In this document: piece by piece, positions 1 through 64,000 of the stretch
How positions within the stretch are numbered: the first letter of the stretch is position 1
Layout of the letters: the number at the start of each line of letters is the position of its first letter
NCBI RefSeq assembly: GCF_000943545.1
Contig: NZ_JTHP01000003.1
Coordinates: forward strand, 124,001 to 188,000
Source: Paenibacillus terrae
GTDB lineage: Bacteria > Bacillota > Bacilli > Paenibacillales > Paenibacillaceae
DNA: 64,000 nt
Direction of reading: 5' to 3'
The notes under the pieces: generated by a model
What the model was told of the DNA's origin: nothing
Database searches by the model: none
What the model saw: the letters and a program-made list of their open reading frames with translations, nothing else
Translations under genes and position numbers: made by a program

Positions 1-1321
1 ACCGTGAATTAGGTGTACCAAGCAAATAGCAACAGTCAAAGTCACGCCAAGTATTTTTTCCAATTAGATTCCCATACCAGTTAACCGATATAGATTCGCC
101 ATTATATTCATCCCCTATGGCAATATCCGTGAATTCAATTTGTCTGAGTTGACGAATAAAATCACCTTCATCACCGTTAGCAGATAACACGAACTCCTTA
201 TGTAAGACAATCAAATAGCGCTTATCAAGCTTAAAGTTACGCTTAATGAAATTTGATACTTTCTCGAAATAACCATTGTTGCCTGTCTCAGTGTTCAGCT
301 TCTTATGAATGCTGGTTTTGCTGGTGCTGCATTTAATGTGCGTTATCGTTGAGCCTGAATGGTCAATAAGCTTGGATTGTTTATCCAAAATAAATTTGAT
401 ATTCCCGTTCTTCACACCGTATAGGTGATCTATCTGCCCGTTAGCGTCTAGTATTACATTGTTGTCTAGACAAAACAATCTGTGCTTTCTGTTATATGTA
501 CTGAGCGAATGATAATTATAATAGCATGTGTTTTTATAAAATAATTCTAGTTTTTGTACGATGCCTTTGAGATTATTATAGACTGGTAATCCTTTGTCAC
601 GGATAATCTCTGCATTGTTTTTATTTATGACATTACACAACTCATAGACAGGCTCCAAGCTATCTATTTTGGGATGACACCTTATGATCCCTGTGCTTGA
701 GAGCTTTTTCCCTTCACTCGTCTTCATTCGCTCACATGCATTAACCTGATCAAGCAAGCCTTTGGTCGCATCATACAACAAGGGATGAAGAGTATGCGGT
801 AAAATAGAAAATAGATTATTATACTCCGACCTACTGAAACTGGCAATATCAAAGTCGATACGTTCATCTATAATTTGTGTATGTCTGCCCTCTGTGAACG
901 ATTGCCTCAATTCATCATCTTCACACAGCATTTTATAGCGTGAATGCGTAATAATGAGAACATCCGAATCACGTACAACCTCAAGATTATGGCGATAATG
1001 CTTCTGCCAACTTTCACTTGTAATCCCAATAACATGCTGACCTTTGCCTATAATTCGTACGCTACTGTCTCCAAATCCTTGGTACAATCTGTCTACATTT
1101 TCACCTATGTACTCTTCTGAATCTTCAACGTCCTTAGCAAACCGCTTCACCAACAGAAACTTCCTGTGTGGTTGCCCATAATTGATACCTGTAAACTGAT
1201 AGGACTCTATATAGTCTCTCAAAATCTTATTTGTTTCCACAGACTTCCCTAATGAAGCCTCCAAATCAATGACCACAAATGTATTCGGGTCTGTTTCACC
1301 ATCTAAAATCCTCCGTTTCAT
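1..1321 (-). CDS. Helicase-like P-loop ATPase, partial (runs off left edge)
   Basis: An open frame on the minus strand starts at ATG 1321 and has no stop to base 1, giving about 440 codons. Near the start it reads LEASLGKSVETN, a Walker A-like GKS. Then comes LIITHSRYKM (motif Ia/Ib-like) and IIDERIDFD, a DExx Walker B. Near the visible end is DCCYLLGTPN, the kind of motif seen in helicase C-terminal lobes of plasmid and phage proteins. The canonical first glycine of Walker A is missing. There is no clear ribosome site before ATG 1321, but an in-frame stop at 1406-1408 limits extension. It lies 76 bases after a small DUF5659-like gene and probably shares its transcript. A replication or transfer helicase of the mobile element is the likely role (inference). 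Confidence 0.6.
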   Translation of the reverse strand, partial: MKRRILDGETDPNTFVVIDLEASLGKSVETNKILRDYIESYQFTGINYGQPHRKFLLVKRFAKDVEDSEEYIGENVDRLYQGFGDSSVRIIGKGQHVIGITSESWQKHYRHNLEVVRDSDVLIITHSRYKMLCEDDELRQSFTEGRHTQIIDERIDFDIASFSRSEYNNLFSILPHTLHPLLYDATKGLLDQVNACERMKTSEGKKLSSTGIIRCHPKIDSLEPVYELCNVINKNNAEIIRDKGLPVYNNLKGIVQKLELFYKNTCYYNYHSLSTYNRKHRLFCLDNNVILDANGQIDHLYGVKNGNIKFILDKQSKLIDHSGSTITHIKCSTSKTSIHKKLNTETGNNGYFEKVSNFIKRNFKLDKRYLIVLHKEFVLSANGDEGDFIRQLRQIEFTDIAIGDEYNGESISVNWYGNLIGKNTWRDFDCCYLLGTPNSR

Positions 1322-1397
1322 ATTTAAAATTTTATTTGTATACTTCTCACCATAAACGTCAGAAAATGTTGGAATAGAACGATTGGAATGTATTAGT

Positions 1398-1619
1398 TTA
1401 GCCCCTTACTGGCATTCTGCTGGCATACTCATGAAACTCATGATCGGTTTTATAATCTGCCATTGCCTGTTGTAAGCGTTCACTAGAGCAAAACAAATAA
1501 ACATTCCTGTCACTCTTTAAATCATCACCAATCGCAACCAGCATAAATCCCTTTAATTGAAGGTAAAGAGATAGTTTGCGCGAATGAATGACAGTTGTCT
1601 CCTTAGATATATAGACCAC
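1398..1619 (-). CDS. Small DUF5659-like protein
   Basis: A 73-residue ORF with GTG start at 1619. The pattern (a short N-terminal strand, a helix ending LYLQLKGF, a variable loop, then NVYLFCSSERLQQAMADY) resembles the DUF5659 family of small phage and plasmid proteins, whose function is unknown. The ribosome site is weak (ACGGGAG). It is preceded by a roughly 300-base leader from a strong promoter at 1931-1959 that contains tandem mini-ORFs, and it is followed by the helicase-like gene. Family assignment is from memory of the pattern. Confidence 0.5.
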   Translation of the reverse strand: MVYISKETTVIHSRKLSLYLQLKGFMLVAIGDDLKSDRNVYLFCSSERLQQAMADYKTDHEFHEYASRMPVRG

Positions 1620-1822
1620 TCCCGTTGTTTTTCAGTTTTCAAAGATCACACAACAAATAAACTTAACGATTCATATCAGAAAGAAAAAATAAAACAATAT
1701 TAAGTTGCCAATCCTAAAAATAATTTCATTTCTTCTATCTAATCTAGTATTCATCTCATCTACTTACTGTGTTGTAAATCTACTTTGTTGATTGTATTCG
1801 TGGTAATGCATATGTATTGTCT

Positions 1823-1869
1823 ACTACTTAACTTTCATTCCCTTTGATCCCGTTTCATCTTCGCTTCAT
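1823..1869 (-). other. Three overlapping leader mini-ORFs (MKRR, MKRDQRE, MKVK)
   Basis: Downstream of the 1931-1959 promoter, the transcript has AAAAGGAG then, seven bases later, ATG AAG CGA AGA TGA. The TGA overlaps a second ATG that encodes MKRDQRE and ends in TGA. That stop again overlaps a third ATG encoding MKVK and ending in TAG. The first has an excellent Shine-Dalgarno site and the others are placed for translational coupling. They lie within about 100 bases of the predicted transcript start and well before the gene at 1619. A translation-sensing leader is one reading; chance is possible for such short frames. Confidence 0.4.
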
Positions 1870-1930
1870 TTTGCGTCTCCTTTTCTTTGTGATTCCAACT
1901 GAATTCGCTACGTTCAAATGGTGTGTTTAT

Positions 1931-1959
1931 AATATAGCACCGTCCTACAATACTGTCAA
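1931..1959 (-). promoter_or_regulatory. Strong sigma-A promoter, leftward
   Basis: On the minus strand TTGACA (1954-1959) and TATATT (1931-1936) are separated by exactly 17 bases. It drives the leader with the mini-ORFs, then the DUF5659-like and helicase-like genes. Confidence 0.75.
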
Positions 1960-2081
1960 GAATATTTTTCAAAAAAAAGATATTGGAGGAAACTTACGTT
2001 TTACCAGCAAGTACAATCAGAGATACTTATAATGAAGAAATAAATTTGATCCGCTATTATTTCAGTCTAATTGATCCTACT

Positions 2082-2234
2082 CTATTCATTTTCGCCAATA
2101 GATTCTGCAATGTCTTTCAGATGGACATTTCGCCATTTTATCGGGCGCTCTGATCGCTTATCCAAGTACAACAATTTGTCACGGTTTGAAGCATGGTGTA
2201 TGCAAATATCATCCCCCTTATTCTTATAGGCTAG
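2082..2234 (-). pseudogene. Gene remnant without start (about 50 codons)
   Basis: A minus-strand frame open from a stop at 2235-2237 to a TAG at 2082 encodes a protein-like tail containing ICIHHASNRDKLLYLD and ERPIKWRNVHLKDIAESIG. There is no ATG, GTG or TTG start near its beginning and a terminator hairpin lies at its upstream edge. It looks like the 3' end of a lost gene. I do not recognise the family. Confidence 0.3.
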
Positions 2235-2236
2235 CT

Positions 2237-2272
2237 ATGAAAAAGCTCACTCCCATTTTAAGAAGTGAGCTT
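2237..2272 (-). terminator. Intrinsic terminator of the toxin-immunity pair
   Basis: Stem AAGCTCACT (2264-2272 as read on minus) pairs with AGTGAGCTT (2243-2251), followed on the minus strand by a T run. It lies 26 bases after the stop of the immunity-like gene. Confidence 0.75.
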
Positions 2273-2297
2273 AGTTGAAAAAGTAAATTCACAGAAG

Positions 2298-2651
2298 TTA
2301 TAATTTATTCCAAGAGACCTCAGCAGCCTCAACAATTAATACCACTACATCTTCCTCACCATTAAGAATAATTTTTATACGCTCCTCTTTGCTGTCAGAT
2401 GCAACTAATTCAACCTCTAATATTTCATTACTATCTAATGAATAATTATCAGGTTGAATTTCATAGAATACCACTTCGGTAAATTTTAGAATACCAAGCT
2501 GCATCTCTGGTTCTGTTTCAATATAATTAGGCTGTTTCCACTGACACAATTCTAACGTCAATTTCAGGTGTTTCTCTTCTTTATCATATAATATATCTTC
2601 TACAAGGCTATCATGAAGCGTGTAAGATTCGATAAATTCTGATGATTTCAT
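2298..2651 (-). CDS. Probable immunity protein for the adjacent toxin
   Basis: A 117-residue acidic protein starting at ATG 2651, ten bases after the toxin stop. The N-terminal YTLHDSLVEDILYD recalls the HDS motif of small immunity-type families in polymorphic toxin loci. It has no signal peptide or membrane segment and should be cytoplasmic. The immunity role is inferred mainly from position directly downstream of a WXG-type toxin and from acidity. No exact family could be named. Confidence 0.5.
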   Translation of the reverse strand: MKSSEFIESYTLHDSLVEDILYDKEEKHLKLTLELCQWKQPNYIETEPEMQLGILKFTEVVFYEIQPDNYSLDSNEILEVELVASDSKEERIKIILNGEEDVVVLIVEAAEVSWNKL

Positions 2652-2661
2652 TCTTATCCTC

Positions 2662-3759
2662 CTAAGGTACTATGTGAGATGCTTTTGAGCCTTTTGGTAC
2701 AGGGTTTCCATCAACATCTAAATAGTAATCATTTTTTCCAGTGCTATTTGGATTGTGTATATGGTAATGGTCTTTGCCTTCAAATCCATTTGCTCCCGGT
2801 TTTCCCGGATCAAATCTTACCTTCAATCCTGTTTCAGGATCAATATACTCTCTGGATTGAGTGTTTTTAGCCATACCTTCCGGTGTCGCATCTCTCCATC
2901 CACTACTCATCAATTCTTTTGGATCTTTTGGCAAATTGTTTGTAGATAACTTACTATCACCAGTCCCCTCAGTCACTTTCACTTGTAACTTGCTAGGTTT
3001 AACAGGATGAGCAGCTTCCGCAGCCTTAATCAAATCAGTCTTTGAGAACCTATACGATCCCGACTTAAGTTTAAAACCTCTATTGATTTTAACACGACCA
3101 CCGCCATATCTCCCAATCGCCGCAAAGCTGGAAAATACGCTGCTGGCAACCAATAAGTTGGCATGCCATCTAGGCAATTGTTCTCCCGTCCAAGGATTAT
3201 ATCCTTCTTTGAAGGCTTCCATTTGCACCAAGTTAATGTCTACATCATCTGATCCATTATTAATCTTGATGTCCCCATTTTTGAGTGCTTCATTGTAGGC
3301 AAGGGTTGCTTTTGCTGCTTCCTGATCTGTCTTACCGTCTTTACTGAGAATCCACATATTCCCCACAAGATTTTTGTCATATTTATCAAAATTGTAAGAT
3401 GGTTTGCCTTGTTCAGAACCTTTTGTAGCCATCATTCCTAACGTAGTGGCAAGTGGAGGAAGACCAGCACTGGCTAAGGACATACTCCCTTGTTCAACAT
3501 CAGCTAATCTAAATTTATCTGCATGGTGGCGTAGTTCTTTAGCAATGGAGTCCGTAAGTGTAACAAAGTCATTCATATTCTTCTGAGAGATCTGGAAGGA
3601 ATAGTAAAAATGTTCTTTAGTCAGTCCTTCCCACAATTGCCCCATAGATGAAATTTGTTGTACTAAATTACTATTCATTTGAGTTGCCGTTTGCTGTGCT
3701 AACTTAAATTTCTTAGAAATGGATATAAGCTGTTCAGGTGTCACTTTAATGGTTGTCAT
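2662..3759 (-). CDS. WXG100/LXG-type polymorphic toxin
   Basis: I place the start at ATG 3759 (MTTIKVTPEQL), which has AGAGG seven bases upstream; the longer frame to 3798 adds 13 unlikely residues. The protein has about 365 residues. Residues 1-100 form a WXG100-like helical hairpin with a central GQLWEGLT. The middle has a pre-toxin segment, NPWTGEQLPRWHANLLV, like PT-TG linkers. The C-terminal 80 residues contain DPETGLKVRFDPGKPG, GKDHYHIHNPN and DYYLDVDGNPVPKGS, a pattern I associate with the type 24 polymorphic toxin domain. Export by a type VII (ESX-like) system and killing of rival cells are typical for the family; the activity here is not known. Confidence 0.7.
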   Translation of the reverse strand: MTTIKVTPEQLISISKKFKLAQQTATQMNSNLVQQISSMGQLWEGLTKEHFYYSFQISQKNMNDFVTLTDSIAKELRHHADKFRLADVEQGSMSLASAGLPPLATTLGMMATKGSEQGKPSYNFDKYDKNLVGNMWILSKDGKTDQEAAKATLAYNEALKNGDIKINNGSDDVDINLVQMEAFKEGYNPWTGEQLPRWHANLLVASSVFSSFAAIGRYGGGRVKINRGFKLKSGSYRFSKTDLIKAAEAAHPVKPSKLQVKVTEGTGDSKLSTNNLPKDPKELMSSGWRDATPEGMAKNTQSREYIDPETGLKVRFDPGKPGANGFEGKDHYHIHNPNSTGKNDYYLDVDGNPVPKGSKASHIVP

Positions 3760-3927
3760 AATATACCTCTGTTTGAGTTCGTTATGACATAATAACACTA
3801 TTCAAATTTATGGAAAACGACCTTAATTCCTAATTGTTATGAGAAGGATTAACCTTTCTACCTACGCCTAAAGACTTAAATCCTCTCTAACTCAACAATA
3901 CATTTAGCAAGCTCCAGCCATACAAAT

Positions 3928-3960
3928 CAAAAAGGCTAGACGGACAATCCCATCTAACCT
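3928..3960 (-). terminator. Terminator after the signal-peptide gene
   Basis: On the minus strand AGGTTAGATGGGA pairs with TCCGTCTAGCCT, with G-U pairs, around a three-base loop, and runs into TTTTT. It closes the aloR-aloP unit. Confidence 0.65.
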
Positions 3961-4015
3961 CTTCCTAAACTGATTATATGATTTAGTGTTCTGCCTTGTT
4001 TCTCAATGTGAATGA

Positions 4016-4144
4016 TTAAATTCCCCCGTGGTGACCTGTTGGTTCGTAACTAGATCCTTTGTCTTGAAATTGTGTGGGTGTGGTCACCACTGCTACTAGC
4101 ATAAAACTGGTCACGAATAAGGTTAGAATTACTTTACGTTTCAT
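4016..4144 (-). CDS. AloP-like secreted signal peptide precursor
   Basis: A 42-residue ORF whose ATG (4144) overlaps the end of the regulator gene (TAA at 4134-4136) by eleven bases. It starts MKRK, has a hydrophobic stretch VILTLFVTSFMLVAVV, then a short polar tail ending SSYEPTGHHGGI. This is the layout of Phr/Alo pheromone precursors: Sec signal, then a mature peptide cut from the C-terminus. The Alo peptides reported in Paenibacillus polymyxa end in small Gly/His-rich peptides, so a mature hexapeptide near GHHGGI is plausible. Coupled translation with the cognate receptor is expected. Processing and sequence of the mature form are inference. Confidence 0.75.
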   Translation of the reverse strand: MKRKVILTLFVTSFMLVAVVTTPTQFQDKGSSYEPTGHHGGI

Positions 4145-5507
4145 CTTCATCCACCTCATTAATCAAATTTCTGTATGCTGCCTTCGTCTCAGATGATGCA
4201 TACTGCTTATAGGACTCATACAGCTTTACACATTTAATTATATACGATTTATTATTGATTAATGTAGATTTTGCCAAACAACTTAATAAAAAAATAAAGC
4301 CAACTGAATATATCCCTTTATTTAAATAGTAATTTGCTAATTCCTTGGAAAAATGCATAAAGCGTTCTGAAATAATTTGTTTAGTGTATACGCCTACCTG
4401 ACTTTGTTCATTCAAAAAAGATTGAATTTCTACTTCAAACAATTCAAGGATGTGATCTACATTTATATTATACAGATTAGCCGCCTCAACTATGTTATCT
4501 ATTGCTGAAAGTACTTCATCTTCCTTTGTAGAAAAATAAGCTACATAATCAGGGAGTACACTTAAATCACCTGACATAAGCCTATTCACATAAGTATTAG
4601 CGCTTGCCCATTCCCTAAATTGATTTTTCCATTTTAGAGTCTTTTCATCTTTTTCTTCTACCCAACTTAAATCAGCGTATTTTTGGATATGCTTAAAGCT
4701 CGTTGCATAGTCTTTTTTAGCATCACAGACTTCTGCTTGAATTAAATGAGCAAATGCCCAGTACACAAATAGAGGGTAAACCGGCTTTTTTGTATTTTCT
4801 TTCTGTGTTTTTTGCTGCTGAAGTTCCAACTTGTATTGAATCTCTGCTTTAATCCCCAAAGCTTTAGCCATTTCGTCAACCTTGTCCCATTCACGCAAAG
4901 AACGGTACACATTCCCCAAATCTTTCAGAGCATCAAGTTGTACTACTTCGTCCAACCGTTCGACAAAAGATTCAAAACGTGTAGCTGCCTTGAGATTTCG
5001 GTTTTGATCGTCTCCAACCTGAATCATAAACAAACGATACTGACAGGTGGCTAGACGTTCGGAGTGTTGCTGCTTCTCACCCTCAGCGATATTCTCGTAT
5101 AGGTAAGCCGCTGCTTCCTGATAACCTTCTTCATAACAATCCTCAGCTAATTCAAAGAGATAATGGAGATAGTTCGGTTTATCCAGTAGTATACTTACTA
5201 CTTTTTGCAAACAGTCTACGCGCCGAAACTGCACACAGCGATACAAGAACGGACTAATTCTTTTCCAGTTCAGCGGTTCTTCCATAATGCACTCTTCAAT
5301 GTAACGTTCATAAAAATAATCCGGTGGTAAATCCATTCCTAATGTGATGCGATCCAATTGGTGCATCGAAATGGTACGATTGCCCGTCACAATGCTACTA
5401 ACTGTACCTACATTCAAATCAATAATGCGACCAAACTTGGTCATACTCAATCCTTTCCGTCTCAGGTAGGTTTGAATTTCTGTGCGTATCGTGGGTGTGA
5501 TTTTCAT
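4134..5507 (-). CDS. AloR-like RRNPP peptide-responsive regulator
   Basis: A 457-residue protein. Residues 5-60 form an HTH of XRE type (LSMTKFGRIIDLNVGTVSSI), followed by about 380 residues of helical TPR-like repeats (for example YLYENIAEGEKQQHSER). This matches the RRNPP class (PlcR, NprR, AimR, AloR), which binds a re-imported oligopeptide and changes DNA or partner binding. Its stop overlaps the start of the 42-residue pheromone gene, as in known receptor-signal pairs. The start at 5507 has AAGGGTGG upstream. Targets are unknown; it may control the island in which it lies. Confidence 0.8.
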   Translation of the reverse strand: MKITPTIRTEIQTYLRRKGLSMTKFGRIIDLNVGTVSSIVTGNRTISMHQLDRITLGMDLPPDYFYERYIEECIMEEPLNWKRISPFLYRCVQFRRVDCLQKVVSILLDKPNYLHYLFELAEDCYEEGYQEAAAYLYENIAEGEKQQHSERLATCQYRLFMIQVGDDQNRNLKAATRFESFVERLDEVVQLDALKDLGNVYRSLREWDKVDEMAKALGIKAEIQYKLELQQQKTQKENTKKPVYPLFVYWAFAHLIQAEVCDAKKDYATSFKHIQKYADLSWVEEKDEKTLKWKNQFREWASANTYVNRLMSGDLSVLPDYVAYFSTKEDEVLSAIDNIVEAANLYNINVDHILELFEVEIQSFLNEQSQVGVYTKQIISERFMHFSKELANYYLNKGIYSVGFIFLLSCLAKSTLINNKSYIIKCVKLYESYKQYASSETKAAYRNLINEVDEDET

Positions 5508-6180
5508 GGATAAGCCACCCTTTCAGCATAAAATCGTCATATTATGCATAGTAAAATAAATTATGTAATTGAGAAACAAGTAGTAAAATAGGTTTGTTTT
5601 ATTGCTCATGATTGTACCATCTTTTGGAACAAAATCATATACCTCTCAGATATTTACTTAAGATACCTTTTCAGATAGTTTTCAAAGATTTCTTGATTAA
5701 GGGTATCATCATGTAGCCAAGCGATTTGTTCTATACTTGATAATCTATAGTAGAAAATAGCGGTACTACTCAAACCATACAAAGTTACCTGATTGAACAT
5801 TGATACTCATTTTCCTTTGTAATTTATCTATAGATTCACCTTAAAATTGATGTGTGGAGCAGTTGAACAACCGTCCACAATTTGTGTAAGCTATTGAGTC
5901 AAAAAATAGGCTAAGTCGGGGAGTGGAAGTGCTATGCCATTATTTGTGGAAAATGAATGTTAATTTGATTTTAAATACCCCCCCGTTCCGGAAAATTTTC
6001 CGTATCGGTAAAGATGTAACCATGTCATTACAATAATCGAATAGCTGAATCGTTCGCTTATAAAATAACTTCAGTGTGTAGCTGGATGTGCTAGGGGCAA
6101 TTCTGGAAATTAAATAGGCGTTTTAGGTGTAAATACACCCCCCTCATTTAATTATTCACCAACATATGGATGTTAATAAC
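5508..6180. other. Intergenic region with palindromes
   Basis: No supported gene here. It holds the promoter zone of aloR, a perfect 14-bp palindrome CGGAAAATTTTCCG at 5989-6002, and GGTGTA-AA-TACACC at about 6125-6138, then the recombinase terminator. C-runs flank both palindromes. The palindromes may be operators or recombinase sites; I see no protein-like frame. Confidence 0.4.
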
Positions 6181-6208
6181 AAAGAACCCAGACATAATCA
6201 TCTAGGCT
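6181..6208 (-). terminator. Terminator of the recombinase gene
   Basis: On the minus strand AGCCTAGA pairs with TCTGGGTT (with G-U pairs) around an eight-base loop, followed by CTTTG. The hairpin resembles the one at 18220-18247 in the same island. Confidence 0.45.
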
Positions 6209-6243
6209 GTAACAGTGTACGTAGTGTACACATGTTTATTATT

Positions 6244-6861
6244 TTATCCTACTTGTTGCTGCTGTTCATATTCTTTAACTCTACGGTAGAACGTGTTAGG
6301 CTTCATATCTACACGTTTCATTGCTTCAACTGCTGTTATGCTGCCTTCCTTCCATTCCTCATATACCATAATGAAGTCATCACTTATTGCCTGTTTAGGA
6401 CGACCAAACACAACGCCATTATTCTTAGCTGCTGCTATGCCTTCAGTCTGTCTGCCGTTGATCTTCTCACGTTCACGTTCAGCCATGTAGCTAAGCAGTT
6501 CAAGTACAATACTGGATATAACTTTCTCTAAGCCATTATGATATTGTCTAGTATCAAGGATAGGCATATCCAGAATAACAATGTGAGCGCCTATCTCGTG
6601 CGTTATGTCTTGCCATTCACGTTTGATTTCTTCTGCATTCCGTCCAAGTCTGTCCAGTTCCTTGATGAACAGGATATCACCTCGCCTAATTACACTCTTC
6701 AATGCCTGATATTGTGGTCTGTCAAAATTCTTGCCGCTTTTCTTATCAATAAAGTAATCACGTTCCATGATGCCTAAGTCTTGCATTGCTTCCAATTGCC
6801 TAGCTTCATTCTGATCTTTCGTTGATACTCTTATGTAACCATAGTGTCTAATCTCACTCAT
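6244..6861 (-). CDS. Small serine recombinase (resolvase/invertase family)
   Basis: About 205 residues. YGYIRVSTKDQN carries the catalytic serine, FIKELDRLGRN is the second conserved motif, and AEREREKI leads into the long E-helix. The C-terminal 45 residues form the HTH domain (SITAVEAMKRVDMKPNTFYRRV). This is the usual size of Tn3-type resolvases and Hin/Pin invertases. I prefer ATG 6861 over 6870 because AAAGG then sits eight bases upstream. A cluster of TGACATA half-sites lies just upstream (6878-7030) and is a natural target. It could resolve, invert or stabilise the island; it is too small to be the large serine integrase expected for the cpaF insertion. Confidence 0.9.
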   Translation of the reverse strand: MSEIRHYGYIRVSTKDQNEARQLEAMQDLGIMERDYFIDKKSGKNFDRPQYQALKSVIRRGDILFIKELDRLGRNAEEIKREWQDITHEIGAHIVILDMPILDTRQYHNGLEKVISSIVLELLSYMAEREREKINGRQTEGIAAAKNNGVVFGRPKQAISDDFIMVYEEWKEGSITAVEAMKRVDMKPNTFYRRVKEYEQQQQVG

Positions 6862-6877
6862 ATGGATCATCCTTTGC

Positions 6878-7030
6878 TATGTCATTGATTATATTATAGC
6901 AAAAATATGTCAAAATGTATATCTATATATATGAAATGTTTCAAAATATTTTATATACTATTTGACATGTATCATAACCACTTATGACATACACCAGACT
7001 ACTATTGCAAAAGGTATACTTTATGACATA
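6878..7030. promoter_or_regulatory. Res-like repeat cluster upstream of the recombinase
   Basis: TATGTCA occurs at 6878-6884 and 6906-6912. Its reverse form TGACAT(A/G) occurs at 6963-6969, 6985-6991 and 7024-7030. Within it, a 16-bp segment at 6907-6922 is inverted at 6953-6968 with 13 matches. Small serine recombinases act at such arrays of inverted half-sites next to their own genes, so this may be the recombination and autoregulatory site. Confidence 0.5.
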
Positions 7031-7100
7031 GAGTTAAAGTCTTTCTGCTGGATCAATTCACCATGTCTGAAATAACCATCTTGAATTTCAAGACAGTATT

Positions 7101-7241
7101 AACCAAGTTGGTTAGCACTGATATGGATAGTTGGACACAGCGTCCAACCCAATGTGCAACTTAGAAAATATCGAACTCGATATGTGTATTAGGTTGACGC
7201 TGTGTCAACCATTATAAGGGTATGCCCAATTCTGGACATAC
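7101..7241. repeat. Run of five palindromes/hairpins, two with complementary loops
   Basis: Within 141 bases: AACCAAGTTGGTT (7101-7113); GTTGGAC-ACAGC-GTCCAAC (7130-7148); ATATCGA-AC-TCGATAT (7168-7183); GGTTGAC-GCTGT-GTCAACC (7192-7210); and GTATGCCC-loop-GGACATAC (7220-7241, one mismatch). Loops ACAGC and GCTGT are reverse complements, so hairpins two and four can pair with each other. No ORF spans the run. Such density is typical of origins, oriT or structured RNA. Confidence 0.55.
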
Positions 7242-7255
7242 TATAGAGGATAACC

Positions 7256-7485
7256 TATATCGACACCCATATCGAAATTCAATCGTAATATTTGACCATA
7301 TACTCATAAATACTATATTCCATATAGCTTTTTGAGTCATCGTGGTTCGAATTTGTCTGAGAATATATTTACATCGTGCTGCATCGAGAAAACAACTAAA
7401 ACATAGATAAATAAAGGGATTTGTTAAGAATTGCTTTGCATCGTGGTTTCAATCGTAGGTATCGAGAAATAATGTGTAAAAAAGC
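7256..7485. repeat. ATCG-motif repeat tract
   Basis: ATATCGA occurs in direct repeat near 7257 and 7271. CATCGTG(G/C) occurs three times between about 7338 and 7445, twice followed by ATCGAGAAA. The tract is non-coding and adjoins the hairpin run. It may hold binding sites for a replication or regulatory protein. Confidence 0.35.
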
Positions 7486-7639
7486 TTGATGCATCAAAGG
7501 ATATTTAAGTTTTTACAGATTAAATTGTTTAAAATATAAAATCGGAAAACCCTCTATTTATCTATGTTTTTGAAAACAGCAAACACGTATCGTAATCGTA
7601 ACAAAAATCGCGGAGTGGAAGACATATTTTCATGTTTTT

Positions 7640-7870
7640 TCACTCTATCAAGTTGGTTCTATATAAATAGAAGAAACCCAACTTTATCTCACACAGCTCA
7701 CGCACAGTCATTTCATCCACTGTTTTCTGTTCACCAGTCGATGGGACAGTGTGTTCTTGATTAACAAACTCCAGACGATCAATCGATTCAGGTAATGATA
7801 GCATCTCAAATATTTTGCCCATTGGCAAATCGTACGACGTCGGATGGTTTCCAAACTGTTCGTAGACTTA
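7640..7870 (-). pseudogene. Fragment of a DUF3102-like phage/plasmid protein
   Basis: The minus frame encodes [19 protein letters not shown], then a middle segment, then [15 protein letters not shown]. This resembles the region of DUF3102-type proteins in which a line about a bounded number of hits precedes a V-x-x-M-(S/T)-R-E-L motif. There is no good start and upstream sequence (7871-7985) contains only broken frames. It is probably the remnant of an accessory gene. Confidence 0.35.
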
Positions 7871-7988
7871 TAAACTTTCAATCCTGCTCCTCAGCCATTA
7901 ATGTCCAACTTTCACATTTAATTTCATCCGATTTGCTGCCTACACAGTAACACCTTTAATTGATATTACCTTTTCACCAAATTTCATT

Positions 7989-8600
7989 TCATCTTTCCTT
8001 TGAGTCTTTATACGCCTCTACAAGCTCTTCAATATACACCTTGCGATGATTATTCTTTATTGATAGAACCGAAAGGTCAAAGTGAGACATTTTAGCTAAG
8101 TACTCCTCTGGTAAGTTCTCGCAGACTTCATCTAGTACTTCATCAAGAATCTTATCAAAGTCATACTTTTCATCGTGGCGGTTGTCATGGAACCATGTTC
8201 TATAATAGTCCTCGTAAAGCTGTCTATCTTTTATGTCAAACGGCACACTTCCCATTAGATCATATGCAGAGTAGCCTTCAGAGTACTTTCCGTTTCGAGT
8301 ATCCTCGTCGGATTTCCATTTAATTTTGTCATGATATCTCTCTTTAAGCTCATCCAATCTTGAATCATCATTCCAGTACAAACACAAAACATAACCACTT
8401 GAGGGTGTCTGAGGTTCATCGACTACTTTGGCCCAATAGAATCCATTATGCCTTATTTCTGTTTCAGCTATCTGAGTCAGTGAGCCTCTATCGTTTGAGA
8501 AGAATAGATACTTTCCATGCGTTGCTTCATTGATATTCTTGTCTTTATAACTGCCAGAATAAATGTGCTGCCATCTACCATATTGCTTATATTTCAGCAC
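7989..8600 (-). CDS. Hypothetical protein, 203 residues
   Basis: GTG start at 8600 with AAAGGA about ten bases upstream. The protein is charged and soluble, rich in Tyr, Asp and Lys, with no signal peptide. It contains YVLCLYWNDDSRLDEL and a C-terminal helical part with EEYLAKMSHFDLSVLSI. I recognise no family. It begins 34 bases after the ParB-like gene and is probably in its operon with the nuclease-like gene. Confidence 0.6.
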   Translation of the reverse strand: MLKYKQYGRWQHIYSGSYKDKNINEATHGKYLFFSNDRGSLTQIAETEIRHNGFYWAKVVDEPQTPSSGYVLCLYWNDDSRLDELKERYHDKIKWKSDEDTRNGKYSEGYSAYDLMGSVPFDIKDRQLYEDYYRTWFHDNRHDEKYDFDKILDEVLDEVCENLPEEYLAKMSHFDLSVLSIKNNHRKVYIEELVEAYKDSKER

Positions 8601-8633
8601 CCTCGTCGCTTCCTTTGCGATAAAATGTATGAT

Positions 8634-9146
8634 TTATATCAAAGACAATGACTTAAGAAACCTATTTCTTTCTTTTTCGGCCTCCACCATCAAGTCCATC
8701 TTTTCCTTATCTTCCGACTCACCTTCGGAATTTATATAATTGTTTCTTGCTATAAGATAGGCACAGTTACTATTGATCACACCTTCTTGCTGGTTTTTAG
8801 TTAATTTACTCAAGTCAATTATTAATGATACCTCGGCCTTAATCTCTTTAACTTCTTCTGTTCTACTGTAATAAGCACGATGATTTCCTTCGCCATCAAC
8901 AATTAAATCGCCATTGGGTAGTTTCCACAACAAAATTGTTTGCGGGTTTATATCCGTCCAACCATCGTCCTTTACACTTTTACGCAATCGTTCCAATTTT
9001 CTATCGTCGATAGGTCTTGAGAGGGCTACTATCTTCTTTGGTTCAACTTTTTGAATTCCTAAATCCACCTTATAATATTTTTGTTCTTTGCTCTCGGTAA
9101 TCTTTTTTTGGATTTTCTGAGTGCTCTTCCATTTAATTTCTTTCAT
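8634..9146 (-). CDS. ParB/sulfiredoxin-fold protein
   Basis: I choose ATG 9146 (MKEIKWKSTQK), preceded by GGGGGG; an in-frame TTG at 9185 is the alternative. About 170 residues. The core PIDDRKLERLRKSVKDDGW, then ILLWKLPNGDLIVDGEGNHR, is the ParB N-terminal pattern with the GNHR motif in place of GxRR. This fold in Srx/ParB-like proteins binds nucleotides or acts on DNA. It follows a PD-(D/E)XK nuclease-like gene closely, so the two may act together, perhaps in DNA modification or defence. Confidence 0.6.
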   Translation of the reverse strand: MKEIKWKSTQKIQKKITESKEQKYYKVDLGIQKVEPKKIVALSRPIDDRKLERLRKSVKDDGWTDINPQTILLWKLPNGDLIVDGEGNHRAYYSRTEEVKEIKAEVSLIIDLSKLTKNQQEGVINSNCAYLIARNNYINSEGESEDKEKMDLMVEAEKERNRFLKSLSLI

Positions 9147-9177
9147 TATGTAAGTCCCCCCAAATGAAATATTTGTT

Positions 9178-9657
9178 TCATTCAATTAACTCCAACTTGA
9201 CTAGAACTTCTTTTAATTGCTCAGGATACACCAACCTAACTGCTCCGTTCTTCTGAACCCATAACCTTACTATTCCCAAGGCATCAAGCGCTTCCGCTAA
9301 TTCATCAACTCGCTTATGTATTCTGGGTATGTCGGGATTAGCCATAAACAAAATGCTGCTGTTATACTTACTTTGATATTTCTTCATAAGATAATGTACT
9401 TGTTGACTAACATGAGTAGTTAACTGCCCATGCTCGAATACAAATTCATGTTGATTGTTTACCATAGAGCCTTTAGACTCAATAATCAATGTCTGGCCCA
9501 TCTTCAGCCCAAGCACATCTATTCCAGTCTCTTTATCAACTAGAACGTTTTTCACTTCTACTCCTCTTTGAAAGAGATATTCTGCAACTGCCAAATTAAC
9601 TTCATTTTCGTTCATAAAAAATGGATCGGTTGATTTACTGATTGGAATTTTTCTCAT
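9178..9657 (-). CDS. Restriction-endonuclease-like PD-(D/E)XK protein
   Basis: A 159-residue protein. TGIDVLGLKMGQTLIIESKG gives the D...ExK core of the PD-(D/E)XK nuclease fold, preceded by a helix with NLAVAEYLFQRG that often carries the early Glu. The rest is a compact alpha/beta domain. Start ATG 9657. Its stop is close to the ParB-like gene, which points to one transcript. Nuclease activity is inferred from the motif; no specificity domain is seen. Confidence 0.6.
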   Translation of the reverse strand: MRKIPISKSTDPFFMNENEVNLAVAEYLFQRGVEVKNVLVDKETGIDVLGLKMGQTLIIESKGSMVNNQHEFVFEHGQLTTHVSQQVHYLMKKYQSKYNSSILFMANPDIPRIHKRVDELAEALDALGIVRLWVQKNGAVRLVYPEQLKEVLVKLELIE

Positions 9658-9691
9658 GGATCTTCTCCTCTCTTTTAAAAGTCATATTTTA

Positions 9692-9865
9692 CTACATTGG
9701 ATCATAAAAATTTCTTATCTTGAGACATTTTTCTTCTGCTTCATTCAAAAACTTTCTAATTTTATATTGTTCGGAACTATCTATAACTAACTCAGCACTA
9801 CCAATTAGCTTTTCGATTTCAATAACTAATTTCAACACTTCTTTCATCTTGCCGTTTGGTTTCAT
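9692..9865 (-). CDS. Small hypothetical protein, 57 residues
   Basis: ATG 9865 with AAAGGA ten bases upstream. The product is mostly helical (KEVLKLVIEIEKLIGSAELV) and charged. It sits between the 70-residue gene and the nuclease gene on the same strand. No family recognised. Confidence 0.4.
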   Translation of the reverse strand: MKPNGKMKEVLKLVIEIEKLIGSAELVIDSSEQYKIRKFLNEAEEKCLKIRNFYDPM

Positions 9866-9908
9866 TCATATAGAATCCTTTCTTTATAAATCTACATTTC
9901 ACATTCAA

Positions 9909-10121
9909 TTAAACCTTAATTGAATAGTCTTCTATATTATCTAAATCAATGACAACATGGCTTGGATACTTGTCAGATAAATATTCTGAGAAAGAACCTT
10001 TGTTCACATCCTTTTCTAGCCAATTGATGTATTCAGATTTAACAACTATTTTATCAATATCACTAATAAGCTCTACGTCATCCCACTGATCAATTGTTCT
10101 TTTCAGTATGAATCTCATCAT
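9909..10121 (-). CDS. Small hypothetical protein, 70 residues
   Basis: I choose ATG 10121 (MMRFILKRTIDQ), which has GGGGAGGGG eight bases upstream, over the longer frame from 10151. The sequence is acidic with KIVVKSEYINWLEKDVNKG and ends IDLDNIEDYSIKV. No family recognised. It lies between the acetyltransferase and the 57-residue gene. Confidence 0.5.
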   Translation of the reverse strand: MMRFILKRTIDQWDDVELISDIDKIVVKSEYINWLEKDVNKGSFSEYLSDKYPSHVVIDLDNIEDYSIKV

Positions 10122-10173
10122 TTTTATATCCCCTCCCCTGATAAATCTCACATTTTACAAAGTTTCATTAAGA

Positions 10174-10647
10174 CTATTTCTCCAATTCTGATTTGCCAAT
10201 CTCTTTCTCTAACAAAACATTTCTGCCATTTTCGGAATAAAGATATCCATTTTTTTGTAGTGTTCTGCTAATAACCTCTAAAAAAGGGTTCGTTTTTTTA
10301 ACTACAGCCAATATTAGTGTGGCTTTTGTATAATCACTCACCACTAAACTACTTACCTGTTCAATTAAGGAATTTAACATTCCTTTTCGACGATAATCTT
10401 TCCTAAAGCAAAATGAAATTTCTGCGATTTCTGCTTGTTCCTCATAAAACATTTCGTCTTCTTCACATACTATCCATAAAAGACCAGCAATCTCACCATT
10501 AATTTTCAAATACCACCAATCTGCCCCCATTTGGTCATTTTCATCAGCATCAATGTTAAAAATACCATCTTCTACATCTTCCAATATACTTTTTATCTCT
10601 CCAGACCACGTTGGATTATCTATTTTTTCAATATCTATGTCATTCAC
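10174..10647 (-). CDS. GNAT-family N-acetyltransferase
   Basis: A 157-residue protein. Strand four and the acetyl-CoA loop are visible as AEISFCFRKDYRRKGMLNSLIEQV (split here: AEISFCFRKDY, then RRKGMLNSL), the R-x-x-G-x form of motif A. The N-terminal part has WWYLKINGEIAGLLWI, the usual beta-hairpin. ATG 10647 is preceded by GGAGGGTGA. Substrate unknown; toxin acetylation or small-molecule resistance are options in an accessory island. Confidence 0.7.
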   Translation of the reverse strand: MNDIDIEKIDNPTWSGEIKSILEDVEDGIFNIDADENDQMGADWWYLKINGEIAGLLWIVCEEDEMFYEEQAEIAEISFCFRKDYRRKGMLNSLIEQVSSLVVSDYTKATLILAVVKKTNPFLEVISRTLQKNGYLYSENGRNVLLEKEIGKSELEK

Positions 10648-10705
10648 CCTCCATATAAGCGTATCTACTTAAGTTTGACATTTATTTTGCCATAAAAGAT
10701 TCGGT

Positions 10706-11266
10706 TTACATAGAGTTTTCGTTTGACTTATTCCGTGTTCGTCTTAATATTTCCCGTTTGATTTTATTGCGATATTCCTCATGTTCCCATTCACTTAAGT
10801 TCTTTTTGAAACCACAATGTTCACATTCTAGTGTATTAATATGATAGGAGTGTCTATTGTCTATAAGATATCCATTGCAATGAATACATACCGCGTCTAT
10901 TCTGTTTGAAATGCTGTATTTTCCATAATAACTAAACCATTCCCATTCCCAACGGATTCCTTCAATGATATCACTTTTGTAATTCAGAAAATCAGGGCTA
11001 CTATTTTTATTAAAAGAATTTGATATCGGATTAATAAGTTTGAAGTAGATTATGAGAATTAACAGTAACATCCAAACAGGGACACCAAAGGTCAAAACTG
11101 AGTGAAACAATGATATGACCCATTTCCAAACCGTTATAGAAGCACTCATAAAGGATTCCGATTTTATGTAGGCTACTATAAGAGCACTAATTGTTGAGCT
11201 GATAACACCGGAAGAAACAGCAATTCCGATTGGATGCTTAAATATCTTCTTGAAAATCTTCTTCAA
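10706..11266 (-). CDS. Membrane protein with C-terminal zinc ribbon
   Basis: 186 residues from TTG 11266 with GGGGAG five bases upstream. Two membrane spans are clear: about residues 13-35 (IGIAVSSGVISSTISALIV) and 60-80 (VPVWMLLLILIIYF). The cytoplasmic tail carries CIHCNGY and CEHCGF, a four-cysteine zinc ribbon. The role is unknown; membrane anchoring plus a metal-binding tail is seen in some phage-defence effectors. Confidence 0.6.
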   Translation of the reverse strand: MKKIFKKIFKHPIGIAVSSGVISSTISALIVAYIKSESFMSASITVWKWVISLFHSVLTFGVPVWMLLLILIIYFKLINPISNSFNKNSSPDFLNYKSDIIEGIRWEWEWFSYYGKYSISNRIDAVCIHCNGYLIDNRHSYHINTLECEHCGFKKNLSEWEHEEYRNKIKREILRRTRNKSNENSM

Positions 11267-11363
11267 TTAAACTCCCCATTCCCACTTAAACTCACATCAC
11301 TGAATTACTCGTCAATCTTCGCCTCTCTTGATGAAAGACTAATTTGATTTACAAAATATGAAA

Positions 11364-11981
11364 TCAAAAATGCTTAACCATGCATTCGTGACCCTTGTAC
11401 TCAAGTTGATTTCTCATCGTTCCCTCTTCTTCAGAGGCATGCAAAGAACCGACAATGATAATTCCCCACTCACATCTATTCTCTTCAACATAAGCAAAGA
11501 TTGTGCTTGCAAACTTAATATCTCTTTCTATAGTCGGAAGATCCGAGCACTCGCTCTTTTTTAAATTTCGACTCAGTTCTTCAATAAAGTTAAACTTCGC
11601 ATCGTTGTTACAATGCATTTTCAAAGTCTGAAGTCTCAGTTTTGCAAAATTGTCAACAGCTTCTTGATCCACGACTCTCGAATCGTCAAGCCATAGAACA
11701 TTTACATTATCAAAGATACCTTTGTGGCTATCTCCTTCATAAGCCAATGTTTTTGAGATAGATTCAATTTGTTTTTGATTTAAATCTGGCCACTCCTTTT
11801 CTAATAATTGTGAAAGATATGGCCTTTGAGCAGCTACCTTTGTATATACCTCTTCGTCCCATTCTGAAGCAATAAAGTCGGGCTTAGTTTGGTTTTCAGC
11901 TTTAATCTCGTGTAGCCATTGAATTAGCCCTGTCCTTGAAACAGGGTCATTGTGGTTGATCCCAGCAATATACAACTTCAT
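11364..11981 (-). CDS. Hypothetical protein, possible TraB/TIKI-like fold
   Basis: 205 residues from ATG 11981 with AGGAGATG upstream. It opens MKLYIAGINHND and closes near WGIIIVGSLHASEEE, giving paired GxxH motifs at the ends of a mostly helical protein. This is the arrangement in the TraB/TIKI/ChaN group of putative metal-dependent hydrolases. The match is only at motif level. No signal peptide or membrane segment is present. Confidence 0.45.
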   Translation of the reverse strand: MKLYIAGINHNDPVSRTGLIQWLHEIKAENQTKPDFIASEWDEEVYTKVAAQRPYLSQLLEKEWPDLNQKQIESISKTLAYEGDSHKGIFDNVNVLWLDDSRVVDQEAVDNFAKLRLQTLKMHCNNDAKFNFIEELSRNLKKSECSDLPTIERDIKFASTIFAYVEENRCEWGIIIVGSLHASEEEGTMRNQLEYKGHECMVKHF

Positions 11982-12015
11982 ATAGACATCTCCTATAAAA
12001 GAATTTTTTTATCAA

Positions 12016-12420
12016 TCATTTAACATATCTATTAAATAACAAATCAATTATTTCCATATAAAATGCAAATATCACTGATAGAAGTGCTAGCCCCATACCC
12101 CACGTTAAAATAAGTACAACAAAAAATAAAAAAGAGAGATCCAAATTAAAATTCTTCGGAGTTGATGCATAAACCATACCGCCGATAATTAGTAATGAGA
12201 ATACTATTAAAAGTGTTGTCAGTAGAAATAGAATAGAAAGTTGAAAAAGATCTAAATTTAATATTTTTCCTATCGAAAGATTTGTGTAAAAGAAAGCCCC
12301 AGATACACCCGATACAGTAAACAAACTACTCACGATTCCAAGTTTATTCGACGAAGTCCCGTTAGAAAATTCTGTCCATAATTCTTTGAAAAATCTTGCT
12401 TTTTTTGTTTCCACATTCAT
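12016..12420 (-). CDS. Three-span membrane protein, 134 residues
   Basis: ATG 12420. Hydrophobic segments lie at about residues 28-47, 58-84 (LSILFLLTTLLIVFSLLIIG) and 95-125 (FLFFVVLILTWGMGLALL). A charged N-terminus precedes the first span. No family recognised. It is 25 bases from the HEPN-like gene on the same strand and could be a membrane partner. Confidence 0.5.
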   Translation of the reverse strand: MNVETKKARFFKELWTEFSNGTSSNKLGIVSSLFTVSGVSGAFFYTNLSIGKILNLDLFQLSILFLLTTLLIVFSLLIIGGMVYASTPKNFNLDLSFLFFVVLILTWGMGLALLSVIFAFYMEIIDLLFNRYVK

Positions 12421-12444
12421 ATGTTAATTCTCTTTTCTTTAATT

Positions 12445-13377
12445 TTAAGAATCTAAATTTCGATTTACTCCATTGAGTTTTAAAATTAAATAATCAAAAA
12501 ACAAAATACATCTCAAAGCATTCATTTTATACCCATATTTAGTATCCGCTCCATGCAAGATAGCATGTCTACTTAAAGGTGACTTAATTATCTGACCATG
12601 TTTAAATGAATCCAACACACAATCTATATAAAAAAGTTTAACCGCATCATCTAATGAAAAACTACCTGTATCTTTTAGAACTTCCTCACCTAATCTTTTC
12701 ATTTCCTTTTGAGAGACATAACCTGTAACATTGCCCCTTTCTATAATTATCCCTTCAATTTGCGGTAATAATGTTGAGATTGCACTGTGATATCTGCCTT
12801 CGAGATAATTAGTAATTGATTCATCTAATATTGCTATCCTTTTGTCTAACCAACCTATTGTTTTCCAATTTTCATAATAAGACTTAATTTTCGAGTCAAA
12901 ATAGTTATTAAGTATTAGTTGATATATTTTTTCTTCCACCTCTTCTTCGCCATTTGCGATATAAAATTCATAAATCCCTTTAAAATCTTTATAATCCATA
13001 TCATGATGAGGGGGGAAATTCAGTTTTATCATTAGCTTCTTATATTGTTCAAAATCTTTAGAGGCCTTTTTTAAAAGCTTAGGTAATGTTCCAAAAGATC
13101 TTTGGATAATATCCTGTTGCTGATTTAAATAATCTGCAATAGGTTTCATATTTCTCAGCAACTGTAAATGTTGCTCTTGCAAATCTCTAAACGGACTCTC
13201 CATTAAACTCTTAAACTCTCTTTGTTGTTTCATCATTTTTCTCATTGAAATATTTAATACATTCTCTAGCGCTTGTTGCTGCCTTTTCCATTCTCTAACT
13301 GGGTTTTTAAACGCTTGACGTATTACTGCTTGCTGCCTTCTAAATTCCTTATACGGATCATTTTGATCCCAGTTCAA
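12445..13377 (-). CDS. HEPN-like protein with Rx4H motif
   Basis: About 310 residues. The start is probably TTG 13377, eight bases after AAGGAG; GTG 13386 is an alternative overlapping that site. The N-terminal 100 residues are Gln/Arg-rich and helical, likely coiled coil (REWKRQQQALENVL). The C-terminal half has YLEGRYHSAISTLLPQIEG and LSRHAILHGAD. The RHAILH segment is a perfect Rx4H, the catalytic signature of HEPN ribonucleases found in abortive-infection and toxin systems. Nuclease activity is inference. Confidence 0.55.
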   Translation of the reverse strand: MNWDQNDPYKEFRRQQAVIRQAFKNPVREWKRQQQALENVLNISMRKMMKQQREFKSLMESPFRDLQEQHLQLLRNMKPIADYLNQQQDIIQRSFGTLPKLLKKASKDFEQYKKLMIKLNFPPHHDMDYKDFKGIYEFYIANGEEEVEEKIYQLILNNYFDSKIKSYYENWKTIGWLDKRIAILDESITNYLEGRYHSAISTLLPQIEGIIIERGNVTGYVSQKEMKRLGEEVLKDTGSFSLDDAVKLFYIDCVLDSFKHGQIIKSPLSRHAILHGADTKYGYKMNALRCILFFDYLILKLNGVNRNLDS

Positions 13378-13418
13378 TTCGTTCACTCCTTATGATTTAC
13401 TTCAAAAGTCTTCAGTAT

Positions 13419-14054
13419 CTAGTTACCTGAAGCGATAAGCTTTTCAGCCTTGCGATCCTTTTTAATCACTTTACTGTTATTCCTATAGTTGTCCCATGAA
13501 TCCAGACTCAAGTAAGGCTCTGCTTCGATAATATCTTTTACTTTGCTGTGCTGTTGTTCTTTGAATAGCTCAATCATTTCAATTAAATCATTGCGATCCA
13601 GCAGCTTCACTCCATTAAAACTGGCCAACTGTTCACACGAGATTGTGTATTTGCTTGAAGTAATGACAATGGACTTCTTAGCTCTGTAATATCGCATAGA
13701 GCTATACACTTCCTGAACTGCGCTCAAACCAACAGGATTGCTTATTGCATACCGTTTAGCCTGAATGACATTGCGGTAGCCTTCTCTATCCGTAAATACC
13801 AAATCTGTTCCAAAATCTCTACTGTCTTGTGTTTTAATCGCATCACTATAGCCTAAACACAGGAACAGCTTGCACAAATAAATTTCAAAATCCTTGCCAT
13901 CTTCCATACGATCTATTTCGTTAATGCCGATTTTGTAAGGATCAATATCCTGCGTTACTTTATATGGTTCCTGAACTCTAGGCTTCTTAAATAAGCGTAG
14001 CAGCACCAAAGCAATCAATACAGCAACGACACACGCTATCACAAATATAGACAA
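13419..14054 (-). CDS. Membrane-anchored Mrr-like PD-(D/E)XK endonuclease
   Basis: 211 residues from TTG 14054 with AAGGAGGAG upstream. Residues 3-22 form a membrane anchor (FVIACVVAVLIALVLLRLF). Then comes a restriction-type domain: MEDGKDFEIYLCKLFLCLGY, DFGTDLVFTD and NVIQAKRY, giving the Asp...Gln-x-Lys core of Mrr_cat proteins. Such proteins cleave modified or foreign DNA or sit beside other defence genes. It is 33 bases from the HEPN gene and may be its operon leader. Confidence 0.7.
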   Translation of the reverse strand: MSIFVIACVVAVLIALVLLRLFKKPRVQEPYKVTQDIDPYKIGINEIDRMEDGKDFEIYLCKLFLCLGYSDAIKTQDSRDFGTDLVFTDREGYRNVIQAKRYAISNPVGLSAVQEVYSSMRYYRAKKSIVITSSKYTISCEQLASFNGVKLLDRNDLIEMIELFKEQQHSKVKDIIEAEPYLSLDSWDNYRNNSKVIKKDRKAEKLIASGN

Positions 14055-14300
14055 AAATGCTCCTCCTTAGCTGCTCTGACTCTTTTTCATACGACCTTAT
14101 AATACAACAGATAGGGACAATTTCCCATATATTTTGGATAATCATAGTAGATACATCGGTATAATTATTTACTGTTTCCTAATTCATTGCAAGCAATAAA
14201 AGAACTTCATTAAATCTTTCACTTTCATTTTTCACCATTTAATTTCCAGTTCTTTTGCATCAAAAACATAGTATATATGGACTATAATTCCTTTTTCATG

Positions 14301-14330
14301 TTGACTATAAGTATATAAAATAAATATACT
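14301..14330 (+). promoter_or_regulatory. Promoter of the secreted-protein gene
   Basis: TTGACT (14301-14306) and TATACT (14325-14330), 18 bases apart, precede AAGGAGG at 14346-14352 and the ATG at 14359. The rest of the 14055-14358 gap is AT-rich with no gene seen. Confidence 0.65.
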
Positions 14331-14358
14331 AGCTGTATATTGAAAAAGGAGGAAAAAA

Positions 14359-15096
14359 ATGAAGAAATTAGTAGCAAAATTTTCAAGCCTGCTTTTAGTT
14401 GGATTAATGTTACTCCCTACAGGTGTACACGCCTCATCTAGTAATGATTCTGTATCAGCAAAACCAGCAGTTGAAGGTGAAATTGTACAGGCTTATCGTG
14501 TAACTGACAATGGGTTAGTTGAACTCAGCCAAGATGAGCTACAAGCTTATAAAGCTCAGGAAGAAGAGGCAAACAGGAGCGCACAATTAGAATTAGACAA
14601 AGATTCTAGCCAAAAAAATTCACAAAATAACGGCGCTATTACACCAAATGCAATTAACGAATACTACTGGCGATATGAACAATCCACATTCAAATCTGCT
14701 GTACCTATGGATTCTCTTAGAAAACGTGTTTCCCCATATGTATATAACCGCACTCAAGATAATGCTACAAGAGCAATTTCCTCTTCTACAAGTCAGACAT
14801 GGCAAGCCAATATTAATCTTTCGTATGAGCACAAAAATGCTGTTACAGGAACTTTAGGAGGTGGCTGGTCTAAAACCACTACTTTTAATGATACAACAAC
14901 CACTACTATAAGACCTAATTATATGAGTTGGGCTGAATTTACGCCTATTATGGATAAATCTTTCGGTTATTTGAAAGAATATTATTCATTGAATGGTTCA
15001 GTAAGAACAAATAATTACACTGAGATATATATTGCCAGAAAAGTTAATGATCAAACAGATGGTATCTTAACTGTTAAAACTGCCCCTATTAATTAA
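14359..15096 (+). CDS. Secreted protein of unknown function
   Basis: 245 residues with a clear signal peptide: MKKLVAKF, a hydrophobic core LLLVGLMLLP, and a likely cut after VHA at about residue 25. The mature part has a charged spacer rich in Gln, Asn and Glu, then a Thr/Ser-rich beta-like domain (SSTSQTWQANINLSYEHK; GTLGGGWSKTTTF). Alternating Thr stretches recall beta pore-forming proteins, but I cannot assign it. It is the only plus-strand gene in this part of the island apart from the XRE gene, with its own promoter and terminator. Confidence 0.65.
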   Translation: MKKLVAKFSSLLLVGLMLLPTGVHASSSNDSVSAKPAVEGEIVQAYRVTDNGLVELSQDELQAYKAQEEEANRSAQLELDKDSSQKNSQNNGAITPNAINEYYWRYEQSTFKSAVPMDSLRKRVSPYVYNRTQDNATRAISSSTSQTWQANINLSYEHKNAVTGTLGGGWSKTTTFNDTTTTTIRPNYMSWAEFTPIMDKSFGYLKEYYSLNGSVRTNNYTEIYIARKVNDQTDGILTVKTAPIN

Positions 15097-15099
15097 CCT

Positions 15100-15133
15100 A
15101 AAGGAGGTAGCCCACAGAGGGATGCCTCCTTTT
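15100..15133 (+). terminator. Terminator of the secreted-protein gene
   Basis: AAAGGAGG (15100-15107) pairs with CCTCCTTT (15125-15132), followed by TTC; it begins four bases after the stop. Confidence 0.7.
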
Positions 15134-15172
15134 CTTATTGTTTCCCTATATAGTTCATAATAAGTATAGCGG

Positions 15173-15397
15173 TTATTTTTCCTTATCAATTTCACCTTTA
15201 ATAATGTATATAACTCCAATTATTAAAGATACTATACTTAATATAAGTAAAATATCATAATCCCCCAATCGAACCAATGCCCTTTTAAGAGGTACATCTG
15301 CGTAGTTTACTACACCACTTGTTACAATAAAATATCTAGAGACAAACAATATCGTTGCTATAAAACAAAATGAGACTCCAGCCGCTCTTCTATTCAT
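15173..15397 (-). CDS. Small two-span membrane protein, 74 residues
   Basis: ATG 15397 with AAAGGAG upstream. It has hydrophobic segments at residues 6-28 and 48-68 (LILSIVSLIIGVIYIIKG) joined by a short polar loop with NYADVPLKRALVR. The length and layout fit small conserved Bacillales membrane proteins; no function is known to me. Confidence 0.5.
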   Translation of the reverse strand: MNRRAAGVSFCFIATILFVSRYFIVTSGVVNYADVPLKRALVRLGDYDILLILSIVSLIIGVIYIIKGEIDKEK

Positions 15398-15492
15398 TAA
15401 TTCAGCTCCTTTAGTGGTATTGTAAAAATATCTATTTATGTTTAATTATACATCATCATTTTTTTATCAGCAACGAACTATAATATTGCTAA

Positions 15493-15520
15493 CAAAAAAG
15501 CACCTATCCCTAGGCGCTTA
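15493..15520 (-). terminator. Terminator of module A
   Basis: On the minus strand AGCGCCTA and TAGGTGCT form a stem (one mismatch) followed by TTTTTTG. It closes the leftward unit of the 15.5-17.8 kb module. Confidence 0.6.
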
Positions 15521-15561
15521 TATTCATATCAAAGGGGGGGCTAAATTTGACGCTCCCTGAA

Positions 15562-15717
15562 CTATATACACATTCCCTCTTGTTTCAGCTTCTTCTTCAT
15601 GCGTCGAATCACAGTGAGTTGCTTCCTAATCTCCAGCCTTCTCTCAAGCTCTATATCCTTCCCTGCTGCCTCTTTAACCAACTGCCTATACATTAAGTCA
15701 AGCCAGTCCATGTCCAT
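15562..15717 (-). CDS. Small helical protein, 51 residues (module A)
   Basis: I choose ATG 15717 (MDMDWLDLMYRQLVKE), which follows the stop of the 35-residue gene by one base and has AAAGG upstream. The product is very basic at its end (RRMKKKLKQEG) and predicted helical. No family recognised; it looks translationally coupled to the gene before it. No counterpart is seen in the decayed module at 58.7 kb. Confidence 0.45.
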   Translation of the reverse strand: MDMDWLDLMYRQLVKEAAGKDIELERRLEIRKQLTVIRRMKKKLKQEGMCI

Positions 15718-15718
15718 G

Positions 15719-15826
15719 TTACATAGCCTTTCCGTTGGCCTGAACCAGCAGCTTGAGATTGATCCATTCATTATTCCACGTTTTCACATACAGTCTTCCT
15801 TTAATTAACCGTCCAGCTTTGTACAT
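15719..15826 (-). CDS. 35-residue conserved small protein (module A copy)
   Basis: ATG 15826 with AAAGGAGC seven bases upstream. The product begins MYKAGRLIKGRLYVKTW and ends LVQANGKAM. A paralog of identical length at 58727-58834 shares about 21 of 35 positions, including the MYK-G-LI-G-LY-KT frame and WI-LK-LVQ. Conservation of length, start context and sequence shows that it is a real gene. It is basic and may be a small DNA- or RNA-binding factor (inference). Confidence 0.65.
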   Translation of the reverse strand: MYKAGRLIKGRLYVKTWNNEWINLKLLVQANGKAM

Positions 15827-16112
15827 GTCGATTGCTCCTTTATTTTTTGAATGATAGCTATATGAAAATTAGTATTATTTAATCAATGATTCAAACCTCA
15901 TTCATTCGTACCCTACCGTTCCCATTAACCAGACACCAAATAATTTTATATCAATAGATTAATCAGTGTTTTGAGTAATAGAAGTCAAATTAACATTAAC
16001 CTCAACCAACAAAAAATCAGAAGCCAAGAGTTGGATAAGCGCCAGCGCAGACATGCTCTAAATACTGTATATACACATCTAAAGATATAAAGATCTAAGA
16101 ACTACTAACTAG

Positions 16113-16207
16113 ACCTCAAATCGTGCAGCATGAATTGAGGTAGACTCTTGCATAAATTGAGGGTGAACATTGCACGATTTGAGGTAAGATGTTGCATGAA
16201 TTGCGGT
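16113..16207. repeat. 22-bp iteron array with one inverted copy
   Basis: Four direct copies of a TTGCA(T/C)(G/A)A(A/T)TTGAGGT-type motif begin at 16126, 16148, 16170 and 16192, an exact 22-base period. An inverted copy ACCTCAAATCGTGCA lies at 16113-16127. The array is non-coding, 287 bases upstream of the 35-residue gene and just after the stop of the 108-residue gene. Regular iterons are typical of plasmid replication origins or cooperative operators. The rest of 15833-16112 shows no gene. Confidence 0.75.
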
Positions 16208-16228
16208 TAGGTAAAATAGGCTGATTTA

Positions 16229-16555
16229 TCAATAATCTGAGCTATTGTAATGTGCCTTTGCTTCCAGAACACTTACCTCATCGAATACACGATACATTGC
16301 GCCTATCACACTTTTAATCTCTTTCTCGTAGAAATTCAACCTTTCCATTGCCATGATTGCATAGCCCATAGCAACATTGTTTGACCATTCATGGAAACCG
16401 AATATAGATGTTTGTTCATAACCAGCCTTGTATGCTTCAGCTAATCGTTTCTCTATATCATCCAGCAGATTAATTTGAGCAGCGTTGACACCATTAGGAA
16501 AGTAACGACGTTCAATCTCTATACGCTGTGACATTGGAAATGGTACTTGTGTCAT
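16229..16555 (-). CDS. Hypothetical protein, 108 residues (module A)
   Basis: ATG 16555 with AAAAAGGAGG upstream. Soluble, mostly helical, with INLLDDIEKRLAEAYKAGY and YAIMAMERLNFYEKEIKSV. No family recognised. It is third in the leftward unit after the 216- and 149-residue genes, and immediately before the iteron array. Confidence 0.55.
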   Translation of the reverse strand: MTQVPFPMSQRIEIERRYFPNGVNAAQINLLDDIEKRLAEAYKAGYEQTSIFGFHEWSNNVAMGYAIMAMERLNFYEKEIKSVIGAMYRVFDEVSVLEAKAHYNSSDY

Positions 16556-16641
16556 GCAAATATCCTCCTTTTTTATTGTTAATACGTTGTTAGGTGATTA
16601 ATATGTTGAATGGTTTGTGTATTTACCAGCCATTTGTACGG

Positions 16642-17091
16642 TTAGGCGAACAATGCAATTTTCGTCATAGAAGAATACTTGCCCTGCTCTACGTAGGTAT
16701 TATAAATGCGTTCAGGATCATCACATGTGAAACGTTCCATCTTCCAGTCATGCGCTGGTTCTTGGAACAACTTTTCGAATGCGGCTTTCTTATCACGATA
16801 GTAATCATGTACGAAAGTGAATTTATCAGTATAGCTATGTGCGTTCACATCTTCTTTCCACATTTTCACGATCAAGGAAAAAGGCGAATCTTCATACAAC
16901 ATCCGATTAGCAAACTCGTTCATACGTGAAACAGACTTAAGGTGGAATCTCATCAGGTCGATAAGGATAACGGCTGTAGGCTTGATTTCAAATTCGATCA
17001 GCAGTTGTTCAAATACAGCGTTCATGGCAGACACCTCTTTGTTGTTAGTGGTGGATTGAGTTGGTTGCAGTTTTCTCAGTGCGATTGTCAT
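16642..17091 (-). CDS. Hypothetical protein, 149 residues (module A)
   Basis: ATG 17091 with GGAAG upstream; an internal ATG at 17025 (MNAVFEQLLIEFEIKP) with GAGGTG is an alternative. Soluble and helical with KPTAVILIDLMRFHLK and FVHDYYRDKKAAFEKLF. Unknown function. It lies 45 bases after the 216-residue gene. Confidence 0.55.
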   Translation of the reverse strand: MTIALRKLQPTQSTTNNKEVSAMNAVFEQLLIEFEIKPTAVILIDLMRFHLKSVSRMNEFANRMLYEDSPFSLIVKMWKEDVNAHSYTDKFTFVHDYYRDKKAAFEKLFQEPAHDWKMERFTCDDPERIYNTYVEQGKYSSMTKIALFA

Positions 17092-17136
17092 ATATGTATC
17101 TTCCCCATTCGGTTTATAATTGTGTCATGTGACACA

Positions 17137-17787
17137 TTAGCAGCCACAAGCCATATTCATAGCTTCATCCTCAGCACGCTCAATCGCCTGAATAAAAGGC
17201 ATCAAAGGTTCATCATGTTTGTACTGGATAATCTTCTCAGCATTACCTCCAGCGTCACGCCATTCCCAATATGCGATGATATCAATGGATTGTAGGAAAT
17301 ACATAGTCAGAGCTTCCACGGGATTTACACTGTACAATTGCATAAAGTGTTCATCTGTCAGTTGATCATGCTGGAGGTATTCATCTTTCATTTGATGGAG
17401 TAAAAGAAATCTACTTTCACGATTAACATTGACGATACGACTTACATATTCATTGCGGCGTTCAACTGTGTTCAAGATGATTTGCATGTCATTACGGATA
17501 CGCCAAGCTTCAGGGGAAATATCGAGCATATTGATTAGGGCATTGATGGACAAGTTAGAATTGTACGGTGCTGGCGCAATAATACGAGTCCAATTGTCAT
17601 CATTACCTTGCTCAAACACTTGAATTGCGTCTGAGACATTCAGACCAATAGTTTGCCATTTGCGATTTAAAGCGTCTGTTATGTGGTAATATTGTAGCTC
17701 TTTTTCAGCAGCTTCTTCTTCTGATTCCCATACTTGATTCATGCGTACAATGTCGATGATGGTTATCTCATTAACTTTTTTGGACAT
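17137..17787 (-). CDS. Hypothetical protein, 216 residues (lead gene of module A)
   Basis: ATG 17787 with GAGGAGG upstream. It contains YYHITDALNRKWQTIGLNVSD, ILNTVERRNEYVSRIVNVN and, at the end, PFIQAIERAEDEAMNMACGC. All three blocks reappear, broken by deletions and frameshifts, at 58935-59376. No motif of a known enzyme is visible. It is divergent from an XRE repressor-like gene, which suggests direct control. An intergenic inverted repeat GCGGTTA/TAACCGC (17884-17915) is a candidate operator. Confidence 0.65.
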   Translation of the reverse strand: MSKKVNEITIIDIVRMNQVWESEEEAAEKELQYYHITDALNRKWQTIGLNVSDAIQVFEQGNDDNWTRIIAPAPYNSNLSINALINMLDISPEAWRIRNDMQIILNTVERRNEYVSRIVNVNRESRFLLLHQMKDEYLQHDQLTDEHFMQLYSVNPVEALTMYFLQSIDIIAYWEWRDAGGNAEKIIQYKHDEPLMPFIQAIERAEDEAMNMACGC

Positions 17788-17962
17788 TGGGTATCTTCCT
17801 CCTCAGGAAATTGGTAAAATGACACTAGCGAGTGCCAAAGAAAGTACTTTAAACTCCCTTGCAAAATAACACTATACGCACAGGCGGTTAATTTGCACAA
17901 ATCAATCATAACCGCTTGTACGTATTTTTTCAATAGATTTTTATCTGGAGGATGTCCATTTA

Positions 17963-18178
17963 ATGAGATTAACAATAAAATTGAAAGAAGTAATGAAAGA
18001 AAAAGGAATTACCCAATTGGAATTGGCTAAGAAAGCAAATGTGCGACAAGCTGCAATATCCGAGCTATGTAGAAATGCTCGTGAAGAAGTTAATTTAGCA
18101 ATGCTGACTAGGATAGCAAAAGCATTAAATATTAATGATATATCTGTATTGTTGCAGTTCGAGGAAACAGAAGAATAA
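17963..18178 (+). CDS. XRE-family HTH regulator (module A)
   Basis: 71 residues, a single Cro/CI-type domain: LKEVMKEKGITQLELAKKA, ANVRQAAISELCRN and a C-terminal LNINDISVLL. ATG 17963 is preceded by GGAGG. Small proteins of this type act as dimeric repressors; the divergent 216-residue gene is the obvious target. Confidence 0.85.
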   Translation: MRLTIKLKEVMKEKGITQLELAKKANVRQAAISELCRNAREEVNLAMLTRIAKALNINDISVLLQFEETEE

Positions 18179-18219
18179 ATCTACATTCCACTAAATTTAA
18201 CTACATAGACACAGCAAAG

Positions 18220-18247
18220 AGCCTAGACATGTTTAGTCATCTAGGCT
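18220..18247 (+). terminator. Hairpin terminator after the XRE gene
   Basis: AGCCTAGA (18220-18227) pairs with TCTAGGCT (18240-18247), followed by TATTTGTT. It may work in both directions between convergent genes. Confidence 0.55.
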
Positions 18248-18361
18248 TATTTGTTGCATATCATAGTCATTATGATATTGGTATTTTAAAGCTGGATTTT
18301 GGCTCTAAAGGAACAAACGTTGATAGTTTAAAATCTACATTTCAGCCAAATATCTAATGAA

Positions 18362-19120
18362 TTATACAAGTTCAATTTTTAGAACGTCTGATGCAGGTAC
18401 TTCCCTACCTTCACCATCAAAACATGTATTGGAGTATACAGAAAACTTTTCATTGTGAATTACTTTGTAAAGATAAAATAAAATTGGTTCTATGACATGG
18501 TAATCGGTATCGTTTGATCTAAAATGTACTATACAGGGAACAGTACTTTGTGAATAAATTTTAAGAAGATCTACTTTATATCTTGATTCAAATGCATGAC
18601 AAATATCTTCGATTATTTCCGGTGATTTAAGGTAATCATGATTTCTTATCTCGCTTGCTCTAAAAGCAACTTCCTTAATCAACATAGCATATGGTCCCCA
18701 ATGCACTGAATTAGATGTTTTAAGTTTGTACAGGTAACCAGAGTGCCCGATATTAGAAATTGTGTTTTTAAAGTCGTTCCAGTTGGTCTCCGAGATGGAG
18801 CCTTTAGCCAACGAATATAAGAACTCCCATAAATGTTCTATTTGACCCCCCAATGGTTTTATAGCTCCCTTGAATTTTTCATTCAAAGGCATTCTTGTTA
18901 GATGAAACCAGTGTATCTCTGTAATTTCCCTTCTATCACTAAATTTTTCATTGAATATCTTATATAAACATCTGTCCCCAGTTTGCTCGTAGTTATTTTT
19001 TTTATAGTATTCATCCATATCAAAATCACGCAAAGTCTTATGAATCTCTTCTGACGAGACATTATAATATTCAGATATGGTTTCTAATGAGGACTCAAAT
19101 GAATTACAATTAATAATCAT
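18362..19120 (-). CDS. Hypothetical protein, 252 residues
   Basis: ATG 19120. Soluble, charged. It includes EITEIHWFHLTRMPLNEKF and a central helical part with LGGQIEHLWEFLYSLAKGS. Not recognised. It follows the methyltransferase-like gene by 39 bases and is likely co-transcribed; the pair may form an accessory system. Confidence 0.5.
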   Translation of the reverse strand: MIINCNSFESSLETISEYYNVSSEEIHKTLRDFDMDEYYKKNNYEQTGDRCLYKIFNEKFSDRREITEIHWFHLTRMPLNEKFKGAIKPLGGQIEHLWEFLYSLAKGSISETNWNDFKNTISNIGHSGYLYKLKTSNSVHWGPYAMLIKEVAFRASEIRNHDYLKSPEIIEDICHAFESRYKVDLLKIYSQSTVPCIVHFRSNDTDYHVIEPILFYLYKVIHNEKFSVYSNTCFDGEGREVPASDVLKIELV

Positions 19121-19159
19121 TATTTTTTCACTACCCTTCTTAATTAAACTTGCATTTTA

Positions 19160-20032
19160 TCATTGATTTTGCAAAACATAGGCGAGGACAATATAGTCTC
19201 TGTCTTCTTCGTCATTGTGTAAGAATTCCCACAGTAGATTAAACATAGTTCTTACTGCAAACATATTAGTGACCTCTGGAGGGACGGCACTGCCTATAAT
19301 GTACAATCCATCCCTATAAAACTGTGGTAAATGACTAAGTACTAAGTTCAGATTACTCCAGTCACCTTTAATAATTTCGCTTACAGGTTTTGTTGCTGGA
19401 CTGATCTCACCAGTGATATTATTTCGTTTTAGTTCAAGTGTATCAGTCATATGTACAATAACACCATTAGATACAAGTTTATTCTTTAACTGCGAAAACA
19501 ATTTTTGGTGAATTCTTTGCGATAAACCGTGTAAATCCTCACCTAATTTATGAGAAACATTTCCTCCCTGGAATTCATTTGTTCCATAAAAATAACTTGT
19601 TAACAATTGTGTTGAAAAACAACAGTTCACTACTAAATCGTATTTCTTATTAAGTTTTGATAGGTCAATAACAGGTTGAATGTTAGTTGCTTTGTTAATT
19701 AATTCTTTTGCACTTTTCACTTGATTACTTATCCCCGATAAATCAATTATTTCTTTGTTGAATTTATTCTTATCACTAACCCTTGACATAAATCTATCCA
19801 GTGCACTTTCGTCAAGGTCAACAATCGTAATACTATTAAATAAAGATTCAAGCACCTCCACTGGAAGATCGTTACCGTTCCCCACTCCAAGCAAAAGCAG
19901 ATTCCCATTGTTGACTCCATAGCGTTCAATGCATGTCTGAATCACTTGCCCAATAGACCTTCTATATTGAGCCCATTCTTCCCATCTATCTTTTGTATCA
20001 AAATTCATCAGAGCAAGTTGTGTAGATACCAT
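19160..20032 (-). CDS. SAM-dependent methyltransferase-like protein
   Basis: 290 residues from ATG 20032. LLLLGVGNGNDLPVEVL is a class I methyltransferase motif I, followed by ITIVDLDESALDRFM (motif II with acidic residue) and YDLVVNCCFSTQLL. The N-terminus carries EEWAQYRRSIGQVIQTC. Substrate unknown. It precedes the 252-residue gene. Confidence 0.6.
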   Translation of the reverse strand: MVSTQLALMNFDTKDRWEEWAQYRRSIGQVIQTCIERYGVNNGNLLLLGVGNGNDLPVEVLESLFNSITIVDLDESALDRFMSRVSDKNKFNKEIIDLSGISNQVKSAKELINKATNIQPVIDLSKLNKKYDLVVNCCFSTQLLTSYFYGTNEFQGGNVSHKLGEDLHGLSQRIHQKLFSQLKNKLVSNGVIVHMTDTLELKRNNITGEISPATKPVSEIIKGDWSNLNLVLSHLPQFYRDGLYIIGSAVPPEVTNMFAVRTMFNLLWEFLHNDEEDRDYIVLAYVLQNQ

Positions 20033-20094
20033 TTATTTGTGCCTCCATGATTAAAGTGAATTTTAATTCCTGAATACTTATACTTTGTGATTGG

Positions 20095-20334
20095 TTAATG
20101 CCCTCATCAAAAAATCCTCTGCGTTGCGCTGCAAACAATGTCTTGTACGTATTCTTACGTCCCACTGGGGTTATGCATGTAAACTCACGCAAGAAATGCT
20201 CAAAAAAGTATTTCACTTCATTAGGAAATCTTTGTCATCTGTATCTGTATTGCTTCGTAGTATGTACGAGCGACCACAAAGCCATCTGGACAGTCTCTGA
20301 GGTCGTCTACGTAAAGGTTAATTTTATTTGCCAT
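20095..20334 (-). pseudogene. Broken cyclic-phosphate-processing receiver (cREC) gene
   Basis: The 5' part, ATG 20334 to TAA 20221, encodes MANKINLYVDDLRDCPDGF and stops after 37 residues. The next frame (from 20216) carries the matching C-terminal part, VKYFFEHF then TPVGRKNTYKTLFAAQRRGFF. Full-length cREC-type proteins join these through a segment with a conserved aspartate loop, which is missing here. So an internal deletion and a frame change have destroyed the gene. Confidence 0.6.
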
Positions 20335-20358
20335 TATACACCTCATTCAATAAATATT

Positions 20359-20838
20359 TTAATCGAAACCTTGCACTTCAATTGCAATCAATCTGTCATA
20401 GTCATCTCTAAATCTGATAATCAATGTTCCAATATCATGTTCAATTGAATCCAACTTTTCCTTCGTAATAATTTCTCTTGTGATCAGTCTATCTAATGGG
20501 CCATCTTTTTTTATAAACAATTCTATAGCATCAAGACGGAATTCAGCTTTCACTATAATATAATTACTTAGATTGCTATTCGACTGAATATACTTAAGTT
20601 TTTTTAAATGGAAATTGTTTATTTGTCCAACAAGACAGTCAAATTTGCGTTTCGCTTTCTTTTTAAGAAGAAGCACATAAAGAACAGATCCCCCACATAT
20701 TAAAAAAAGATATATAAAGGCTGCCCAGAGTGAGCCACTTCCAAGGACAATTCCAATTGACGGAACGATCAAAAAGACAAACACTAGTCCTTCATTCGCA
20801 CTTATATTTACAGGCCCTCCACCAAATCGACCAATCAT
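20359..20838 (-). CDS. Two-span membrane protein, about 159 residues
   Basis: I choose ATG 20838 (MIGRFGGGPVNIS), with GAGAGGG upstream, over 20928. Two adjacent membrane spans: LVFVFLIVPSIGIVLG and LWAAFIYLFLICGGSVLYVL. A cytoplasmic domain follows with IIVKAEFRLDAIELFI and a C-terminal TLIIRFRDDYDRLIAIEV. Unknown role. It partners the repeat protein upstream by position. Confidence 0.5.
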   Translation of the reverse strand: MIGRFGGGPVNISANEGLVFVFLIVPSIGIVLGSGSLWAAFIYLFLICGGSVLYVLLLKKKAKRKFDCLVGQINNFHLKKLKYIQSNSNLSNYIIVKAEFRLDAIELFIKKDGPLDRLITREIITKEKLDSIEHDIGTLIIRFRDDYDRLIAIEVQGFD

Positions 20839-20881
20839 AGCCCTCTCACCCTTCAGAAAATCTTCGTGATAAACACATTTT

Positions 20882-21316
20882 TTATCGAATATTTTTAACT
20901 TTAATCGACTGTTGTACACCATCAACATTTAGTCTATCTCCGCTTTGTGAGGCATAAATAATTACATTTGGTCTATAAGCATAGTGGTATAAATAGTTAT
21001 ACTCATCTTGCTGCCAAATTTGGCCGTTTGTTAATTCAAACTTAGTATCTCCTGACCAACCCTCAAAAATATTATTTATTTGACACTCTATTACGTCATT
21101 TACTCTTTTAACAGCTATTCGATCATTCATGCCTTCAACTTCAAGATAATATACATTGTTTTCCTCTACTACTCTTGCTTTGGGACGATATGCATATTTG
21201 TATCTGTATGCATAACTCGACTGAATCCAATAGTGATTAGCCCCCAATTTAAATAGTGTTTCCCCGTTCCATCCGTAAAATGCACCATTAATATAACTAT
21301 CTACAATAACATTAAT
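20882..21316 (-). CDS. Two-repeat YHYAYRP-type protein with apparent ATT start
   Basis: The protein consists of two matching units: GAFYGWNGETLFKLGANHYW, then YAYRYKYAYRPKARV, and again FEGWSGDTKFELTNGQIW, then YLYHYAYRPNVIIY. The first unit is cut if TTG 21247 is used. The frame stays open to a stop at 21338-21340 and holds no ATG, GTG, TTG or CTG upstream of 21247. A strong AGGAGG at 21325-21330 is eight bases from an in-frame ATT at 21316. So translation seems to begin at ATT (or ACG 21319). I know this repeat from Clostridium and Paenibacillus proteins of unknown role. Confidence 0.6.
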   Translation of the reverse strand: MNVIVDSYINGAFYGWNGETLFKLGANHYWIQSSYAYRYKYAYRPKARVVEENNVYYLEVEGMNDRIAVKRVNDVIECQINNIFEGWSGDTKFELTNGQIWQQDEYNYLYHYAYRPNVIIYASQSGDRLNVDGVQQSIKVKNIR

Positions 21317-21366
21317 CGTAATCGCCTCCTTTTTAAGCTAGCCATTTTATATGAAATTCGCTCTTG

Positions 21367-22908
21367 TTAGAGTGTTTTCCAATCGTCATAATATGCATCC
21401 ATTGTAATTGGCATTACGAACTTATCTCCCTGAGTCTTTGATCTAATTTGTTCCTCTCTATTAACTAATAAAGATAGCAAAATAATTGCCTCACGAGAGT
21501 ATTTCATCAATTCCAATGTCGCGGATTTAAAATCTATAAGATGTACTGACTGGGCAAGGGTATCTTTGAAACTGTCGGTTCTGTGAATAAACGGATCGTG
21601 GATTTTAAGGTAGCGATGTTCCAAAGCATTTCTTATTCCAGATAAAACCTCGATAGATGGGTCTAGATATTTATGTTTAACCTGCTTTTTTGCAATATCT
21701 TTACATAGCCAATAAAACCCTATTCCCGGAAAATTATAAGTATCCTGGTCAGTTATTCGCTTTTTTAAATCAATCTTAAAATCATATCCCTGCCGTCCAA
21801 ATTTTTTATTCTGCCAAATTGATTTATAAGATACATCTTGTTCTTTTATCCCTATATCAAAGTAATCATTAATAAAATAAGCTATTCTATCAAATATTGA
21901 GTATAGACTCCTATATCCAAATTTTATTTTCTCAATTCCAATACCATAAATAGGATAATCCAATGTGTTATATATAAAAACTTCTTTATCTGAAAAATGC
22001 GGGGTATTATCATTAATTCCTTCATAAATCATAAATCTTGCAGATACATATTCTTGTTTTAACTGATTAAACAATCCATGATATTTAGGGCCTATATTTA
22101 TGTCTGTTACAATATCGGGGAGATGGAGGCAGTCACTTGCAACCATTGATACATTGAAATAATCGTTTAATGTATTCAAAAATAAATTATTATCTAGACA
22201 CCATTTTCTATAATCTTGTTCTTGCTCAGTTGTGCCTAGTGAAAATTCATCAAAAATATTCTGGCTTACCCAATCTCTTATGCGCTCAACTTCAATATTG
22301 AAGGATCTTCGTGCATGATCATCTAAATCGGGACTATCTAGAGCTTTGAGTAGTAACTGCTGTGCTTCATTAAGCAAAACTTGTTTATGTCCATCATCAT
22401 AATCATATTGAGCATATGTTATTAACTTTAACCCCATATTTGCTATAGCCATTGGAAAACCTTGTGAAACTCCGAACTTTAGTTGATCAATTGACTTAAT
22501 CAAACGTCCACTGCTATATAATTCATTGGCATAGTTTGTAGCGGTCATTAACAAATAGCTAGAATAATGAAGCTCATCTTCCTCTGTTGCAGAATCCCAT
22601 TGTTTCTTATCATTTTTATACATATTAAAAAGCTCTAAAGATATCCTAAATAAATACAAACTTAACTCAAACTCTTCTTCATTGTTTTTCTCATCTGAAT
22701 ATTCCAGTAGTCCTTTATAAATTAGCCCAATTTTGTTTCCTTGAGATGTTGCTCCATGATAAGCGATTATTGCCTTCTCAAGATCATTATATTCGGATGA
22801 ATTTACATGTCCAAGGCATTCTTCTACTATCGTTTCTAGTGTTTGAATATCTTGATCGTCAAACGCTTTATCTGCCCTAATAGCAATGCTAAGCACATTT
22901 GAATTCAT
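21367..22908 (-). CDS. LA2681-like HEPN protein
   Basis: 513 residues from ATG 22908 with GAGGAGG upstream. The N-terminal 230 residues are helical and TPR-like (ATNYANELYSSGRLIKSIDQL). The C-terminal half has YSIFDRIAYFINDYFDIG and VLSGIRNALEHRYLKIHD; RNALEH is an Rx4H motif as in the HEPN domain of LA2681-type proteins. HEPN proteins of this type are proposed ribonucleases in stress and phage defence. Activity is inferred from the motif. Confidence 0.65.
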   Translation of the reverse strand: MNSNVLSIAIRADKAFDDQDIQTLETIVEECLGHVNSSEYNDLEKAIIAYHGATSQGNKIGLIYKGLLEYSDEKNNEEEFELSLYLFRISLELFNMYKNDKKQWDSATEEDELHYSSYLLMTATNYANELYSSGRLIKSIDQLKFGVSQGFPMAIANMGLKLITYAQYDYDDGHKQVLLNEAQQLLLKALDSPDLDDHARRSFNIEVERIRDWVSQNIFDEFSLGTTEQEQDYRKWCLDNNLFLNTLNDYFNVSMVASDCLHLPDIVTDINIGPKYHGLFNQLKQEYVSARFMIYEGINDNTPHFSDKEVFIYNTLDYPIYGIGIEKIKFGYRSLYSIFDRIAYFINDYFDIGIKEQDVSYKSIWQNKKFGRQGYDFKIDLKKRITDQDTYNFPGIGFYWLCKDIAKKQVKHKYLDPSIEVLSGIRNALEHRYLKIHDPFIHRTDSFKDTLAQSVHLIDFKSATLELMKYSREAIILLSLLVNREEQIRSKTQGDKFVMPITMDAYYDDWKTL

Positions 22909-22959
22909 TTACGAACTATCCTCCTCTTATATCTTTTCTAATAACAAGTCATTTTACGG

Positions 22960-23103
22960 CTATTTTCTCAAATCTTTTTCAGTATAATATTTAAAACCGC
23001 CACCATTTTCTAACTTCACAGTGTATCAGTAATCACGATACTCATATATCATTCCTTTTCCATCCGGTGTAATAACAACTTCCCCCACCACATATCTGTT
23101 CAC
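22960..23103 (-). pseudogene. Small gene interrupted by an in-frame TGA
   Basis: AGGAGG then GTG at 23103 starts a frame of 47 codons, MNRYVVGEVVITPDGKGM... that hits TGA at 23026-23028 after 25 codons and goes on as YTVKLENGGGFKYYTEKD. The two halves read as one KOW/SH3-like small protein with a Trp codon expected at the stop. Point nonsense mutation is the simplest view; stop-codon readthrough cannot be excluded. Confidence 0.5.
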
Positions 23104-23145
23104 TATTTAACCTCCTTCGATTTTAGATCAAATGAAATAGTTATT

Positions 23146-24486
23146 TCAATTGATCTCATACCTTAAAAAGAGCTTACTAAAAAAATCAAATACCATTTTA
23201 TCTACACTGTTTTCATTTATAAATTCAAATCCTCCGAATCTGAAAACTTCATACCCTAAAAGTCTAAGATCTCTATCAGCTTTCATCATCTCAGCATATT
23301 TCTTAGGGTTTGGTTTATTATCCTCAGAAGAATAGTGTTGTTTACCATCAATCTCGATTACGATTCGAACGTTATTTGGTAATAGCAATAAAAAGTCCAT
23401 TCGTTGTCTCACTAAGCGTGTTTCATTCGGTACTATTTTAGTAACATAGGGGTCATAATGAAGATATACCTGAGGTATCAAAGCAGGTAAACTATTACCC
23501 ATTCTTTCTCTAAAGTGCTTGAAATAAAATTTAAAAAAGTTTCTTTCTGGCCCTTTATCTAATGACCTAATCAAACGCTTGTACATCGCTCGTTCAACAT
23601 TTATTCCTTGCTCCTCAGATTGCTTATCTCCCCACCAAGTTACTAATTCTCTCCACAATAATCCTTCCAAAATTGGCAGATCATACACTAGACAAAACTC
23701 TTGATTTTTAACTATAGCTATCTCATTGTTAATCGAATCGCTTATAACAATTTCAGGTTTAGGGCCATCTGCAGCGAATATAAGATTTTTAAATTCTCCT
23801 TTAACACCTTTAGTAGTTTTTATAATGGTGTATAATGGATAACCTGATATCTGTGAGGTCACTTGCATTTTGTATCCATCTTTAACTAAATGATAATTCA
23901 ATTTTTCAATAAATTGAGGATCAACCTCGCTTCTGACACGCGGATGGACAATTTGTTCTGTGAAACGAATGAATTTTTCATCTGTAATATTATAAATCTC
24001 AAGAACATCTTCAAATAATTCTTGAAATGACCAATCATCATTTGCTATCATGTGCTGAGTTATGTCCCCAGTTGCATTAAAAAACCTCGAATCTGTTGAA
24101 GTCATGGAATCTAAATCCCATGTTCTCTTCAGAAAGTCAATTAAATTCATATCACCTTCAATGTACCCTAGCGACAATATTTCTTTCACAATGTTTTTTC
24201 TTGTTATCTGTGTGATATTAAATATTCCCCTTGGAGAGATCGTATTTAGCATTCTATTTAAATCAACAGAATTATAATCTTTTGCCACTCTCTTGGCTAA
24301 ATCAATTAGAAATAATTGATCTTTACCTCTTAGTCTACGTTCTACATATTTAGACTTACCCGCAAAGGCCTCGCTTTCTTCACCATCGTCTAAGCCGTAA
24401 CTAGAACAGATGTCTGGTATATCGTATGATTTCACCTCAGATGCTAGAAAAGATGCTATATGTTGAACTAACTCTATATGATTCAT
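23146..24486 (-). CDS. AbiJ-like protein with C-terminal PD-(D/E)XK domain
   Basis: 446 residues from ATG 24486 with GAGGTG upstream. The N-terminal 60 residues (IASFLASEVKSYDIPDICSSY; LDDGEESEAFAGKSKYVE) match what I recall as the AbiJ-NTD3 pattern of abortive-infection proteins. The C-terminal part reads QRMDFLLLLPNNVRIVIEIDGKQHY, then DRDLRLLGYEVFRFGGFE, a DUF559/Vsr-like nuclease core with D and ExDGK. A phage-triggered nuclease effector is likely. Confidence 0.65.
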   Translation of the reverse strand: MNHIELVQHIASFLASEVKSYDIPDICSSYGLDDGEESEAFAGKSKYVERRLRGKDQLFLIDLAKRVAKDYNSVDLNRMLNTISPRGIFNITQITRKNIVKEILSLGYIEGDMNLIDFLKRTWDLDSMTSTDSRFFNATGDITQHMIANDDWSFQELFEDVLEIYNITDEKFIRFTEQIVHPRVRSEVDPQFIEKLNYHLVKDGYKMQVTSQISGYPLYTIIKTTKGVKGEFKNLIFAADGPKPEIVISDSINNEIAIVKNQEFCLVYDLPILEGLLWRELVTWWGDKQSEEQGINVERAMYKRLIRSLDKGPERNFFKFYFKHFRERMGNSLPALIPQVYLHYDPYVTKIVPNETRLVRQRMDFLLLLPNNVRIVIEIDGKQHYSSEDNKPNPKKYAEMMKADRDLRLLGYEVFRFGGFEFINENSVDKMVFDFFSKLFLRYEIN

Positions 24487-24648
24487 TTTTCACCTCGAAA
24501 TCTGAATAATGATGAAATAAACCTTTAATAATAGGAACAATATACCATATATCAGCACACGTTCGAGTATAAATTTTTTGATTCCTTACACTTTACAATG
24601 ACATACTCCTTAGACGCTCTCACGTTCGTTCTAAAGCTGTTATTCACG

Positions 24649-24861
24649 TTATGAATATGGAAGTCTCAAAATTCCAGTAACTCTCACCTGTGTTGTCTTA
24701 ACGCTCTCTTTTGAGCTTATCTCATTTACTATACTCTCCTGCTGATATTCGTAATCTTTCAATCTAATTTCATAATTCATAGTTGCAGTTTTTTTCTCCA
24801 TAACAAACTTTCCAAAGCCATTGTTACGAAGAATGCTATACCGTACAATCATTTTGCCCAT
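24649..24861 (-). CDS. Island-end small gene fused in frame to truncated cpaF
   Basis: ATG 24861 (MGKMIVRYSILRNN) or 24867 follows AAGGAG at 24871-24877, so this 70-residue protein has its own ribosome site although it reads in frame with the broken cpaF. It contains VMEKKTATMNYEIRLKDYEY and ends VRVTGILRLPYS. It is the last gene before the island junction. In SPbeta-like elements the gene at this place is often the recombination directionality factor, but I see no family match. Confidence 0.45.
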   Translation of the reverse strand: MGKMIVRYSILRNNGFGKFVMEKKTATMNYEIRLKDYEYQQESIVNEISSKESVKTTQVRVTGILRLPYS

Positions 24862-24889
24862 AAACATCTGTCTCCTTTTTAATAACCTT

Positions 24890-24915
24890 TTAATAGATTT
24901 GTCATGTAACATATC
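24890..24915. mobile_element. Right junction of the genomic island inside cpaF
   Basis: The cpaF frame follows the family through GEVRGSEALDML (codon ending 24907) and then loses all similarity (HDKSIKRLLKRR) where relatives continue with Gln-Ala-Met-Asn-Thr-Gly-His. Base composition also falls sharply left of this point. The insertion therefore lies at about 24904-24907. The opposite junction with the rest of cpaF is outside the window. Site-specific integration by a large recombinase is inferred. Confidence 0.65.
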
Positions 24916-25764
24916 CAACGCCTCACTCCCCCTGACCTCACCCACCACAATGCGATTGGGACGCATACGCAGGGAGGAACGAATCAGATCACGAATCGTG
25001 ATTTCGCCCTTCCCCTCGGTGTTGGCATTCCGTGTTTCCATGGAAACCAGATTAGGGACAGTTACAATTTGCAGCTCTGCTGAGTCCTCAATCGTAATAA
25101 TCCGTTCCGATGGCGGGATAAATTGGGATAATGCATTCAGAAAGGTCGTTTTACCAGAGCCCGTACCACCGCTTATAAAAATATTGTACTTGCTGCGTAC
25201 CAGATCCTTGAGCATATTGGCGGTTTCTGTATCCAGTGCGTCCATTCGTATCAAGTCATCCATCGTCATCGGACGCTCGGGAAACTTCCGTATCGTCATC
25301 GTCGGTCCCTTGAGAGCAACTGGCGGTAGCACAATATTTACACGTGACCCGTCCTTCAATCGGGCGTCGACAATCGGTGAAGACTCATTCACAATCCGAT
25401 TCACTCCGGCTACAATCGTTTGGATCAAATCCTCCAGTCGCTCACGGGATTCAAATTGATCGGGTGCCTGGATCACCTCACCCGCCCGCTCCACAAAAAT
25501 TTCCCGATGACTATTAATCATAATTTCCGTAACCGTGGGGTCATCAATCAACGGCTGGAGCACATCCAGCCCACGGAAGGAATTAAAAATTTTACGGACC
25601 AGCGCATGCTTCTCTCTGGAGGTCAAACCTGCCAGCTCTGTGTCATGCAAAATTCGATTTTCAATATGCCGCACTAACTCTGCATCCCCTACCGAGGACG
25701 TGACGTCCAGGCCTCCCCGGATATCCGCTCGTAGTGCACGAAACCGTTCTTCATTCATGTTCAT
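24904..25764 (-). pseudogene. cpaF: CpaF/TadA-type pilus ATPase, 5' portion cut by the island
   Basis: About 287 residues of a CpaF-family secretion ATPase remain. The N-terminal domain has ALVRKIFNSFRGLDVLQPL and DPTVTEIMINSHREIFVE. GGTGSGKTTFLNAL is Walker A, ITIEDSAELQI the Asp box, and RIVVGEVRGSEALDM Walker B. The usual His box and C-terminal subdomain are absent, replaced by island sequence. ATG 25764 lies nine bases after the cpaE stop, so the pair is an operon. Normally it drives assembly of a Flp/Tad pilus at the membrane. With its catalytic C-lobe missing it should be inactive unless the island excises. Confidence 0.85.
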
Positions 25765-25773
25765 CGGCCCCCT

Positions 25774-26928
25774 TTAAGACCAAGCGGCGGGCGGCTGTGT
25801 TACAGTCTCCACATTCAGCAGCTCGCGGCACAGCTGGCGAATTTCCCGCTGATAAATCGGCGAACTAAGCAGCAGCTCACGATGCTGCATCTGCTTCCAT
25901 GAAGGAATGTAGGGCAGCGCTCCGCTCAGCTCCATAAAGTCCCGAGGCAAGGTGTTAACCATCGTCCCCATATAACGGTTCACCACAAAACGGGTTTTGG
26001 TCAGCATGACTTCAAGTCCTTCAGGCTGCATGGCTTCCAGAACATCCAGCCATAGCCCGCACTTGTGCATGCTCATTAAATCGTCCGCCAGCAGCCAGAT
26101 CAGCTTATGGCTGGCTTCGAGTACAGCCTGAGCCCGGTCGCCATTTTCGGATTCGCCATCTACGATTACAACATCATACTGTCCGCTCTCGGCAATCGTC
26201 CGAATCAGCTCTACCGCCTCATCAGAGGTCATGTCCATCAGTTCCTTGCGATTATCAACAGGTTGAAAGGTGTCGGCCTGGATTTCAGAACGGCGCACAC
26301 AATACGAAGCAATAGATAAGGGATTTCCGTCATGCCCCGCCTTGAGGTCATATAGCAGTCTGGACAGTCCTTCCCCTTCTGCTCCATTGGAACTGCCGGA
26401 ACCTGTGAACAACGAGCTTGAATCCATCGTTTCCAAATTCAAATAAAAAACCGAATAGCCCTCGTTTCCCAATTGCTTGGCTATATTAAGTGCGGCCGTT
26501 GTCTTGCCCAGACCGCCGGAAGCCGCTACCATGCCAATAATCATTCCGCTTTCCCGGCTGTTCACGCTCTGCTGCCCACTTGTTCGCTGTCTCGCCGTTT
26601 CCAAAATAAAACCCACCAGCTCAGACAAGGGCTGATATTTTAATAAAGGTTGTCCGTATTCTCTCACCTGCTCTCCCTCGTGCAGCACCAGACAAGGAAT
26701 ATCAGAAGCCTCCCGATCTGTCCAGAGATTCAAAAAAGCCGCTTCACCCACCACCACATCCGGCTTTTTCATCCCAGCCGTTTCCATCATGTATTGGCGA
26801 AATGCCTCTGGCTGCGAAAATGCCGTTACTCTCAGCCTCCTGGCGTACTCGCTTCCGTGCACATAATTCAGCAGCGGCTCGATATAATCCCGGCTCTCTA
26901 CAGCCAGAACCACCTTTACCGGAATCAT
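25774..26928 (-). CDS. cpaE: CpaE/TadZ-like pilus localisation ATPase
   Basis: About 384 residues from ATG 26928 (MIPVKVVLAV), nine bases after AAGGGG; frames from 26937 or 26970 are less likely. Residues 1-110 form a receiver-like alpha/beta domain. MVAASGGLGKTTAALNIAKQL is a deviant Walker A of the MinD/ParA type, and YDVVIVDGESE the matching Walker B region. CpaE-like proteins place the Tad machinery at the pole or membrane. It heads the operon with the split cpaF and is preceded by a leader with a terminator-like hairpin. Confidence 0.8.
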   Translation of the reverse strand: MIPVKVVLAVESRDYIEPLLNYVHGSEYARRLRVTAFSQPEAFRQYMMETAGMKKPDVVVGEAAFLNLWTDREASDIPCLVLHEGEQVREYGQPLLKYQPLSELVGFILETARQRTSGQQSVNSRESGMIIGMVAASGGLGKTTAALNIAKQLGNEGYSVFYLNLETMDSSSLFTGSGSSNGAEGEGLSRLLYDLKAGHDGNPLSIASYCVRRSEIQADTFQPVDNRKELMDMTSDEAVELIRTIAESGQYDVVIVDGESENGDRAQAVLEASHKLIWLLADDLMSMHKCGLWLDVLEAMQPEGLEVMLTKTRFVVNRYMGTMVNTLPRDFMELSGALPYIPSWKQMQHRELLLSSPIYQREIRQLCRELLNVETVTQPPAAWS

Positions 26929-26960
26929 GATGCTCATCCCCTTTCCTATCACAACAACGC

Positions 26961-27011
26961 AAAAAAGCACCGTTCATCAAACCGTACATACATACGGTTG
27001 GTGAACGGTGC
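26961..27011 (-). terminator. Terminator-like leader hairpin ahead of cpaE
   Basis: On the minus strand GCACCGTTCA pairs with TGAACGGTGC (10 bp) and inside it AACCGTA pairs with TACGGTT (7 bp), loop TGTATG, then TTTTTT. It lies between the predicted promoter (27040-27068) and the cpaE ribosome site, so it can act as an attenuator as well as a stop for upstream transcripts. Confidence 0.7.
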
Positions 27012-27039
27012 TTCCGTCACGTGCAATCTATTTATTGGT

Positions 27040-27068
27040 AGAATAGCACAGCGCCTATTTTAGAGCAA
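27040..27068 (-). promoter_or_regulatory. Predicted promoter of the tad (cpaE-cpaF) operon
   Basis: On the minus strand TTGCTC (27063-27068) and TATTCT (27040-27045) are 17 bases apart. The start of transcription would fall near 27033, just before the large hairpin. Confidence 0.5.
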
Positions 27069-27109
27069 GCATTTTTTATGTTAGAATTTCTTCACAATCC
27101 TTATGTAGC

Positions 27110-27134
27110 AAAAGGCGGGCATTCAAGCCCGCCT
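27110..27134 (-). terminator. Terminator of the His-rich small gene
   Basis: AGGCGGGC (27113-27120) and GCCCGCCT (27127-27134) form a perfect stem, followed by TTTTG on the minus strand. Confidence 0.75.
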
Positions 27135-27148
27135 CCATTGCCTTAATC

Positions 27149-27361
27149 TTAGAAGAATTTGTGGTGACGACGATGACATTCATGATGACGATGATGGCGA
27201 TGTTTCCGATGATGATGACATCTTTTCACAAAGTCTTCATGAAAAAAATGATGACGTTTAACTTTAGGCTCAAACTTAATGACAGTCACCTTAATAATCT
27301 TCTTAGTAATGCGTTTTCTTGGCTTAGGAAAATGACAATGACGCGGACGATGTTTAAACAT
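27149..27361 (-). CDS. His/Arg-rich small protein, 70 residues
   Basis: I choose ATG 27361 (MFKHRPRHCHFPKPRKR) with TTGGAGG upstream; the frame from 27379 would start at a TTG inside that site. The last 30 residues are dense in His and Arg (RCHHHRKHRHHRHHECHRR) with three Cys in all. It may bind metal or coat spores, as small His-rich proteins of spore formers often do. It has its own terminator. Confidence 0.55.
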   Translation of the reverse strand: MFKHRPRHCHFPKPRKRITKKIIKVTVIKFEPKVKRHHFFHEDFVKRCHHHRKHRHHRHHECHRRHHKFF

Positions 27362-27459
27362 ATTCGAATTCGCCTCCAATTCTTTGAGATAGAATATACT
27401 ATGGAAGCACAGAACAACCGGAAACCAGCATCTGACTATTTATTAAAGGATTGGGCGAT

Positions 27460-29784
27460 TCAATCCCCCTCCTCCAGCTTGATGTCCGGGTCATAGTCCG
27501 CCACGATCAGAACGTCCATATGACGTGCTTGACGAAGAATTTGCGGAACGACCGCATCCTTTCCCCAACGGCTGCTTCTGGAGGACTGCCCCACAATTAA
27601 CTGCGTACCCGTATACCCTTCCACCGGAGTAATCAATATGTCAGCAATCTCTCTCCGACTGGAAACAAGCCGGATTTCGAAGGTTCCTCCCAGACGGTGG
27701 GTTAGCATTTTCAACTGTTCCACCCGGGAATTTAACTTCTCCGGAATGCTTATACCGACATGAACATAGGTCACGATCCACACCGCCTTCAGACGAAAAG
27801 CAATACGAAAGCCGCGTCGAATCAGTCTTTCAGCATTATTACTGAGCGTAACCCCTACGAAGATTACTTCCTCTCTACGCCACGGCCCTCTAAGCGATTC
27901 GTGCCGATCCCAGGATTCCAGCCGTTCGTCTACATCATCTGCCAATTCCCGCAAAGCAAGCTCCCGCAGGGCAATCAGATTACCTAATTTAAAAAAATGG
28001 CTAAGCGCCTGCTCCACTTTGGCAGGATCGTATATTTTGCCATCACGCATACGCTGCTGCAATGATTTGGGAGCCACATCAATGAGCTGTACCTCATCGG
28101 CCAGCCGCATCATACGGTCGGGAACCGTCTCCCTCACCCGAATGCCGGTAATCTGCTCGACCGCATCATTCAGGCTTTCCAGGTGCTGTACATTCATTGT
28201 AGAAATGACAGAAATCCCTTGATCCAAAATCATCAATACATCCTCATAGCGTTTGGATCTCGAACTGCCGGGAACATTGGTATGTGCCAGTTCGTCAATT
28301 AGGACCACCTCGGGATTACGCCTGAGAATCGCTTCCGTGTCCATTTCCTCCAAATATACGCCATGACGCTCGATAATCTGACGGGAAACGGTATCCAGCG
28401 AGCCTACTTGTGCCAGCGTTTCCGCCCTTCCATGCGTTTCCAGCAGTCCGATAACTACATCAATCCCGCTTGTCAGCAGATCATTTCCCTCTCTGAGCAT
28501 CGTGTACGTCTTGCCGACACCGGGAGCGGCACCAATATATACCTTGAGCTTGCCACGCCGGATTTTGGCAGCCTCAGCCTGCGCTTCCTCGTCGCTCAGA
28601 CGATGGTATGGATCATTGTCTTCTTCCTGCCTCATCGTCGGCAAAATACGTTCACCCTCCTGCTCGGCGCGGTCGGCAATAAGCAGCAGGTCCATATTTT
28701 TCATCCGCTTAAAAATCCCGTTTACCAGCGAACCTCTAACCAGCTCCTGCCACCGGGTCTGCCGGGAATGTCCCATAACGATCCGGGTAACATTACGCGC
28801 CACTGCATAATGGATAAGCTGCCGAGGCAATCTTCTGCGGGAAATGAGCGGGATTTCTTCAAATTCCGATCCTACCTTTTCAACCAGTTGCTCAATCGAG
28901 CGCTTGAAGGCCGCCGATTCCTTGGACAGCTTGCGCTTCGGATCGACAAAGGAGGCCACCAGCATATCTCCACCCAGCCGCTTGGCGACCTGCTCTCCCC
29001 TGCGTACATATATGGACCCGTTCCAGTGATACTGGACAGGCACCAAAATACGCTCTGCGGCTCCTGACGCCCCGTGCAGACCCAATTCCTCCCGATGCCG
29101 CTCCAGCGAATCGTTCACATCCTCCGCCACCAATCGCAGAGCCAGCTCACGCAGCTTACCCAGATTCCCCCGGTGAAACATCTCAGGATTGGGCGCATAC
29201 ATGTATCCTTTCGCCAGCCGCTCCAAAATCGTTTCCGGTGTAACATCAATCAGACGAATTTCATCCGCCAACTCCAGCGTATCGACAGGAACTGTATATT
29301 CCGCTTCTATCCCTGTTAGCTGATAAACCCACTCCGTAATTCCTTCCAGCTCATAGACATTGACTGTCGTAATTACACTAATCCCCAGCTCCAGCAGATA
29401 TTGAATATCCTCCAGCCGCGTTGGAAATGGGGCGCCTTCCCGGTTGCGATGTGCCAAATGATCCACCAGCACCACCTCGGGATTGCGTTCCTCCAGTGCT
29501 TTCAGATTTAAATCCTTCTGCTCTATCCCATCCTGAACCCAATGGATACTGGGTATCCGCTCCAGCGTGCCCACCTGCTCCACCGTCTCGCGCCGCTGCA
29601 TGGTCGACACTGCACAAATCACAACGTCGATACCTTCATGCTGAAGCGATTGTCCTTCCTGAAGCATATGATACGTTTTGCCCGATCCACTGACCGCTCC
29701 AATGTATATTTTGAGTCTGCCCCGATGCAGTTTGTTAATGGAATCCAATATTTCCTCTGGTGATTTACGTTTAAAGCTCTCCAT
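27460..29784 (-). CDS. Tandem KdpD sensor-domain protein lacking a kinase
   Basis: About 774 residues from ATG 29784 (MESFKRKSPEEI) with GGGAGG upstream; the longer frame from 29937 is unlikely. Two KdpD N-terminal modules lie head to tail. Unit one has GAVSGSGKTYHML, an altered VDHLAHRNREG, and a Usp-like part. Unit two has GAAPGVGKTYTML, LIDELAHTNVPG and a second Usp part ending IVADYDPD. There are no membrane spans, DHp or HATPase domains. In KdpD the Usp region binds c-di-AMP in Firmicutes, so this may be a soluble K+/c-di-AMP sensor. The kdp operon is about 8 kb away. Confidence 0.8.
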   Translation of the reverse strand: MESFKRKSPEEILDSINKLHRGRLKIYIGAVSGSGKTYHMLQEGQSLQHEGIDVVICAVSTMQRRETVEQVGTLERIPSIHWVQDGIEQKDLNLKALEERNPEVVLVDHLAHRNREGAPFPTRLEDIQYLLELGISVITTVNVYELEGITEWVYQLTGIEAEYTVPVDTLELADEIRLIDVTPETILERLAKGYMYAPNPEMFHRGNLGKLRELALRLVAEDVNDSLERHREELGLHGASGAAERILVPVQYHWNGSIYVRRGEQVAKRLGGDMLVASFVDPKRKLSKESAAFKRSIEQLVEKVGSEFEEIPLISRRRLPRQLIHYAVARNVTRIVMGHSRQTRWQELVRGSLVNGIFKRMKNMDLLLIADRAEQEGERILPTMRQEEDNDPYHRLSDEEAQAEAAKIRRGKLKVYIGAAPGVGKTYTMLREGNDLLTSGIDVVIGLLETHGRAETLAQVGSLDTVSRQIIERHGVYLEEMDTEAILRRNPEVVLIDELAHTNVPGSSRSKRYEDVLMILDQGISVISTMNVQHLESLNDAVEQITGIRVRETVPDRMMRLADEVQLIDVAPKSLQQRMRDGKIYDPAKVEQALSHFFKLGNLIALRELALRELADDVDERLESWDRHESLRGPWRREEVIFVGVTLSNNAERLIRRGFRIAFRLKAVWIVTYVHVGISIPEKLNSRVEQLKMLTHRLGGTFEIRLVSSRREIADILITPVEGYTGTQLIVGQSSRSSRWGKDAVVPQILRQARHMDVLIVADYDPDIKLEEGD

Positions 29785-29923
29785 CTTCGTGCCTCCCTGC
29801 AACGTGACAGATCGTTCCGTCCGTTCTTGTATCGCTGTAATGAATGTACTCCCGTGTCCCCAACAATTCAAGACGATCCGCTCCAGCTTGCGCCAAATAA
29901 GCCACACAGGGCAGCATACGCGC

Positions 29924-29963
29924 AAAAAAACGCGCATTCAGGCATTTTCTACCTGTCTGCACG
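29924..29963 (-). terminator. Terminator of the mnt operon
   Basis: On the minus strand CGTGCAGACAGG pairs with CCTGAATGCGCG (two internal mismatches), followed by TTTTTTT. It lies 38 bases after the last permease stop. Confidence 0.6.
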
Positions 29964-30000
29964 CTATTTTAGGCACTCATAGATGATCGCTTTCTGCGAA

Positions 30001-30888
30001 TTACTTGCTGTCTTCACGAACCAGTCCTCGTTGCTGGAACAACTTTTGCCACACCACCCCATGGGACGGGGATAAGAGAAAGGCCAATAACAGCAGCAAA
30101 CCCGATACACACAGCATACATGCGGCAATAGAGGCATCCAGTACACTTGCTGTGTAAAAGCCTGCTACCGAACTGATCGCCCCCAACCCGACGCTGTACA
30201 CAATCATACGGGATAGCTTCTCCGTAAGCAGATAAGCCGTAAGAGGCGGTACCACGAGCATTCCGACCACCAGAATCGCACCCACGCTCTCAAACGATGC
30301 CACCGTCGTAAGCGAGACGAGACTCATCAGCAGATAGTGAAAAAAAACAACCGGAATACCTACCGAAGCCGCCAGTGCGGGATCAAAGGAAGTGATTTTA
30401 AATTGCTTAAAAAATACACCTACCACGAGCAAATTAATCAAAAACATCGCACCCGTAATCCACACCGCTCTCGGACCGACATCTACGCCGGCAATCTCCA
30501 GCGTATTCCATGGCACATATGCAATCTCACCATATAGCACGTGATCCATATCCAGATGGACATCGGAAGCAAACACGCTAACCAGCAGAACACCTATGGC
30601 AAACAATGTCGTAAACACCACACCAATGGCGGCGTCACTTTGCAGACCGCTTTGCTGGAACAACTGAATCAGATACACCGTCAGGAGTCCCAATACCGCT
30701 GCACCAAACATCATCCACACCGAATCCCTGGACCCGCTGATCAAAAAGGCAATGACAATCCCCGGCAACACGGCATGGCTGATGGCATCACCAATCATGG
30801 CCATTTTTCGTAGCACGAGAAAACAACCGACAATGCTGCATCCCCCTGCCACTAACATTCCAGTCAAGATCACGTAAAATGTACTCAC
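30001..30888 (-). CDS. mntD: Manganese ABC transporter permease MntD
   Basis: 295 residues, eight or nine membrane spans, ABC-3 (ZnuB/MntC/MntD) family. MIGDAISHAVLPGIVIAF is the conserved early motif, and FDPALAASVGIPV and VGAILVVGMLVVPPLTAYLL are typical later ones. GTG 30888 overlaps the stop of the preceding permease by four bases. It forms the membrane channel with MntC and is powered by MntB. Manganese as substrate is inferred from the MntR-like box of the operon. Confidence 0.85.
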   Translation of the reverse strand: MSTFYVILTGMLVAGGCSIVGCFLVLRKMAMIGDAISHAVLPGIVIAFLISGSRDSVWMMFGAAVLGLLTVYLIQLFQQSGLQSDAAIGVVFTTLFAIGVLLVSVFASDVHLDMDHVLYGEIAYVPWNTLEIAGVDVGPRAVWITGAMFLINLLVVGVFFKQFKITSFDPALAASVGIPVVFFHYLLMSLVSLTTVASFESVGAILVVGMLVVPPLTAYLLTEKLSRMIVYSVGLGAISSVAGFYTASVLDASIAACMLCVSGLLLLLAFLLSPSHGVVWQKLFQQRGLVREDSK

Positions 30889-31814
30889 AGGGCACGCTCC
30901 TTTCCCGGCTGCGTCCCGATTGCCTGCTCCAGATTATTTCTGACGTTCCACCGAACGATAGCTTTGGAAATCATTCCACGCTGCGGCGCAAAAATCAGGC
31001 TCATACCGAACACGACAGTCGCACACAGCACACACAACGGCCCTGTGGGCAGATTTTGCCCCAGAGAACTAATGACCGTTCCACCGAAGCCCGCTATAGC
31101 ACCAAACAAACCCGATAGACACACCATGACACCCAGCTTCTCCGTCCAGTATCTTGCAGACACCGCGGGTGTAATCAACAAGGCCGCCATCATGATGACA
31201 CCCACCGCCTGAATACCGGCAACCACCGCAATAACAATCAGCAGCATCAACAGCTTATCCAGCAAGCCTGCCGGAAAACCAAGTCCACGGGCAAAGCCGG
31301 GATCAAAGCTAAGCAGCTTAAATTCCTTGAAGAACAATATACAGATCCCGATCAGTACCACCGAAATGGCCGCCATCGTGTAAACATCAGACAATACCAT
31401 CGCCGCTGCCTGACCAAACAGAAATTTATCCAGCCCGCTCTGATTCCCCGCCCCGCTGTGCTGGATTTCCGTCAAGAGCATAATGCCAAAGCCGAAAAAT
31501 ACAGACAGCACCGCTGCAATCGCCGAATCGCTTTTGATTCGTGAGTACCGGGTCAGCGCACTGATGGCAAAGGTCGCAACAATCCCTGCAATGGCGGCCC
31601 CGATCATAAATCCAAATACGGATTTTGTGCCCGTTATCATAAACGCTACACATACCCCCGGCAAAGCCGCATGTGCCAAGGCATCCCCCATGAGCGACTG
31701 CTTGCGCAAATACATAAAGCTGCCAATCACGCCGCTGCTTAAACCGAGCAAGATGCAGCCCAGCAAAATCCACTGCATATTCGGATCGGTCAAAAGCGTA
31801 GCCAAACTTGTCAT
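30885..31814 (-). CDS. mntC: Manganese ABC transporter permease MntC
   Basis: About 309 residues from ATG 31814 (MTSLATLLTDPN), six bases after GAGGTG; GTG 31823 is possible. Same ABC-3 family: SLMGDALAHAALPGVCVAF, FDPGFARGLGFPAGL and VGVIMMAALLITPAVSARY. It follows the ATPase gene with no real gap. It pairs with MntD in the membrane. Confidence 0.85.
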   Translation of the reverse strand: MTSLATLLTDPNMQWILLGCILLGLSSGVIGSFMYLRKQSLMGDALAHAALPGVCVAFMITGTKSVFGFMIGAAIAGIVATFAISALTRYSRIKSDSAIAAVLSVFFGFGIMLLTEIQHSGAGNQSGLDKFLFGQAAAMVLSDVYTMAAISVVLIGICILFFKEFKLLSFDPGFARGLGFPAGLLDKLLMLLIVIAVVAGIQAVGVIMMAALLITPAVSARYWTEKLGVMVCLSGLFGAIAGFGGTVISSLGQNLPTGPLCVLCATVVFGMSLIFAPQRGMISKAIVRWNVRNNLEQAIGTQPGKERAL

Positions 31815-31819
31815 ACCGC

Positions 31820-32584
31820 TCACCTCACTCCGAGTATCGTGCCGGAATCCGGGCCTGTTTTGAGTATACTCAGACGTCCGCCATATGTACGTTGCAGATT
31901 TTCCTCGGTGAAAATATCTGCCGTCTCTCCGAACGCCATCAGATGCCCGTTCAGCAGCATGACCTGATCAAAATATTCTGTGACCGTAGACAAATCATGA
32001 TGAACGACAAGTACGGTTTTTCCTTGCCGCTTCAGGTCTGTGAGCAATGAAATAATGGCTTTTTCTGTTGCAGCGTCTACACCTACAAACGGTTCATCCA
32101 TAAAATAAAGCTGAGCATCCTGCGCAAGTGCTCTGGCCAAAAAAACACGTTGCTGCTGCCCGCCGGATAACTGACTGATCTGCCTGTCCGCATAGTCGCT
32201 CATGCCTACCTTGTCCAGACTTTCCAGCGCAGCCTGACGATCAGCGGCTCCCGGCCGCTTGAACCAGCCGAGTCTGCCGTATCGCCCCATCATGACCACA
32301 TCCAGCGCGTTCGTCGGAAAATCCCAATCTACCGACTCACGTTGCGGCACATAACCAACCTTGAGCAATTGCTGTTTATAAGGCTTGCCGTAAACCAACA
32401 CCTCGCCCCTGAGCTTTGGTATTAGCCCCAGCGCAGCCTTGATCAGCGTGGACTTCCCAGCCCCGTTCGGACCGATAATACCAATCAGCTTGCCTTCCGG
32501 CACCTCGAAGGAAACGTCAAGCAGAACGGGCTTTTTTTGATAAGCTACAGATAAATCACGAACCACAAGCGGTGAATACCTCAT
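31820..32584 (-). CDS. mntB: Manganese ABC transporter ATP-binding protein MntB
   Basis: 254 residues. IGPNGAGKSTLIKAALG is Walker A, VPQRESVDWDFP the Q loop, LSGGQQQRVFLARAL the signature, YFMDEPFVGVD Walker B, and VVHHDLSTV the switch His. The VDWDFP segment is characteristic of metal-type ABC-3 ATPases. It sits between the binding-protein gene and the permeases. Confidence 0.9.
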   Translation of the reverse strand: MRYSPLVVRDLSVAYQKKPVLLDVSFEVPEGKLIGIIGPNGAGKSTLIKAALGLIPKLRGEVLVYGKPYKQQLLKVGYVPQRESVDWDFPTNALDVVMMGRYGRLGWFKRPGAADRQAALESLDKVGMSDYADRQISQLSGGQQQRVFLARALAQDAQLYFMDEPFVGVDAATEKAIISLLTDLKRQGKTVLVVHHDLSTVTEYFDQVMLLNGHLMAFGETADIFTEENLQRTYGGRLSILKTGPDSGTILGVR

Positions 32585-32599
32585 GTGTTGCCTCCTCCT

Positions 32600-33571
32600 T
32601 TAATTAAGAGCTTTAACAATCGTATTGACGTTATGCTTGACCATTCCAATATACGTACCGTCCTCCGTGCCTTCTTCACCCATCGCATCCGAATACAACT
32701 CGCCGCCAACCTTGATCGTATGATCCTGCTGAGCCGCTCCCTGAATGACCGCATCTATGGCCTTTCTCGGAACGCTGGATTCTACGAAAATAGCCTTTAT
32801 TTTATGTTCAACCAAATAATCACGCAGCTTGGTCACATCCTGAGAGCCCGCTTCTGATTCTGTACTCATTCCTTGAAGCCCTTTCACTTGAATGTCGTAT
32901 GCATCTCCGAAATAGCCAAAAGCATCATGGGCCGTGACGAGCACGCGCTGGGCTTCCGGTATACTGGAAATCTGCTCCCGCGTGTAATCATCCAGCTTCC
33001 GCAGCTCAGCGAGATAGGCTTCTGCATTGGCCTTATAATCCTCCACATGAGCAGCATCCAGCGTCGACAATTCATCTCTGACGGTTTCTACCGCAGACAT
33101 CCAGTTTTGTACGTTAAACCAGATATGCGGATCATGCTCCGACCCCATTTCCGGGCTACCTGAGCGCAACTGATCCTGAGCAATATTTTTGGATACAGGT
33201 ACGACAGGTTTTTGCTTGCCGATCTTCTCCAAAATGTCCTGCATTTTTCCTTCCAGATGCAACCCGTTATAAAAAATAATATCTGCCTGATCCAGTTTGC
33301 GCATATCTCCCTGAGAAGCCTTGTACAAATGCGGGTCAACGCCTGATCTCATAATGCCTGTGACCTCCACATGATTACCGCCTACCTTGCCGACAATATC
33401 ATAAATCATGCCAATAGTAGCTGTGGCCTTTATTTTTTGCCCCGCCTCCCCGGCAGCTCCCTGCTCCGCCTTCTTACCATTAGTACATGCACTTGCTGCA
33501 ACTAAAATCAGGAACAATGTCCCTGCAATCAAAGCCCAACGCGGTACAGCCGCCTTAAACTGTTTATTCAT
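32600..33571 (-). CDS. mntA: Manganese-binding lipoprotein MntA
   Basis: 323 residues from ATG 33571 (MNKQFKAAVPRW), with GAGGAGG upstream. Signal peptide ends at LVAASAC, a lipobox. The mature part is a ZnuA/PsaA cluster A-I binding protein: GVDPHLYKASQGDMRKL (first His), SEHDPHIWFNVQNW (second His), VTAHDAFGYFG (third His region) and IKAIFVESSVPRKAID. It traps Mn2+ outside the membrane and passes it to MntCD. First gene of the operon. Confidence 0.9.
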   Translation of the reverse strand: MNKQFKAAVPRWALIAGTLFLILVAASACTNGKKAEQGAAGEAGQKIKATATIGMIYDIVGKVGGNHVEVTGIMRSGVDPHLYKASQGDMRKLDQADIIFYNGLHLEGKMQDILEKIGKQKPVVPVSKNIAQDQLRSGSPEMGSEHDPHIWFNVQNWMSAVETVRDELSTLDAAHVEDYKANAEAYLAELRKLDDYTREQISSIPEAQRVLVTAHDAFGYFGDAYDIQVKGLQGMSTESEAGSQDVTKLRDYLVEHKIKAIFVESSVPRKAIDAVIQGAAQQDHTIKVGGELYSDAMGEEGTEDGTYIGMVKHNVNTIVKALN

Positions 33572-33665
33572 ATTTCTACATCCTCCTCTATTTATATGTA
33601 TTTGGGACAAACTATTTCATGATGTCAATTATTTTTTCCTAATACTATATTTTAGAGTATACACT

Positions 33666-33691
33666 AAAATGTTTCCCCAAGGAAACATTTT
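33666..33691 (-). promoter_or_regulatory. MntR-like operator of mntABCD
   Basis: AAAATGTTTCC-CCAA-GGAAACATTTT is a perfect inverted repeat 95 bases upstream of the mntA start. Its core GTTTCCCCAAGGAAAC closely resembles the MntR box of Bacillus (TTTGCCTTAAGGAAAC). Repression by Mn-loaded MntR is expected. Position relative to the promoter was not settled. Confidence 0.7.
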
Positions 33692-33807
33692 AAATATAAA
33701 AATCTATTTATACTGTCAGCTCGTTCGATTTTAGCTCTCGGAATGTGTAGTATATAGAAGATATCCAATCGTTAAATAAAAGAACATATATAAAGCAGGT
33801 GAAGATC

Positions 33808-34620
33808 ATGGAGCAAACAGGATACGACCCTTACCGGGACAAGCATCAACAAAATCGAACACGGAAAATGCTGCTCATTTTTGTGTTGCTGTGCTGTCTG
33901 ATCCCTCTCACTTCCTGTGCACGTGGGGATGTCCATGTAGACGTTCATCTGGATCAGAGCGTGGATATGGATGCTTCGTTCAGTGTGAACAATCAGACGC
34001 TGTTGATGCTGGATAATCCAGGACTGCTGGACCGCTTGGCCAAGCGGATTCAAGGCAACAATAATCTAAATGTTCAACCAATGTCCGAACAGGGAAGAAA
34101 GGGATATCAAATCAAGGGGCACTATCAAGGAGATTGGAGTACAAGCGGAAAAAATCCCATTCTGGGTTTAAATCTACCTGAGGGATTAGAATTTAAAAGA
34201 GCTGTGACTCAACATTTTTTCACAACGAATGTTGATCTTACGATGAAGCTCGATCTGCCACGAATGCTTCCTGAAGAAGCTCGGGGACTGAGTGACAAAT
34301 TGGAGCAAATGAATGTGTTCGCACGCAAAATACTGGAGCGGCAGCTTGATCTTAATTTTAGCCTGTCCTTACCGATCCAGCCTGCTGCCAGCAATGCTGA
34401 CAGTGTTTCGGCAGACGGGAAGATACTACATTGGGATATTGCCCCATTAGAGCCTAATGAGCTAAAGCTATCCGTCAACGTACCCAATGTGCGTCATATC
34501 ATATATGTAGCCGTTGCGGGCCTGATCCTCATTGCGGCAATTGTGATATGGCTGATCCGTCGTCATCGCTCCAAAAAGGGCTCTAATAAGGAAGCTGCTC
34601 CTCCGAAACCTGAATCCTGA
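33808..34620 (+). CDS. Membrane-anchored lipoprotein (DUF3153-like)
   Basis: 270 residues from ATG 33808 with AGGTG seven bases upstream. Signal sequence RTRKMLLIFVLLCCLIPLTSC ends in a lipobox Cys (about residue 34). The mature domain begins with alternating DVHVDVHLDQSVDMDASF, typical of DUF3153-type beta proteins, and a C-terminal membrane span (HIIYVAVAGLILIAAIVIWL) ends in a basic tail. Role unknown; divergent from mntA. Confidence 0.65.
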   Translation: MEQTGYDPYRDKHQQNRTRKMLLIFVLLCCLIPLTSCARGDVHVDVHLDQSVDMDASFSVNNQTLLMLDNPGLLDRLAKRIQGNNNLNVQPMSEQGRKGYQIKGHYQGDWSTSGKNPILGLNLPEGLEFKRAVTQHFFTTNVDLTMKLDLPRMLPEEARGLSDKLEQMNVFARKILERQLDLNFSLSLPIQPAASNADSVSADGKILHWDIAPLEPNELKLSVNVPNVRHIIYVAVAGLILIAAIVIWLIRRHRSKKGSNKEAAPPKPES

Positions 34621-34624
34621 ACAG

Positions 34625-35065
34625 TTAAAAAAATCGTTGCCTCATTTCTGGTGGGGGGATCTGACATTGATCCTCCTCATCCTTGCCAAACCAGCGGTAT
34701 CGGTTACGTGCCACCCAGCTATAGACTGCATTGCGTATAAAGCGGGGGACGAGGATGAAGACATAGGCCAGCGGATATGGAAAACGAAGATGTCTGGCAA
34801 TCCGCAGAGCTGCGGTTGACCTCGTGTAATACATACCGCCTTCAATTAGTACGAACGTATCCAGCTTATCCGTTGACAATCCTCCTGCACGCAATAGTTT
34901 TTGTCCCTGCTCGGATTGCAAGGAACCAAAATGAAACGTCCCCTTCGGGTCACGCTTAATAATGAAGCGGGCCGCCCCCTGACAAAAATGGCATACACCA
35001 TCCACCAACACAATTGAATAATCTTGCTGAGAAGGATTTTGATAAGCATCGTCAGATTGCTTCAT
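34625..35065 (-). CDS. DCC-family thiol-disulfide oxidoreductase (DUF393)
   Basis: 146 residues. VLVDGVCHFCQGAARFIIKRD contains the Asp-Gly-x-Cys-x-x-Cys signature of the DCC family. A hydrophobic stretch near YPLAYVFILVPRFIRNAVYSW and a C-terminal RYRWFGKDEE fit the family. Likely membrane-associated redox protein; substrate unknown. Convergent with the lipoprotein gene, five bases apart. Confidence 0.85.
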   Translation of the reverse strand: MKQSDDAYQNPSQQDYSIVLVDGVCHFCQGAARFIIKRDPKGTFHFGSLQSEQGQKLLRAGGLSTDKLDTFVLIEGGMYYTRSTAALRIARHLRFPYPLAYVFILVPRFIRNAVYSWVARNRYRWFGKDEEDQCQIPPPEMRQRFF

Positions 35066-35125
35066 AAATGCATTTCACCTCCAGGAAATAAACAACAGAA
35101 TACAATCAGCGATATAAGTATAAAC

Positions 35126-35151
35126 AAAAAAACGCCGAAATCATCCGACGC
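35126..35151 (-). terminator. Terminator of the 35190-35468 gene
   Basis: On the minus strand GCGTCGGA pairs with TTCGGCGT (with G-U pairs), followed by TTTTTT. Confidence 0.6.
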
Positions 35152-35189
35152 TTGTTTAGCAATGTATAGGCTTTTACCTGTTTTGAGAA

Positions 35190-35468
35190 CTAGCTCAATG
35201 CTTTCTCAAACAGTTGTTTCGATTTAATTTGCTCTAAAAACTCATCATGGAACTTATCCATACACTTGCAGATAAAATCCTTATGACATACCGGGCAAGG
35301 CGTCGTTAGCAATCGACTGATATTCGTCAAGATCCACTCCGGATTACGTTGAGAAAAAACGCGGCACTCCGTTCCATCGGCCAAACTCATTTTAAACTCA
35401 TAAAGCCTTTCTTTTTCGTTACTGCCAGCCAGCGTGAAATTAACAATATTCGGTCTGTAAGACATCAT
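35190..35468 (-). CDS. Hypothetical protein with cysteine cluster, about 92 residues
   Basis: I prefer an internal ATG at 35468 (MMSYRPNIVNFTL); the frame from 35516 is an alternative. It contains TPCPVCHKDFICKCMDKF, four Cys that could bind zinc, after a beta-rich part with ADGTECRVFSQRNPEWIL. Cytoplasmic. No family recognised. Confidence 0.55.
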   Translation of the reverse strand: MMSYRPNIVNFTLAGSNEKERLYEFKMSLADGTECRVFSQRNPEWILTNISRLLTTPCPVCHKDFICKCMDKFHDEFLEQIKSKQLFEKALS

Positions 35469-35588
35469 ATCACCCGTATTTTTCAAATTTGTTTCGTACC
35501 TGATGACCAGAATCACCTAAGCCATCTTAATGAATTTTGGCGATGATGTCAAATGGTCGCGGATCTCGGCGAATCAAGGTCTATATGC

Positions 35589-35613
35589 AAAAGCCGCCGA
35601 TCAATCAGCGGCT
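35589..35613 (-). terminator. Terminator of ohr
   Basis: AGCCGC(T)GA and TCGGCGGCT form a stem, followed by TTTTGC on the minus strand, 28 bases after the ohr stop. Confidence 0.65.
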
Positions 35614-35640
35614 GGAACATAGAGATGATGTGTTTCGTGA

Positions 35641-36060
35641 TCAAATGACGTTCAGCTCAACGTCAATGTTGCCGCGAGTCGCTTTGGAGTATGGACAAAA
35701 ATCATGCGCCTGACGTGCCAAATCTTCGGCCTGGGAACGCTCAACACCCGGTATTTTCACGTCCAGACGCACCGCCAATTGGAAGCCGCCGTCGCTCGGG
35801 TCCTTGCCGATGGACACGTGGCTGGTGACCTCAACATGATCCACCTTTACCTTGGCTTTGCGGGCTACATTAGCCAGTGCGCTCTCATAACAGGCACCAT
35901 AGCCTGCCGCAAACAATTGCTCCGGATTCGTAGCCCCTCCACCTGCGCCACCCAATTCCTTCGGCGTACTGAGCTTATGCTTCAAAACTCCGTCCGAGGA
36001 AGCGACAGAACCGTCTCTTCCACCATGTACCGTTGCTGATGCTGTGTATAATGCTTCCAT
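35641..36060 (-). CDS. ohr: Organic hydroperoxide resistance protein Ohr
   Basis: 139 residues, OsmC/Ohr family. The two catalytic cysteines are in GYGACYESAL and HDFCPYSKATRGN, and GGAGGGATNPEQLFAAGY is the conserved segment before the first. Ohr reduces organic and lipid hydroperoxides in the cytoplasm using lipoylated partners. ATG 36060. I saw no OhrR-type box in its upstream region. The next gene, mntH, is divergent. Confidence 0.95.
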   Translation of the reverse strand: MEALYTASATVHGGRDGSVASSDGVLKHKLSTPKELGGAGGGATNPEQLFAAGYGACYESALANVARKAKVKVDHVEVTSHVSIGKDPSDGGFQLAVRLDVKIPGVERSQAEDLARQAHDFCPYSKATRGNIDVELNVI

Positions 36061-36254
36061 GATTTCATCTCTCCTTCTTTTATGTTTTACATTCTGCTGG
36101 GATCATCGTCATATTAATGATGATTTCCTTCTCGTATGTACTTTAAACGAACCACACAAAATGAATCATTTGAAATATGGATGAAGGGAAAGCTTGGTTT
36201 TTTCATTATATCTATAAAGTAAGAATAATTTGCTTGGCCACACAAAAGTTGTAC

Positions 36255-36282
36255 TAGACAAAAACTATTGTGGGTGTACAAT
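36255..36282 (+). promoter_or_regulatory. Candidate promoter of mntH
   Basis: TAGACA (36255-36260) and TACAAT (36277-36282), 16 bases apart, lie 65 bases before the mntH start. No clear MntR box was seen here. Confidence 0.4.
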
Positions 36283-36346
36283 ATGGATAAGGCAATCGTT
36301 ATGTCACTAATAATATATTTCAACATGGATAAAGAAGGTGAAGCGT

Positions 36347-37669
36347 ATGGAAAATACAAAAGGTAACTTGGCGGAAATCGCTTCACTTTCGGAAGTGAAT
36401 CGTTCCTTGAACGTCCCGAAGGACGGCACCTGGTTTCGAAAATTCCTCGCCTTTGCCGGACCCGGCTATATGGTCGCTGTCGGCTATATGGACCCCGGCA
36501 ACTGGGCTACAGACATTGCAGGCGGATCGCAATTTGGCTATACACTGCTCAGTGTCATTCTGATCTCTAATCTGATGGCCATCTTGCTGCAGGCCTTATC
36601 CGGCAAGCTCGGCATTGCCACAGGCAAAGATTTGGCTCAGATGTGCCGCGAAGCCTATAGTCGCCCGGTGGCGATCGGCTTGTGGCTTTTATGCGAAATC
36701 GCCATTGCAGCCATGGATCTGGCCGAGGTCATCGGTTCAGCCATTGCACTAAAGCTGCTGTTCGGCATACCCCTATTGTACGGTGTCCTGATTACTGCAT
36801 TCGATGTCATGCTCATTTTATTGCTGCAAAACAAAGGTTTTCGTGCTTTGGAAACGCTGGTCATTGTACTCATGGCGACGATTGCTGGCTGCTTTGGCAT
36901 CAATCTCATTTTGGCCCAGCCGCAATGGAGCGGCGTGTTAGGTGGCTTTGTGCCGGACTCGCAAATCTTGACCAACCCAAGCATGCTGTATATCGCCATT
37001 GGTATTATGGGTGCTACCGTGATGCCCCATAACCTGTACCTGCATTCGTCCATCGTACAAACTCGTAAATTCGAGCAGACGTCAGCAGGCAAACGGGAGG
37101 CTATCAAATTCGCGACATGGGATTCGAGTATAGCACTCATGTTCGCCCTGTTTATCAATGCCGCCATTCTGATCGTGGCCGCAGCTGTGTTCCATACAGC
37201 AGGAAAAACCGATGTGGCGGAAATCAGCGATGCTTACTATCTGCTGTCGCCATTGCTCGGAACCACACTCGCGAGTATCCTGTTCGGGGTGGCGCTTCTC
37301 GCTTCCGGTCAAAATTCAACCATAACCGGTACCTTAGCTGGGCAAATCGTCATGGAGGGCTTTCTCAGCCTTCGTCTCGCGCCTTGGCTGCGCCGTCTCG
37401 TGACCCGACTCATCGCTATCATTCCAGCGGTGATCGTCACAGCAATCGCGGGTGAAAAAGGTGCCGAAGAATTGCTCGTGCTAAGTCAGGTCATTCTGTC
37501 CATCCAGCTTCCCTTTGCCATCATCCCGTTGCTGATCTTCACCAGCGACAAAAAGCGTATGGGTGAGTTTGCGAACAAAACATGGCAAAAAGTATTAGCC
37601 TGGATCGTGACCGCCGTCATCATTGTTTTGAATGTGGTGCTCATCGTTCAAATGATTTCAGGTCATTGA
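36347..37669 (+). CDS. mntH: Nramp-family Mn2+ transporter MntH
   Basis: 440 residues from ATG 36347 with AAGGTG seven bases upstream. Eleven membrane spans are expected. [19 protein letters not shown] in span one carries the DPGN metal motif, and [17 protein letters not shown] in span six the MPH motif. Such carriers take up Mn2+ with protons. A second manganese route beside mntABCD. Confidence 0.93.
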
Positions 37670-37695
37670 GAGATAAGCAACACTTTAAAATCAAG

Positions 37696-37741
37696 AAAAA
37701 GGTATCTCACTAGCCCAAATGGCTGCGGGATACCTTTTTTT
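37696..37741. terminator. Bidirectional terminator between mntH and kdpC
   Basis: AAAAAGGTATC (37696-37706) pairs with GATACCTTTTTTT (37729-37741) around a 22-base loop. T runs on both strands serve the convergent genes. Confidence 0.8.
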
Positions 37742-37766
37742 AATCACTCTATTCCAACCTCTAGAC

Positions 37767-38495
37767 TTACCGCTTGGCAGGCTGTACCTGCGTTTGGGCT
37801 TCAAGCGCGAGGTTCAGCTTGAGCACGTTCACACGTGGTTCACCGAACACCCCGGCACTGCGGCCTTCGGTCTGATCCTGCACCAGTACCTTCAGCTTAT
37901 CCTGCGCAATACCCGTCAAGCCGCTAATACGCGGGATCTGAGCCAATGCCGCCTGTGGCGAGATATGCGGGTCCAGACCGGAGCCGGAGTTCGTAATCAG
38001 GTCCATCGGAACCTGACTGATCGGTACATCCGGGTTATTTTTTTGCCAATCCGCTATGGAATCCTTGACCCGCTGTATCAAGGCCGGATTGGACGGTGCG
38101 TAGTTACTAGAGCCTGAACCGGCCCCATTATAATCTATGCTCGATACCCGCCCCTGAAAAAACGCCGGATTGGCAAAGGACTGCCCGATCAGCTCGGAGC
38201 CGACTACCTGACCCTCGGCATTACGAAGCATACTGCCATTCGCCTGCTGCGGAAACAATACCTGTGCCACGCCCGTGCTAACCAGCGGATAAGCGAGGCC
38301 GCAAAGGAGGATCATCAGTACCGAGGTGCGCAAGGCTACTCCTATAATGGTGCCTCCCCGCATCTCTTCTCTCTCCGGCTGTCCATTCGGCACAGCCCCT
38401 GTCTCTGGACGCTTGTTATTCCCCTGCCGGGCAGACCCGGCTTTTTCGTGGGCAGCAAATCTGCGTCCAGACATCATCCGATAAAAGCCACTCAT
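37767..38495 (-). CDS. kdpC: Potassium-transporting ATPase subunit KdpC
   Basis: 242 residues from ATG 38495 (MSGFYRMMSGRR), with AAAGGGTG upstream. A basic, low-complexity N-terminal tail of about 50 residues precedes the usual single span (LRTSVLMILLCGLAYPLV). Then come SELIGQSFANPAFFQGR, GSGSSNYAPSNPAL and SGSGLDPHISPQAALAQIPR, all KdpC hallmarks. The tail is longer than in most KdpC. It stabilises the KdpA-KdpB pump. Confidence 0.93.
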   Translation of the reverse strand: MSGFYRMMSGRRFAAHEKAGSARQGNNKRPETGAVPNGQPEREEMRGGTIIGVALRTSVLMILLCGLAYPLVSTGVAQVLFPQQANGSMLRNAEGQVVGSELIGQSFANPAFFQGRVSSIDYNGAGSGSSNYAPSNPALIQRVKDSIADWQKNNPDVPISQVPMDLITNSGSGLDPHISPQAALAQIPRISGLTGIAQDKLKVLVQDQTEGRSAGVFGEPRVNVLKLNLALEAQTQVQPAKR

Positions 38496-38553
38496 GTTGC
38501 TCACCCTTTCCGCTTCCATTCAGTATCCAAAATGCACACCTTCACAGGCTGCG

Positions 38554-40584
38554 TTAAATCCACAAATGCACCAGCAAATCAATGGCTTTAATGCCGACAA
38601 ACGGCACCACCATACCGCCCAAACCGTAAATCAGCAAATTCCGTCCCAGCAGGCGATCCGAGCTCATGGGCTTATACTTCACGCCCTTCATTGCCAGCGG
38701 GATCAGAAGCGGAATAATAACAGCATTAAAGATCAGCGCCGACAAAATAGCGGACAACGGAGAGCCAAGCCCCATCACGTTTAATGCGCTCATTTGCGGA
38801 ATCGCCAGCATGAACATCGCCGGAATAATGGCAAAATATTTGGCAACATCGTTCGCGATACTGAATGTCGTCAAAGCACCGCGTGTCATGAGTAACTGCT
38901 TTCCGATAGCGACCACTTCAATAATTTTGGACGGATCGGAATCCAGATCCACCATATTGGCGGCTTCCTTGGCTGCGACCGTGCCACTATTCATGGCAAG
39001 CCCAACGTCAGCCTGCGCCAGCGCAGGAGCATCATTCGTACCGTCTCCGGTCATGGCAACCAGCTTGCCCAGCTCCTGCTCACGACGAATAACCGCGATC
39101 TTATCCTCCGGCTTACTTTCAGCCACAAAATCATCCACACCCGCTTCTCGCGCAATCGTCGCAGCAGTCAGCGGATTATCCCCGGTACACATGATCGTAC
39201 GGATACCCATTTCCCGGAGCTGATCGAACCGCTTCTTCATGCCCGGCTTCACCGTGTCCTTCAAATAAATAATGCCATACATCTGATCATCCAGCGCGAC
39301 AGCCAGCGGCGTACCTCCTTCAGAGGCCACCTGATTCGCTTTTTCCTCCAGATCGGCTGGGACGCTACCGTTTTGCGATAGTACCCACTGCCGGACAGAG
39401 TCCACCGCGCCCTTACGTACCTTTCGTCCATCGGCCAGATCCAGACCACTCATCCGGGTTTCCGCCTTGAACTCGATAAAGGTCCCTCCTGCTGCCAAGG
39501 ATTCATCCAGTGTGTACTCCTGCTTGCGCATCAACTCCAGAACTGAGCGCCCCTCGGGCGTCTCATCCTTCATCGAGCTCATCGCAGCCCACTTTACTAA
39601 CTCTGTTTCCTCTACGCCCCCTACAGGCACGAATTGGCTCGCCATCCGGTTACCGAAGGTAATTGTACCCGTTTTGTCCAGAATCATTGTATTGATGTCT
39701 CCAGATGCTTCTACCGCCTTGCCTGACATCGCCAGCACGTTAAACTGGGTGACCCGGTCCATACCGGCAATCCCGATGGCTGACAGCAGTCCTCCAATCG
39801 TCGTCGGAATCAGACAGACTAGTAACGAGATCAGCACGGGAACAGGCAGGTCAATGTTAAAATGACGGGCAATCGGTGCCAGTGTCACTACCACGATCAG
39901 AAAAATAACCGTTAAGCTGATCAGCAGGGTATTCAGCGCAATTTCGTTCGGCGTCTTTTGCCGCTGTGCGCCTTCCACGAGCGAAATCATTTTATCAATG
40001 AACGTCTCGCCCGGTTCTGTCGTAATCCGGACCTTAATCCGGTCACTAACCACACGCGTCCCGCCGGTTACCGAGCAAAAATCACCACCCGATTCCTTGA
40101 TCACCGGAGCCGATTCTCCCGTAATCGCCGATTCATCCACTGAGGCAAGACCTTCAATCACCTCACCATCGCTCGGAATCATCTCGCCCTGGGACACCAT
40201 CACAATGTCACCTTTGCGCAGCTCGGTCGAGCTGACCACCTGAATCTCATCCCCGACAAGCTTGTTGGCTTGTGTATCCTGCTTAGATTTTTTCAAAGAG
40301 GCAGCCTGTGCTTTACCCCGCCCCTCTGCGAGCGCTTCGGCAAAGTTAGCAAAGAGCAACGTGAATAACAGGATGATAAAAACAGCCAGGTTAAAGCCCA
40401 TTTCATTACCCGTTCCAAAATAACCGGGAAACAGAAGCATGAGCAGCACAACCAATGTGCCGATCTCCACGACGAACATGACAGGATTTTTCATCATGAT
40501 CATCGGATTTAATTTCATAAAGCTATCCTTGATCGCATGCCTCAAGATGCTTTTGTCCAGCATGCGTTTGCGTTGTTCCTTCAT
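38554..40584 (-). CDS. kdpB: Potassium-transporting ATPase subunit KdpB
   Basis: 676 residues from ATG 40584 with GGGGTG eight bases upstream. P-type ATPase: [14 protein letters not shown] (A domain), [14 protein letters not shown] (phosphorylated Asp), [19 protein letters not shown] split as [14 protein letters not shown] (hinge). It hydrolyses ATP to drive K+ through KdpA. Middle of the kdp operon. Confidence 0.96.
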
Positions 40585-40636
40585 GATCAAGCACCCCGTT
40601 CATCCATTCTCATTTTCTTCTTCATGTTCATCTTCT

Positions 40637-42316
40637 TCACATGGTCAGAAATTCAGCCACAGGTCCCAATACGATGACGGGCAAGAAGGTCAAAGCACCA
40701 ATCAGCAGCACAACCCCGATCAGAATCGCCCCAAACAGCTTGTTGTCCGTACGAAGTGTGCCCGTCGTCACTGGAGTCGGTGCTTTGGCATTCAATGAAG
40801 CCGCTACAGCTAACAGTGCAACAATCGATACATATCGTCCGAAGAACATAACAATCCCTGTTGTCGTGTTCCAGAATACGTTGTTATCCGCAAGACCTTC
40901 AAATCCCGAACCGTTATTAGCCGCAGATGACGCATATTCATATAACACCTGAGTCAACCCGTGATATCCGGGGTTTGTGACCGCATCGTATCCCCAATGA
41001 CTCATAAAAGCGAGCGCAGTCGGCACCAGAATGAGAAACGGATGTACCAAAATGGCAATTGCGATCAGCTTCATTTCCTTGCCTTCAATTTTCCTGCCCA
41101 TAAATTCCGGGGTCCTGCCGACCATCAATCCACATATAAACACACCCAGAATCGCATACATCAGCATATTCATCAGCCCGACGCCCTTACCGCCGAAAAT
41201 GACGTTCAGCATCATTTCACCCAAAGCAGCCATACCGCCCAGCGGGGTCAGCGTATCGTGCATATTATTCACCGAGCCTGTGGTTGCCGCCGTCGTTACT
41301 GCCGTGAACAACACCGATTGTCCAATGCCGAAGCGAACCTCTTTCCCTTCCATGCTTCCCTGAGAAGCATCCACACCCAGTGCATGAATCAACGGATTGC
41401 CCGTTTTCTCCGACACATACGTAATGGATAGGAAGACGAGGAACAATACCATCATGGAGCTAAAAATAATCCAGCCCTGCTTGCGATTACGGGCGAACAG
41501 TCCAAAGGTATACGGCAGCGAAGCCGGCATTACCCACATCGCCAAAATTTCCAGCACATTCGTCCAGGGATTTGGATTTTCAAAAGGATGCGCCGAGTTG
41601 GCCCCATAGAAGCCGCCCCCGTTCGTACCCAAATGCTTGATCGATTCCATCGAAGCAACGGGTCCCAAAGCAATCTGCTGCTGTGTTCCGCTTAGCGTCG
41701 TGATATCCGCCGTAGGCTGAAGTGTCTGCGGTACTTTCAATCCGACCAGCACCAGCGTAAGTACAAAGGCCAACGGAAGAAAAATCCGTATAATCGCTTT
41801 GATAAAATCCTGAAAAAAGTTGCCCATCCCTTCACCGCGCCGCGTCAATCCTCTCATAAAAGCCGCAGCAACCGCAAAACCGGAAGCAGCCGAAGTAAAC
41901 ATCATCATCGTAACGAACGCCATCTGCGTCAGATACGTAAGTCCACTTTCTCCGCTGTAATGCTGGAGATTCGTATTGGTCATAAAGCTGCTCACTGTAT
42001 TAAAAGCCAGTGACGCTTCCATATTGCCATTTCCAGTCGGATTACCGGGGAGCAGTCCCTGCAAGCGCAGCAGCACATAGCTGATCGCCACAAGCACGAC
42101 ATTCGTAGCAATGAAGCTCATCACGTACGTCGTCCAACGCATGCTCTCCAGCTTTTTCAATCCTATAACCTTATAAATCAGCTTCTCCGTACCGCCAAAC
42201 ACCCGATCCGTCCGATTCGGTTCATTTGAGAATACATGATATATATAGGTGCCCACTGGTTTCACCAAGAGCAGCAATATCACAATCACAATTCCAATTT
42301 GCAGCAGCTCCATCAT
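40637..42316 (-). CDS. kdpA: Potassium-transporting ATPase subunit KdpA
   Basis: 559 residues, ten spans, K+-channel-like subunit. TNTNLQHYSGE, NGGGFYGANSAHPFENP and GNNGSGFEG-like SAANNGSGFEGLADN are selectivity-loop motifs. ATG 42316 with GGGAGGG upstream. It binds and conducts K+ with high affinity. Confidence 0.96.
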   Translation of the reverse strand: MMELLQIGIVIVILLLLVKPVGTYIYHVFSNEPNRTDRVFGGTEKLIYKVIGLKKLESMRWTTYVMSFIATNVVLVAISYVLLRLQGLLPGNPTGNGNMEASLAFNTVSSFMTNTNLQHYSGESGLTYLTQMAFVTMMMFTSAASGFAVAAAFMRGLTRRGEGMGNFFQDFIKAIIRIFLPLAFVLTLVLVGLKVPQTLQPTADITTLSGTQQQIALGPVASMESIKHLGTNGGGFYGANSAHPFENPNPWTNVLEILAMWVMPASLPYTFGLFARNRKQGWIIFSSMMVLFLVFLSITYVSEKTGNPLIHALGVDASQGSMEGKEVRFGIGQSVLFTAVTTAATTGSVNNMHDTLTPLGGMAALGEMMLNVIFGGKGVGLMNMLMYAILGVFICGLMVGRTPEFMGRKIEGKEMKLIAIAILVHPFLILVPTALAFMSHWGYDAVTNPGYHGLTQVLYEYASSAANNGSGFEGLADNNVFWNTTTGIVMFFGRYVSIVALLAVAASLNAKAPTPVTTGTLRTDNKLFGAILIGVVLLIGALTFLPVIVLGPVAEFLTM

Positions 42317-42460
42317 CTATTCCCTCCTTCAAAATGCTTTTGCGTTTGAAACAACAGACGGGGTCATAGCACCAGAGTGCACACGTTTGCGAAAACCCGC
42401 TGCCTCTGATGTCTCATCCACGATCTGCTATCCCCCGCCCGCTTGATCCTGTTTAGCTGA

Positions 42461-42538
42461 TTAGAACTTTTCAGGATTCAGGAGTGCGTAGATTAAATAC
42501 ACAAACACAATCGCCGTAAGCGTAAGCACAACCATCAT
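42461..42538 (-). CDS. kdpF: KdpF small membrane subunit, 25 residues
   Basis: ATG 42538 and TAA 42461. The single span VLTLTAIVFVYLIYALLNPEKF is the classic KdpF sequence pattern, including the YLIYALLNPEKF end. It stabilises the Kdp complex in the membrane. Its ATG overlaps the stop of the previous small gene (ATGA). KdpF is often missed because of its size. Confidence 0.9.
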   Translation of the reverse strand: MMVVLTLTAIVFVYLIYALLNPEKF

Positions 42539-42642
42539 CCTTTTCGCCCTCCTTTGGAGGTCTGCGCATCACACCAGCGTACAAACAGCAGTATCACTCC
42601 ATAACTCACAGCCATCACGAGCAGCATGTATATATCCATCAT
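42535..42642 (-). CDS. Small membrane protein upstream of kdpF, 35 residues
   Basis: ATG 42642 (MMDIYMLLVMAVSYGVILL) with GGGAGGG seven bases upstream. One hydrophobic span and a short basic tail (TSKGGRKG). It overlaps kdpF by four bases and is thus translationally coupled to it. It may be a second KdpF-like accessory peptide; a comparable small gene occurs before kdpF in some Firmicutes. Confidence 0.6.
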   Translation of the reverse strand: MMDIYMLLVMAVSYGVILLFVRWCDAQTSKGGRKG

Positions 42643-42750
42643 GTTCATACCCTCCCGTATCGGTCCTCAGATCGTCATTCTTACACCCTCGTAGAATCAC
42701 CATACAATGAATTCGAAAATTTTAATTTATATTAGCCATACCGTAAGCGA

Positions 42751-43146
42751 CTATCCGTTCAGCAGAAAACCCACCTCTCCATTCAAAGTGTAGATCACAT
42801 GGTCTGCTCCCAAACCTCGATAAATCCCTTGAGGATTACAGCCTTGTGTAATGACATAGACCGAATCTGATGTCAGCGGCCGGCATATTTGCAGAAAACG
42901 GCACGTCAGATTCAAGCTGTTCTCGAACAAATACACGCAGCCAATTTCTTTTTTGGGAAAATTCCATTTCCCCGCTTGCATCGTATTGATGCGCACAACA
43001 TGCTCCACACCCATTTTTTTGAGCTGTCGTTCCTCCTGAGCGCTATTTGTAAGAACCGCAAACGCCAGTTTTTTGAACATAAGCAATTTCACAAAATTTC
43101 TGCCCGATTCATTCGGTGCAGTGACAATGATTAGCCGACCTTCCAT
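42751..43146 (-). CDS. Rossmann-like protein at the head of the kdp operon, 131 residues
   Basis: I place the start at ATG 43146 (MEGRLIIVTAPNESGRN), with GGGAGAGGAG upstream. The longer frame to 43437 is a translation of the riboswitch. It has strand-helix units: FAVLTNSAQEERQLKKMG, VEHVVRIN, and YRGLGADHVIY, like a reduced NAD(P)-binding or TrkA-N-type fold but without a clear GxGxxG. It lies between the c-di-AMP riboswitch terminator and kdpF, so it is switched with the pump. Function unknown. Confidence 0.6.
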   Translation of the reverse strand: MEGRLIIVTAPNESGRNFVKLLMFKKLAFAVLTNSAQEERQLKKMGVEHVVRINTMQAGKWNFPKKEIGCVYLFENSLNLTCRFLQICRPLTSDSVYVITQGCNPQGIYRGLGADHVIYTLNGEVGFLLNG

Positions 43147-43178
43147 CAGTAGCTCCTCTCCCGGTATAAAAAGACAAC

Positions 43179-43218
43179 AAAAAGAAGCCAAAGGAAAAAG
43201 GCTTTCCTCCGGCTTCTT
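43179..43218 (-). terminator. Riboswitch-controlled intrinsic terminator
   Basis: On the minus strand GAAGCC...GGAAAG pairs with CTTT...GGCTTC and is followed by TTTTTG. It lies about 45 bases after the aptamer and 33 bases before the first ORF, the right place for an expression platform. Confidence 0.75.
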
Positions 43219-43262
43219 ACGTAACCATGATAAAATAAACCATGGCTGCACACGGCGGTTTG

Positions 43263-43430
43263 TTGCCTCTCCCTGTACGCTTGCGAGGTTAGCTGTCGGA
43301 TTCGGACGTGAGAGTCGCCCTATTTCTGGCACTTGGCCAGAAAATTCACCCCATGAGACACACGGCCCTTTAAAAGCCGCATACATCTCCTTTGGTTCCC
43401 CCGCTTTTGCAACTGCAAAATTCAGCGCTA
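43263..43430 (-). ncRNA. c-di-AMP (ydaO/yuaA-type) riboswitch of the kdp operon
   Basis: Read on the minus strand, the aptamer landmarks appear in order: GCGGGGGAACC, ATGGGGTGAATTTT, AGGGCGACTCTC, GTCCGAATCCGACAGC and TAACCTCGCAAGCG. These are the conserved blocks of ydaO RNAs. High c-di-AMP should favour the terminator at 43179-43218 and shut off K+ uptake. The 228-codon frame crossing this region is an artefact. The 5' and 3' ends are approximate. Confidence 0.9.
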
Positions 43431-43841
43431 TAGACAATTCGTTGCTGCTTCATTCACTTCATTTGAAATTACGTCTTGAATCATACACCCGCGCAAGGAA
43501 CACTGTAAAGCTCACCTGCGGGGTTATAAATCGGTCTTTGGAGCATAAAAGATTAATAATAGCGCTTACAACACAAATATCCTTCTCCCAGCTCCTTCAA
43601 GCTCGGTTTTTCATCCCTTTTCGAAAATGAAGAGGCATGTCAATATTGGCGTATGGGGAGCATTTTTTGTCCTTTTTTTGTAAAAGAGAAAGAAAAAGCG
43701 CTGTATATACCTGATAAACGCCGATTGAACCTGTTTTTACCATGAGAAACACCGCTAATTGACCCATTTGCAGTGCCATTTGCCGTTTTGGACAAAATAC
43801 GGTTTTACAGCAGCAGACGGCGCATTACATCTATTATAGAC

Positions 43842-43879
43842 TTGCAGCTCTTCGTTAAATTGCTTACAATTTAATTGTA
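43842..43879 (+). promoter_or_regulatory. gpx promoter with OhrR-like operator
   Basis: TTGCAG (43842-43847) and TACAAT (43865-43870) are 17 bases apart. The -10 lies within TACAATTTAATTGTA (43865-43879), which differs at one base from the OhrR operator half TACAATTAAATTGTA of Bacillus ohrA. Peroxide-induced expression through an OhrR/MarR protein is likely. Confidence 0.6.
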
Positions 43880-43903
43880 GAATATCAAATTAGGAGGAAA
43901 ACC

Positions 43904-44389
43904 ATGACCGTTTATAAATATGATGCACAAACCCTGCAAGGGAAAGAAATTCCGTTGTCCACATACGAAGGAAAAGTACTGCTCATCGTGAATACAGCCA
44001 GCAAATGCGGGCTAACCCCCCAATACAAGGCGCTACAAGAACTATATGACCAATACCATGAGCAGGGTCTTGAAATCTTAGGGTTTCCCAGCAACCAGTT
44101 TGCCAAGCAAGAGCCGGGCTCCAGAGAGGAAATTTCGGAGTTTTGTCAGATCAACTACGGAGTTACATTTCCGATGTTTGCCAAAATAGATGTCAATGGC
44201 GATCAGGCGCACCCTTTATTCCGCTACCTCACCCAAACAGCTCCGGGCGTATTAGGCTCCAAAGCGATCAAATGGAATTTTACTAAATTTTTAATTACAC
44301 GCGAAGGTAACGTATTTAAGCGCTATGCCCCACAGACAGCTCCAGATAAATTGGCGGGGGATATCGAGAAGCTCTTGCAGCAAAGCTGA
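43904..44389 (+). CDS. gpx: Glutathione peroxidase-family thiol peroxidase
   Basis: 161 residues. NTASKCGLTPQY holds the peroxidatic Cys, GFPSNQFAKQEPGS the conserved Gln, and IKWNFTKFLI the Trp-Asn pair. Most bacterial members use thioredoxin rather than glutathione. ATG 43904 follows TAGGAGG. OhrR-type operator upstream. Confidence 0.93.
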   Translation: MTVYKYDAQTLQGKEIPLSTYEGKVLLIVNTASKCGLTPQYKALQELYDQYHEQGLEILGFPSNQFAKQEPGSREEISEFCQINYGVTFPMFAKIDVNGDQAHPLFRYLTQTAPGVLGSKAIKWNFTKFLITREGNVFKRYAPQTAPDKLAGDIEKLLQQS

Positions 44390-44476
44390 CAGGTCCATCC
44401 CTGTTCACAAGCAGCCAATCCCAACGGCTGCTCCTGTGCCTAGGAAAACGGGATATTTTAGTTCAGCTTATATAAC

Positions 44477-44522
44477 AAAAAAAGCATCCAATCACGTCAA
44501 AAACGTGTCAGGATGCTTTTTT
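44477..44522 (+). terminator. Terminator between gpx and the tRNA-Leu gene
   Basis: AAAAAAGCATCC pairs with GGATGCTTTTTT, and an inner CACGT/ACGTG stem caps the loop. It can act in both directions. Confidence 0.8.
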
Positions 44523-44540
44523 AACTTGTCTTGCAAGTAA

Positions 44541-44623
44541 TGCGGTCGAGAGGACTCGAACCTCCACGGGCGTACGCCCACTACCCCCTCAAGATAGCGT
44601 GTCTGCCATTCCACCACGACCGC
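44541..44623 (-). tRNA. tRNA-Leu (GAG)
   Basis: 83 bases. Acceptor GCGGTCG/CGACCGC, D-arm, anticodon loop TTGAGGG within CTATC/GGTAG, a long variable arm (GGGCGTACGCCC) and T-loop TTCGAGT. No encoded CCA. It differs from the copy at 47949 mainly in the variable arm. Confidence 0.92.
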
Positions 44624-44869
44624 AAATTCTAATGTTTTGAGGCAACAGATTTATTATACTCCCTTGTATTCTATTTGTAAACATAAATACAATAATTATT
44701 TTTATGTGTTAAATAAACTAACATATAAAAGCTATAAAAATATTTAATTTGACATATCAGCACTATGAGTGTAAATATATATTACATAATATCTCTAAAT
44801 TTTTTCTGTATCCGTTTTTAAAGTCATTTAATATAACATAAACATTCTACTCCAAGGAGGCGAACCGCA

Positions 44870-45577
44870 TTGCACAAAGGCAATCGTTTGCTGAACTACG
44901 CATTGCTGTTGGACCCCTCCCTGCCTGTCGGTGGCTTCACTCGTTCCTACGGGCTGGAGGAGCTGTTTCGTAATGGCCGCTTAACCTGTTTACAAGACCT
45001 GGAACACTATGCACGCACTGATCTGCTTCCTCAGTTCACATCCCTCGATGGCATGGCTATCAAAAGCCTTTATATCGCCGTTCAGCAAAATGATGGTTGG
45101 CGTATCGCCCTCATTGATAAAATGCTGCACGCCCAGCGCTCTTCCCTACAGCATGTGAAAGAGTCACGCCTATCCGGTCAACGCCTGCTTAAGCTCGCCA
45201 AAGCCTTGTACCCTTGGCTTGAATTCGACCAACTCGAAGCTACACTCATCCAATACAATGCGATTGGTACACTTGCAACCGTTCATAGTTGGATTAACGT
45301 TTCCCTTGGAAATGATGTAGAGCAGACCATTCACGGCTACCTTGCCGCAGCAGTGTCCTTCTGTGTCGAAGATGCTTCCAAGCTGCTTAATCCCCCTTAT
45401 GAGGAAAAGAATCCTGTTATTCAGCGAATGACCAACGAGCTTCTAACCGCATGGAAACAATTCAACACCCCAGAGTCTGAGCCAACCGCATTTCAGCGTG
45501 GCCTTCTGCATAGGCATTGGTCCAGCCCCTACATTGCTCAGCCACCCTATATGAGCAGCAACCACCAGCGCGGGTGA
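44870..45577 (+). CDS. UreF-like urease accessory protein (orphan)
   Basis: 235 residues from TTG 44870, preceded by AAGGAGG. LLDPSLPVGGFTRSYGLEELF is the UreF signature segment (here LLDPSLPVGGFTRS then YGLEE), and the all-helical rest with IRHYARTD-like LEHYARTDLLPQ fits. UreF helps load nickel into urease. No ureABC, ureE, ureG or ureD is in the window, so it stands alone. Confidence 0.75.
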   Translation: MHKGNRLLNYALLLDPSLPVGGFTRSYGLEELFRNGRLTCLQDLEHYARTDLLPQFTSLDGMAIKSLYIAVQQNDGWRIALIDKMLHAQRSSLQHVKESRLSGQRLLKLAKALYPWLEFDQLEATLIQYNAIGTLATVHSWINVSLGNDVEQTIHGYLAAAVSFCVEDASKLLNPPYEEKNPVIQRMTNELLTAWKQFNTPESEPTAFQRGLLHRHWSSPYIAQPPYMSSNHQRG

Positions 45578-45661
45578 AATTCACCAATTCCTTCGTCCAG
45601 CCCCATTATACGCCTCCAGCATCCCCCTGATGCCTGCTTTCACCATTCCAGCACCAACGAC

Positions 45662-45703
45662 AAAAGCACTCCACCACTTTTTCTAGTGGCAGAGTGCTTT
45701 TTT
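45662..45703 (+). terminator. Terminator of the ureF-like gene
   Basis: AAAAGCACTC (45662-45671) pairs with GAGTGCTTTT and an inner CCACTTTTTCTAGTGG stem; T run follows. Confidence 0.75.
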
Positions 45704-45810
45704 ATCCAGAATACAACTGCAATTTCGTACAATTAACAGGCTCCAGATGGATTATCCAGACATTCATCACTTAATTAAGTTATATTTTTATCCGAATTAC
45801 GTATTTTAGA

Positions 45811-45839
45811 TTGTAAAAACACGTATAAACGTGTATCAT
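45811..45839 (+). promoter_or_regulatory. Promoter with internal operator before the small HTH gene
   Basis: TTGTAA (45811-45816) and TATCAT (45834-45839), 17 bases apart, enclose the inverted repeat ACACGT-ATAA-ACGTGT (45819-45834). A repressor bound there would block the promoter. The remaining part of 45704-45927 shows no gene. Confidence 0.5.
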
Positions 45840-45927
45840 GGTTTCAGATGGTTAATTCTAACATGTTTACTGATGATTATTATAACACACCAATTATTCC
45901 GCAAGAATCCGTAAGGGGCGATTTCAC

Positions 45928-46149
45928 TTGAACAACAAAATGCCTGTCACCTCCTTCGGGTGGGCCATCAAACAAAGGCTTGTCGAACTTCGGCTGGATC
46001 AGAAAACATTTTGTGAAACGCATAACATCCCGCCTTCACGCTTGTCCAATCTGGTTCACGGCACCCGCAAAGCACAAAGGTACAGAAAACAAGTTGCTGC
46101 AATCCTCAACATCGACGATAACGATTATAAGGAGGCGCCACCACTCTGA
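45928..46149 (+). CDS. Small HTH protein, 73 residues
   Basis: TTG 45928 with AAGGGG upstream. FGWAIKQRLVELRLDQKTFC and HNIPPSRLSNLVHGTRKAQR form a Cro-like HTH. Likely a DNA-binding regulator, possibly acting on the palindrome in its own promoter. Confidence 0.65.
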   Translation: MNNKMPVTSFGWAIKQRLVELRLDQKTFCETHNIPPSRLSNLVHGTRKAQRYRKQVAAILNIDDNDYKEAPPL

Positions 46150-46250
46150 AACCAACGATGTGAGCGTCCCCCCAAGTATACGGCACGCTACAACATCGAC
46201 AACCCAAATAAACTCGTCAATCGAACCCGCTGGTCCGTTTTACGGGTTTT

Positions 46251-46289
46251 CAACCTGAGTGATCTTTAGCGAGAAGATCATTCAGGTTG
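46251..46289. terminator. Convergent hairpin terminator
   Basis: CAACCTGAGTGATCTT pairs with AGATCATTCAGGTTG; it lies between convergent HTH genes and overlaps the stop of the minus-strand one. Confidence 0.6.
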
Positions 46290-46661
46290 TGTTTTGTCAT
46301 TCTCACCTTTTTGCTTACGATATTTCGCAAATTCCACATATTCTAATATGAAATTCTGTTCTTCTGTATCCAGATCCTCTGCCTGGCAATTCAATGGCCC
46401 CATCACTCCAAAAAAATAAGCAGCCTTCTGCTCCTGAAGTACACCCTGACCAGGCTTGACGCCTTTCATTAACCAATCCAGCGATACATTAAAAAAGTCC
46501 GAAATCTGGATTAAATGCATCGTTCCCGGTGTTGTTTTGCCTCTTCTCCAGTCTCCAAGATTCCCCGAGCTGATTTTGAGCTTTTCACAAAACGCCTTCT
46601 TCGTCATTCCCCGATCCTTAATCAAAGCTTCAATTCGCTGATAAATCGTTTGGTCTCCCAA
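46278..46661 (-). CDS. XRE-family regulator, paralog 1
   Basis: About 127 residues from TTG 46661, six bases after GGAGGGG. Alignment with the next gene supports this start over the frame from 46730. HTH: IKDRGMTKKAFCEKLKISS then GNLGDWRRGKTTPGTMHL. The C-terminal part has AAYFFGVMGPLNCQAEDL and a helical end EQNFILEYVEFAKYRKQK. Phage-repressor-like architecture; target unknown. Confidence 0.8.
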   Translation of the reverse strand: MGDQTIYQRIEALIKDRGMTKKAFCEKLKISSGNLGDWRRGKTTPGTMHLIQISDFFNVSLDWLMKGVKPGQGVLQEQKAAYFFGVMGPLNCQAEDLDTEEQNFILEYVEFAKYRKQKGENDKTQPE

Positions 46662-46769
46662 AATTATCCCCTCCGACACCCTAACTTTTTCTTGAACTAT
46701 TCCCAAAATTTCAACCATCATTGCAACCATACTTATTCGGTAATCATTACTTTAATATTCTGCACCCGT

Positions 46770-47144
46770 TTATTCTGTCGTTGAATCTTCCTGCTTTTTC
46801 TCTTTACGAAAGCGGGTAAATTCAATATACTCAAGTATAAAATCCTTTTCCGCCTCACTAAGCGATTCCCCCTGGCAATCCAGTTGCCCTGAAACTCCAA
46901 AAAAATAAGGGTCTCTCGACTCCCTCAGCGCCTCACCCTGCACATCGCGCCCCAACATGATCCAATCCAGACTGGCATTAAAAAACGAAGCGATTTCAAT
47001 GAGTTTATTCGTGCCTGGCGTCGTTTTTCCTCTTTTCCAGTCCCCAAAGTTCCCTGTACTAATACCCAACTGCTCGCAGAACGCTTTTTTTGTCATTCCA
47101 CGTTCCTTGATAAGTTCTTCAATACGTTGGTAAATAGATTGCAT
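46770..47144 (-). CDS. XRE-family regulator, paralog 2
   Basis: 124 residues from ATG 47144 with GGAAGGA upstream. IKERGMTKKAFCEQLGIST, GNFGDWKRGKTTPGT and PYFFGVSGQLDCQGESL align with paralog 1 throughout, so the two arose by tandem duplication. Regulatory role. Confidence 0.85.
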   Translation of the reverse strand: MQSIYQRIEELIKERGMTKKAFCEQLGISTGNFGDWKRGKTTPGTNKLIEIASFFNASLDWIMLGRDVQGEALRESRDPYFFGVSGQLDCQGESLSEAEKDFILEYIEFTRFRKEKKQEDSTTE

Positions 47145-47272
47145 AGAAGTTCCTTCCTCCCCAGCAGACTCTCAAATAACGATATCATGTCCCCTGTTCC
47201 CATTTCAAAGATCACGTGTGCCAAAATTGCCGAATTATGTATGTTGGCTTTCATTATACCACAATATGCAAC

Positions 47273-47304
47273 AAAAACCGCCTATTTTCCGAAGAAAATG
47301 GCGG
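47273..47304 (-). terminator. Terminator of the marR-family gene
   Basis: On the minus strand CCGCCATTTTC pairs with GAAAATAGGCGG, tetraloop-like TTCG, then TTTTTG. Confidence 0.8.
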
Positions 47305-47330
47305 CCTCTCAGTCAGCTCGTATACACCCA

Positions 47331-47786
47331 TTACAAAGTATAGTTGTCGATTTTAAGTAGAATCCGCTTCAATTCATTCAAAGTTTCACCCAAGTGCAAT
47401 AAATCTTCTTCTGGCAGAAGCACCAGTCTCTCTTGAATTTTATTGGAAAAGGCATGAAATACCTGTTCACAAAAAGCATCGCCTTCTTCTGTAATTGCCA
47501 CGTTCACGACTCTGCGATCCGAGTCACACGACTGGCGGTCAGCCAATCCAAGCTCCACCAGTTTGTCCAGAAGAGGAGTCATGTTCGGGCGTGAGACGTT
47601 AAGTTGTTTGGACAAATCAGATACCGTAGACAAACGCACTTCTCGCAGCAACAGTAATGCCTGAAAGTTATTAGGCGACAAATGTAATGGGAAATCGAGC
47701 GGACCGTAGGTGAAAAATTTCTTCTTCACCATTGGAAACAAGCCCAAAATATTTTCTGATATATTCCCTAACAGTTGAGTGTCCAT
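47331..47786 (-). CDS. MarR-family transcriptional regulator
   Basis: 151 residues from ATG 47786 (MDTQLLGNISENI), six bases after GATGGTG. Winged helix: VSDLSKQLNVSRPNMTPLL then ELGLADRQSCDSDRRVVN, the DxRR wing. No N-terminal reactive Cys as in OhrR is seen. Target unknown. Confidence 0.85.
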   Translation of the reverse strand: MDTQLLGNISENILGLFPMVKKKFFTYGPLDFPLHLSPNNFQALLLLREVRLSTVSDLSKQLNVSRPNMTPLLDKLVELGLADRQSCDSDRRVVNVAITEEGDAFCEQVFHAFSNKIQERLVLLPEEDLLHLGETLNELKRILLKIDNYTL

Positions 47787-47903
47787 ATTTTTCACCATCA
47801 CTTCATCAGTTTATACTTATCATTCTATAACATTATGGCTTTATATTATACTATGAAATCATTATTTCTTCATAATAATTACTTTATTACATTACTGCAC
47901 AAA

Positions 47904-47930
47904 CAAAAAAAGCCTCTACTACCAGAGACT
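47904..47930 (-). terminator. Terminator of the tRNA cluster
   Basis: On the minus strand AGTCTCT pairs with AGAGGCT, followed by TTTTTTTG, 19 bases after tRNA-Leu. Confidence 0.65.
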
Positions 47931-47948
47931 TTTCCGTTTATTCATTGA

Positions 47949-48031
47949 TGCGGTCGAGAGGACTCGAACCTCCACGAGCATACGCTCACTACCCCCTCAA
48001 GATAGCGTGTCTGCCATTCCACCACGACCGC
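47949..48031 (-). tRNA. tRNA-Leu (GAG), second copy
   Basis: 83 bases; same acceptor, anticodon loop TTGAGGG and T-arm as 44541-44623, with a changed variable-arm stem (TGAGCGTATGCTCG). No encoded CCA. Confidence 0.92.
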
Positions 48032-48046
48032 ATAATAAAATATAAA

Positions 48047-48122
48047 TGGTGAGCCATGAAGGACTCGAACCTTCGACACCCTGATTAAAAGTCAGGTGCT
48101 CTACCAACTGAGCTAATGGCTC
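48047..48122 (-). tRNA. tRNA-Lys (TTT)
   Basis: 76 bases including CCA. Acceptor GAGCCAT/ATGGCTC, anticodon arm CTGAC-TTTTAAT-type loop with anticodon TTT, T-loop TTCGAGT. Confidence 0.93.
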
Positions 48123-48203
48123 ATGCTGTTCATCCAAGATGTCCGCCATCAGACTTCACGAATTTCCCTTAAGCATTTAACATGTAGTCCATAAAGACAA
48201 CAA

Positions 48204-48275
48204 TGACCCGTAGGGGAATCGAACCCCTGTTACCTCCGTGAAAGGGAGGTGTCTTAACCGCTTGACCAACGGGCC
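48204..48275 (-). tRNA. tRNA-Glu (TTC)
   Basis: 72 bases. Acceptor GGCCCGT with the 3' ACGGGTC, anticodon loop CTTTCAC (TTC), T-loop TTCGATT. No encoded CCA. Confidence 0.92.
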
Positions 48276-48519
48276 GCATTTTTATACACCAACTTGGCGA
48301 CAAGAACGAGTATATCAAATAGAAGAATGAATGGCAATACTTATTTTTAAAAATTTAAAACAAGTAGTTTACCGAAAATTAAACCGCATTTCCACTTACG
48401 TAAATTTGCTTATTTCACGTAAATCAGAAGTATAAAAAGAGTTTATATTGCAAAATAACTTAACTTTACTTATAATCACTTACAGAATACCGAAATCATT
48501 TTGAACAGAGGAGCTTTTT

Positions 48520-49278
48520 ATGTATCAAGAAGAACGAATGCTAAAAATTGTGGATTACCTACAGCTTCACAAGCGTATTTCGGTGGATGATATTTGCGAA
48601 TTTTTTAATGTATCACGAGATACGGCCCGCCGGGATTTGGTAAAGCTGGAGGAGCACCAGAAGATTATTCGAACCCGTGGCGGTGCCCTTCTGCCTACAC
48701 TGGATCATGAATTAACCAGAAACTATAAAGAGAGACTGCTCACCGTATCCGCAGAAAAACAAATTATCGGACAAATAGCTGCCAATATGGTTCGTGACGG
48801 GAATCGCATCATTCTCGACTCCTCCACCACTGTGCAGGCATGTGCCGAAAGACTCCATGTACAGGAGTGCTCGGTCATTACCAATTCGATCAATCAGGCT
48901 GATGTTCTTTCCGAAAAGGACGGCGTTTCCATTCATCTGCTCGGCGGACGCTTGCAAAAGGAGCACCGTTTTGTCTACGGTTCTTCCGCCATCGCTACCC
49001 TGTCCCGCTATTTTGTAGACAAAGCTTTTGTTGGGGTCGGGGGCATTTCTCTCCATGGACTGAGCATTAATCATGAAGAGGACGGTATGCTCAAGCACCA
49101 AATGATGAAACAGGCCGATCAGGTGATCATTCTTGCGGATCACTCCAAATTCGGCAAAAACCTTTCTTACCGCTTTGCCGATTTATACGAGGTGGATATC
49201 GTTATCACCGACCGCTTGCCAGACCCGGCCATGCTGGATGTTTTTCGCCGTCATGATGTTGAAATTATTGTTCCGTAA
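48520..49278 (+). CDS. DeoR-family sugar-metabolism repressor
   Basis: 252 residues from ATG 48520 with AGAGGAG upstream. HTH: ISVDDICEFFNVSRDTARRDL; sensor domain of the DeoR/GlpR type with NRIILDSSTTVQACAE and VFVGVGGISL-like KAFVGVGGISLHGLS. It binds a sugar phosphate as effector. The HAD phosphatase gene follows by 47 bases, likely the same operon. Repeats ACGTAAAT near 48398-48426 may be its operator. Confidence 0.88.
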   Translation: MYQEERMLKIVDYLQLHKRISVDDICEFFNVSRDTARRDLVKLEEHQKIIRTRGGALLPTLDHELTRNYKERLLTVSAEKQIIGQIAANMVRDGNRIILDSSTTVQACAERLHVQECSVITNSINQADVLSEKDGVSIHLLGGRLQKEHRFVYGSSAIATLSRYFVDKAFVGVGGISLHGLSINHEEDGMLKHQMMKQADQVIILADHSKFGKNLSYRFADLYEVDIVITDRLPDPAMLDVFRRHDVEIIVP

Positions 49279-49325
49279 AGGAAGAAGTAGCATGAGACAT
49301 AGAGAAGAAGACAGGAGATGGAGAA

Positions 49326-50198
49326 ATGAAACTGTTTGCGATTGATTTGGATGGAACGCTGCTAAACGACGAAGGAAAAATAAGTAAGGTGAACGCGGAC
49401 GCAATCCGCAAGGCACAGCAGCAAGATGTTCAGGTAACCATTGCCACGGGCAGAGCCGCTTATGATGCCTGGATCAAGCTGGAGGAAGCAGGACTTGTCA
49501 CCCCCGTCATCGGGGCAAACGGCGCGACCGTACACGATGCACAGCGTCACCAGCTAACCTCTACGCCTATGGACCGGAATGAAACGTTTGAAGTGCTTAG
49601 CTGGCTGCGCGAAAACGATTTTTATTATGAGGTCATGACAGACCGCGCTATTTATTCTCCACAAAACGGTCATCAACTACTGGCTGTTGAAATGGATCGC
49701 CTGTTAAGCGCCAATCCGGATATTTCGCTGGATACTCTGTTACATGCAGCCGAAAAACAATATGAACAGACCGGGCATACCCGTATCCCCTCGTATGAAG
49801 ACATTCCGCTGGATGTGGAGATTTATAACGTGCTGTGCTTCTCCTTTGATCAAGCCAAGCTGAGCCGGGGGCGTGAGCGTTACCGGGATTTTCCCGGCCT
49901 GAACATGGTCATTTCCTCAGACCGCAACTTCGAAGTCGAGCATAAGGATGCTTCCAAAGGAAACGCACTACGTTATCTGGCAGATTATCTGAGTATTCCT
50001 ATGGAGGAAGCCGCAGCGGTAGGTGACAGCTATAATGATATTTCCATGCTGACAATGGTAGGTAAAGGCATCGCTATGGGCAATGCAAATGACGACATTA
50101 AGGCTGTCTGCTCTGAAGTTACCCTGACCAATGTAGAGAATGGCGTAGCTCATACTCTCCTAAATATACTGGATCAACTTCCGAAGCCGACCTTGTAA
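49326..50198 (+). CDS. HAD-superfamily (Cof-type) sugar phosphatase
   Basis: 290 residues. FAIDLDGTLLNDEG is motif I with nucleophile Asp, IATGRAAYDAWI motif II, and AVGDSYNDISMLTMVG motif IV. The type C2 cap lies between. Such enzymes dephosphorylate small sugar phosphates or FMN-like substrates. Probably regulated by the DeoR protein upstream. Confidence 0.9.
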   Translation: MKLFAIDLDGTLLNDEGKISKVNADAIRKAQQQDVQVTIATGRAAYDAWIKLEEAGLVTPVIGANGATVHDAQRHQLTSTPMDRNETFEVLSWLRENDFYYEVMTDRAIYSPQNGHQLLAVEMDRLLSANPDISLDTLLHAAEKQYEQTGHTRIPSYEDIPLDVEIYNVLCFSFDQAKLSRGRERYRDFPGLNMVISSDRNFEVEHKDASKGNALRYLADYLSIPMEEAAAVGDSYNDISMLTMVGKGIAMGNANDDIKAVCSEVTLTNVENGVAHTLLNILDQLPKPTL

Positions 50199-50261
50199 AC
50201 TAAAAATTCACATGCTGTGCCACTTTTTAGATCATCGTTATTTTCAGAATCGAATATAGAC

Positions 50262-50312
50262 AAAAAAAAGGAAGCTCGCAAGCATCATCCGATGCATACA
50301 AGCTTCCTTTTT
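50262..50312. terminator. Terminator between the HAD gene and tRNA-Ser
   Basis: GGAAGCT (50270-50276) pairs with AGCTTCC (50301-50307) with an inner GCATC/GATGC stem; A and T runs flank both ends, so it serves both directions. Confidence 0.75.
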
Positions 50313-50329
50313 CTGATTTGAAAAACCAA

Positions 50330-50418
50330 CGGAGAGAGAGGGATTCGAACCCTCGCACCGCTTTCGCAGCCTAACCCCTTAGCAGAGGGTCCCCTTATAG
50401 CCACTTGGGTACCTCTCC
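50330..50418 (-). tRNA. tRNA-Ser (GCT)
   Basis: 89 bases. Acceptor GGAGAGG, anticodon loop CTGCTAA within ACCCT/GGGGT, long variable arm (GGCTGCGAAAGCGG), T-loop TTCGAAT, discriminator G. Confidence 0.92.
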
Positions 50419-50419
50419 A

Positions 50420-50495
50420 TGGCTCCCCGAACAGGACTCGAACCTGTGACAACTCGATTAACAGTCGAGTGCTCTACCAACTGAGCTATCAGGGA
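50420..50495 (-). tRNA. tRNA-Asn (GTT)
   Basis: 76 bases including CCA. Acceptor TCCCTGA/TCGGGGA, anticodon loop CTGTTAA within TCGA-type stem, T-loop TTCGAGT. It lies one base from tRNA-Ser. Confidence 0.93.
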
Positions 50496-50539
50496 ACATT
50501 ACTGTAAATTATCATACAATATATTTAATTTACCATGAT

Positions 50540-51040
50540 TCAGGGGGTGCCGTCAAGTACCAGCAGACGAAGTTTACCTCCGCATTTGCCGCAGCGGTAA
50601 CGCTGAGGGTTCATTTTACGCTTCCGTAAGTATTCCTGACTACATGAGGCGCACACCAGCTTGTAGCGATAGGGCTGCGGCTTCCGTTCCGCTCTCCCCG
50701 GCAGAGTTTGGCAATGCCTGCTCCCTCCTACACGGGCCAACCATGCTTTGAAATCCGCATCTCGGTGCTGGTAGCCCATCCCGCGCAAATGCAAATGATA
50801 ATGGCACAGCTCATGCTTAATAATTTTTTCCACCTCGGGCCGCCCGTAGACTGCAAGCTGATGCGGATTAATTTCAATATGATGGCTTTTCATAAAATAT
50901 CGACCGCCTGTGGAAGACAGACGCGAATTAAAGCTAGCACGATGGCGAAACGGTACGCCAAAACTCTCCATTGAAATGTGCTCCACCCATTCCTGAAGCT
51001 CTTCATCGCTCATGGAATTGCTTATGGACCTGGACTCCAT
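50540..51040 (-). CDS. SprT-family metalloprotease-like protein
   Basis: About 166 residues from ATG 51040 (MESRSISNSM); TTG 51076 is possible. IIKHELCHYHLHLRGMGY carries the HExxH zinc site, and CASCSQEYL with CGKCGGKL forms the C-terminal zinc ribbon. This is the Bacillus YdcK/SprT-like layout. Next to cmpA as in Bacillus. Confidence 0.88.
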   Translation of the reverse strand: MESRSISNSMSDEELQEWVEHISMESFGVPFRHRASFNSRLSSTGGRYFMKSHHIEINPHQLAVYGRPEVEKIIKHELCHYHLHLRGMGYQHRDADFKAWLARVGGSRHCQTLPGRAERKPQPYRYKLVCASCSQEYLRKRKMNPQRYRCGKCGGKLRLLVLDGTP

Positions 51041-51200
51041 CCTTACCCAATCCCCTCCTTTGCTCCATACTGCCAAGCATATTACAAAATAGCGTCCAAA
51101 GTCTAACCCTCAATTCATAAGCCATCCAATTGATAAGCACACTTTAGGCACCCACCCCATATGCTAAACATACAGATGTAACGCAGAGGAGGAGATTAGC

Positions 51201-51335
51201 TTGCCTCAATGGCTCAGCAACCAGCTTATGCGGGCCTTTTACAAAAAGGACCGGCGCCAGATCAAACTGTTGAATGACTGTTGGTTTTTTTATCATAAAG
51301 CACCGGGTGTAGAGTTTGATGCCAACAATGGGTAA
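51201..51335 (+). CDS. cmpA: Cortex morphogenetic protein CmpA, 44 residues
   Basis: TTG 51201 with GAGGAGGAG at 51187-51194. The sequence PQWLSNQLMRAFYKKDRRQ then IKLLNDCWFFYHK matches the CmpA pattern (PSWL..QM.RAF..KD..QIKLLN.CW.FY). CmpA acts with SpoIVA in quality control of spore coat and cortex assembly. It confirms a spore former. Confidence 0.88.
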   Translation: MPQWLSNQLMRAFYKKDRRQIKLLNDCWFFYHKAPGVEFDANNG

Positions 51336-51357
51336 AAGTTCAGCGCAGTAAAATATG

Positions 51358-51398
51358 AAAGCCGGAGTCTCCGAACTGGTTCGGAAATTCCGGCTTTT
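51358..51398. terminator. Convergent terminator between cmpA and tex
   Basis: AAAGCCGGA pairs with TCCGGCTTT; the inner CTCCGAAC/GTTCGGAA extends the stem. A and T runs on both sides. Confidence 0.8.
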
Positions 51399-51438
51399 GT
51401 TATACCCTAATAAGGCGGTTATACGGATTTGTAGAGTA

Positions 51439-53661
51439 TTATGCCTGCGATTGCGCCTCTGCCGGAGCTTTCATCGTCAGACCGACTCTGCCTTTTTTCA
51501 AGTCTACATTCAGTACCCACACGGTTACGTTATCACCAACGGACACGACATCCATCGGATGCTTGACGAAGCCGCTGCGCAGCTGTGAAATATGAACCAA
51601 TCCATCACTCTTGATGCCGATATCGACGAACGCACCGAAATCAATCACATTGCGGACGGTTCCCTGAAGCTCCATGCCCGGTGCTAGATCCTCGATCTTG
51701 AGCACATCCTTGCGGAATACAGGCAACGGCAGCTCGTCACGCGGGTCGCGGCCCGGACGCTGGAGGCTGTCCAGAATATCCTTCAATGTCGGCACGCCAA
51801 CTTCCAGCTTCGCGGCCAGTTCGTCAATGTTGGACACGTTCAGCGCTTCCGTCACAGCCTTGGTGCCCAGATCGTGGGCGCTGATGCCCAGTTCAGCCAA
51901 CAGGCGGTCTACGACAGCGTACGATTCAGGGTGAATCGGCGTGCGGTCCAGCGGATTTTCTCCACCCGGTACACGGATAAAGCCAACCGATTGCTCGTAG
52001 GTTTTCGCGCCAAGACGCGGTACCTTTTGCAACTGACGACGGTTGTTGAATTTGCCGTTTTCCTCACGGTATTTCACGATATTTTTGGCAATCGTCGCGT
52101 TAATGCCCGCTACATAGGACAGCAGTGCCGAGGAAGCGGTATTCACATCCACACCGACATGGTTAACTGCCGATTCTACGACATCCTTCAAGCTTTCATC
52201 CAAATGCTTCTGTGACACATCATGCTGGTACTGGCCTACACCAATGGCCTTCGGCTCAATCTTGACCAGCTCGGCCAGCGGGTCCTGCACACGACGTGCA
52301 ATGGATGCCGCGCTGCGCTCAGCCACGTCCAGATCCGGGAACTCCTCCTGCGCCAGCTTGGAGGCGGAATAAACACTTGCGCCTGCCTCATTGACGATCA
52401 GGTACGCCAGGCTGCTGTCGCCAATATCTGCGATGACTTCAGCCACGAATTGCTCTGTTTCACGCGAAGCCGTTCCGTTACCGATGACGATCAGCTCAAT
52501 GCTGTACTGGGCAATGAGCTGCTTGAATTTCTCGGCAGCCTCACGCTTCTTGTTGTTCGGCGGTGTCGGGTACGTCACTGCCACTTCCAGCAGCTTGCCC
52601 GTATCATCTACTACCGCCAGTTTGCAGCCTGTCCGAAACGCCGGATCGACACCGAGCACACGGCGGCCCTTGATCGGGGCCTGTAACAGCAGGCTCCGCA
52701 AATTGCCCGCAAAGATAGAGATGGCCTGCTGCTCACCCTTCTCTGTCATTTCAGCGCGCACCTCACGCTCAATAGAGGGTGCGATGAGCCTTTTATATGC
52801 ATCCTCAATAACGTTGCGCAGCAGCTCTTCCACGGCGGATGAGCCTTTAATCACTTGACCTGCGACGTAATTGTGAATCGAATCGGGCGCTACCTCCAGT
52901 CCGACCTTGAGAATGCCCTCACGCTCTCCGCGATTAATCGCCAAAATACGATGAGGCGGCATTTTCTTAGCCAGCTCACGATAGCTGTAGTAGTTCTCGT
53001 AGACAGACTCTTGCTCTGCATCCTTCGCTTCGGAGGTTAGCATGCCATGATCAAGTGTATATCGACGCACCCATTGGCGAATACCCGCGTCGTCCGCTAT
53101 ATTTTCCGCTAAAATGTCCAAAGCTCCTTGAATAGCCGCCTCGGCACTGTCCACTCCCAGTTCCGCATTCACATAGGACTCGGCTTCTTTCAGAGCATCT
53201 CCCTGCTTCGGCTGACTCCAGATCCAGATGGACAACGGCTCCAGCCCCCGTTCCTTCGCCACACTCGCGCGGGTTTTGCGCTTTTGCCGATATGGACGGT
53301 ACAGGTCCTCCACTTCCTGAAGCTTAACCGCAGAAGTGATGGCAGCCTGAAGGTCTTCTGTCAGCTTGCCCTGCTCATCAATAATGCGAATGACCTCTAC
53401 CTTGCGGTCCTCCAAATTACGTAAATACAGCACACGATCTTCAATTTCACGCAGCTGATTTTCATCCAGTTCCCCAGTCATTTCCTTACGGTATCGTGCG
53501 ATAAAAGGAATCGTATTCCCTTCATCCAGCAAACTGATCGTCGTCCGGATTTGCTTGAGTGCCAGCGACAGCTCTCTCGCCACTTGTTTGACAATCCGCT
53601 CCTGGCGATCTGCTTCGTTCGGCTCCTGCCGGATTTCCGTTTTCGTTTCCTCGTTAGACAA
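51439..53661 (-). CDS. tex: Tex-like RNA-binding transcription accessory protein
   Basis: About 740 residues if started at TTG 53661, six bases after GAAGGG; ATG 53709 is an alternative. N-terminal helices with NTIPFIARYRKEMTGELDEN, a YqgF RNase H-like fold (RVLGVDPAFRTGCKLAVVD), helix-hairpin-helix part (SYVAGINATIAKNIVKYRE) and a C-terminal S1 domain (LQGTVRNVIDFGAFVDIG). Tex binds nucleic acids and affects transcription and stress tolerance. Confidence 0.95.
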   Translation of the reverse strand: MSNEETKTEIRQEPNEADRQERIVKQVARELSLALKQIRTTISLLDEGNTIPFIARYRKEMTGELDENQLREIEDRVLYLRNLEDRKVEVIRIIDEQGKLTEDLQAAITSAVKLQEVEDLYRPYRQKRKTRASVAKERGLEPLSIWIWSQPKQGDALKEAESYVNAELGVDSAEAAIQGALDILAENIADDAGIRQWVRRYTLDHGMLTSEAKDAEQESVYENYYSYRELAKKMPPHRILAINRGEREGILKVGLEVAPDSIHNYVAGQVIKGSSAVEELLRNVIEDAYKRLIAPSIEREVRAEMTEKGEQQAISIFAGNLRSLLLQAPIKGRRVLGVDPAFRTGCKLAVVDDTGKLLEVAVTYPTPPNNKKREAAEKFKQLIAQYSIELIVIGNGTASRETEQFVAEVIADIGDSSLAYLIVNEAGASVYSASKLAQEEFPDLDVAERSAASIARRVQDPLAELVKIEPKAIGVGQYQHDVSQKHLDESLKDVVESAVNHVGVDVNTASSALLSYVAGINATIAKNIVKYREENGKFNNRRQLQKVPRLGAKTYEQSVGFIRVPGGENPLDRTPIHPESYAVVDRLLAELGISAHDLGTKAVTEALNVSNIDELAAKLEVGVPTLKDILDSLQRPGRDPRDELPLPVFRKDVLKIEDLAPGMELQGTVRNVIDFGAFVDIGIKSDGLVHISQLRSGFVKHPMDVVSVGDNVTVWVLNVDLKKGRVGLTMKAPAEAQSQA

Positions 53662-53785
53662 AGCTATCCCTTCTTCCTTACAACTCTTGTCTTTCATCAT
53701 GTCTTTCATTATCACAAAAAAAGAATCAAAGCGCCAGCACGTAACGATGAAGCCAGGCCCAGCCTGCATTTTTCATCGGACACGC

Positions 53786-53815
53786 AAAAGGACAGCGCCC
53801 ACGCGCTGCCCTTTT
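53786..53815 (-). terminator. Terminator of the ndoA operon
   Basis: On the minus strand AAAAGGGCAGCG pairs with CGCTGTCCTTTT, loop CGTGGG, running into the T stretch. Confidence 0.75.
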
Positions 53816-53842
53816 CCCGTTTCACTCGTCGTTCCAAAAATG

Positions 53843-54193
53843 CTAAAAATCAATCAAACCAAGACTGATTTGTAGCGAATCGCTCACTTTGCGCATGGTT
53901 TCTTCATCCAAATGGGTGATTTTATCGGTAAGCCTTTGCTTGTCAATCGTCCGAATTTGCTCCAGAAGAACGACAGAATCGCGATCAAAGCCATGCGTCG
54001 CCGCGTCGATTTCCACGTGTGTGGGTAGCTTCGCCTTTTGAATCTGGGCGGTGATGGCTGCCACGATCACGGTGGGACTGAACCGATTGCCGATATCATT
54101 TTGGATGATCAGCACAGGTCTGACGCCACCTTGCTCGGAACCGACTACGGGTGAAAGGTCTGCAAAAAAAACGTCGCCGCGCTTTACGATCAA
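53843..54193 (-). CDS. ndoA: mRNA interferase toxin EndoA/MazF
   Basis: 116 residues. [21 protein letters not shown] and [19 protein letters not shown] are the MazF/Kid fold core with the conserved Arg and loop. [15 protein letters not shown] and SLGLIDF complete it. EndoA cleaves single-stranded mRNA at UACAU-type sites in Bacillus. It follows its antitoxin by six bases. Confidence 0.95.
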
Positions 54194-54199
54194 TATGGA

Positions 54200-54493
54200 T
54201 TACACCCCGCTAACTGTACGGCCCAAGGTGCTGTTTGCATCTTCCTCCGCATGAAAGGCTTCGGAGGCCATGGTCAGGTTAATTTTAGCCATCTCCATAT
54301 AACCACGCTGCATGGCTTCACGAATGTAACGTTTCTTACGTTCGCCCACATACAGCTTCATGGCCTGCCTGATAAATTCACTGCGGTTGGAATTTTCCAT
54401 GGCTACGATCCCGTCCACTTCCTGCAAGAGATGATCCGGCAAACTGATCATTATTCTTTTGGTGTTCTGCAAATTGGCCAACTTCTCTTCCAC
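54200..54493 (-). CDS. ndoAI: Antitoxin EndoAI (MazE-like, RHH)
   Basis: About 97 residues. GTG 54493, eight bases after AAGG, is my preferred start. KRIMISLPDHLLQEVDGIV and RSEFIRQAMKLYVGERKK form a ribbon-helix-helix DNA-binding domain; RGYMEMAKINLTMASEAFHAEE is the toxin-binding tail typical of EndoAI. It neutralises NdoA and represses the operon. Confidence 0.9.
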   Translation of the reverse strand: MEEKLANLQNTKRIMISLPDHLLQEVDGIVAMENSNRSEFIRQAMKLYVGERKKRYIREAMQRGYMEMAKINLTMASEAFHAEEDANSTLGRTVSGV

Positions 54494-54775
54494 CCCCAAA
54501 ACCTTGTCGCCATTGTACCATTATAACGTTATTCCCGGTAATTTATTCAAACGGAATACAAGAGAATGTATATGATATTCGTATATCATCTATGCTGTAT
54601 TCCATTATAAACTACGCAGTTCGTTTTCGTACAGGCGTTTGATCCCCGAAATACAAGTGTCAGCGGAGCCTGATGCGTCGTTTTGACAGTTACAGCGCTC
54701 TTTTCTTTCCTTTGTACATATTTCGGGACGTTCTGCGAAAACTCCTGCTTTTATCCGGTAATTTGCGTCATGAAA

Positions 54776-55972
54776 TTAATCCCAGCGGGTTGGAAGAAGC
54801 GAATTCACTCGAACGACAGGAATATCTCCCCGTGTATATACACGCGGTACCCTGTGTGCGATCATGCAGATCACCTCATAGTGGATCGTACCTAGCTTGG
54901 ATGCCAGCTCATCCGCCGCGATAGTTTCGCCGGACTGCTGGCCGATGAGAACAACCTCTTCGCCGGTTTGGATTTCTTCCGCATCTTCTGCGAAAGATTG
55001 TAAGGATACCATACACTGGTCCATGCAAATCGTACCGAGTACCGGGACGCGGCGACCGCGTATCAACACTTCGATCTTCCCACTCAGCATGCGGGAGTAT
55101 CCATCCGCATAGCCGATTGGCAGTGTACCGATCCGTTCTTCACTGGAGGTCACATACCGGGTGCCATAGCTAACTCCCCAGCCGGGAGGAAGCGTCTTGG
55201 TATAAACCACCGCCGTCTTCAATGACAATACAGGCAGCAGTTCAATGGCTTGCCGGTTAACCTCATCAGACGGATACAGACCGTATATACTGATGCCAAT
55301 CCGCACCATATTGGGGGAAAGGGAAGGGGTATCAATGGTGGCGGCGCTGTTGCCCGTATGTATAATGGGAATGGTGATGCCTTGTTCCCTTAGCGCTTCC
55401 CCCACGCCCTGAAACCGATCATACTGTTGCAGTGTATAGCTTTTGTCTTGTTCATCCGCGCGGGCAAAATGGGTGTACATGCCTTCCAGCAGCACTTGCT
55501 CCAACTGGTGAGTCTGCCGGACAAAGGCAACCGCCTCTTCTCCAGGCAGCAGGCCCAGTCGTCCCATGCCGCTGTCTATTTTGATATGCACCTTCAGCTT
55601 GCGTTCGCTTCCTTTGCGGTCCAGTCTGCGAATACTCTCCAGCACTTCCTCACTGAACACAGTCAGTGAAATATCATGCTCCCAAGCCGTTTGTACAGCT
55701 TCCGGTGAAGTATAGCCGAGTACAAGAATCGGTAGCTGAACCCCCGCATGACGAAGCTCCAGAGCTTCGTCCAGAAAAGCGACGCTCAAGTAATCCGCAC
55801 CAAGGCGTTCCAATTCCTTTGATATTTCCACGGCACCGTGTCCGTAGGCATTAGCCTTGACACAAGCCAGCAACAGCTTATCCGCTGGCAATGCCTTACG
55901 AAAAGCCTCATAGTTGGCGCCAAGGTGATCCAGGTTGATTTCGGCCCGGGTCGATCTGTATTGTGCTTGCAA
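54776..55972 (-). CDS. alr: Alanine racemase
   Basis: About 398 residues from TTG 55972, seven bases after GAAGGTG; the frame to 56050 is less likely. RAEINLDHLGANYEAFR, ACVKANAYGHGAVEIS (PLP lysine), SGMGRLGLLPGEE and VSYGTRYVTSSEER (catalytic Tyr region) are hallmarks. It makes D-alanine for peptidoglycan and can also affect germination. It lies in the conserved ydc block. Confidence 0.95.
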   Translation of the reverse strand: MQAQYRSTRAEINLDHLGANYEAFRKALPADKLLLACVKANAYGHGAVEISKELERLGADYLSVAFLDEALELRHAGVQLPILVLGYTSPEAVQTAWEHDISLTVFSEEVLESIRRLDRKGSERKLKVHIKIDSGMGRLGLLPGEEAVAFVRQTHQLEQVLLEGMYTHFARADEQDKSYTLQQYDRFQGVGEALREQGITIPIIHTGNSAATIDTPSLSPNMVRIGISIYGLYPSDEVNRQAIELLPVLSLKTAVVYTKTLPPGWGVSYGTRYVTSSEERIGTLPIGYADGYSRMLSGKIEVLIRGRRVPVLGTICMDQCMVSLQSFAEDAEEIQTGEEVVLIGQQSGETIAADELASKLGTIHYEVICMIAHRVPRVYTRGDIPVVRVNSLLPTRWD

Positions 55973-56234
55973 AATCCAGTCACCTTCTTCAATTGTTAGC
56001 CTGTAACATAGCCTCTTACCATTCGGAATGGACAAAGTCCTTACTTCCAAAGATTAATGGTAATGTTCAGAAACGTGGCTGTCAATGGCAGATGGCGTTT
56101 GCCAGCATCCTCCACAAAGAACATGACTCCCAAGCGAGAGGTGCACCCTCCTAGACCTCGGATGAACAAAAGACGGATACGGGCGGAAGCAGAGCAAAAT
56201 ACACTCTAAACCGTCTGCATCCGTCTATAAAGTT

Positions 56235-57557
56235 TTATTTACCCGATTGATCCTGTATAGAAGCGGCAATTTGTATCATTTCGCTCACAGGCAGGTCAGC
56301 ACTGGTAATACGGAACTCTATACCGTCATTCATCCAGGTCATCGTCTGCTGCTCGCTTCCCGTCAGAACGGCAAAGCTTCCTCCAATATCGACCAGTTCA
56401 CCCGCAGCCAATGATACGGCCCGATCTTTCGGACGCGCCTCCACAATCGTATAGTTATACGTTCCACTATACCGCAGCATCACCGCATGTGTACCATTGT
56501 CCTCCAGCTCCGGCGTATCCTTGATCTGTACCCCGGCCGGCGTATAGGACGGTTCAATCAAGCCGAATTCACCCATTACCGCTTCAGCAGCATCCGTGCC
56601 TGCCGATGTCCCTGTTGCTGCATCAGATGCACCCGGAGTTTGCTGTTGCGCCTCTGTATTGCTCGCTGTATCCGGCTTGGCCTCCGTATCCGTGCTCCCC
56701 GTCGCGTCCGCGCTATCCGGTTTTGACGTATCGCCTGTGGCAGCTCCATCCATCGACGCTTCTCCTGACGGCTGCTGTGCCTTCTCTCCTGCTGTTCCCT
56801 GCACTTGTCCTTGCTCGCCCGAGATTACGCCAGTCGTGCCATCAATCGTACGGGAAGAATCAGGCTGCCCGCTGGAATCCACTGCTCCGGCTGAAGGCGT
56901 TCCTTCATTTCCCTTACCTGTTTTTCCAGAAGCCATATTGCGCTCCATATCAAAAGAGTCCTTGTCGAACTTCGTATCAAACGCAAATTGATCGAATTTC
57001 AGATCCACAACTACCTTCGCATTCGCATCAGATACCTGTACCTGAGTGGGTGCATAGTTATTTTTGGACAGCCATATTTTTTGCCTTACCAGTGCGTGGC
57101 TGTTGTAGTTTGCCGCTACATCGAACACATAGGATTTATCGTCCGAAGCCAGCTGACGTGAAGCATCGCCGATAATGCTGCGAACCAGCGTTTCATACAA
57201 ATATACCTGGCCCTGATTGTTCGGCCAATCGCTTTTAAAGCGGAAGCTCTTATTCAGACTGGGCGTCAATACGAATACACCCTCATCATTTCGCAACACG
57301 ATCTGAGTAACATCCTTTTTCTCATTCGTCATGGCAATTCGGTAATAGGAAGGCTTGCGGTAGGAAATGTCCACCTTGTACTCCTGCGGCGTGTCGCCGG
57401 TATGCAGCGTCATCAAAGCTGTACCGTGGTAGCTGTTCAGGTCACTCACCACGTCACTCAAATCTTTAACCACATCATCCGCGCTCTTCTTGCCGCACCC
57501 GGCCAGCAGCAGCGTTACACACATGACCATGGCAAGCATCCATGAAATCCGGCGCAT
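56235..57557 (-). CDS. LolA-fold lipoprotein (YdcC/GerS-like)
   Basis: 440 residues. Lipobox LLLAGCGKKS at about residue 20. The next 190 residues form a LolA-like sheet domain (YHGTALMTLHTGDTPQEYKV; VVDLKFDQFAFDTKFDKDSF). A low-complexity Ser/Thr/Gly/Asp linker of about 120 residues follows, and then a C-terminal domain with YTIVEARPKDRAVSLAAG. The linker is much longer than in Bacillus YdcC. YdcC/GerS-type proteins act in germination; same gene order with alr as in Bacillus. Confidence 0.75.
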   Translation of the reverse strand: MRRISWMLAMVMCVTLLLAGCGKKSADDVVKDLSDVVSDLNSYHGTALMTLHTGDTPQEYKVDISYRKPSYYRIAMTNEKKDVTQIVLRNDEGVFVLTPSLNKSFRFKSDWPNNQGQVYLYETLVRSIIGDASRQLASDDKSYVFDVAANYNSHALVRQKIWLSKNNYAPTQVQVSDANAKVVVDLKFDQFAFDTKFDKDSFDMERNMASGKTGKGNEGTPSAGAVDSSGQPDSSRTIDGTTGVISGEQGQVQGTAGEKAQQPSGEASMDGAATGDTSKPDSADATGSTDTEAKPDTASNTEAQQQTPGASDAATGTSAGTDAAEAVMGEFGLIEPSYTPAGVQIKDTPELEDNGTHAVMLRYSGTYNYTIVEARPKDRAVSLAAGELVDIGGSFAVLTGSEQQTMTWMNDGIEFRITSADLPVSEMIQIAASIQDQSGK

Positions 57558-57599
57558 ATCATCAACCCCTTCAGCACATGTTTTAAATGAATTAGTACA

Positions 57600-57950
57600 T
57601 GTCTATGAAGGACTTGTTCGATTTATGCAGACTGGCATGACAAGCTTGAGAGCTTGGATGGCGATTTGTATTGCTACAAAAGCTTTTGAACACTAATGAT
57701 AAATTCATACCAAAAAACGTAATCGTACCCACAGGCAGTGCTATAGAAAAGCCAGTAAAACATATGTAAAAAACAATCCCATTACAAAACCTCTTTCATT
57801 AATAATGTATAAAAATACATTGTATACTATGGAAAATAAAAATCGATACATTTTGCCTACTTTTTGCGCACGAAAAAAAGCCGTTCCCTACACGGTAAAA
57901 TCCGCACAGGAAGCAGCTTTGAAATTACTTTGAAGGCTGTGTTCTCTAAT
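57600..57950. other. Intergenic region, no gene supported
   Basis: AT-rich with short frames only. Near 57888-57910 a short segment TACACGGTAAAA(T)CCGCAC repeats the 3' end of the aldolase gene (57955-57975), which may be a remnant of a local duplication. No terminator was clear. Confidence 0.4.
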
Positions 57951-57954
57951 CGCA

Positions 57955-58632
57955 TTACACGGTAAAACGCACATCTGCCTTATGACTCGTGCCAAACTCT
58001 TGCATCTTCCCTTTGACCACAGCAGTAATCGCTGCCGTACCCGGTGTGAGAAAGGTCTTCGGATCATAGACATGGGAATCACTCGTTAATACGTTACGAA
58101 CGGCCTCAGCCCAAGCCTGAATGCATTCGGTATTGACGTTGATTTTGGCGTGGTCCAATTCAATCGCCTTGGTAATCTGATGCTCAGGGATGCCGGAACC
58201 GCCATGCAGTACAAGCGGGATGCCCGTCAATTCCGAAATATGCTTCATTTCAGCAAAGCCCAGCTTGGGTTCTCCCTGATACGTCCCGTGAACCGAGCCA
58301 AGGGCAGCCGCCAATGCGTCGATTCCGGTTTCCTGCACCATACGTGAGCATTCCTGCGCATCCGCATACCGGATTCCACCTACCAGCCCGTCTTCCATGC
58401 CTCCGACCGTACCGACCTCTGCTTCCACAGAGACTCCATAGGAACGCTCATAATCTACGATTTGCCGGGTCATCGCTATATTGACGTCAATCGGATGAGA
58501 ACCGTCAATCATCACCGAGCTGAACCCCGCCTCCATCGCTCGCTTGCAGTTCTCTACTGTCCTGCCATGATCCAAATGAAGCGCCACCGGAACGGTGATC
58601 GACATTTCCTCCATTAAGGCACTGACCAATGA
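57955..58632 (-). pseudogene. fba: Class II fructose-bisphosphate aldolase, 5'-truncated
   Basis: About 224 residues remain: PVALHLDHGRTVENCKRAM, FSSVMIDGSHPIDVN, VEAEVGTVGGMEDGL, LGSVHGTYQGEPKL and LVLHGGSGIPEHQI, including zinc and phosphate ligands. The family usually has about 60 more N-terminal residues (MPLV... to the phosphate-helix before VSALMEE). Similarity ends exactly at about 58630, where the decayed module begins. No true start codon context remains. An N-terminal piece was not found to the right. Confidence 0.8.
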
Positions 58633-58726
58633 TGTAATATTAAGGTATATAGCTAAGGAAAAAAACTCCCAAATGCTAGGCGCTCAGTCTGACACTCATA
58701 GGACGCGACAAATGGCCTCTCGATAG

Positions 58727-58834
58727 CTACAAAGCCTTTCCAGCCTCCTGAACAAGTTTCTTAAGACTAATCCAATTACCAATCAACGTCTTTAGATACA
58801 GGTTACCATTGATCAACTTCCCTGTTTTGTACAT
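58727..58834 (-). CDS. 35-residue conserved small protein (module B copy)
   Basis: ATG 58834 with AAAGGAG upstream. It begins MYKTGKLINGNLYLKTL and ends LVQEAGKAL. Length and 21 of 35 residues match the copy at 15719-15826. It is the only intact minus-strand gene of module B, whose main gene is broken. Confidence 0.6.
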   Translation of the reverse strand: MYKTGKLINGNLYLKTLIGNWISLKKLVQEAGKAL

Positions 58835-58934
58835 CTTCGTTTTCTCCTTTGCTATTTAAGTAATAAATTTCGTATATAGCTTTATTAACACATTGTTATA
58901 CGATGTATAAATGAGCTTACCCTACACGTTCGCC

Positions 58935-59376
58935 TAACATCCTAAACCAAATGCTATATCCATTGCTTCATCTTCCGCTCGTTCAATGGCATGAATAAGC
59001 GATATCAAAGGTCACTGGATTCACAGCATACAATTTCATAAAATCCCCGTCTAAAAGTTGGCAGTACGTAAGATATTTTTCCTTCAATTCACGTAATAGA
59101 CGCGCGGTGCTTCTTCATTCACATTGACGATCATGCTAACGAATTCATTGCGTCTCTCAACAGTATTTAGTATGATTTGCATATCATTTCGAATTCAAAT
59201 ACTTGGATTGAGTCTGATACATTTACACCGATAGTCTGCCATTGGCGCTTGAGTGCATCAGTAATATGGTAATAATACAGCGCTGCTTCCTTTTTCCCTG
59301 TATCCGACTCCCATACTTGCTCTTTTCGAATAATTTCTTGAATAGCTTGTATGTTGGCTTTATCTTTTTTTTCCAT
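58935..59376 (-). pseudogene. Decayed copy of the 216-residue module protein
   Basis: ATG 59376 encodes an intact N-terminus (EQVWESDTGKKEAALYYYH; QWQTIGVNVSDSIQVFE) that stops at 59167. Further blocks in changing frames match the 17137-17787 gene: NDMQIILNTVERRNEFV, then after a frameshift LKEKYLTYCQLLDGDFMKLY, then AIERAEDEAMDIAFG. Two deletions and at least one frameshift are needed. Confidence 0.8.
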
Positions 59377-59394
59377 CAGGTATCACTCCTTAAT

Positions 59395-59433
59395 TATCTA
59401 TTAATAGTTATATAGTATATCTATTAATAGATA
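59395..59433. promoter_or_regulatory. Tandem operator in module B
   Basis: TATCTATTAATAG (59395-59407) is repeated at 59418-59430, where it extends to the perfect 16-bp palindrome TATCTATTAATAGATA (59418-59433). The 23-base spacing places both on one DNA face, just upstream of the decayed main gene and 106 bases before the divergent HTH gene. Confidence 0.55.
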
Positions 59434-59538
59434 AATTCAAAAGTTTTTATCTTCTTCCCGTTAAACTTTTTAACAAGTTATCGTTATTTTAAAATTGCTT
59501 ATAATTAGGATTAGATATTTGAAGGGAATTGTTCAAAC

Positions 59539-59796
59539 ATGATCAAAGTTACATTAGGCGAGTCCTTAAAAGAACTTGCGTTAACTCAACATAAGTTTGC
59601 TGTAACATACGGATTTCGTCCCAATACAATAAATGATTTTGTGAATGAGAACGTTAAAAGAGCAGACTTTGATACATTGGATAAAATGGTTAACTCTCTA
59701 AATCACTATGCTAAGAAAATGAAGATTCAACGTCACTTTACCTTGAGTGATGTTTTTATTCACGTTGACGAATCACCAGAAGAATCCAATAATTAA
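59539..59796 (+). CDS. XRE-like regulator (module B)
   Basis: 85 residues from ATG 59539 with GAAGGGA upstream. LGESLKELALTQHKFAVTYG and FRPNTINDFVNENVKRADF form a Cro-like HTH, followed by LDKMVNSLNHYAKK and a C-terminal strand. It is divergent from the broken main gene, as in module A, and is likely its repressor. Confidence 0.7.
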   Translation: MIKVTLGESLKELALTQHKFAVTYGFRPNTINDFVNENVKRADFDTLDKMVNSLNHYAKKMKIQRHFTLSDVFIHVDESPEESNN

Positions 59797-59825
59797 CTGA
59801 AATTAAATAACTAAGTTAGACAAAA

Positions 59826-59881
59826 GCACATGGGGCTGGCTCAAAAGTAGTTTTAACTACTATAGGGCGGCCTCTTTTTTG
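59826..59881. repeat. Terminator-like hairpin or insertion-sequence end remnant
   Basis: CACATGGGGCTGGCTCAAAAGTAGTTTT, given as the segment 59827-59854, followed by AACTACTATAGGGCGGCCTCTTTTTT. Stem GTAGTTTTAACTAC sits inside imperfect GGGGCTGGC/GGGCGGCC arms. GGGGCTG-CTCAAAAGT resembles the ends of IS1182-type elements, but no transposase or partner end is seen. It may simply be the terminator of the HTH gene. Confidence 0.35.
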
Positions 59882-60014
59882 CGTGAGACAAATTGTAATA
59901 CAAGGTGCGATACGTGTCAGCTCTATTCATGCATCTTCATTTTGTACAAAATCGAATTTGGTGACCAAGTTTGTCCATTGAGTATTGAAGATGCATCGCT
60001 TATCATTGCTTCTG

Positions 60015-60029
60015 TGATAATAATTCTCA
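60015..60029 (+). promoter_or_regulatory. Fur box of the siderophore-binding gene
   Basis: TGATAATAATTCTCA fits the 7-1-7 Fur consensus (TGATAATNATTATCA) with two changes, 41 bases before ATG 60070. Iron repression expected. Confidence 0.75.
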
Positions 60030-60069
60030 TTTACACACCCCTGAATCCATCAATCATACGGAGGTTACC

Positions 60070-61065
60070 ATGATCAATAAGAAATCCACTCGACAATATA
60101 CGACTATGCTCGGCCTATTCTCTCTTATGGGAGCGTTGCTGTTGGGATGCGGCACCTCGGAGAAACCTCCTGCAAACAGTAACACAACAGCACCCACTGC
60201 AGGAACGACGGCATCTACCAAGACTTCAGAAGTGGCTGCAACACGCTCTTACACAGACTACAGGGGGCACACGGTAAACATCCCCACGGCTCCCCAACGT
60301 ATTGCCTATTTCGGTGAAAACTATGGAGATCTGCTGGTTTTGGGCGTTCAGGCTGTAGGCACATCCACTTCCATGATTGAGGGCAAGGTGTATGAGAAGC
60401 AGGTTCAGAATGTGGCCGATCTGGGGTTTCCGATTAACTTGGAAAAAGCGTTGGAGCTACAGCCCGACCTGATCATTACCGCCAATACGGATGAAAAGCA
60501 ATACACAGCATTAACTAAAATCGCACCTACGATTATGTTCGATACCTTTGCTCCACTGAACGAGCGTTTGCTGCATCTCGGAGACCTGGTAAACAAGAAA
60601 AAAGCTGCCGAAGATTGGCTTGCCCAGTACAAAATCAAGGAAGCCGAAATGTGGAGCAAACTTCGCGCGAACGGTGTAAAGCCGGGGGAAACCGCTTCGG
60701 TCTTTACCTACTATCCCGGTGACCGTTTGTTCGTGATGGGACGGACAGGGCTGTCACAAATACTGTATGAAAAGGATGGTCTCAAGCCTACCCCTCTTAT
60801 TCAGAAGGCGCTGGACGAGGACAAAGGATTCGTCCAGATATCCCAGGAAGTGATCGGACAATACGCTGGGGATCGGATTTTTATTCTGAATTCTCCGATT
60901 TCGGAAGCCCAGCAATCCACCAAACAGTTGATGAAAAGCAGGCTGTGGCTCCAGCTTCCTGCTGTCAAGCAGGGGCATGTGTATGCTCAGGATATTAGCA
61001 AAACCGACAGCGATGCTTCTACCCGGGAATGGTTGCTGGACGAATTACCTAAGCTCATAAAATAA
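60070..61065 (+). CDS. Iron-siderophore ABC transporter binding lipoprotein
   Basis: 331 residues. Signal ends LMGALLLGCGTS (lipobox). After a Thr/Ala-rich linker the FecB/FhuD-type domain has SYTDYRGHTVNIPTAPQRI, NLEKALELQPDLIITAN and GQYAGDRIFILN. No permease or ATPase is adjacent; it may use a transporter elsewhere. Its sequence resembles the C-terminal domain of the next gene's product. Confidence 0.88.
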   Translation: MINKKSTRQYTTMLGLFSLMGALLLGCGTSEKPPANSNTTAPTAGTTASTKTSEVAATRSYTDYRGHTVNIPTAPQRIAYFGENYGDLLVLGVQAVGTSTSMIEGKVYEKQVQNVADLGFPINLEKALELQPDLIITANTDEKQYTALTKIAPTIMFDTFAPLNERLLHLGDLVNKKKAAEDWLAQYKIKEAEMWSKLRANGVKPGETASVFTYYPGDRLFVMGRTGLSQILYEKDGLKPTPLIQKALDEDKGFVQISQEVIGQYAGDRIFILNSPISEAQQSTKQLMKSRLWLQLPAVKQGHVYAQDISKTDSDASTREWLLDELPKLIK

Positions 61066-61071
61066 GGATAT

Positions 61072-61108
61072 AGAAGCTTATCGACACTTGTGGATAGGCT
61101 TCTTTTTT
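61072..61108 (+). terminator. Terminator of the binding-lipoprotein gene
   Basis: AGAAGCTTATC pairs with GATAGGCTTCT, followed by TTTTTT. Confidence 0.75.
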
Positions 61109-61141
61109 GTTGAACCAAAAGGAGGTATACTTATGTACATA

Positions 61142-61156
61142 TGATAACCATTCTCA
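61142..61156 (+). promoter_or_regulatory. Fur box of the AraC-type regulator
   Basis: TGATAACCATTCTCA, a good 7-1-7 Fur site, 20 bases before the GTG start at 61176. Confidence 0.7.
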
Positions 61157-61175
61157 ATAAAAGGAGCGTTACACT

Positions 61176-62936
61176 GTGAACCAGCCCCAATCGTCCGTAT
61201 TTCCTCCCCCGCCCAACTCTCTGCTTTATCATTTCAAGGGGATTGAGTTGGTTCGCAAGCCTGCCGAAGTACTATCTTCTGGTCTTTCAGCATATGCATT
61301 TGCATCTTCTTCACACCCTGTTCCATATCACTGCTTGCTTATGTTTATTGGTGGCACAGGTATGGTGGACATTGGTCCGGAGCAGTGTCTATTCCATGCG
61401 GGTCATGGGTATTGGCTAACTCCCGGTGAATCCTATCGGATCGCTCCTCTGGATGGAACTGTACCCGAATACTACAAGCTCATGTTCGAGGTCATCGTCA
61501 TGTCATCGGAATCAGGATCAGACACAGCTCTGGTTGAAAATATAAATAGCAATCCTTCCATATATAAGGGCCCTCTCCTGTCGGGGTCACGTGAGTATAT
61601 CGTTACCTCTTCTTCCAAGTCCATTCGGTTGACCGAAGAGCTATTCCATAGCGCCCATCAACCGGTACACCTGCATAACCCCATTTCTGCGTTGCGACAG
61701 CAAATTCAGTTTCAAGAACTGCTGCTATTGTGGCAGGAATCCCATGTCTTTATAGAGGATAAGGATAACTCTTGCCCGGCTTTACCAGCATCAGTCGAGG
61801 CCACCATTACCTACATGGAGAAACACTATGAGAAACCAATGACCGTCAAGCAGCTTGCCGAACAGGCGAACGTTTCCATATGGCAATACTCGCAAATGTT
61901 TCGCAAAAGGACAGGCAAAAAGCCGCTGCATTACCTCACTGAGCTGCGCTTGAATCATGCCAAGCGGCTGCTGCTGGAATGCAAACGACCTTTACGTGAA
62001 ATTGCTCGTCAAGTTGGTTTCTCTGACGAATATTATTTTAACCGCCGCTTTCGGCAAATGACCGGGATTCCCCCCGGACAATACGCGCTTAACATTCCCT
62101 GTTCTGTCCGCGTCAAGGATTGGACAGGCCACCATATCCATATTCCACGCCGCCCCAGCCGCATTATTTATCATGGAGAAACGATGGGCGATCTGTTCGC
62201 GCTAGGGGCCAAAGCCATCGGGGGAAGTCTACGATTCAGTGAATACAGCGTCTATAAGCATCATCTGGGACATGTTGCTGATGTTGGTCTTCCACTCGAT
62301 ACCCGCTTGACCCGTGCGCTTGATCCCGATCTGATTATCATCGCCAATTCGGATGAACAGGAATATGAGCGCATTGCCGGCATTGCGCCCACCGTCACTT
62401 TCAACTCCTTTGCCACGCTGGAGGAACGACTGCGGACGCTCGGATCATGGCTTGACAAGGAACGCGAAGCCGAACAATGGCTGTCTGCCTTCGCCACCCG
62501 TAATCTGGGCATGTGGCAGCAACTCGGCACAGAAATTACAGTCGGAGAAACGGCTTCCGTCTTCATCTTCGATCAGGGTGATCGACTATTTGTGATGGGG
62601 ATGTCCGGCTTCTCGGCGGCTCTTTACCACCCGCAGGGCTTTCAGCCCGCTGAGCCGATCCAAAAGGTTCTCGACGAAAGACTTGGCTTCGCGGAAATTG
62701 AGCCCAACCAGCTCCCCGACTACGCCGGGGACCGTATTTTTATGCTCATTCCCACTGCTCCAGACTCCAAACGTACGTTGGATCACATGCTGAACAGCGC
62801 TCTCTGGCGCAGCCTACCCGCTGTGCGTCAAGGCCAGGTGTATTTTGTAGAAGCAGACCGCTGGAATTGGAACGATGCCATGACCCGCCAAAAGCTGCTC
62901 ACCGCACTGCCCAAGCTACTCGGTGCTTCCTCATAA
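61176..62936 (+). CDS. AraC regulator fused to a siderophore-binding domain (Btr-like)
   Basis: 586 residues from GTG 61176 with AAAAGGAG upstream. Residues 1-170 are a cupin-like sensor (CLLMFIGGTGMVDIG). Residues about 205-310 are two AraC HTHs: MTVKQLAEQANVSIWQYSQ and LREIARQVGFSDEYYFNRRF. From about 315 it is a periplasmic-binding-type domain: VKDWTGHHIHIPRRPSRI, DTRLTRALDPDLIIIAN, DYAGDRIFMLIP. Bacillus Btr has this layout and senses bacillibactin in the cytoplasm. It probably activates siderophore uptake, including the neighbour at 60070. Confidence 0.88.
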   Translation: MNQPQSSVFPPPPNSLLYHFKGIELVRKPAEVLSSGLSAYAFASSSHPVPYHCLLMFIGGTGMVDIGPEQCLFHAGHGYWLTPGESYRIAPLDGTVPEYYKLMFEVIVMSSESGSDTALVENINSNPSIYKGPLLSGSREYIVTSSSKSIRLTEELFHSAHQPVHLHNPISALRQQIQFQELLLLWQESHVFIEDKDNSCPALPASVEATITYMEKHYEKPMTVKQLAEQANVSIWQYSQMFRKRTGKKPLHYLTELRLNHAKRLLLECKRPLREIARQVGFSDEYYFNRRFRQMTGIPPGQYALNIPCSVRVKDWTGHHIHIPRRPSRIIYHGETMGDLFALGAKAIGGSLRFSEYSVYKHHLGHVADVGLPLDTRLTRALDPDLIIIANSDEQEYERIAGIAPTVTFNSFATLEERLRTLGSWLDKEREAEQWLSAFATRNLGMWQQLGTEITVGETASVFIFDQGDRLFVMGMSGFSAALYHPQGFQPAEPIQKVLDERLGFAEIEPNQLPDYAGDRIFMLIPTAPDSKRTLDHMLNSALWRSLPAVRQGQVYFVEADRWNWNDAMTRQKLLTALPKLLGASS

Positions 62937-62962
62937 AACACCTAACATTTTTCGCAATAATA

Positions 62963-64000
62963 TTACATCAACCCCTGAATGCTCCCATCCGGCTCCAGCG
63001 ACATATGCTCGGCTGCCGGGGATTTGGGTAGACCGGGCATGGTCATTGTGTTGCCCGTTTCCACGACCACGAAGCCTGCTCCAGCGGACAATGACACTCT
63101 GGACACGTGGATCGTAAAGCCCTCCGGTGCGCCTAGCAGAGACGGCTGATCTGAAAAAGAATACGGCGTTTTCGCCATGCATACAGGCAATTGCCCGAAG
63201 CCAAGCTGCTCCATGCCGGACAAGGCCCGTTTAGCTGCTGGAGTATATACTACCTCTGCCGCACCATAAAGCTCCTGCGCAATGAACCTAATTTTCGCTT
63301 GCAGATCAAGCGCATGATCATACAACGGTGCAAAATGAGCCTTGTCCTCTTGGAGCAGATTTAGCAGACTTTGGGCCAGCTTTTCTCCCCCTTGACTTCC
63401 CTGTGCCCACACCTGCGATAGCTCTGCGGGTACACCCAGCTTGCGGCATTCCGCGAAAATCAGTTCCAATTCGGCTTCGCTGTCCGTTACAAAATGGTTG
63501 ACCGCTACCAATACAGGCACGCCGAATTTTTGCAAATTCCGTACATGCCGATTCATATTGGCTAATCCGAGCTGTAATTGCTCCAGATTTTCCGCGTCCA
63601 GTTCATTTTTAGCTACACCACCGTTATATTTCAGCGCTTTGGCGGTTACGACCAGCACAGCCGCATCCGGCTGCAAACCGGACTGACGGCATTTGATATC
63701 AAAAAACTTTTCTGCCCCCAGCTCAGCCCCGAATCCGGCCTCCGTCACGACAACCTCCCCTAGCTTCAAGGCCAGCTTCGTACCGATCAGACTGCTGCAT
63801 CCGTGCGCAATATTGGCAAAAGGACCACCATGCACAATGACTGGCGTTCCCTCCAGCGTTTGCACCAGATTCGGCTTTAACGCTTCCCGAAGCAGCACAG
63901 CCATGCCTTCTACTGCTTGCAAATCCTCTGCCGTTACCGTTTCGCCCGCTTCATTATATCCGATGACCATTCGACCCAAGCGCACTTTGAGGTCGTCGAT
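62963..64000 (-). CDS. fhs: Formate-tetrahydrofolate ligase, 3' part (runs off right edge)
   Basis: The frame is open at base 64000 (IDDLKVRLGRMVIGYNE) and ends at 62963; about 345 C-terminal residues of a roughly 555-residue enzyme are present. PVIVHGGPFANIAHGCSS, EAGFGAELGAEKFFDIKCR and LPVCMAKTPYSFSDQP are FTHFS signatures. It makes 10-formyl-THF from formate, THF and ATP. Convergent with the AraC gene. Confidence 0.93.
   Translation of the reverse strand: MDDLKVRLGRMVIGYNEAGETVTAEDLQAVEGMAVLLREALKPNLVQTLEGTPVIVHGGPFANIAHGCSSLIGTKLALKLGEVVVTEAGFGAELGAEKFFDIKCRQSGLQPDAAVLVVTAKALKYNGGVAKNELDAENLEQLQLGLANMNRHVRNLQKFGVPVLVAVNHFVTDSEAELELIFAECRKLGVPAELSQVWAQGSQGGEKLAQSLLNLLQEDKAHFAPLYDHALDLQAKIRFIAQELYGAAEVVYTPAAKRALSGMEQLGFGQLPVCMAKTPYSFSDQPSLLGAPEGFTIHVSRVSLSAGAGFVVVETGNTMTMPGLPKSPAAEHMSLEPDGSIQGLM

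Follow-up and report, generated by a model that had tools for sequence, protein, structure and literature searches.

The tad locus and its divided ATPase gene

The window analysed here is a stretch of 64,000 nucleotides of Paenibacillus terrae DNA (C3:124001-188000 of G000, a 6.5 Mb draft genome). It contains a reverse-strand open reading frame (24649-25764, 371 aa) that encodes the Tad pilus ATPase CpaF as far as codon 286 (window position 24907) and unrelated sequence thereafter (Table 1). The Pfam T2SSE domain covers residues 67-285 of this frame (8e-41), and the top NCBIfam match of the cpaF 5' part is a TadA-family ATPase, under its cut-off. Compared with the intact gene of a relative (L003), the cpaF 5' DNA is 94.7% identical over 855 nt, with an abrupt end at GATATGTTA/CA. 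An initial annotation of the window had placed the departure from the CpaF family near 24905, after Walker A and Walker B, and the crossover dinucleotide CA at 24905-24906 agrees with this position.

Table 1. Features of the island, its junctions and the adjoining tad genes. Positions are those of the window unless a contig is named.
Feature	Position	Strand	Basis
cpaF (Tad pilus ATPase), codons 1-286	24907..25764	-	Pfam T2SSE
cpaF, codons 287-417	G000 C3:116089-116481, left of window	-	search with the 3' part of the intact relative
CpaE/TadZ-like ParA-family protein, host, upstream neighbour of cpaF	25774..26970	-	Pfam CbiA and AAA_31
Island, part inside the window	1..24906	.	junction comparison, GC, cpaF 3' part beyond
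Large serine recombinase (LSR) gene	C3:116536-118257, left of window	-	Resolvase, Recombinase and Zn_ribbon domains
Crossover dinucleotide CA in attL	24905..24906	-	junction comparison
Same CA in attR	C3:116480-116481		junction comparison
attL, approximate limits (cpaF half-site and element half-site)	24873..24938	-	arm agreement
Small gene, type 1, 70-72 aa	24649..24867	-	start codon at nt 40 or 46 past the crossover
AbiJ_NTD3-domain protein, 446 aa	23146..24486	-	Pfam PF18860, 4.7e-51
LA2681-like HEPN protein, 513 aa	21367..22908	-	Pfam PF18733, 1.2e-66; no PADLOC match
Mrr-type restriction endonuclease domain protein, 211 aa	13419..14054	-	Pfam PF04471, 8.9e-25
Small serine resolvase/invertase, 208 aa, not the integrase	6244..6870	-	Pfam PF00239 only
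Regulator, 457 aa	4134..5507	-	HTH_3 under cut-off; homologues in G082 and G057 elements
Propeptide-like ORF, 47 aa, overlapping the end of the regulator	4016..4159	-	comparable ORFs in G082 and G057

The truncated CpaF retains Walker A and Walker B and is missing STGHAN, the next motif in the intact relative, which we take to be the His box of CpaF. The motif bears that name in PMC11300603, and in the Caulobacter structure described there the nucleotide lies 4-6 Å from Walker B and His-box residues alike. Because the His box is lost, the 5' fragment is very unlikely to be functional, and the inserted island very probably blocks the Tad pilus.

The remainder of cpaF, tadB and tadC, which the initial annotation expected to the left of the window, are present on the same contig past the island, so that a 3' cpaF half does exist beyond the left edge. 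The cpaF 5' part terminates at C3:148907, and the 3' part, followed by tadB, occupies C3:114982-116481 on the same strand, with 96% identity to the intact relative. The order after the cpaF 3' part is tadB, tadC, flp-like and tadE-like genes, and these downstream genes are open, encoding two T2SSF proteins, a 63-aa Flp-like pilin and TadE-like proteins. Upstream, the order of a CpaE/TadZ-like gene followed by cpaF is also found in L003. The only other CpaF match in G000 at E <= 0.001 has 26% identity and a Pfam T2SSE match under the cut-off. It is a distant T2SSE-like ATPase of 611 aa at L002 (G000 C58:16063-19533), which may mark a second pilus-like locus, and frames of 611-618 aa that match in a like manner are present in many genomes of the genus.

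Island ends, recombinase and attachment sites

The insert in cpaF measures 32,425 bp, with 24,906 bp in the window and the other 7.5 kb to its left. The initial annotation had described the sequence past the break as AT-rich, and the GC content of the island is 0.35 in the window and 0.32 left of it. The flanks stand at 0.50 (the 9 kb on the right side) and 0.49. The predicted integrase was located at the far end of the island, where a large serine recombinase of 573 aa is encoded 54 bp from the crossover. This is the recombinase class of SprA of SPbeta (PMC4191935), and in PHROGs it matches the phrog_95 integrase (2e-97).

The two junctions read ...GATATGTTA/CA/TGACAAATC (attL) and ...AACATTGTA/CA/GGCGATG (attR). 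When joined, the cpaF flanks equal an intact gene (L004), with identity over 38 nt around the joint, and the G000 flanks align to the same-species genome G081 on either side of the insertion site. The joined element ends form an imperfect dyad attP centred on CA. Set against the reverse complement of the other end, the element half-site in the window matches at 20 of 30 positions, and none of 2000 shuffles did as well. Across nine elements, 17-23 of the 30 positions are shared by the two attP arms, a score reached by 0-3 of 2000 shuffles; for G302 the plain count is 19 of 30. The CA crossover is common to all 11 elements with both junctions read. Given attL, attR, the shared CA and the dyad attP, recombination of attL with attR would restore cpaF in frame. 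The proposal that a large island had been inserted site-specifically is thus established at the level of sequence by the 32,425 bp insert, its recombinase and attachment sites sharing CA, and cpaF could be restored in frame. We consider it probable that the left part of the window is an integrative element inserted by its own recombinase into codon 287 of cpaF. An assembly artefact was ruled out, the same junction being present in independent genomes.

We searched 33 of the 50 island ORFs against Pfam (a 619-aa ORF as its 489-aa part), and among these identified no match above the cut-off to capsid, tail or terminase genes, with one Caudo_TAP match under it, and no relaxase or conjugation genes of the kind that mark ICEs or IMEs. 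The PHROGs comparison covered 10 island ORFs. Viral contigs and phage records held no relatives of the recombinase or distant ones only, and a scan of genome contigs gave one distant match. Among the best 10 of 276 matches in plasmid records, only a replicon of Paenibacillus cellulosilyticus was close (41%). In the literature, the matches listed included no report of an LSR insertion in cpaF, the search covering texts other than the supplementary target tables of PMC10083194.

Distribution of the insertion across genomes

Within the genus, cpaF was uncut in 69 of 75 genomes, including G081 of the same species and G065, in which it carries a stop codon. It was cut at codon 287 in five (G000, G082, G064, G049 and, with the 5' part only, G057) and at a second site in one. 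Recombinase matches at E <= 1e-90 were identified in 11 of 394 genomes of the family, G000's own counted, and ten of these are cut at codon 287, among them G302, whose cpaF is spread over two contigs; the other, G208, has a related LSR and an intact cpaF. Large ORFs resembling a type I restriction system stand beside this recombinase (L134, C177:40001-58000). A profile search across the order gave matches in 10 of 392 genomes and so added three, G479, G511 and G460. In G479, which belongs to another family and was found afterwards, using a small-gene profile built earlier, an LSR is present and a 19,480 bp element, with a type-2 small gene at the junction, interrupts cpaF at codon 287.

Altogether, 12 genomes are cut at codon 287, 11 with both cpaF parts and G057. 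Beyond G000, these comprise related elements of 18-42 kb in ten genomes and a remnant in G057. By the labels of the genome set, in which most species are represented by a single genome, they belong to two families and six genera. Element DNA was present at the break in each genome found to be cut at codon 287, and the truncated gene was not encountered in relatives without an element, the contrary case that the initial annotation had considered. The recombinase gene lies within 0.7 kb of a junction in 10 of the 11 elements with both junctions, the exception being G302 (9.2 kb). We rejected the idea that the elements of G250, G186, G311 and G360 are reversed, since CA has the same sense throughout and only the recombinase gene changes its side of attP. 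G311 is the P. cellulosilyticus KACC 14175 replicon NZ_CP054613 (identical over 23,733 bp). By gene sizes and order only, the G348 element is prophage-like; family searches on the elements of other genomes covered eight proteins.

In the recombinase tree, G348 groups with G000 and G082, and G064/G049 with the G250 group, whereas in the cpaF tree G348 groups with G311 and G360. Two rows in this comparison have long branches, and it was made without the recombinase relatives of G511 and G460. The disagreement between the trees points to transfer, and the elements seem to move between genera.

We additionally identified a distinct 54 kb element in G045 (C68:681687-737174, L074-L076), which carries many phage-like genes and lies about 26 bp downstream of the codon-287 site. 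Its recombinase (513 aa) has 27% identity to that of the window, so that two recombinase lineages use cpaF as a target. In G511 and G460 cpaF is intact, and the recombinase relatives adjoin a truncated comM (Mg_chelatase, 2.4e-33) and a tadE-like gene (tblastn, 1.9e-32), respectively; the product of the latter has no Pfam match. The G460 region (C11:358001-412000, L167-L170) may include the end of a pilin gene between the recombinase and tadE-like genes, and its intact cpaF lies about 160 kb from the recombinase, possibly reflecting a very large element in an flp gene.

A small gene at the junction

The ribosome site and small gene that the initial annotation recognised past the break correspond to an AAGGAG motif and the ORF that it precedes, which in G000 is in frame with cpaF. 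Seven of the 12 codon-287 elements have a small gene oriented as cpaF, with its start 44-50 nt from the crossover; it is of type 1 in G000, G057 and G082 and of type 2 in G064, G049, G250 and G479. In G000 and G057 there is a further in-frame ATG at nt 40, and the G082 copy stands behind a stop codon. A fusion of CpaF with the small protein was ruled out, as the frame is open in G000 and G057 and stops after 5-21 codons in the other five. Comparison of type 1 between its three genomes gave dN of 0.05-0.09 and dS of about 0.34-0.35, and of type 2 between G049 and G064 dN of 0.09 and dS of 0.74. No similarity was detected between type-1 and type-2 proteins, type 1 has no Pfam family, and neither viral contigs nor phage records contained relatives of the small genes. 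A single-sequence structure model of the small protein was unusable (pLDDT 44).

A profile of the G049, G064 and G250 small genes finds G348, G208 and G186 (E <= 5.5e-4) among 4,757 frames, and does not find G360 and G311. The larger A3 profile contains G348, G186, G360 and G311 themselves, so that the independent matches are those of the three-sequence profile only. The G348 relative lies 5.9 kb inside its element, those of G186, G311 and G360 are weak and situated elsewhere, and in G208 about 0.2 kb separate the end of the matching 142-aa ORF from the recombinase, which lies downstream on the same strand. G302 has no relative of either type. A general link of the type-1 protein to large serine recombinases was not found: of the 13 other loci with its relatives, one has a recombinase less than about 1.5 kb away. 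A second type-1 small gene stands in G082 beside a comM/Mg-chelatase fragment (C16:840001-862000; L102, L135, L136), in a region with island-like genes in which no LSR was recognised.

Excision by a large serine recombinase needs a directionality factor, and the small gene inside the 5' junction is the likeliest candidate, a role that we infer from its position only. The layout is shared with SPbeta in spsM of Bacillus subtilis, where, as in the island, recombinase and small gene stand at opposite margins and flank attP in the circle (PMC8270828); SPbeta likewise inserts in a coding gene, at att sites with inverted repeats (PMC4191935). The comparison with SPbeta is one of layout. SPbeta differs in being a prophage, whereas the island has no phage structural genes among the ORFs searched, and in its target, a spore-polysaccharide gene rather than a Tad pilus ATPase gene. 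Furthermore, sprB has its own promoters, whereas promoter prediction gave no sigma-70-like site on the small gene's strand in the interval from the crossover to this gene. With a gap of 40-50 nt from crossover to start, the inserted small gene is most likely transcribed from the tad operon.

A second parallel is gin in gerE of Bacillus cereus, which resembles the island in being non-phage, in its size (28.6 kb) and in its restriction-type cargo; it encodes an LSR and a 42-aa directionality factor, and its excision restores gerE (PMC5595907). Unlike the island, gin has three serine recombinase genes, acts in sporulation and uses another target, and the two are likened by description rather than by GirC or GirX sequence. 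Prophages and other elements in comK, comYC, comFA and comM provide a third, as their integrases lead into DNA-uptake genes and related integrases differ in target (PMC4774983). The island departs from these in targeting the Tad ATPase, for which a part in DNA uptake is putative in these bacteria.

Cargo of the island

The AbiJ-domain, HEPN and Mrr-type proteins suggest a defence cargo. In PADLOC, partial matches were obtained for two of the 10 island proteins compared, the Mrr-type protein matching the ZorD and mREase_IV models in part. The pair of regulator and propeptide-like ORF is common to the elements of G000, G082 and G057, and the propeptide-like ORFs of G082 and G057 end in THGGA. 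This pair is similar, by layout only, to the Alo peptide systems of P. polymyxa (PMC7425212), and with its exported-propeptide-like ORF may possibly constitute an Alo/arbitrium-like peptide signal carried by the island.

A WXG100-domain protein (378 aa) followed by a small gene (2298-3798, reverse strand) has the layout of a secreted toxin with its immunity gene, and a similar protein is found in the comM-side region of G082.

Evidence on excision

The open recombinase frame, attL, attR and the in-frame joint form an anatomy that permits excision. Searches of the cut genomes recovered the cpaF parts separately and no restored joint. The 3' part in G000 has omega values of 0.042-0.062 against G082, G007, G006 and G004, with no sign of relaxed constraint, and of 0.143 against G081, whose gene end is frame-shifted; the 3' parts are without stops in all 11 genomes that have both parts. 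This unrelaxed state fits a young insertion and reversibility alike.

In G057 the left end of the element is kept, and element DNA follows the cpaF 5' part. A protein search found no cpaF 3' part in this genome, and a DNA search found no cpaF 3' part with tadB, the latter without a positive control of its own, a near-identical query having matched elsewhere. A block of G081 (1383596-1397325) has no match in the compared G057 region, and a loss of tadC, flp and TadE-like genes, which follows only from this missing block, appears to accompany it. Because G057 is without the cpaF 3' part and tadB, the insertion can become permanent.

Competing explanations for the insertion in cpaF

One explanation is a reversible switch that serves the host, the island leaving under set conditions, with cpaF restored and the Tad pilus made. 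The in-frame joint, the unrelaxed and stop-free 3' parts, and the precedents of spsM (SPbeta) and gerE (gin), each with an LSR and a small factor (PMC4191935, PMC5595907), are consistent with it. We consider it unlikely, as the site is occupied in only 5 of 75 genus genomes, G057 lacks the cpaF 3' part and tadB, and young insertions would leave the cpaF parts intact too. Still less probable is a fixed and degraded island in a cpaF that is already a pseudogene. G057, keeping only the left end of the element without the cpaF 3' part and tadB, and the second region of G082, with its type-1 small gene and no recognised LSR beside comM, would fit such decay, but in G000 the recombinase frame, cpaF parts and downstream tad genes are open and both att sites are present.

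Alternatively, the elements may profit by silencing a pilus used in DNA uptake, since the cell could then not replace the island by recombination with outside DNA. We know of no demonstration of Tad-dependent transformation in these bacteria. The more distant recombinase relatives beside a truncated comM (G511) and a tadE-like gene (G460) would accord with this reading, although the G460 protein is without a Pfam match, and although G000 encodes a second, very distant T2SSE-like ATPase (26% identity). That parasitic elements may silence DNA uptake is an idea already established, competence genes being disrupted by elements in many species (PMC4774983); such genes are also enriched among LSR targets (PMC10083194). 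In Liberibacter crescens, a cpaF mutant lost twitching and took up less DNA (PMC8513845). In P. polymyxa, comGB and comGC were not found and its Flp pilus was proposed to take their place, but a comGA homologue is also listed (PMC8370563). By gene content, the window's host is probably close to P. polymyxa. On balance, uptake silencing is conceivable though short of probable. Level with it stands the tentative view that cpaF is a neutral address, with pilus loss a side effect. The stretch after Walker B, presumably a specially conserved one, would offer a dependable attachment site, and the distinct G045 element, with a different recombinase, chose a position only about 26 bp further on. Against neutrality, the occurrence of two lineages in one pilus gene, and of relatives beside comM and a tadE-like gene, points to something beyond sequence conservation, although the cases are few. 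Uptake silencing and a neutral site are both at least as plausible as the host-serving switch.

In the mechanism that we propose, the element's own recombinase would insert the island into codon 287, the tad operon would transcribe the small gene while the island is inserted, the small gene would supply the directionality factor for excision, and recombination of attL with attR would restore cpaF in frame. Most likely, the island is maintained as a mobile element, either benefiting from the lost pilus or tolerating its absence, and not as a host-serving switch.

An extension of this mechanism, to which we give little credence, is excision on demand: activation of the tad operon would produce the factor, the island would leave with cpaF made whole in the cell concerned, and the element would escape ahead of its replacement by incoming DNA. 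This is suggested by the position of the small gene, since the 40-50 nt that separate it from the crossover could hardly accommodate a separate promoter, and two small families with no detected similarity at the same place in seven elements suggest convergence. Mobile elements have been proposed to activate when cells turn competent (PMC4774983), and excision on demand, if true, would unite a reversible gene switch with element activation at competence.

The elements represent a recombinase lineage whose attachment site is fixed within the motor gene of a widespread type of pilus, providing natural variants in six genera and two families. With exact junctions and a candidate factor available, two questions become testable: the possible gain to mobile elements from a disabled Tad pilus, and the possible role of Tad pili in DNA uptake by these Gram-positive bacteria. 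The recombinases of this lineage and their att sites are, in addition, possible tools for genome engineering.

Other features of the window

To the right of cpaF, an 825-aa protein (27460-29937, reverse strand) has two KdpD sensor domains, with no kinase domain found in it. An isolated AT-rich kilobase (59001-60000) has a GC content of 0.34 between neighbours of 0.48 and 0.49. Finally, six tRNA genes lie at 44540-50495, including two copies of tRNA-Leu (gag) that are 3.4 kb apart.
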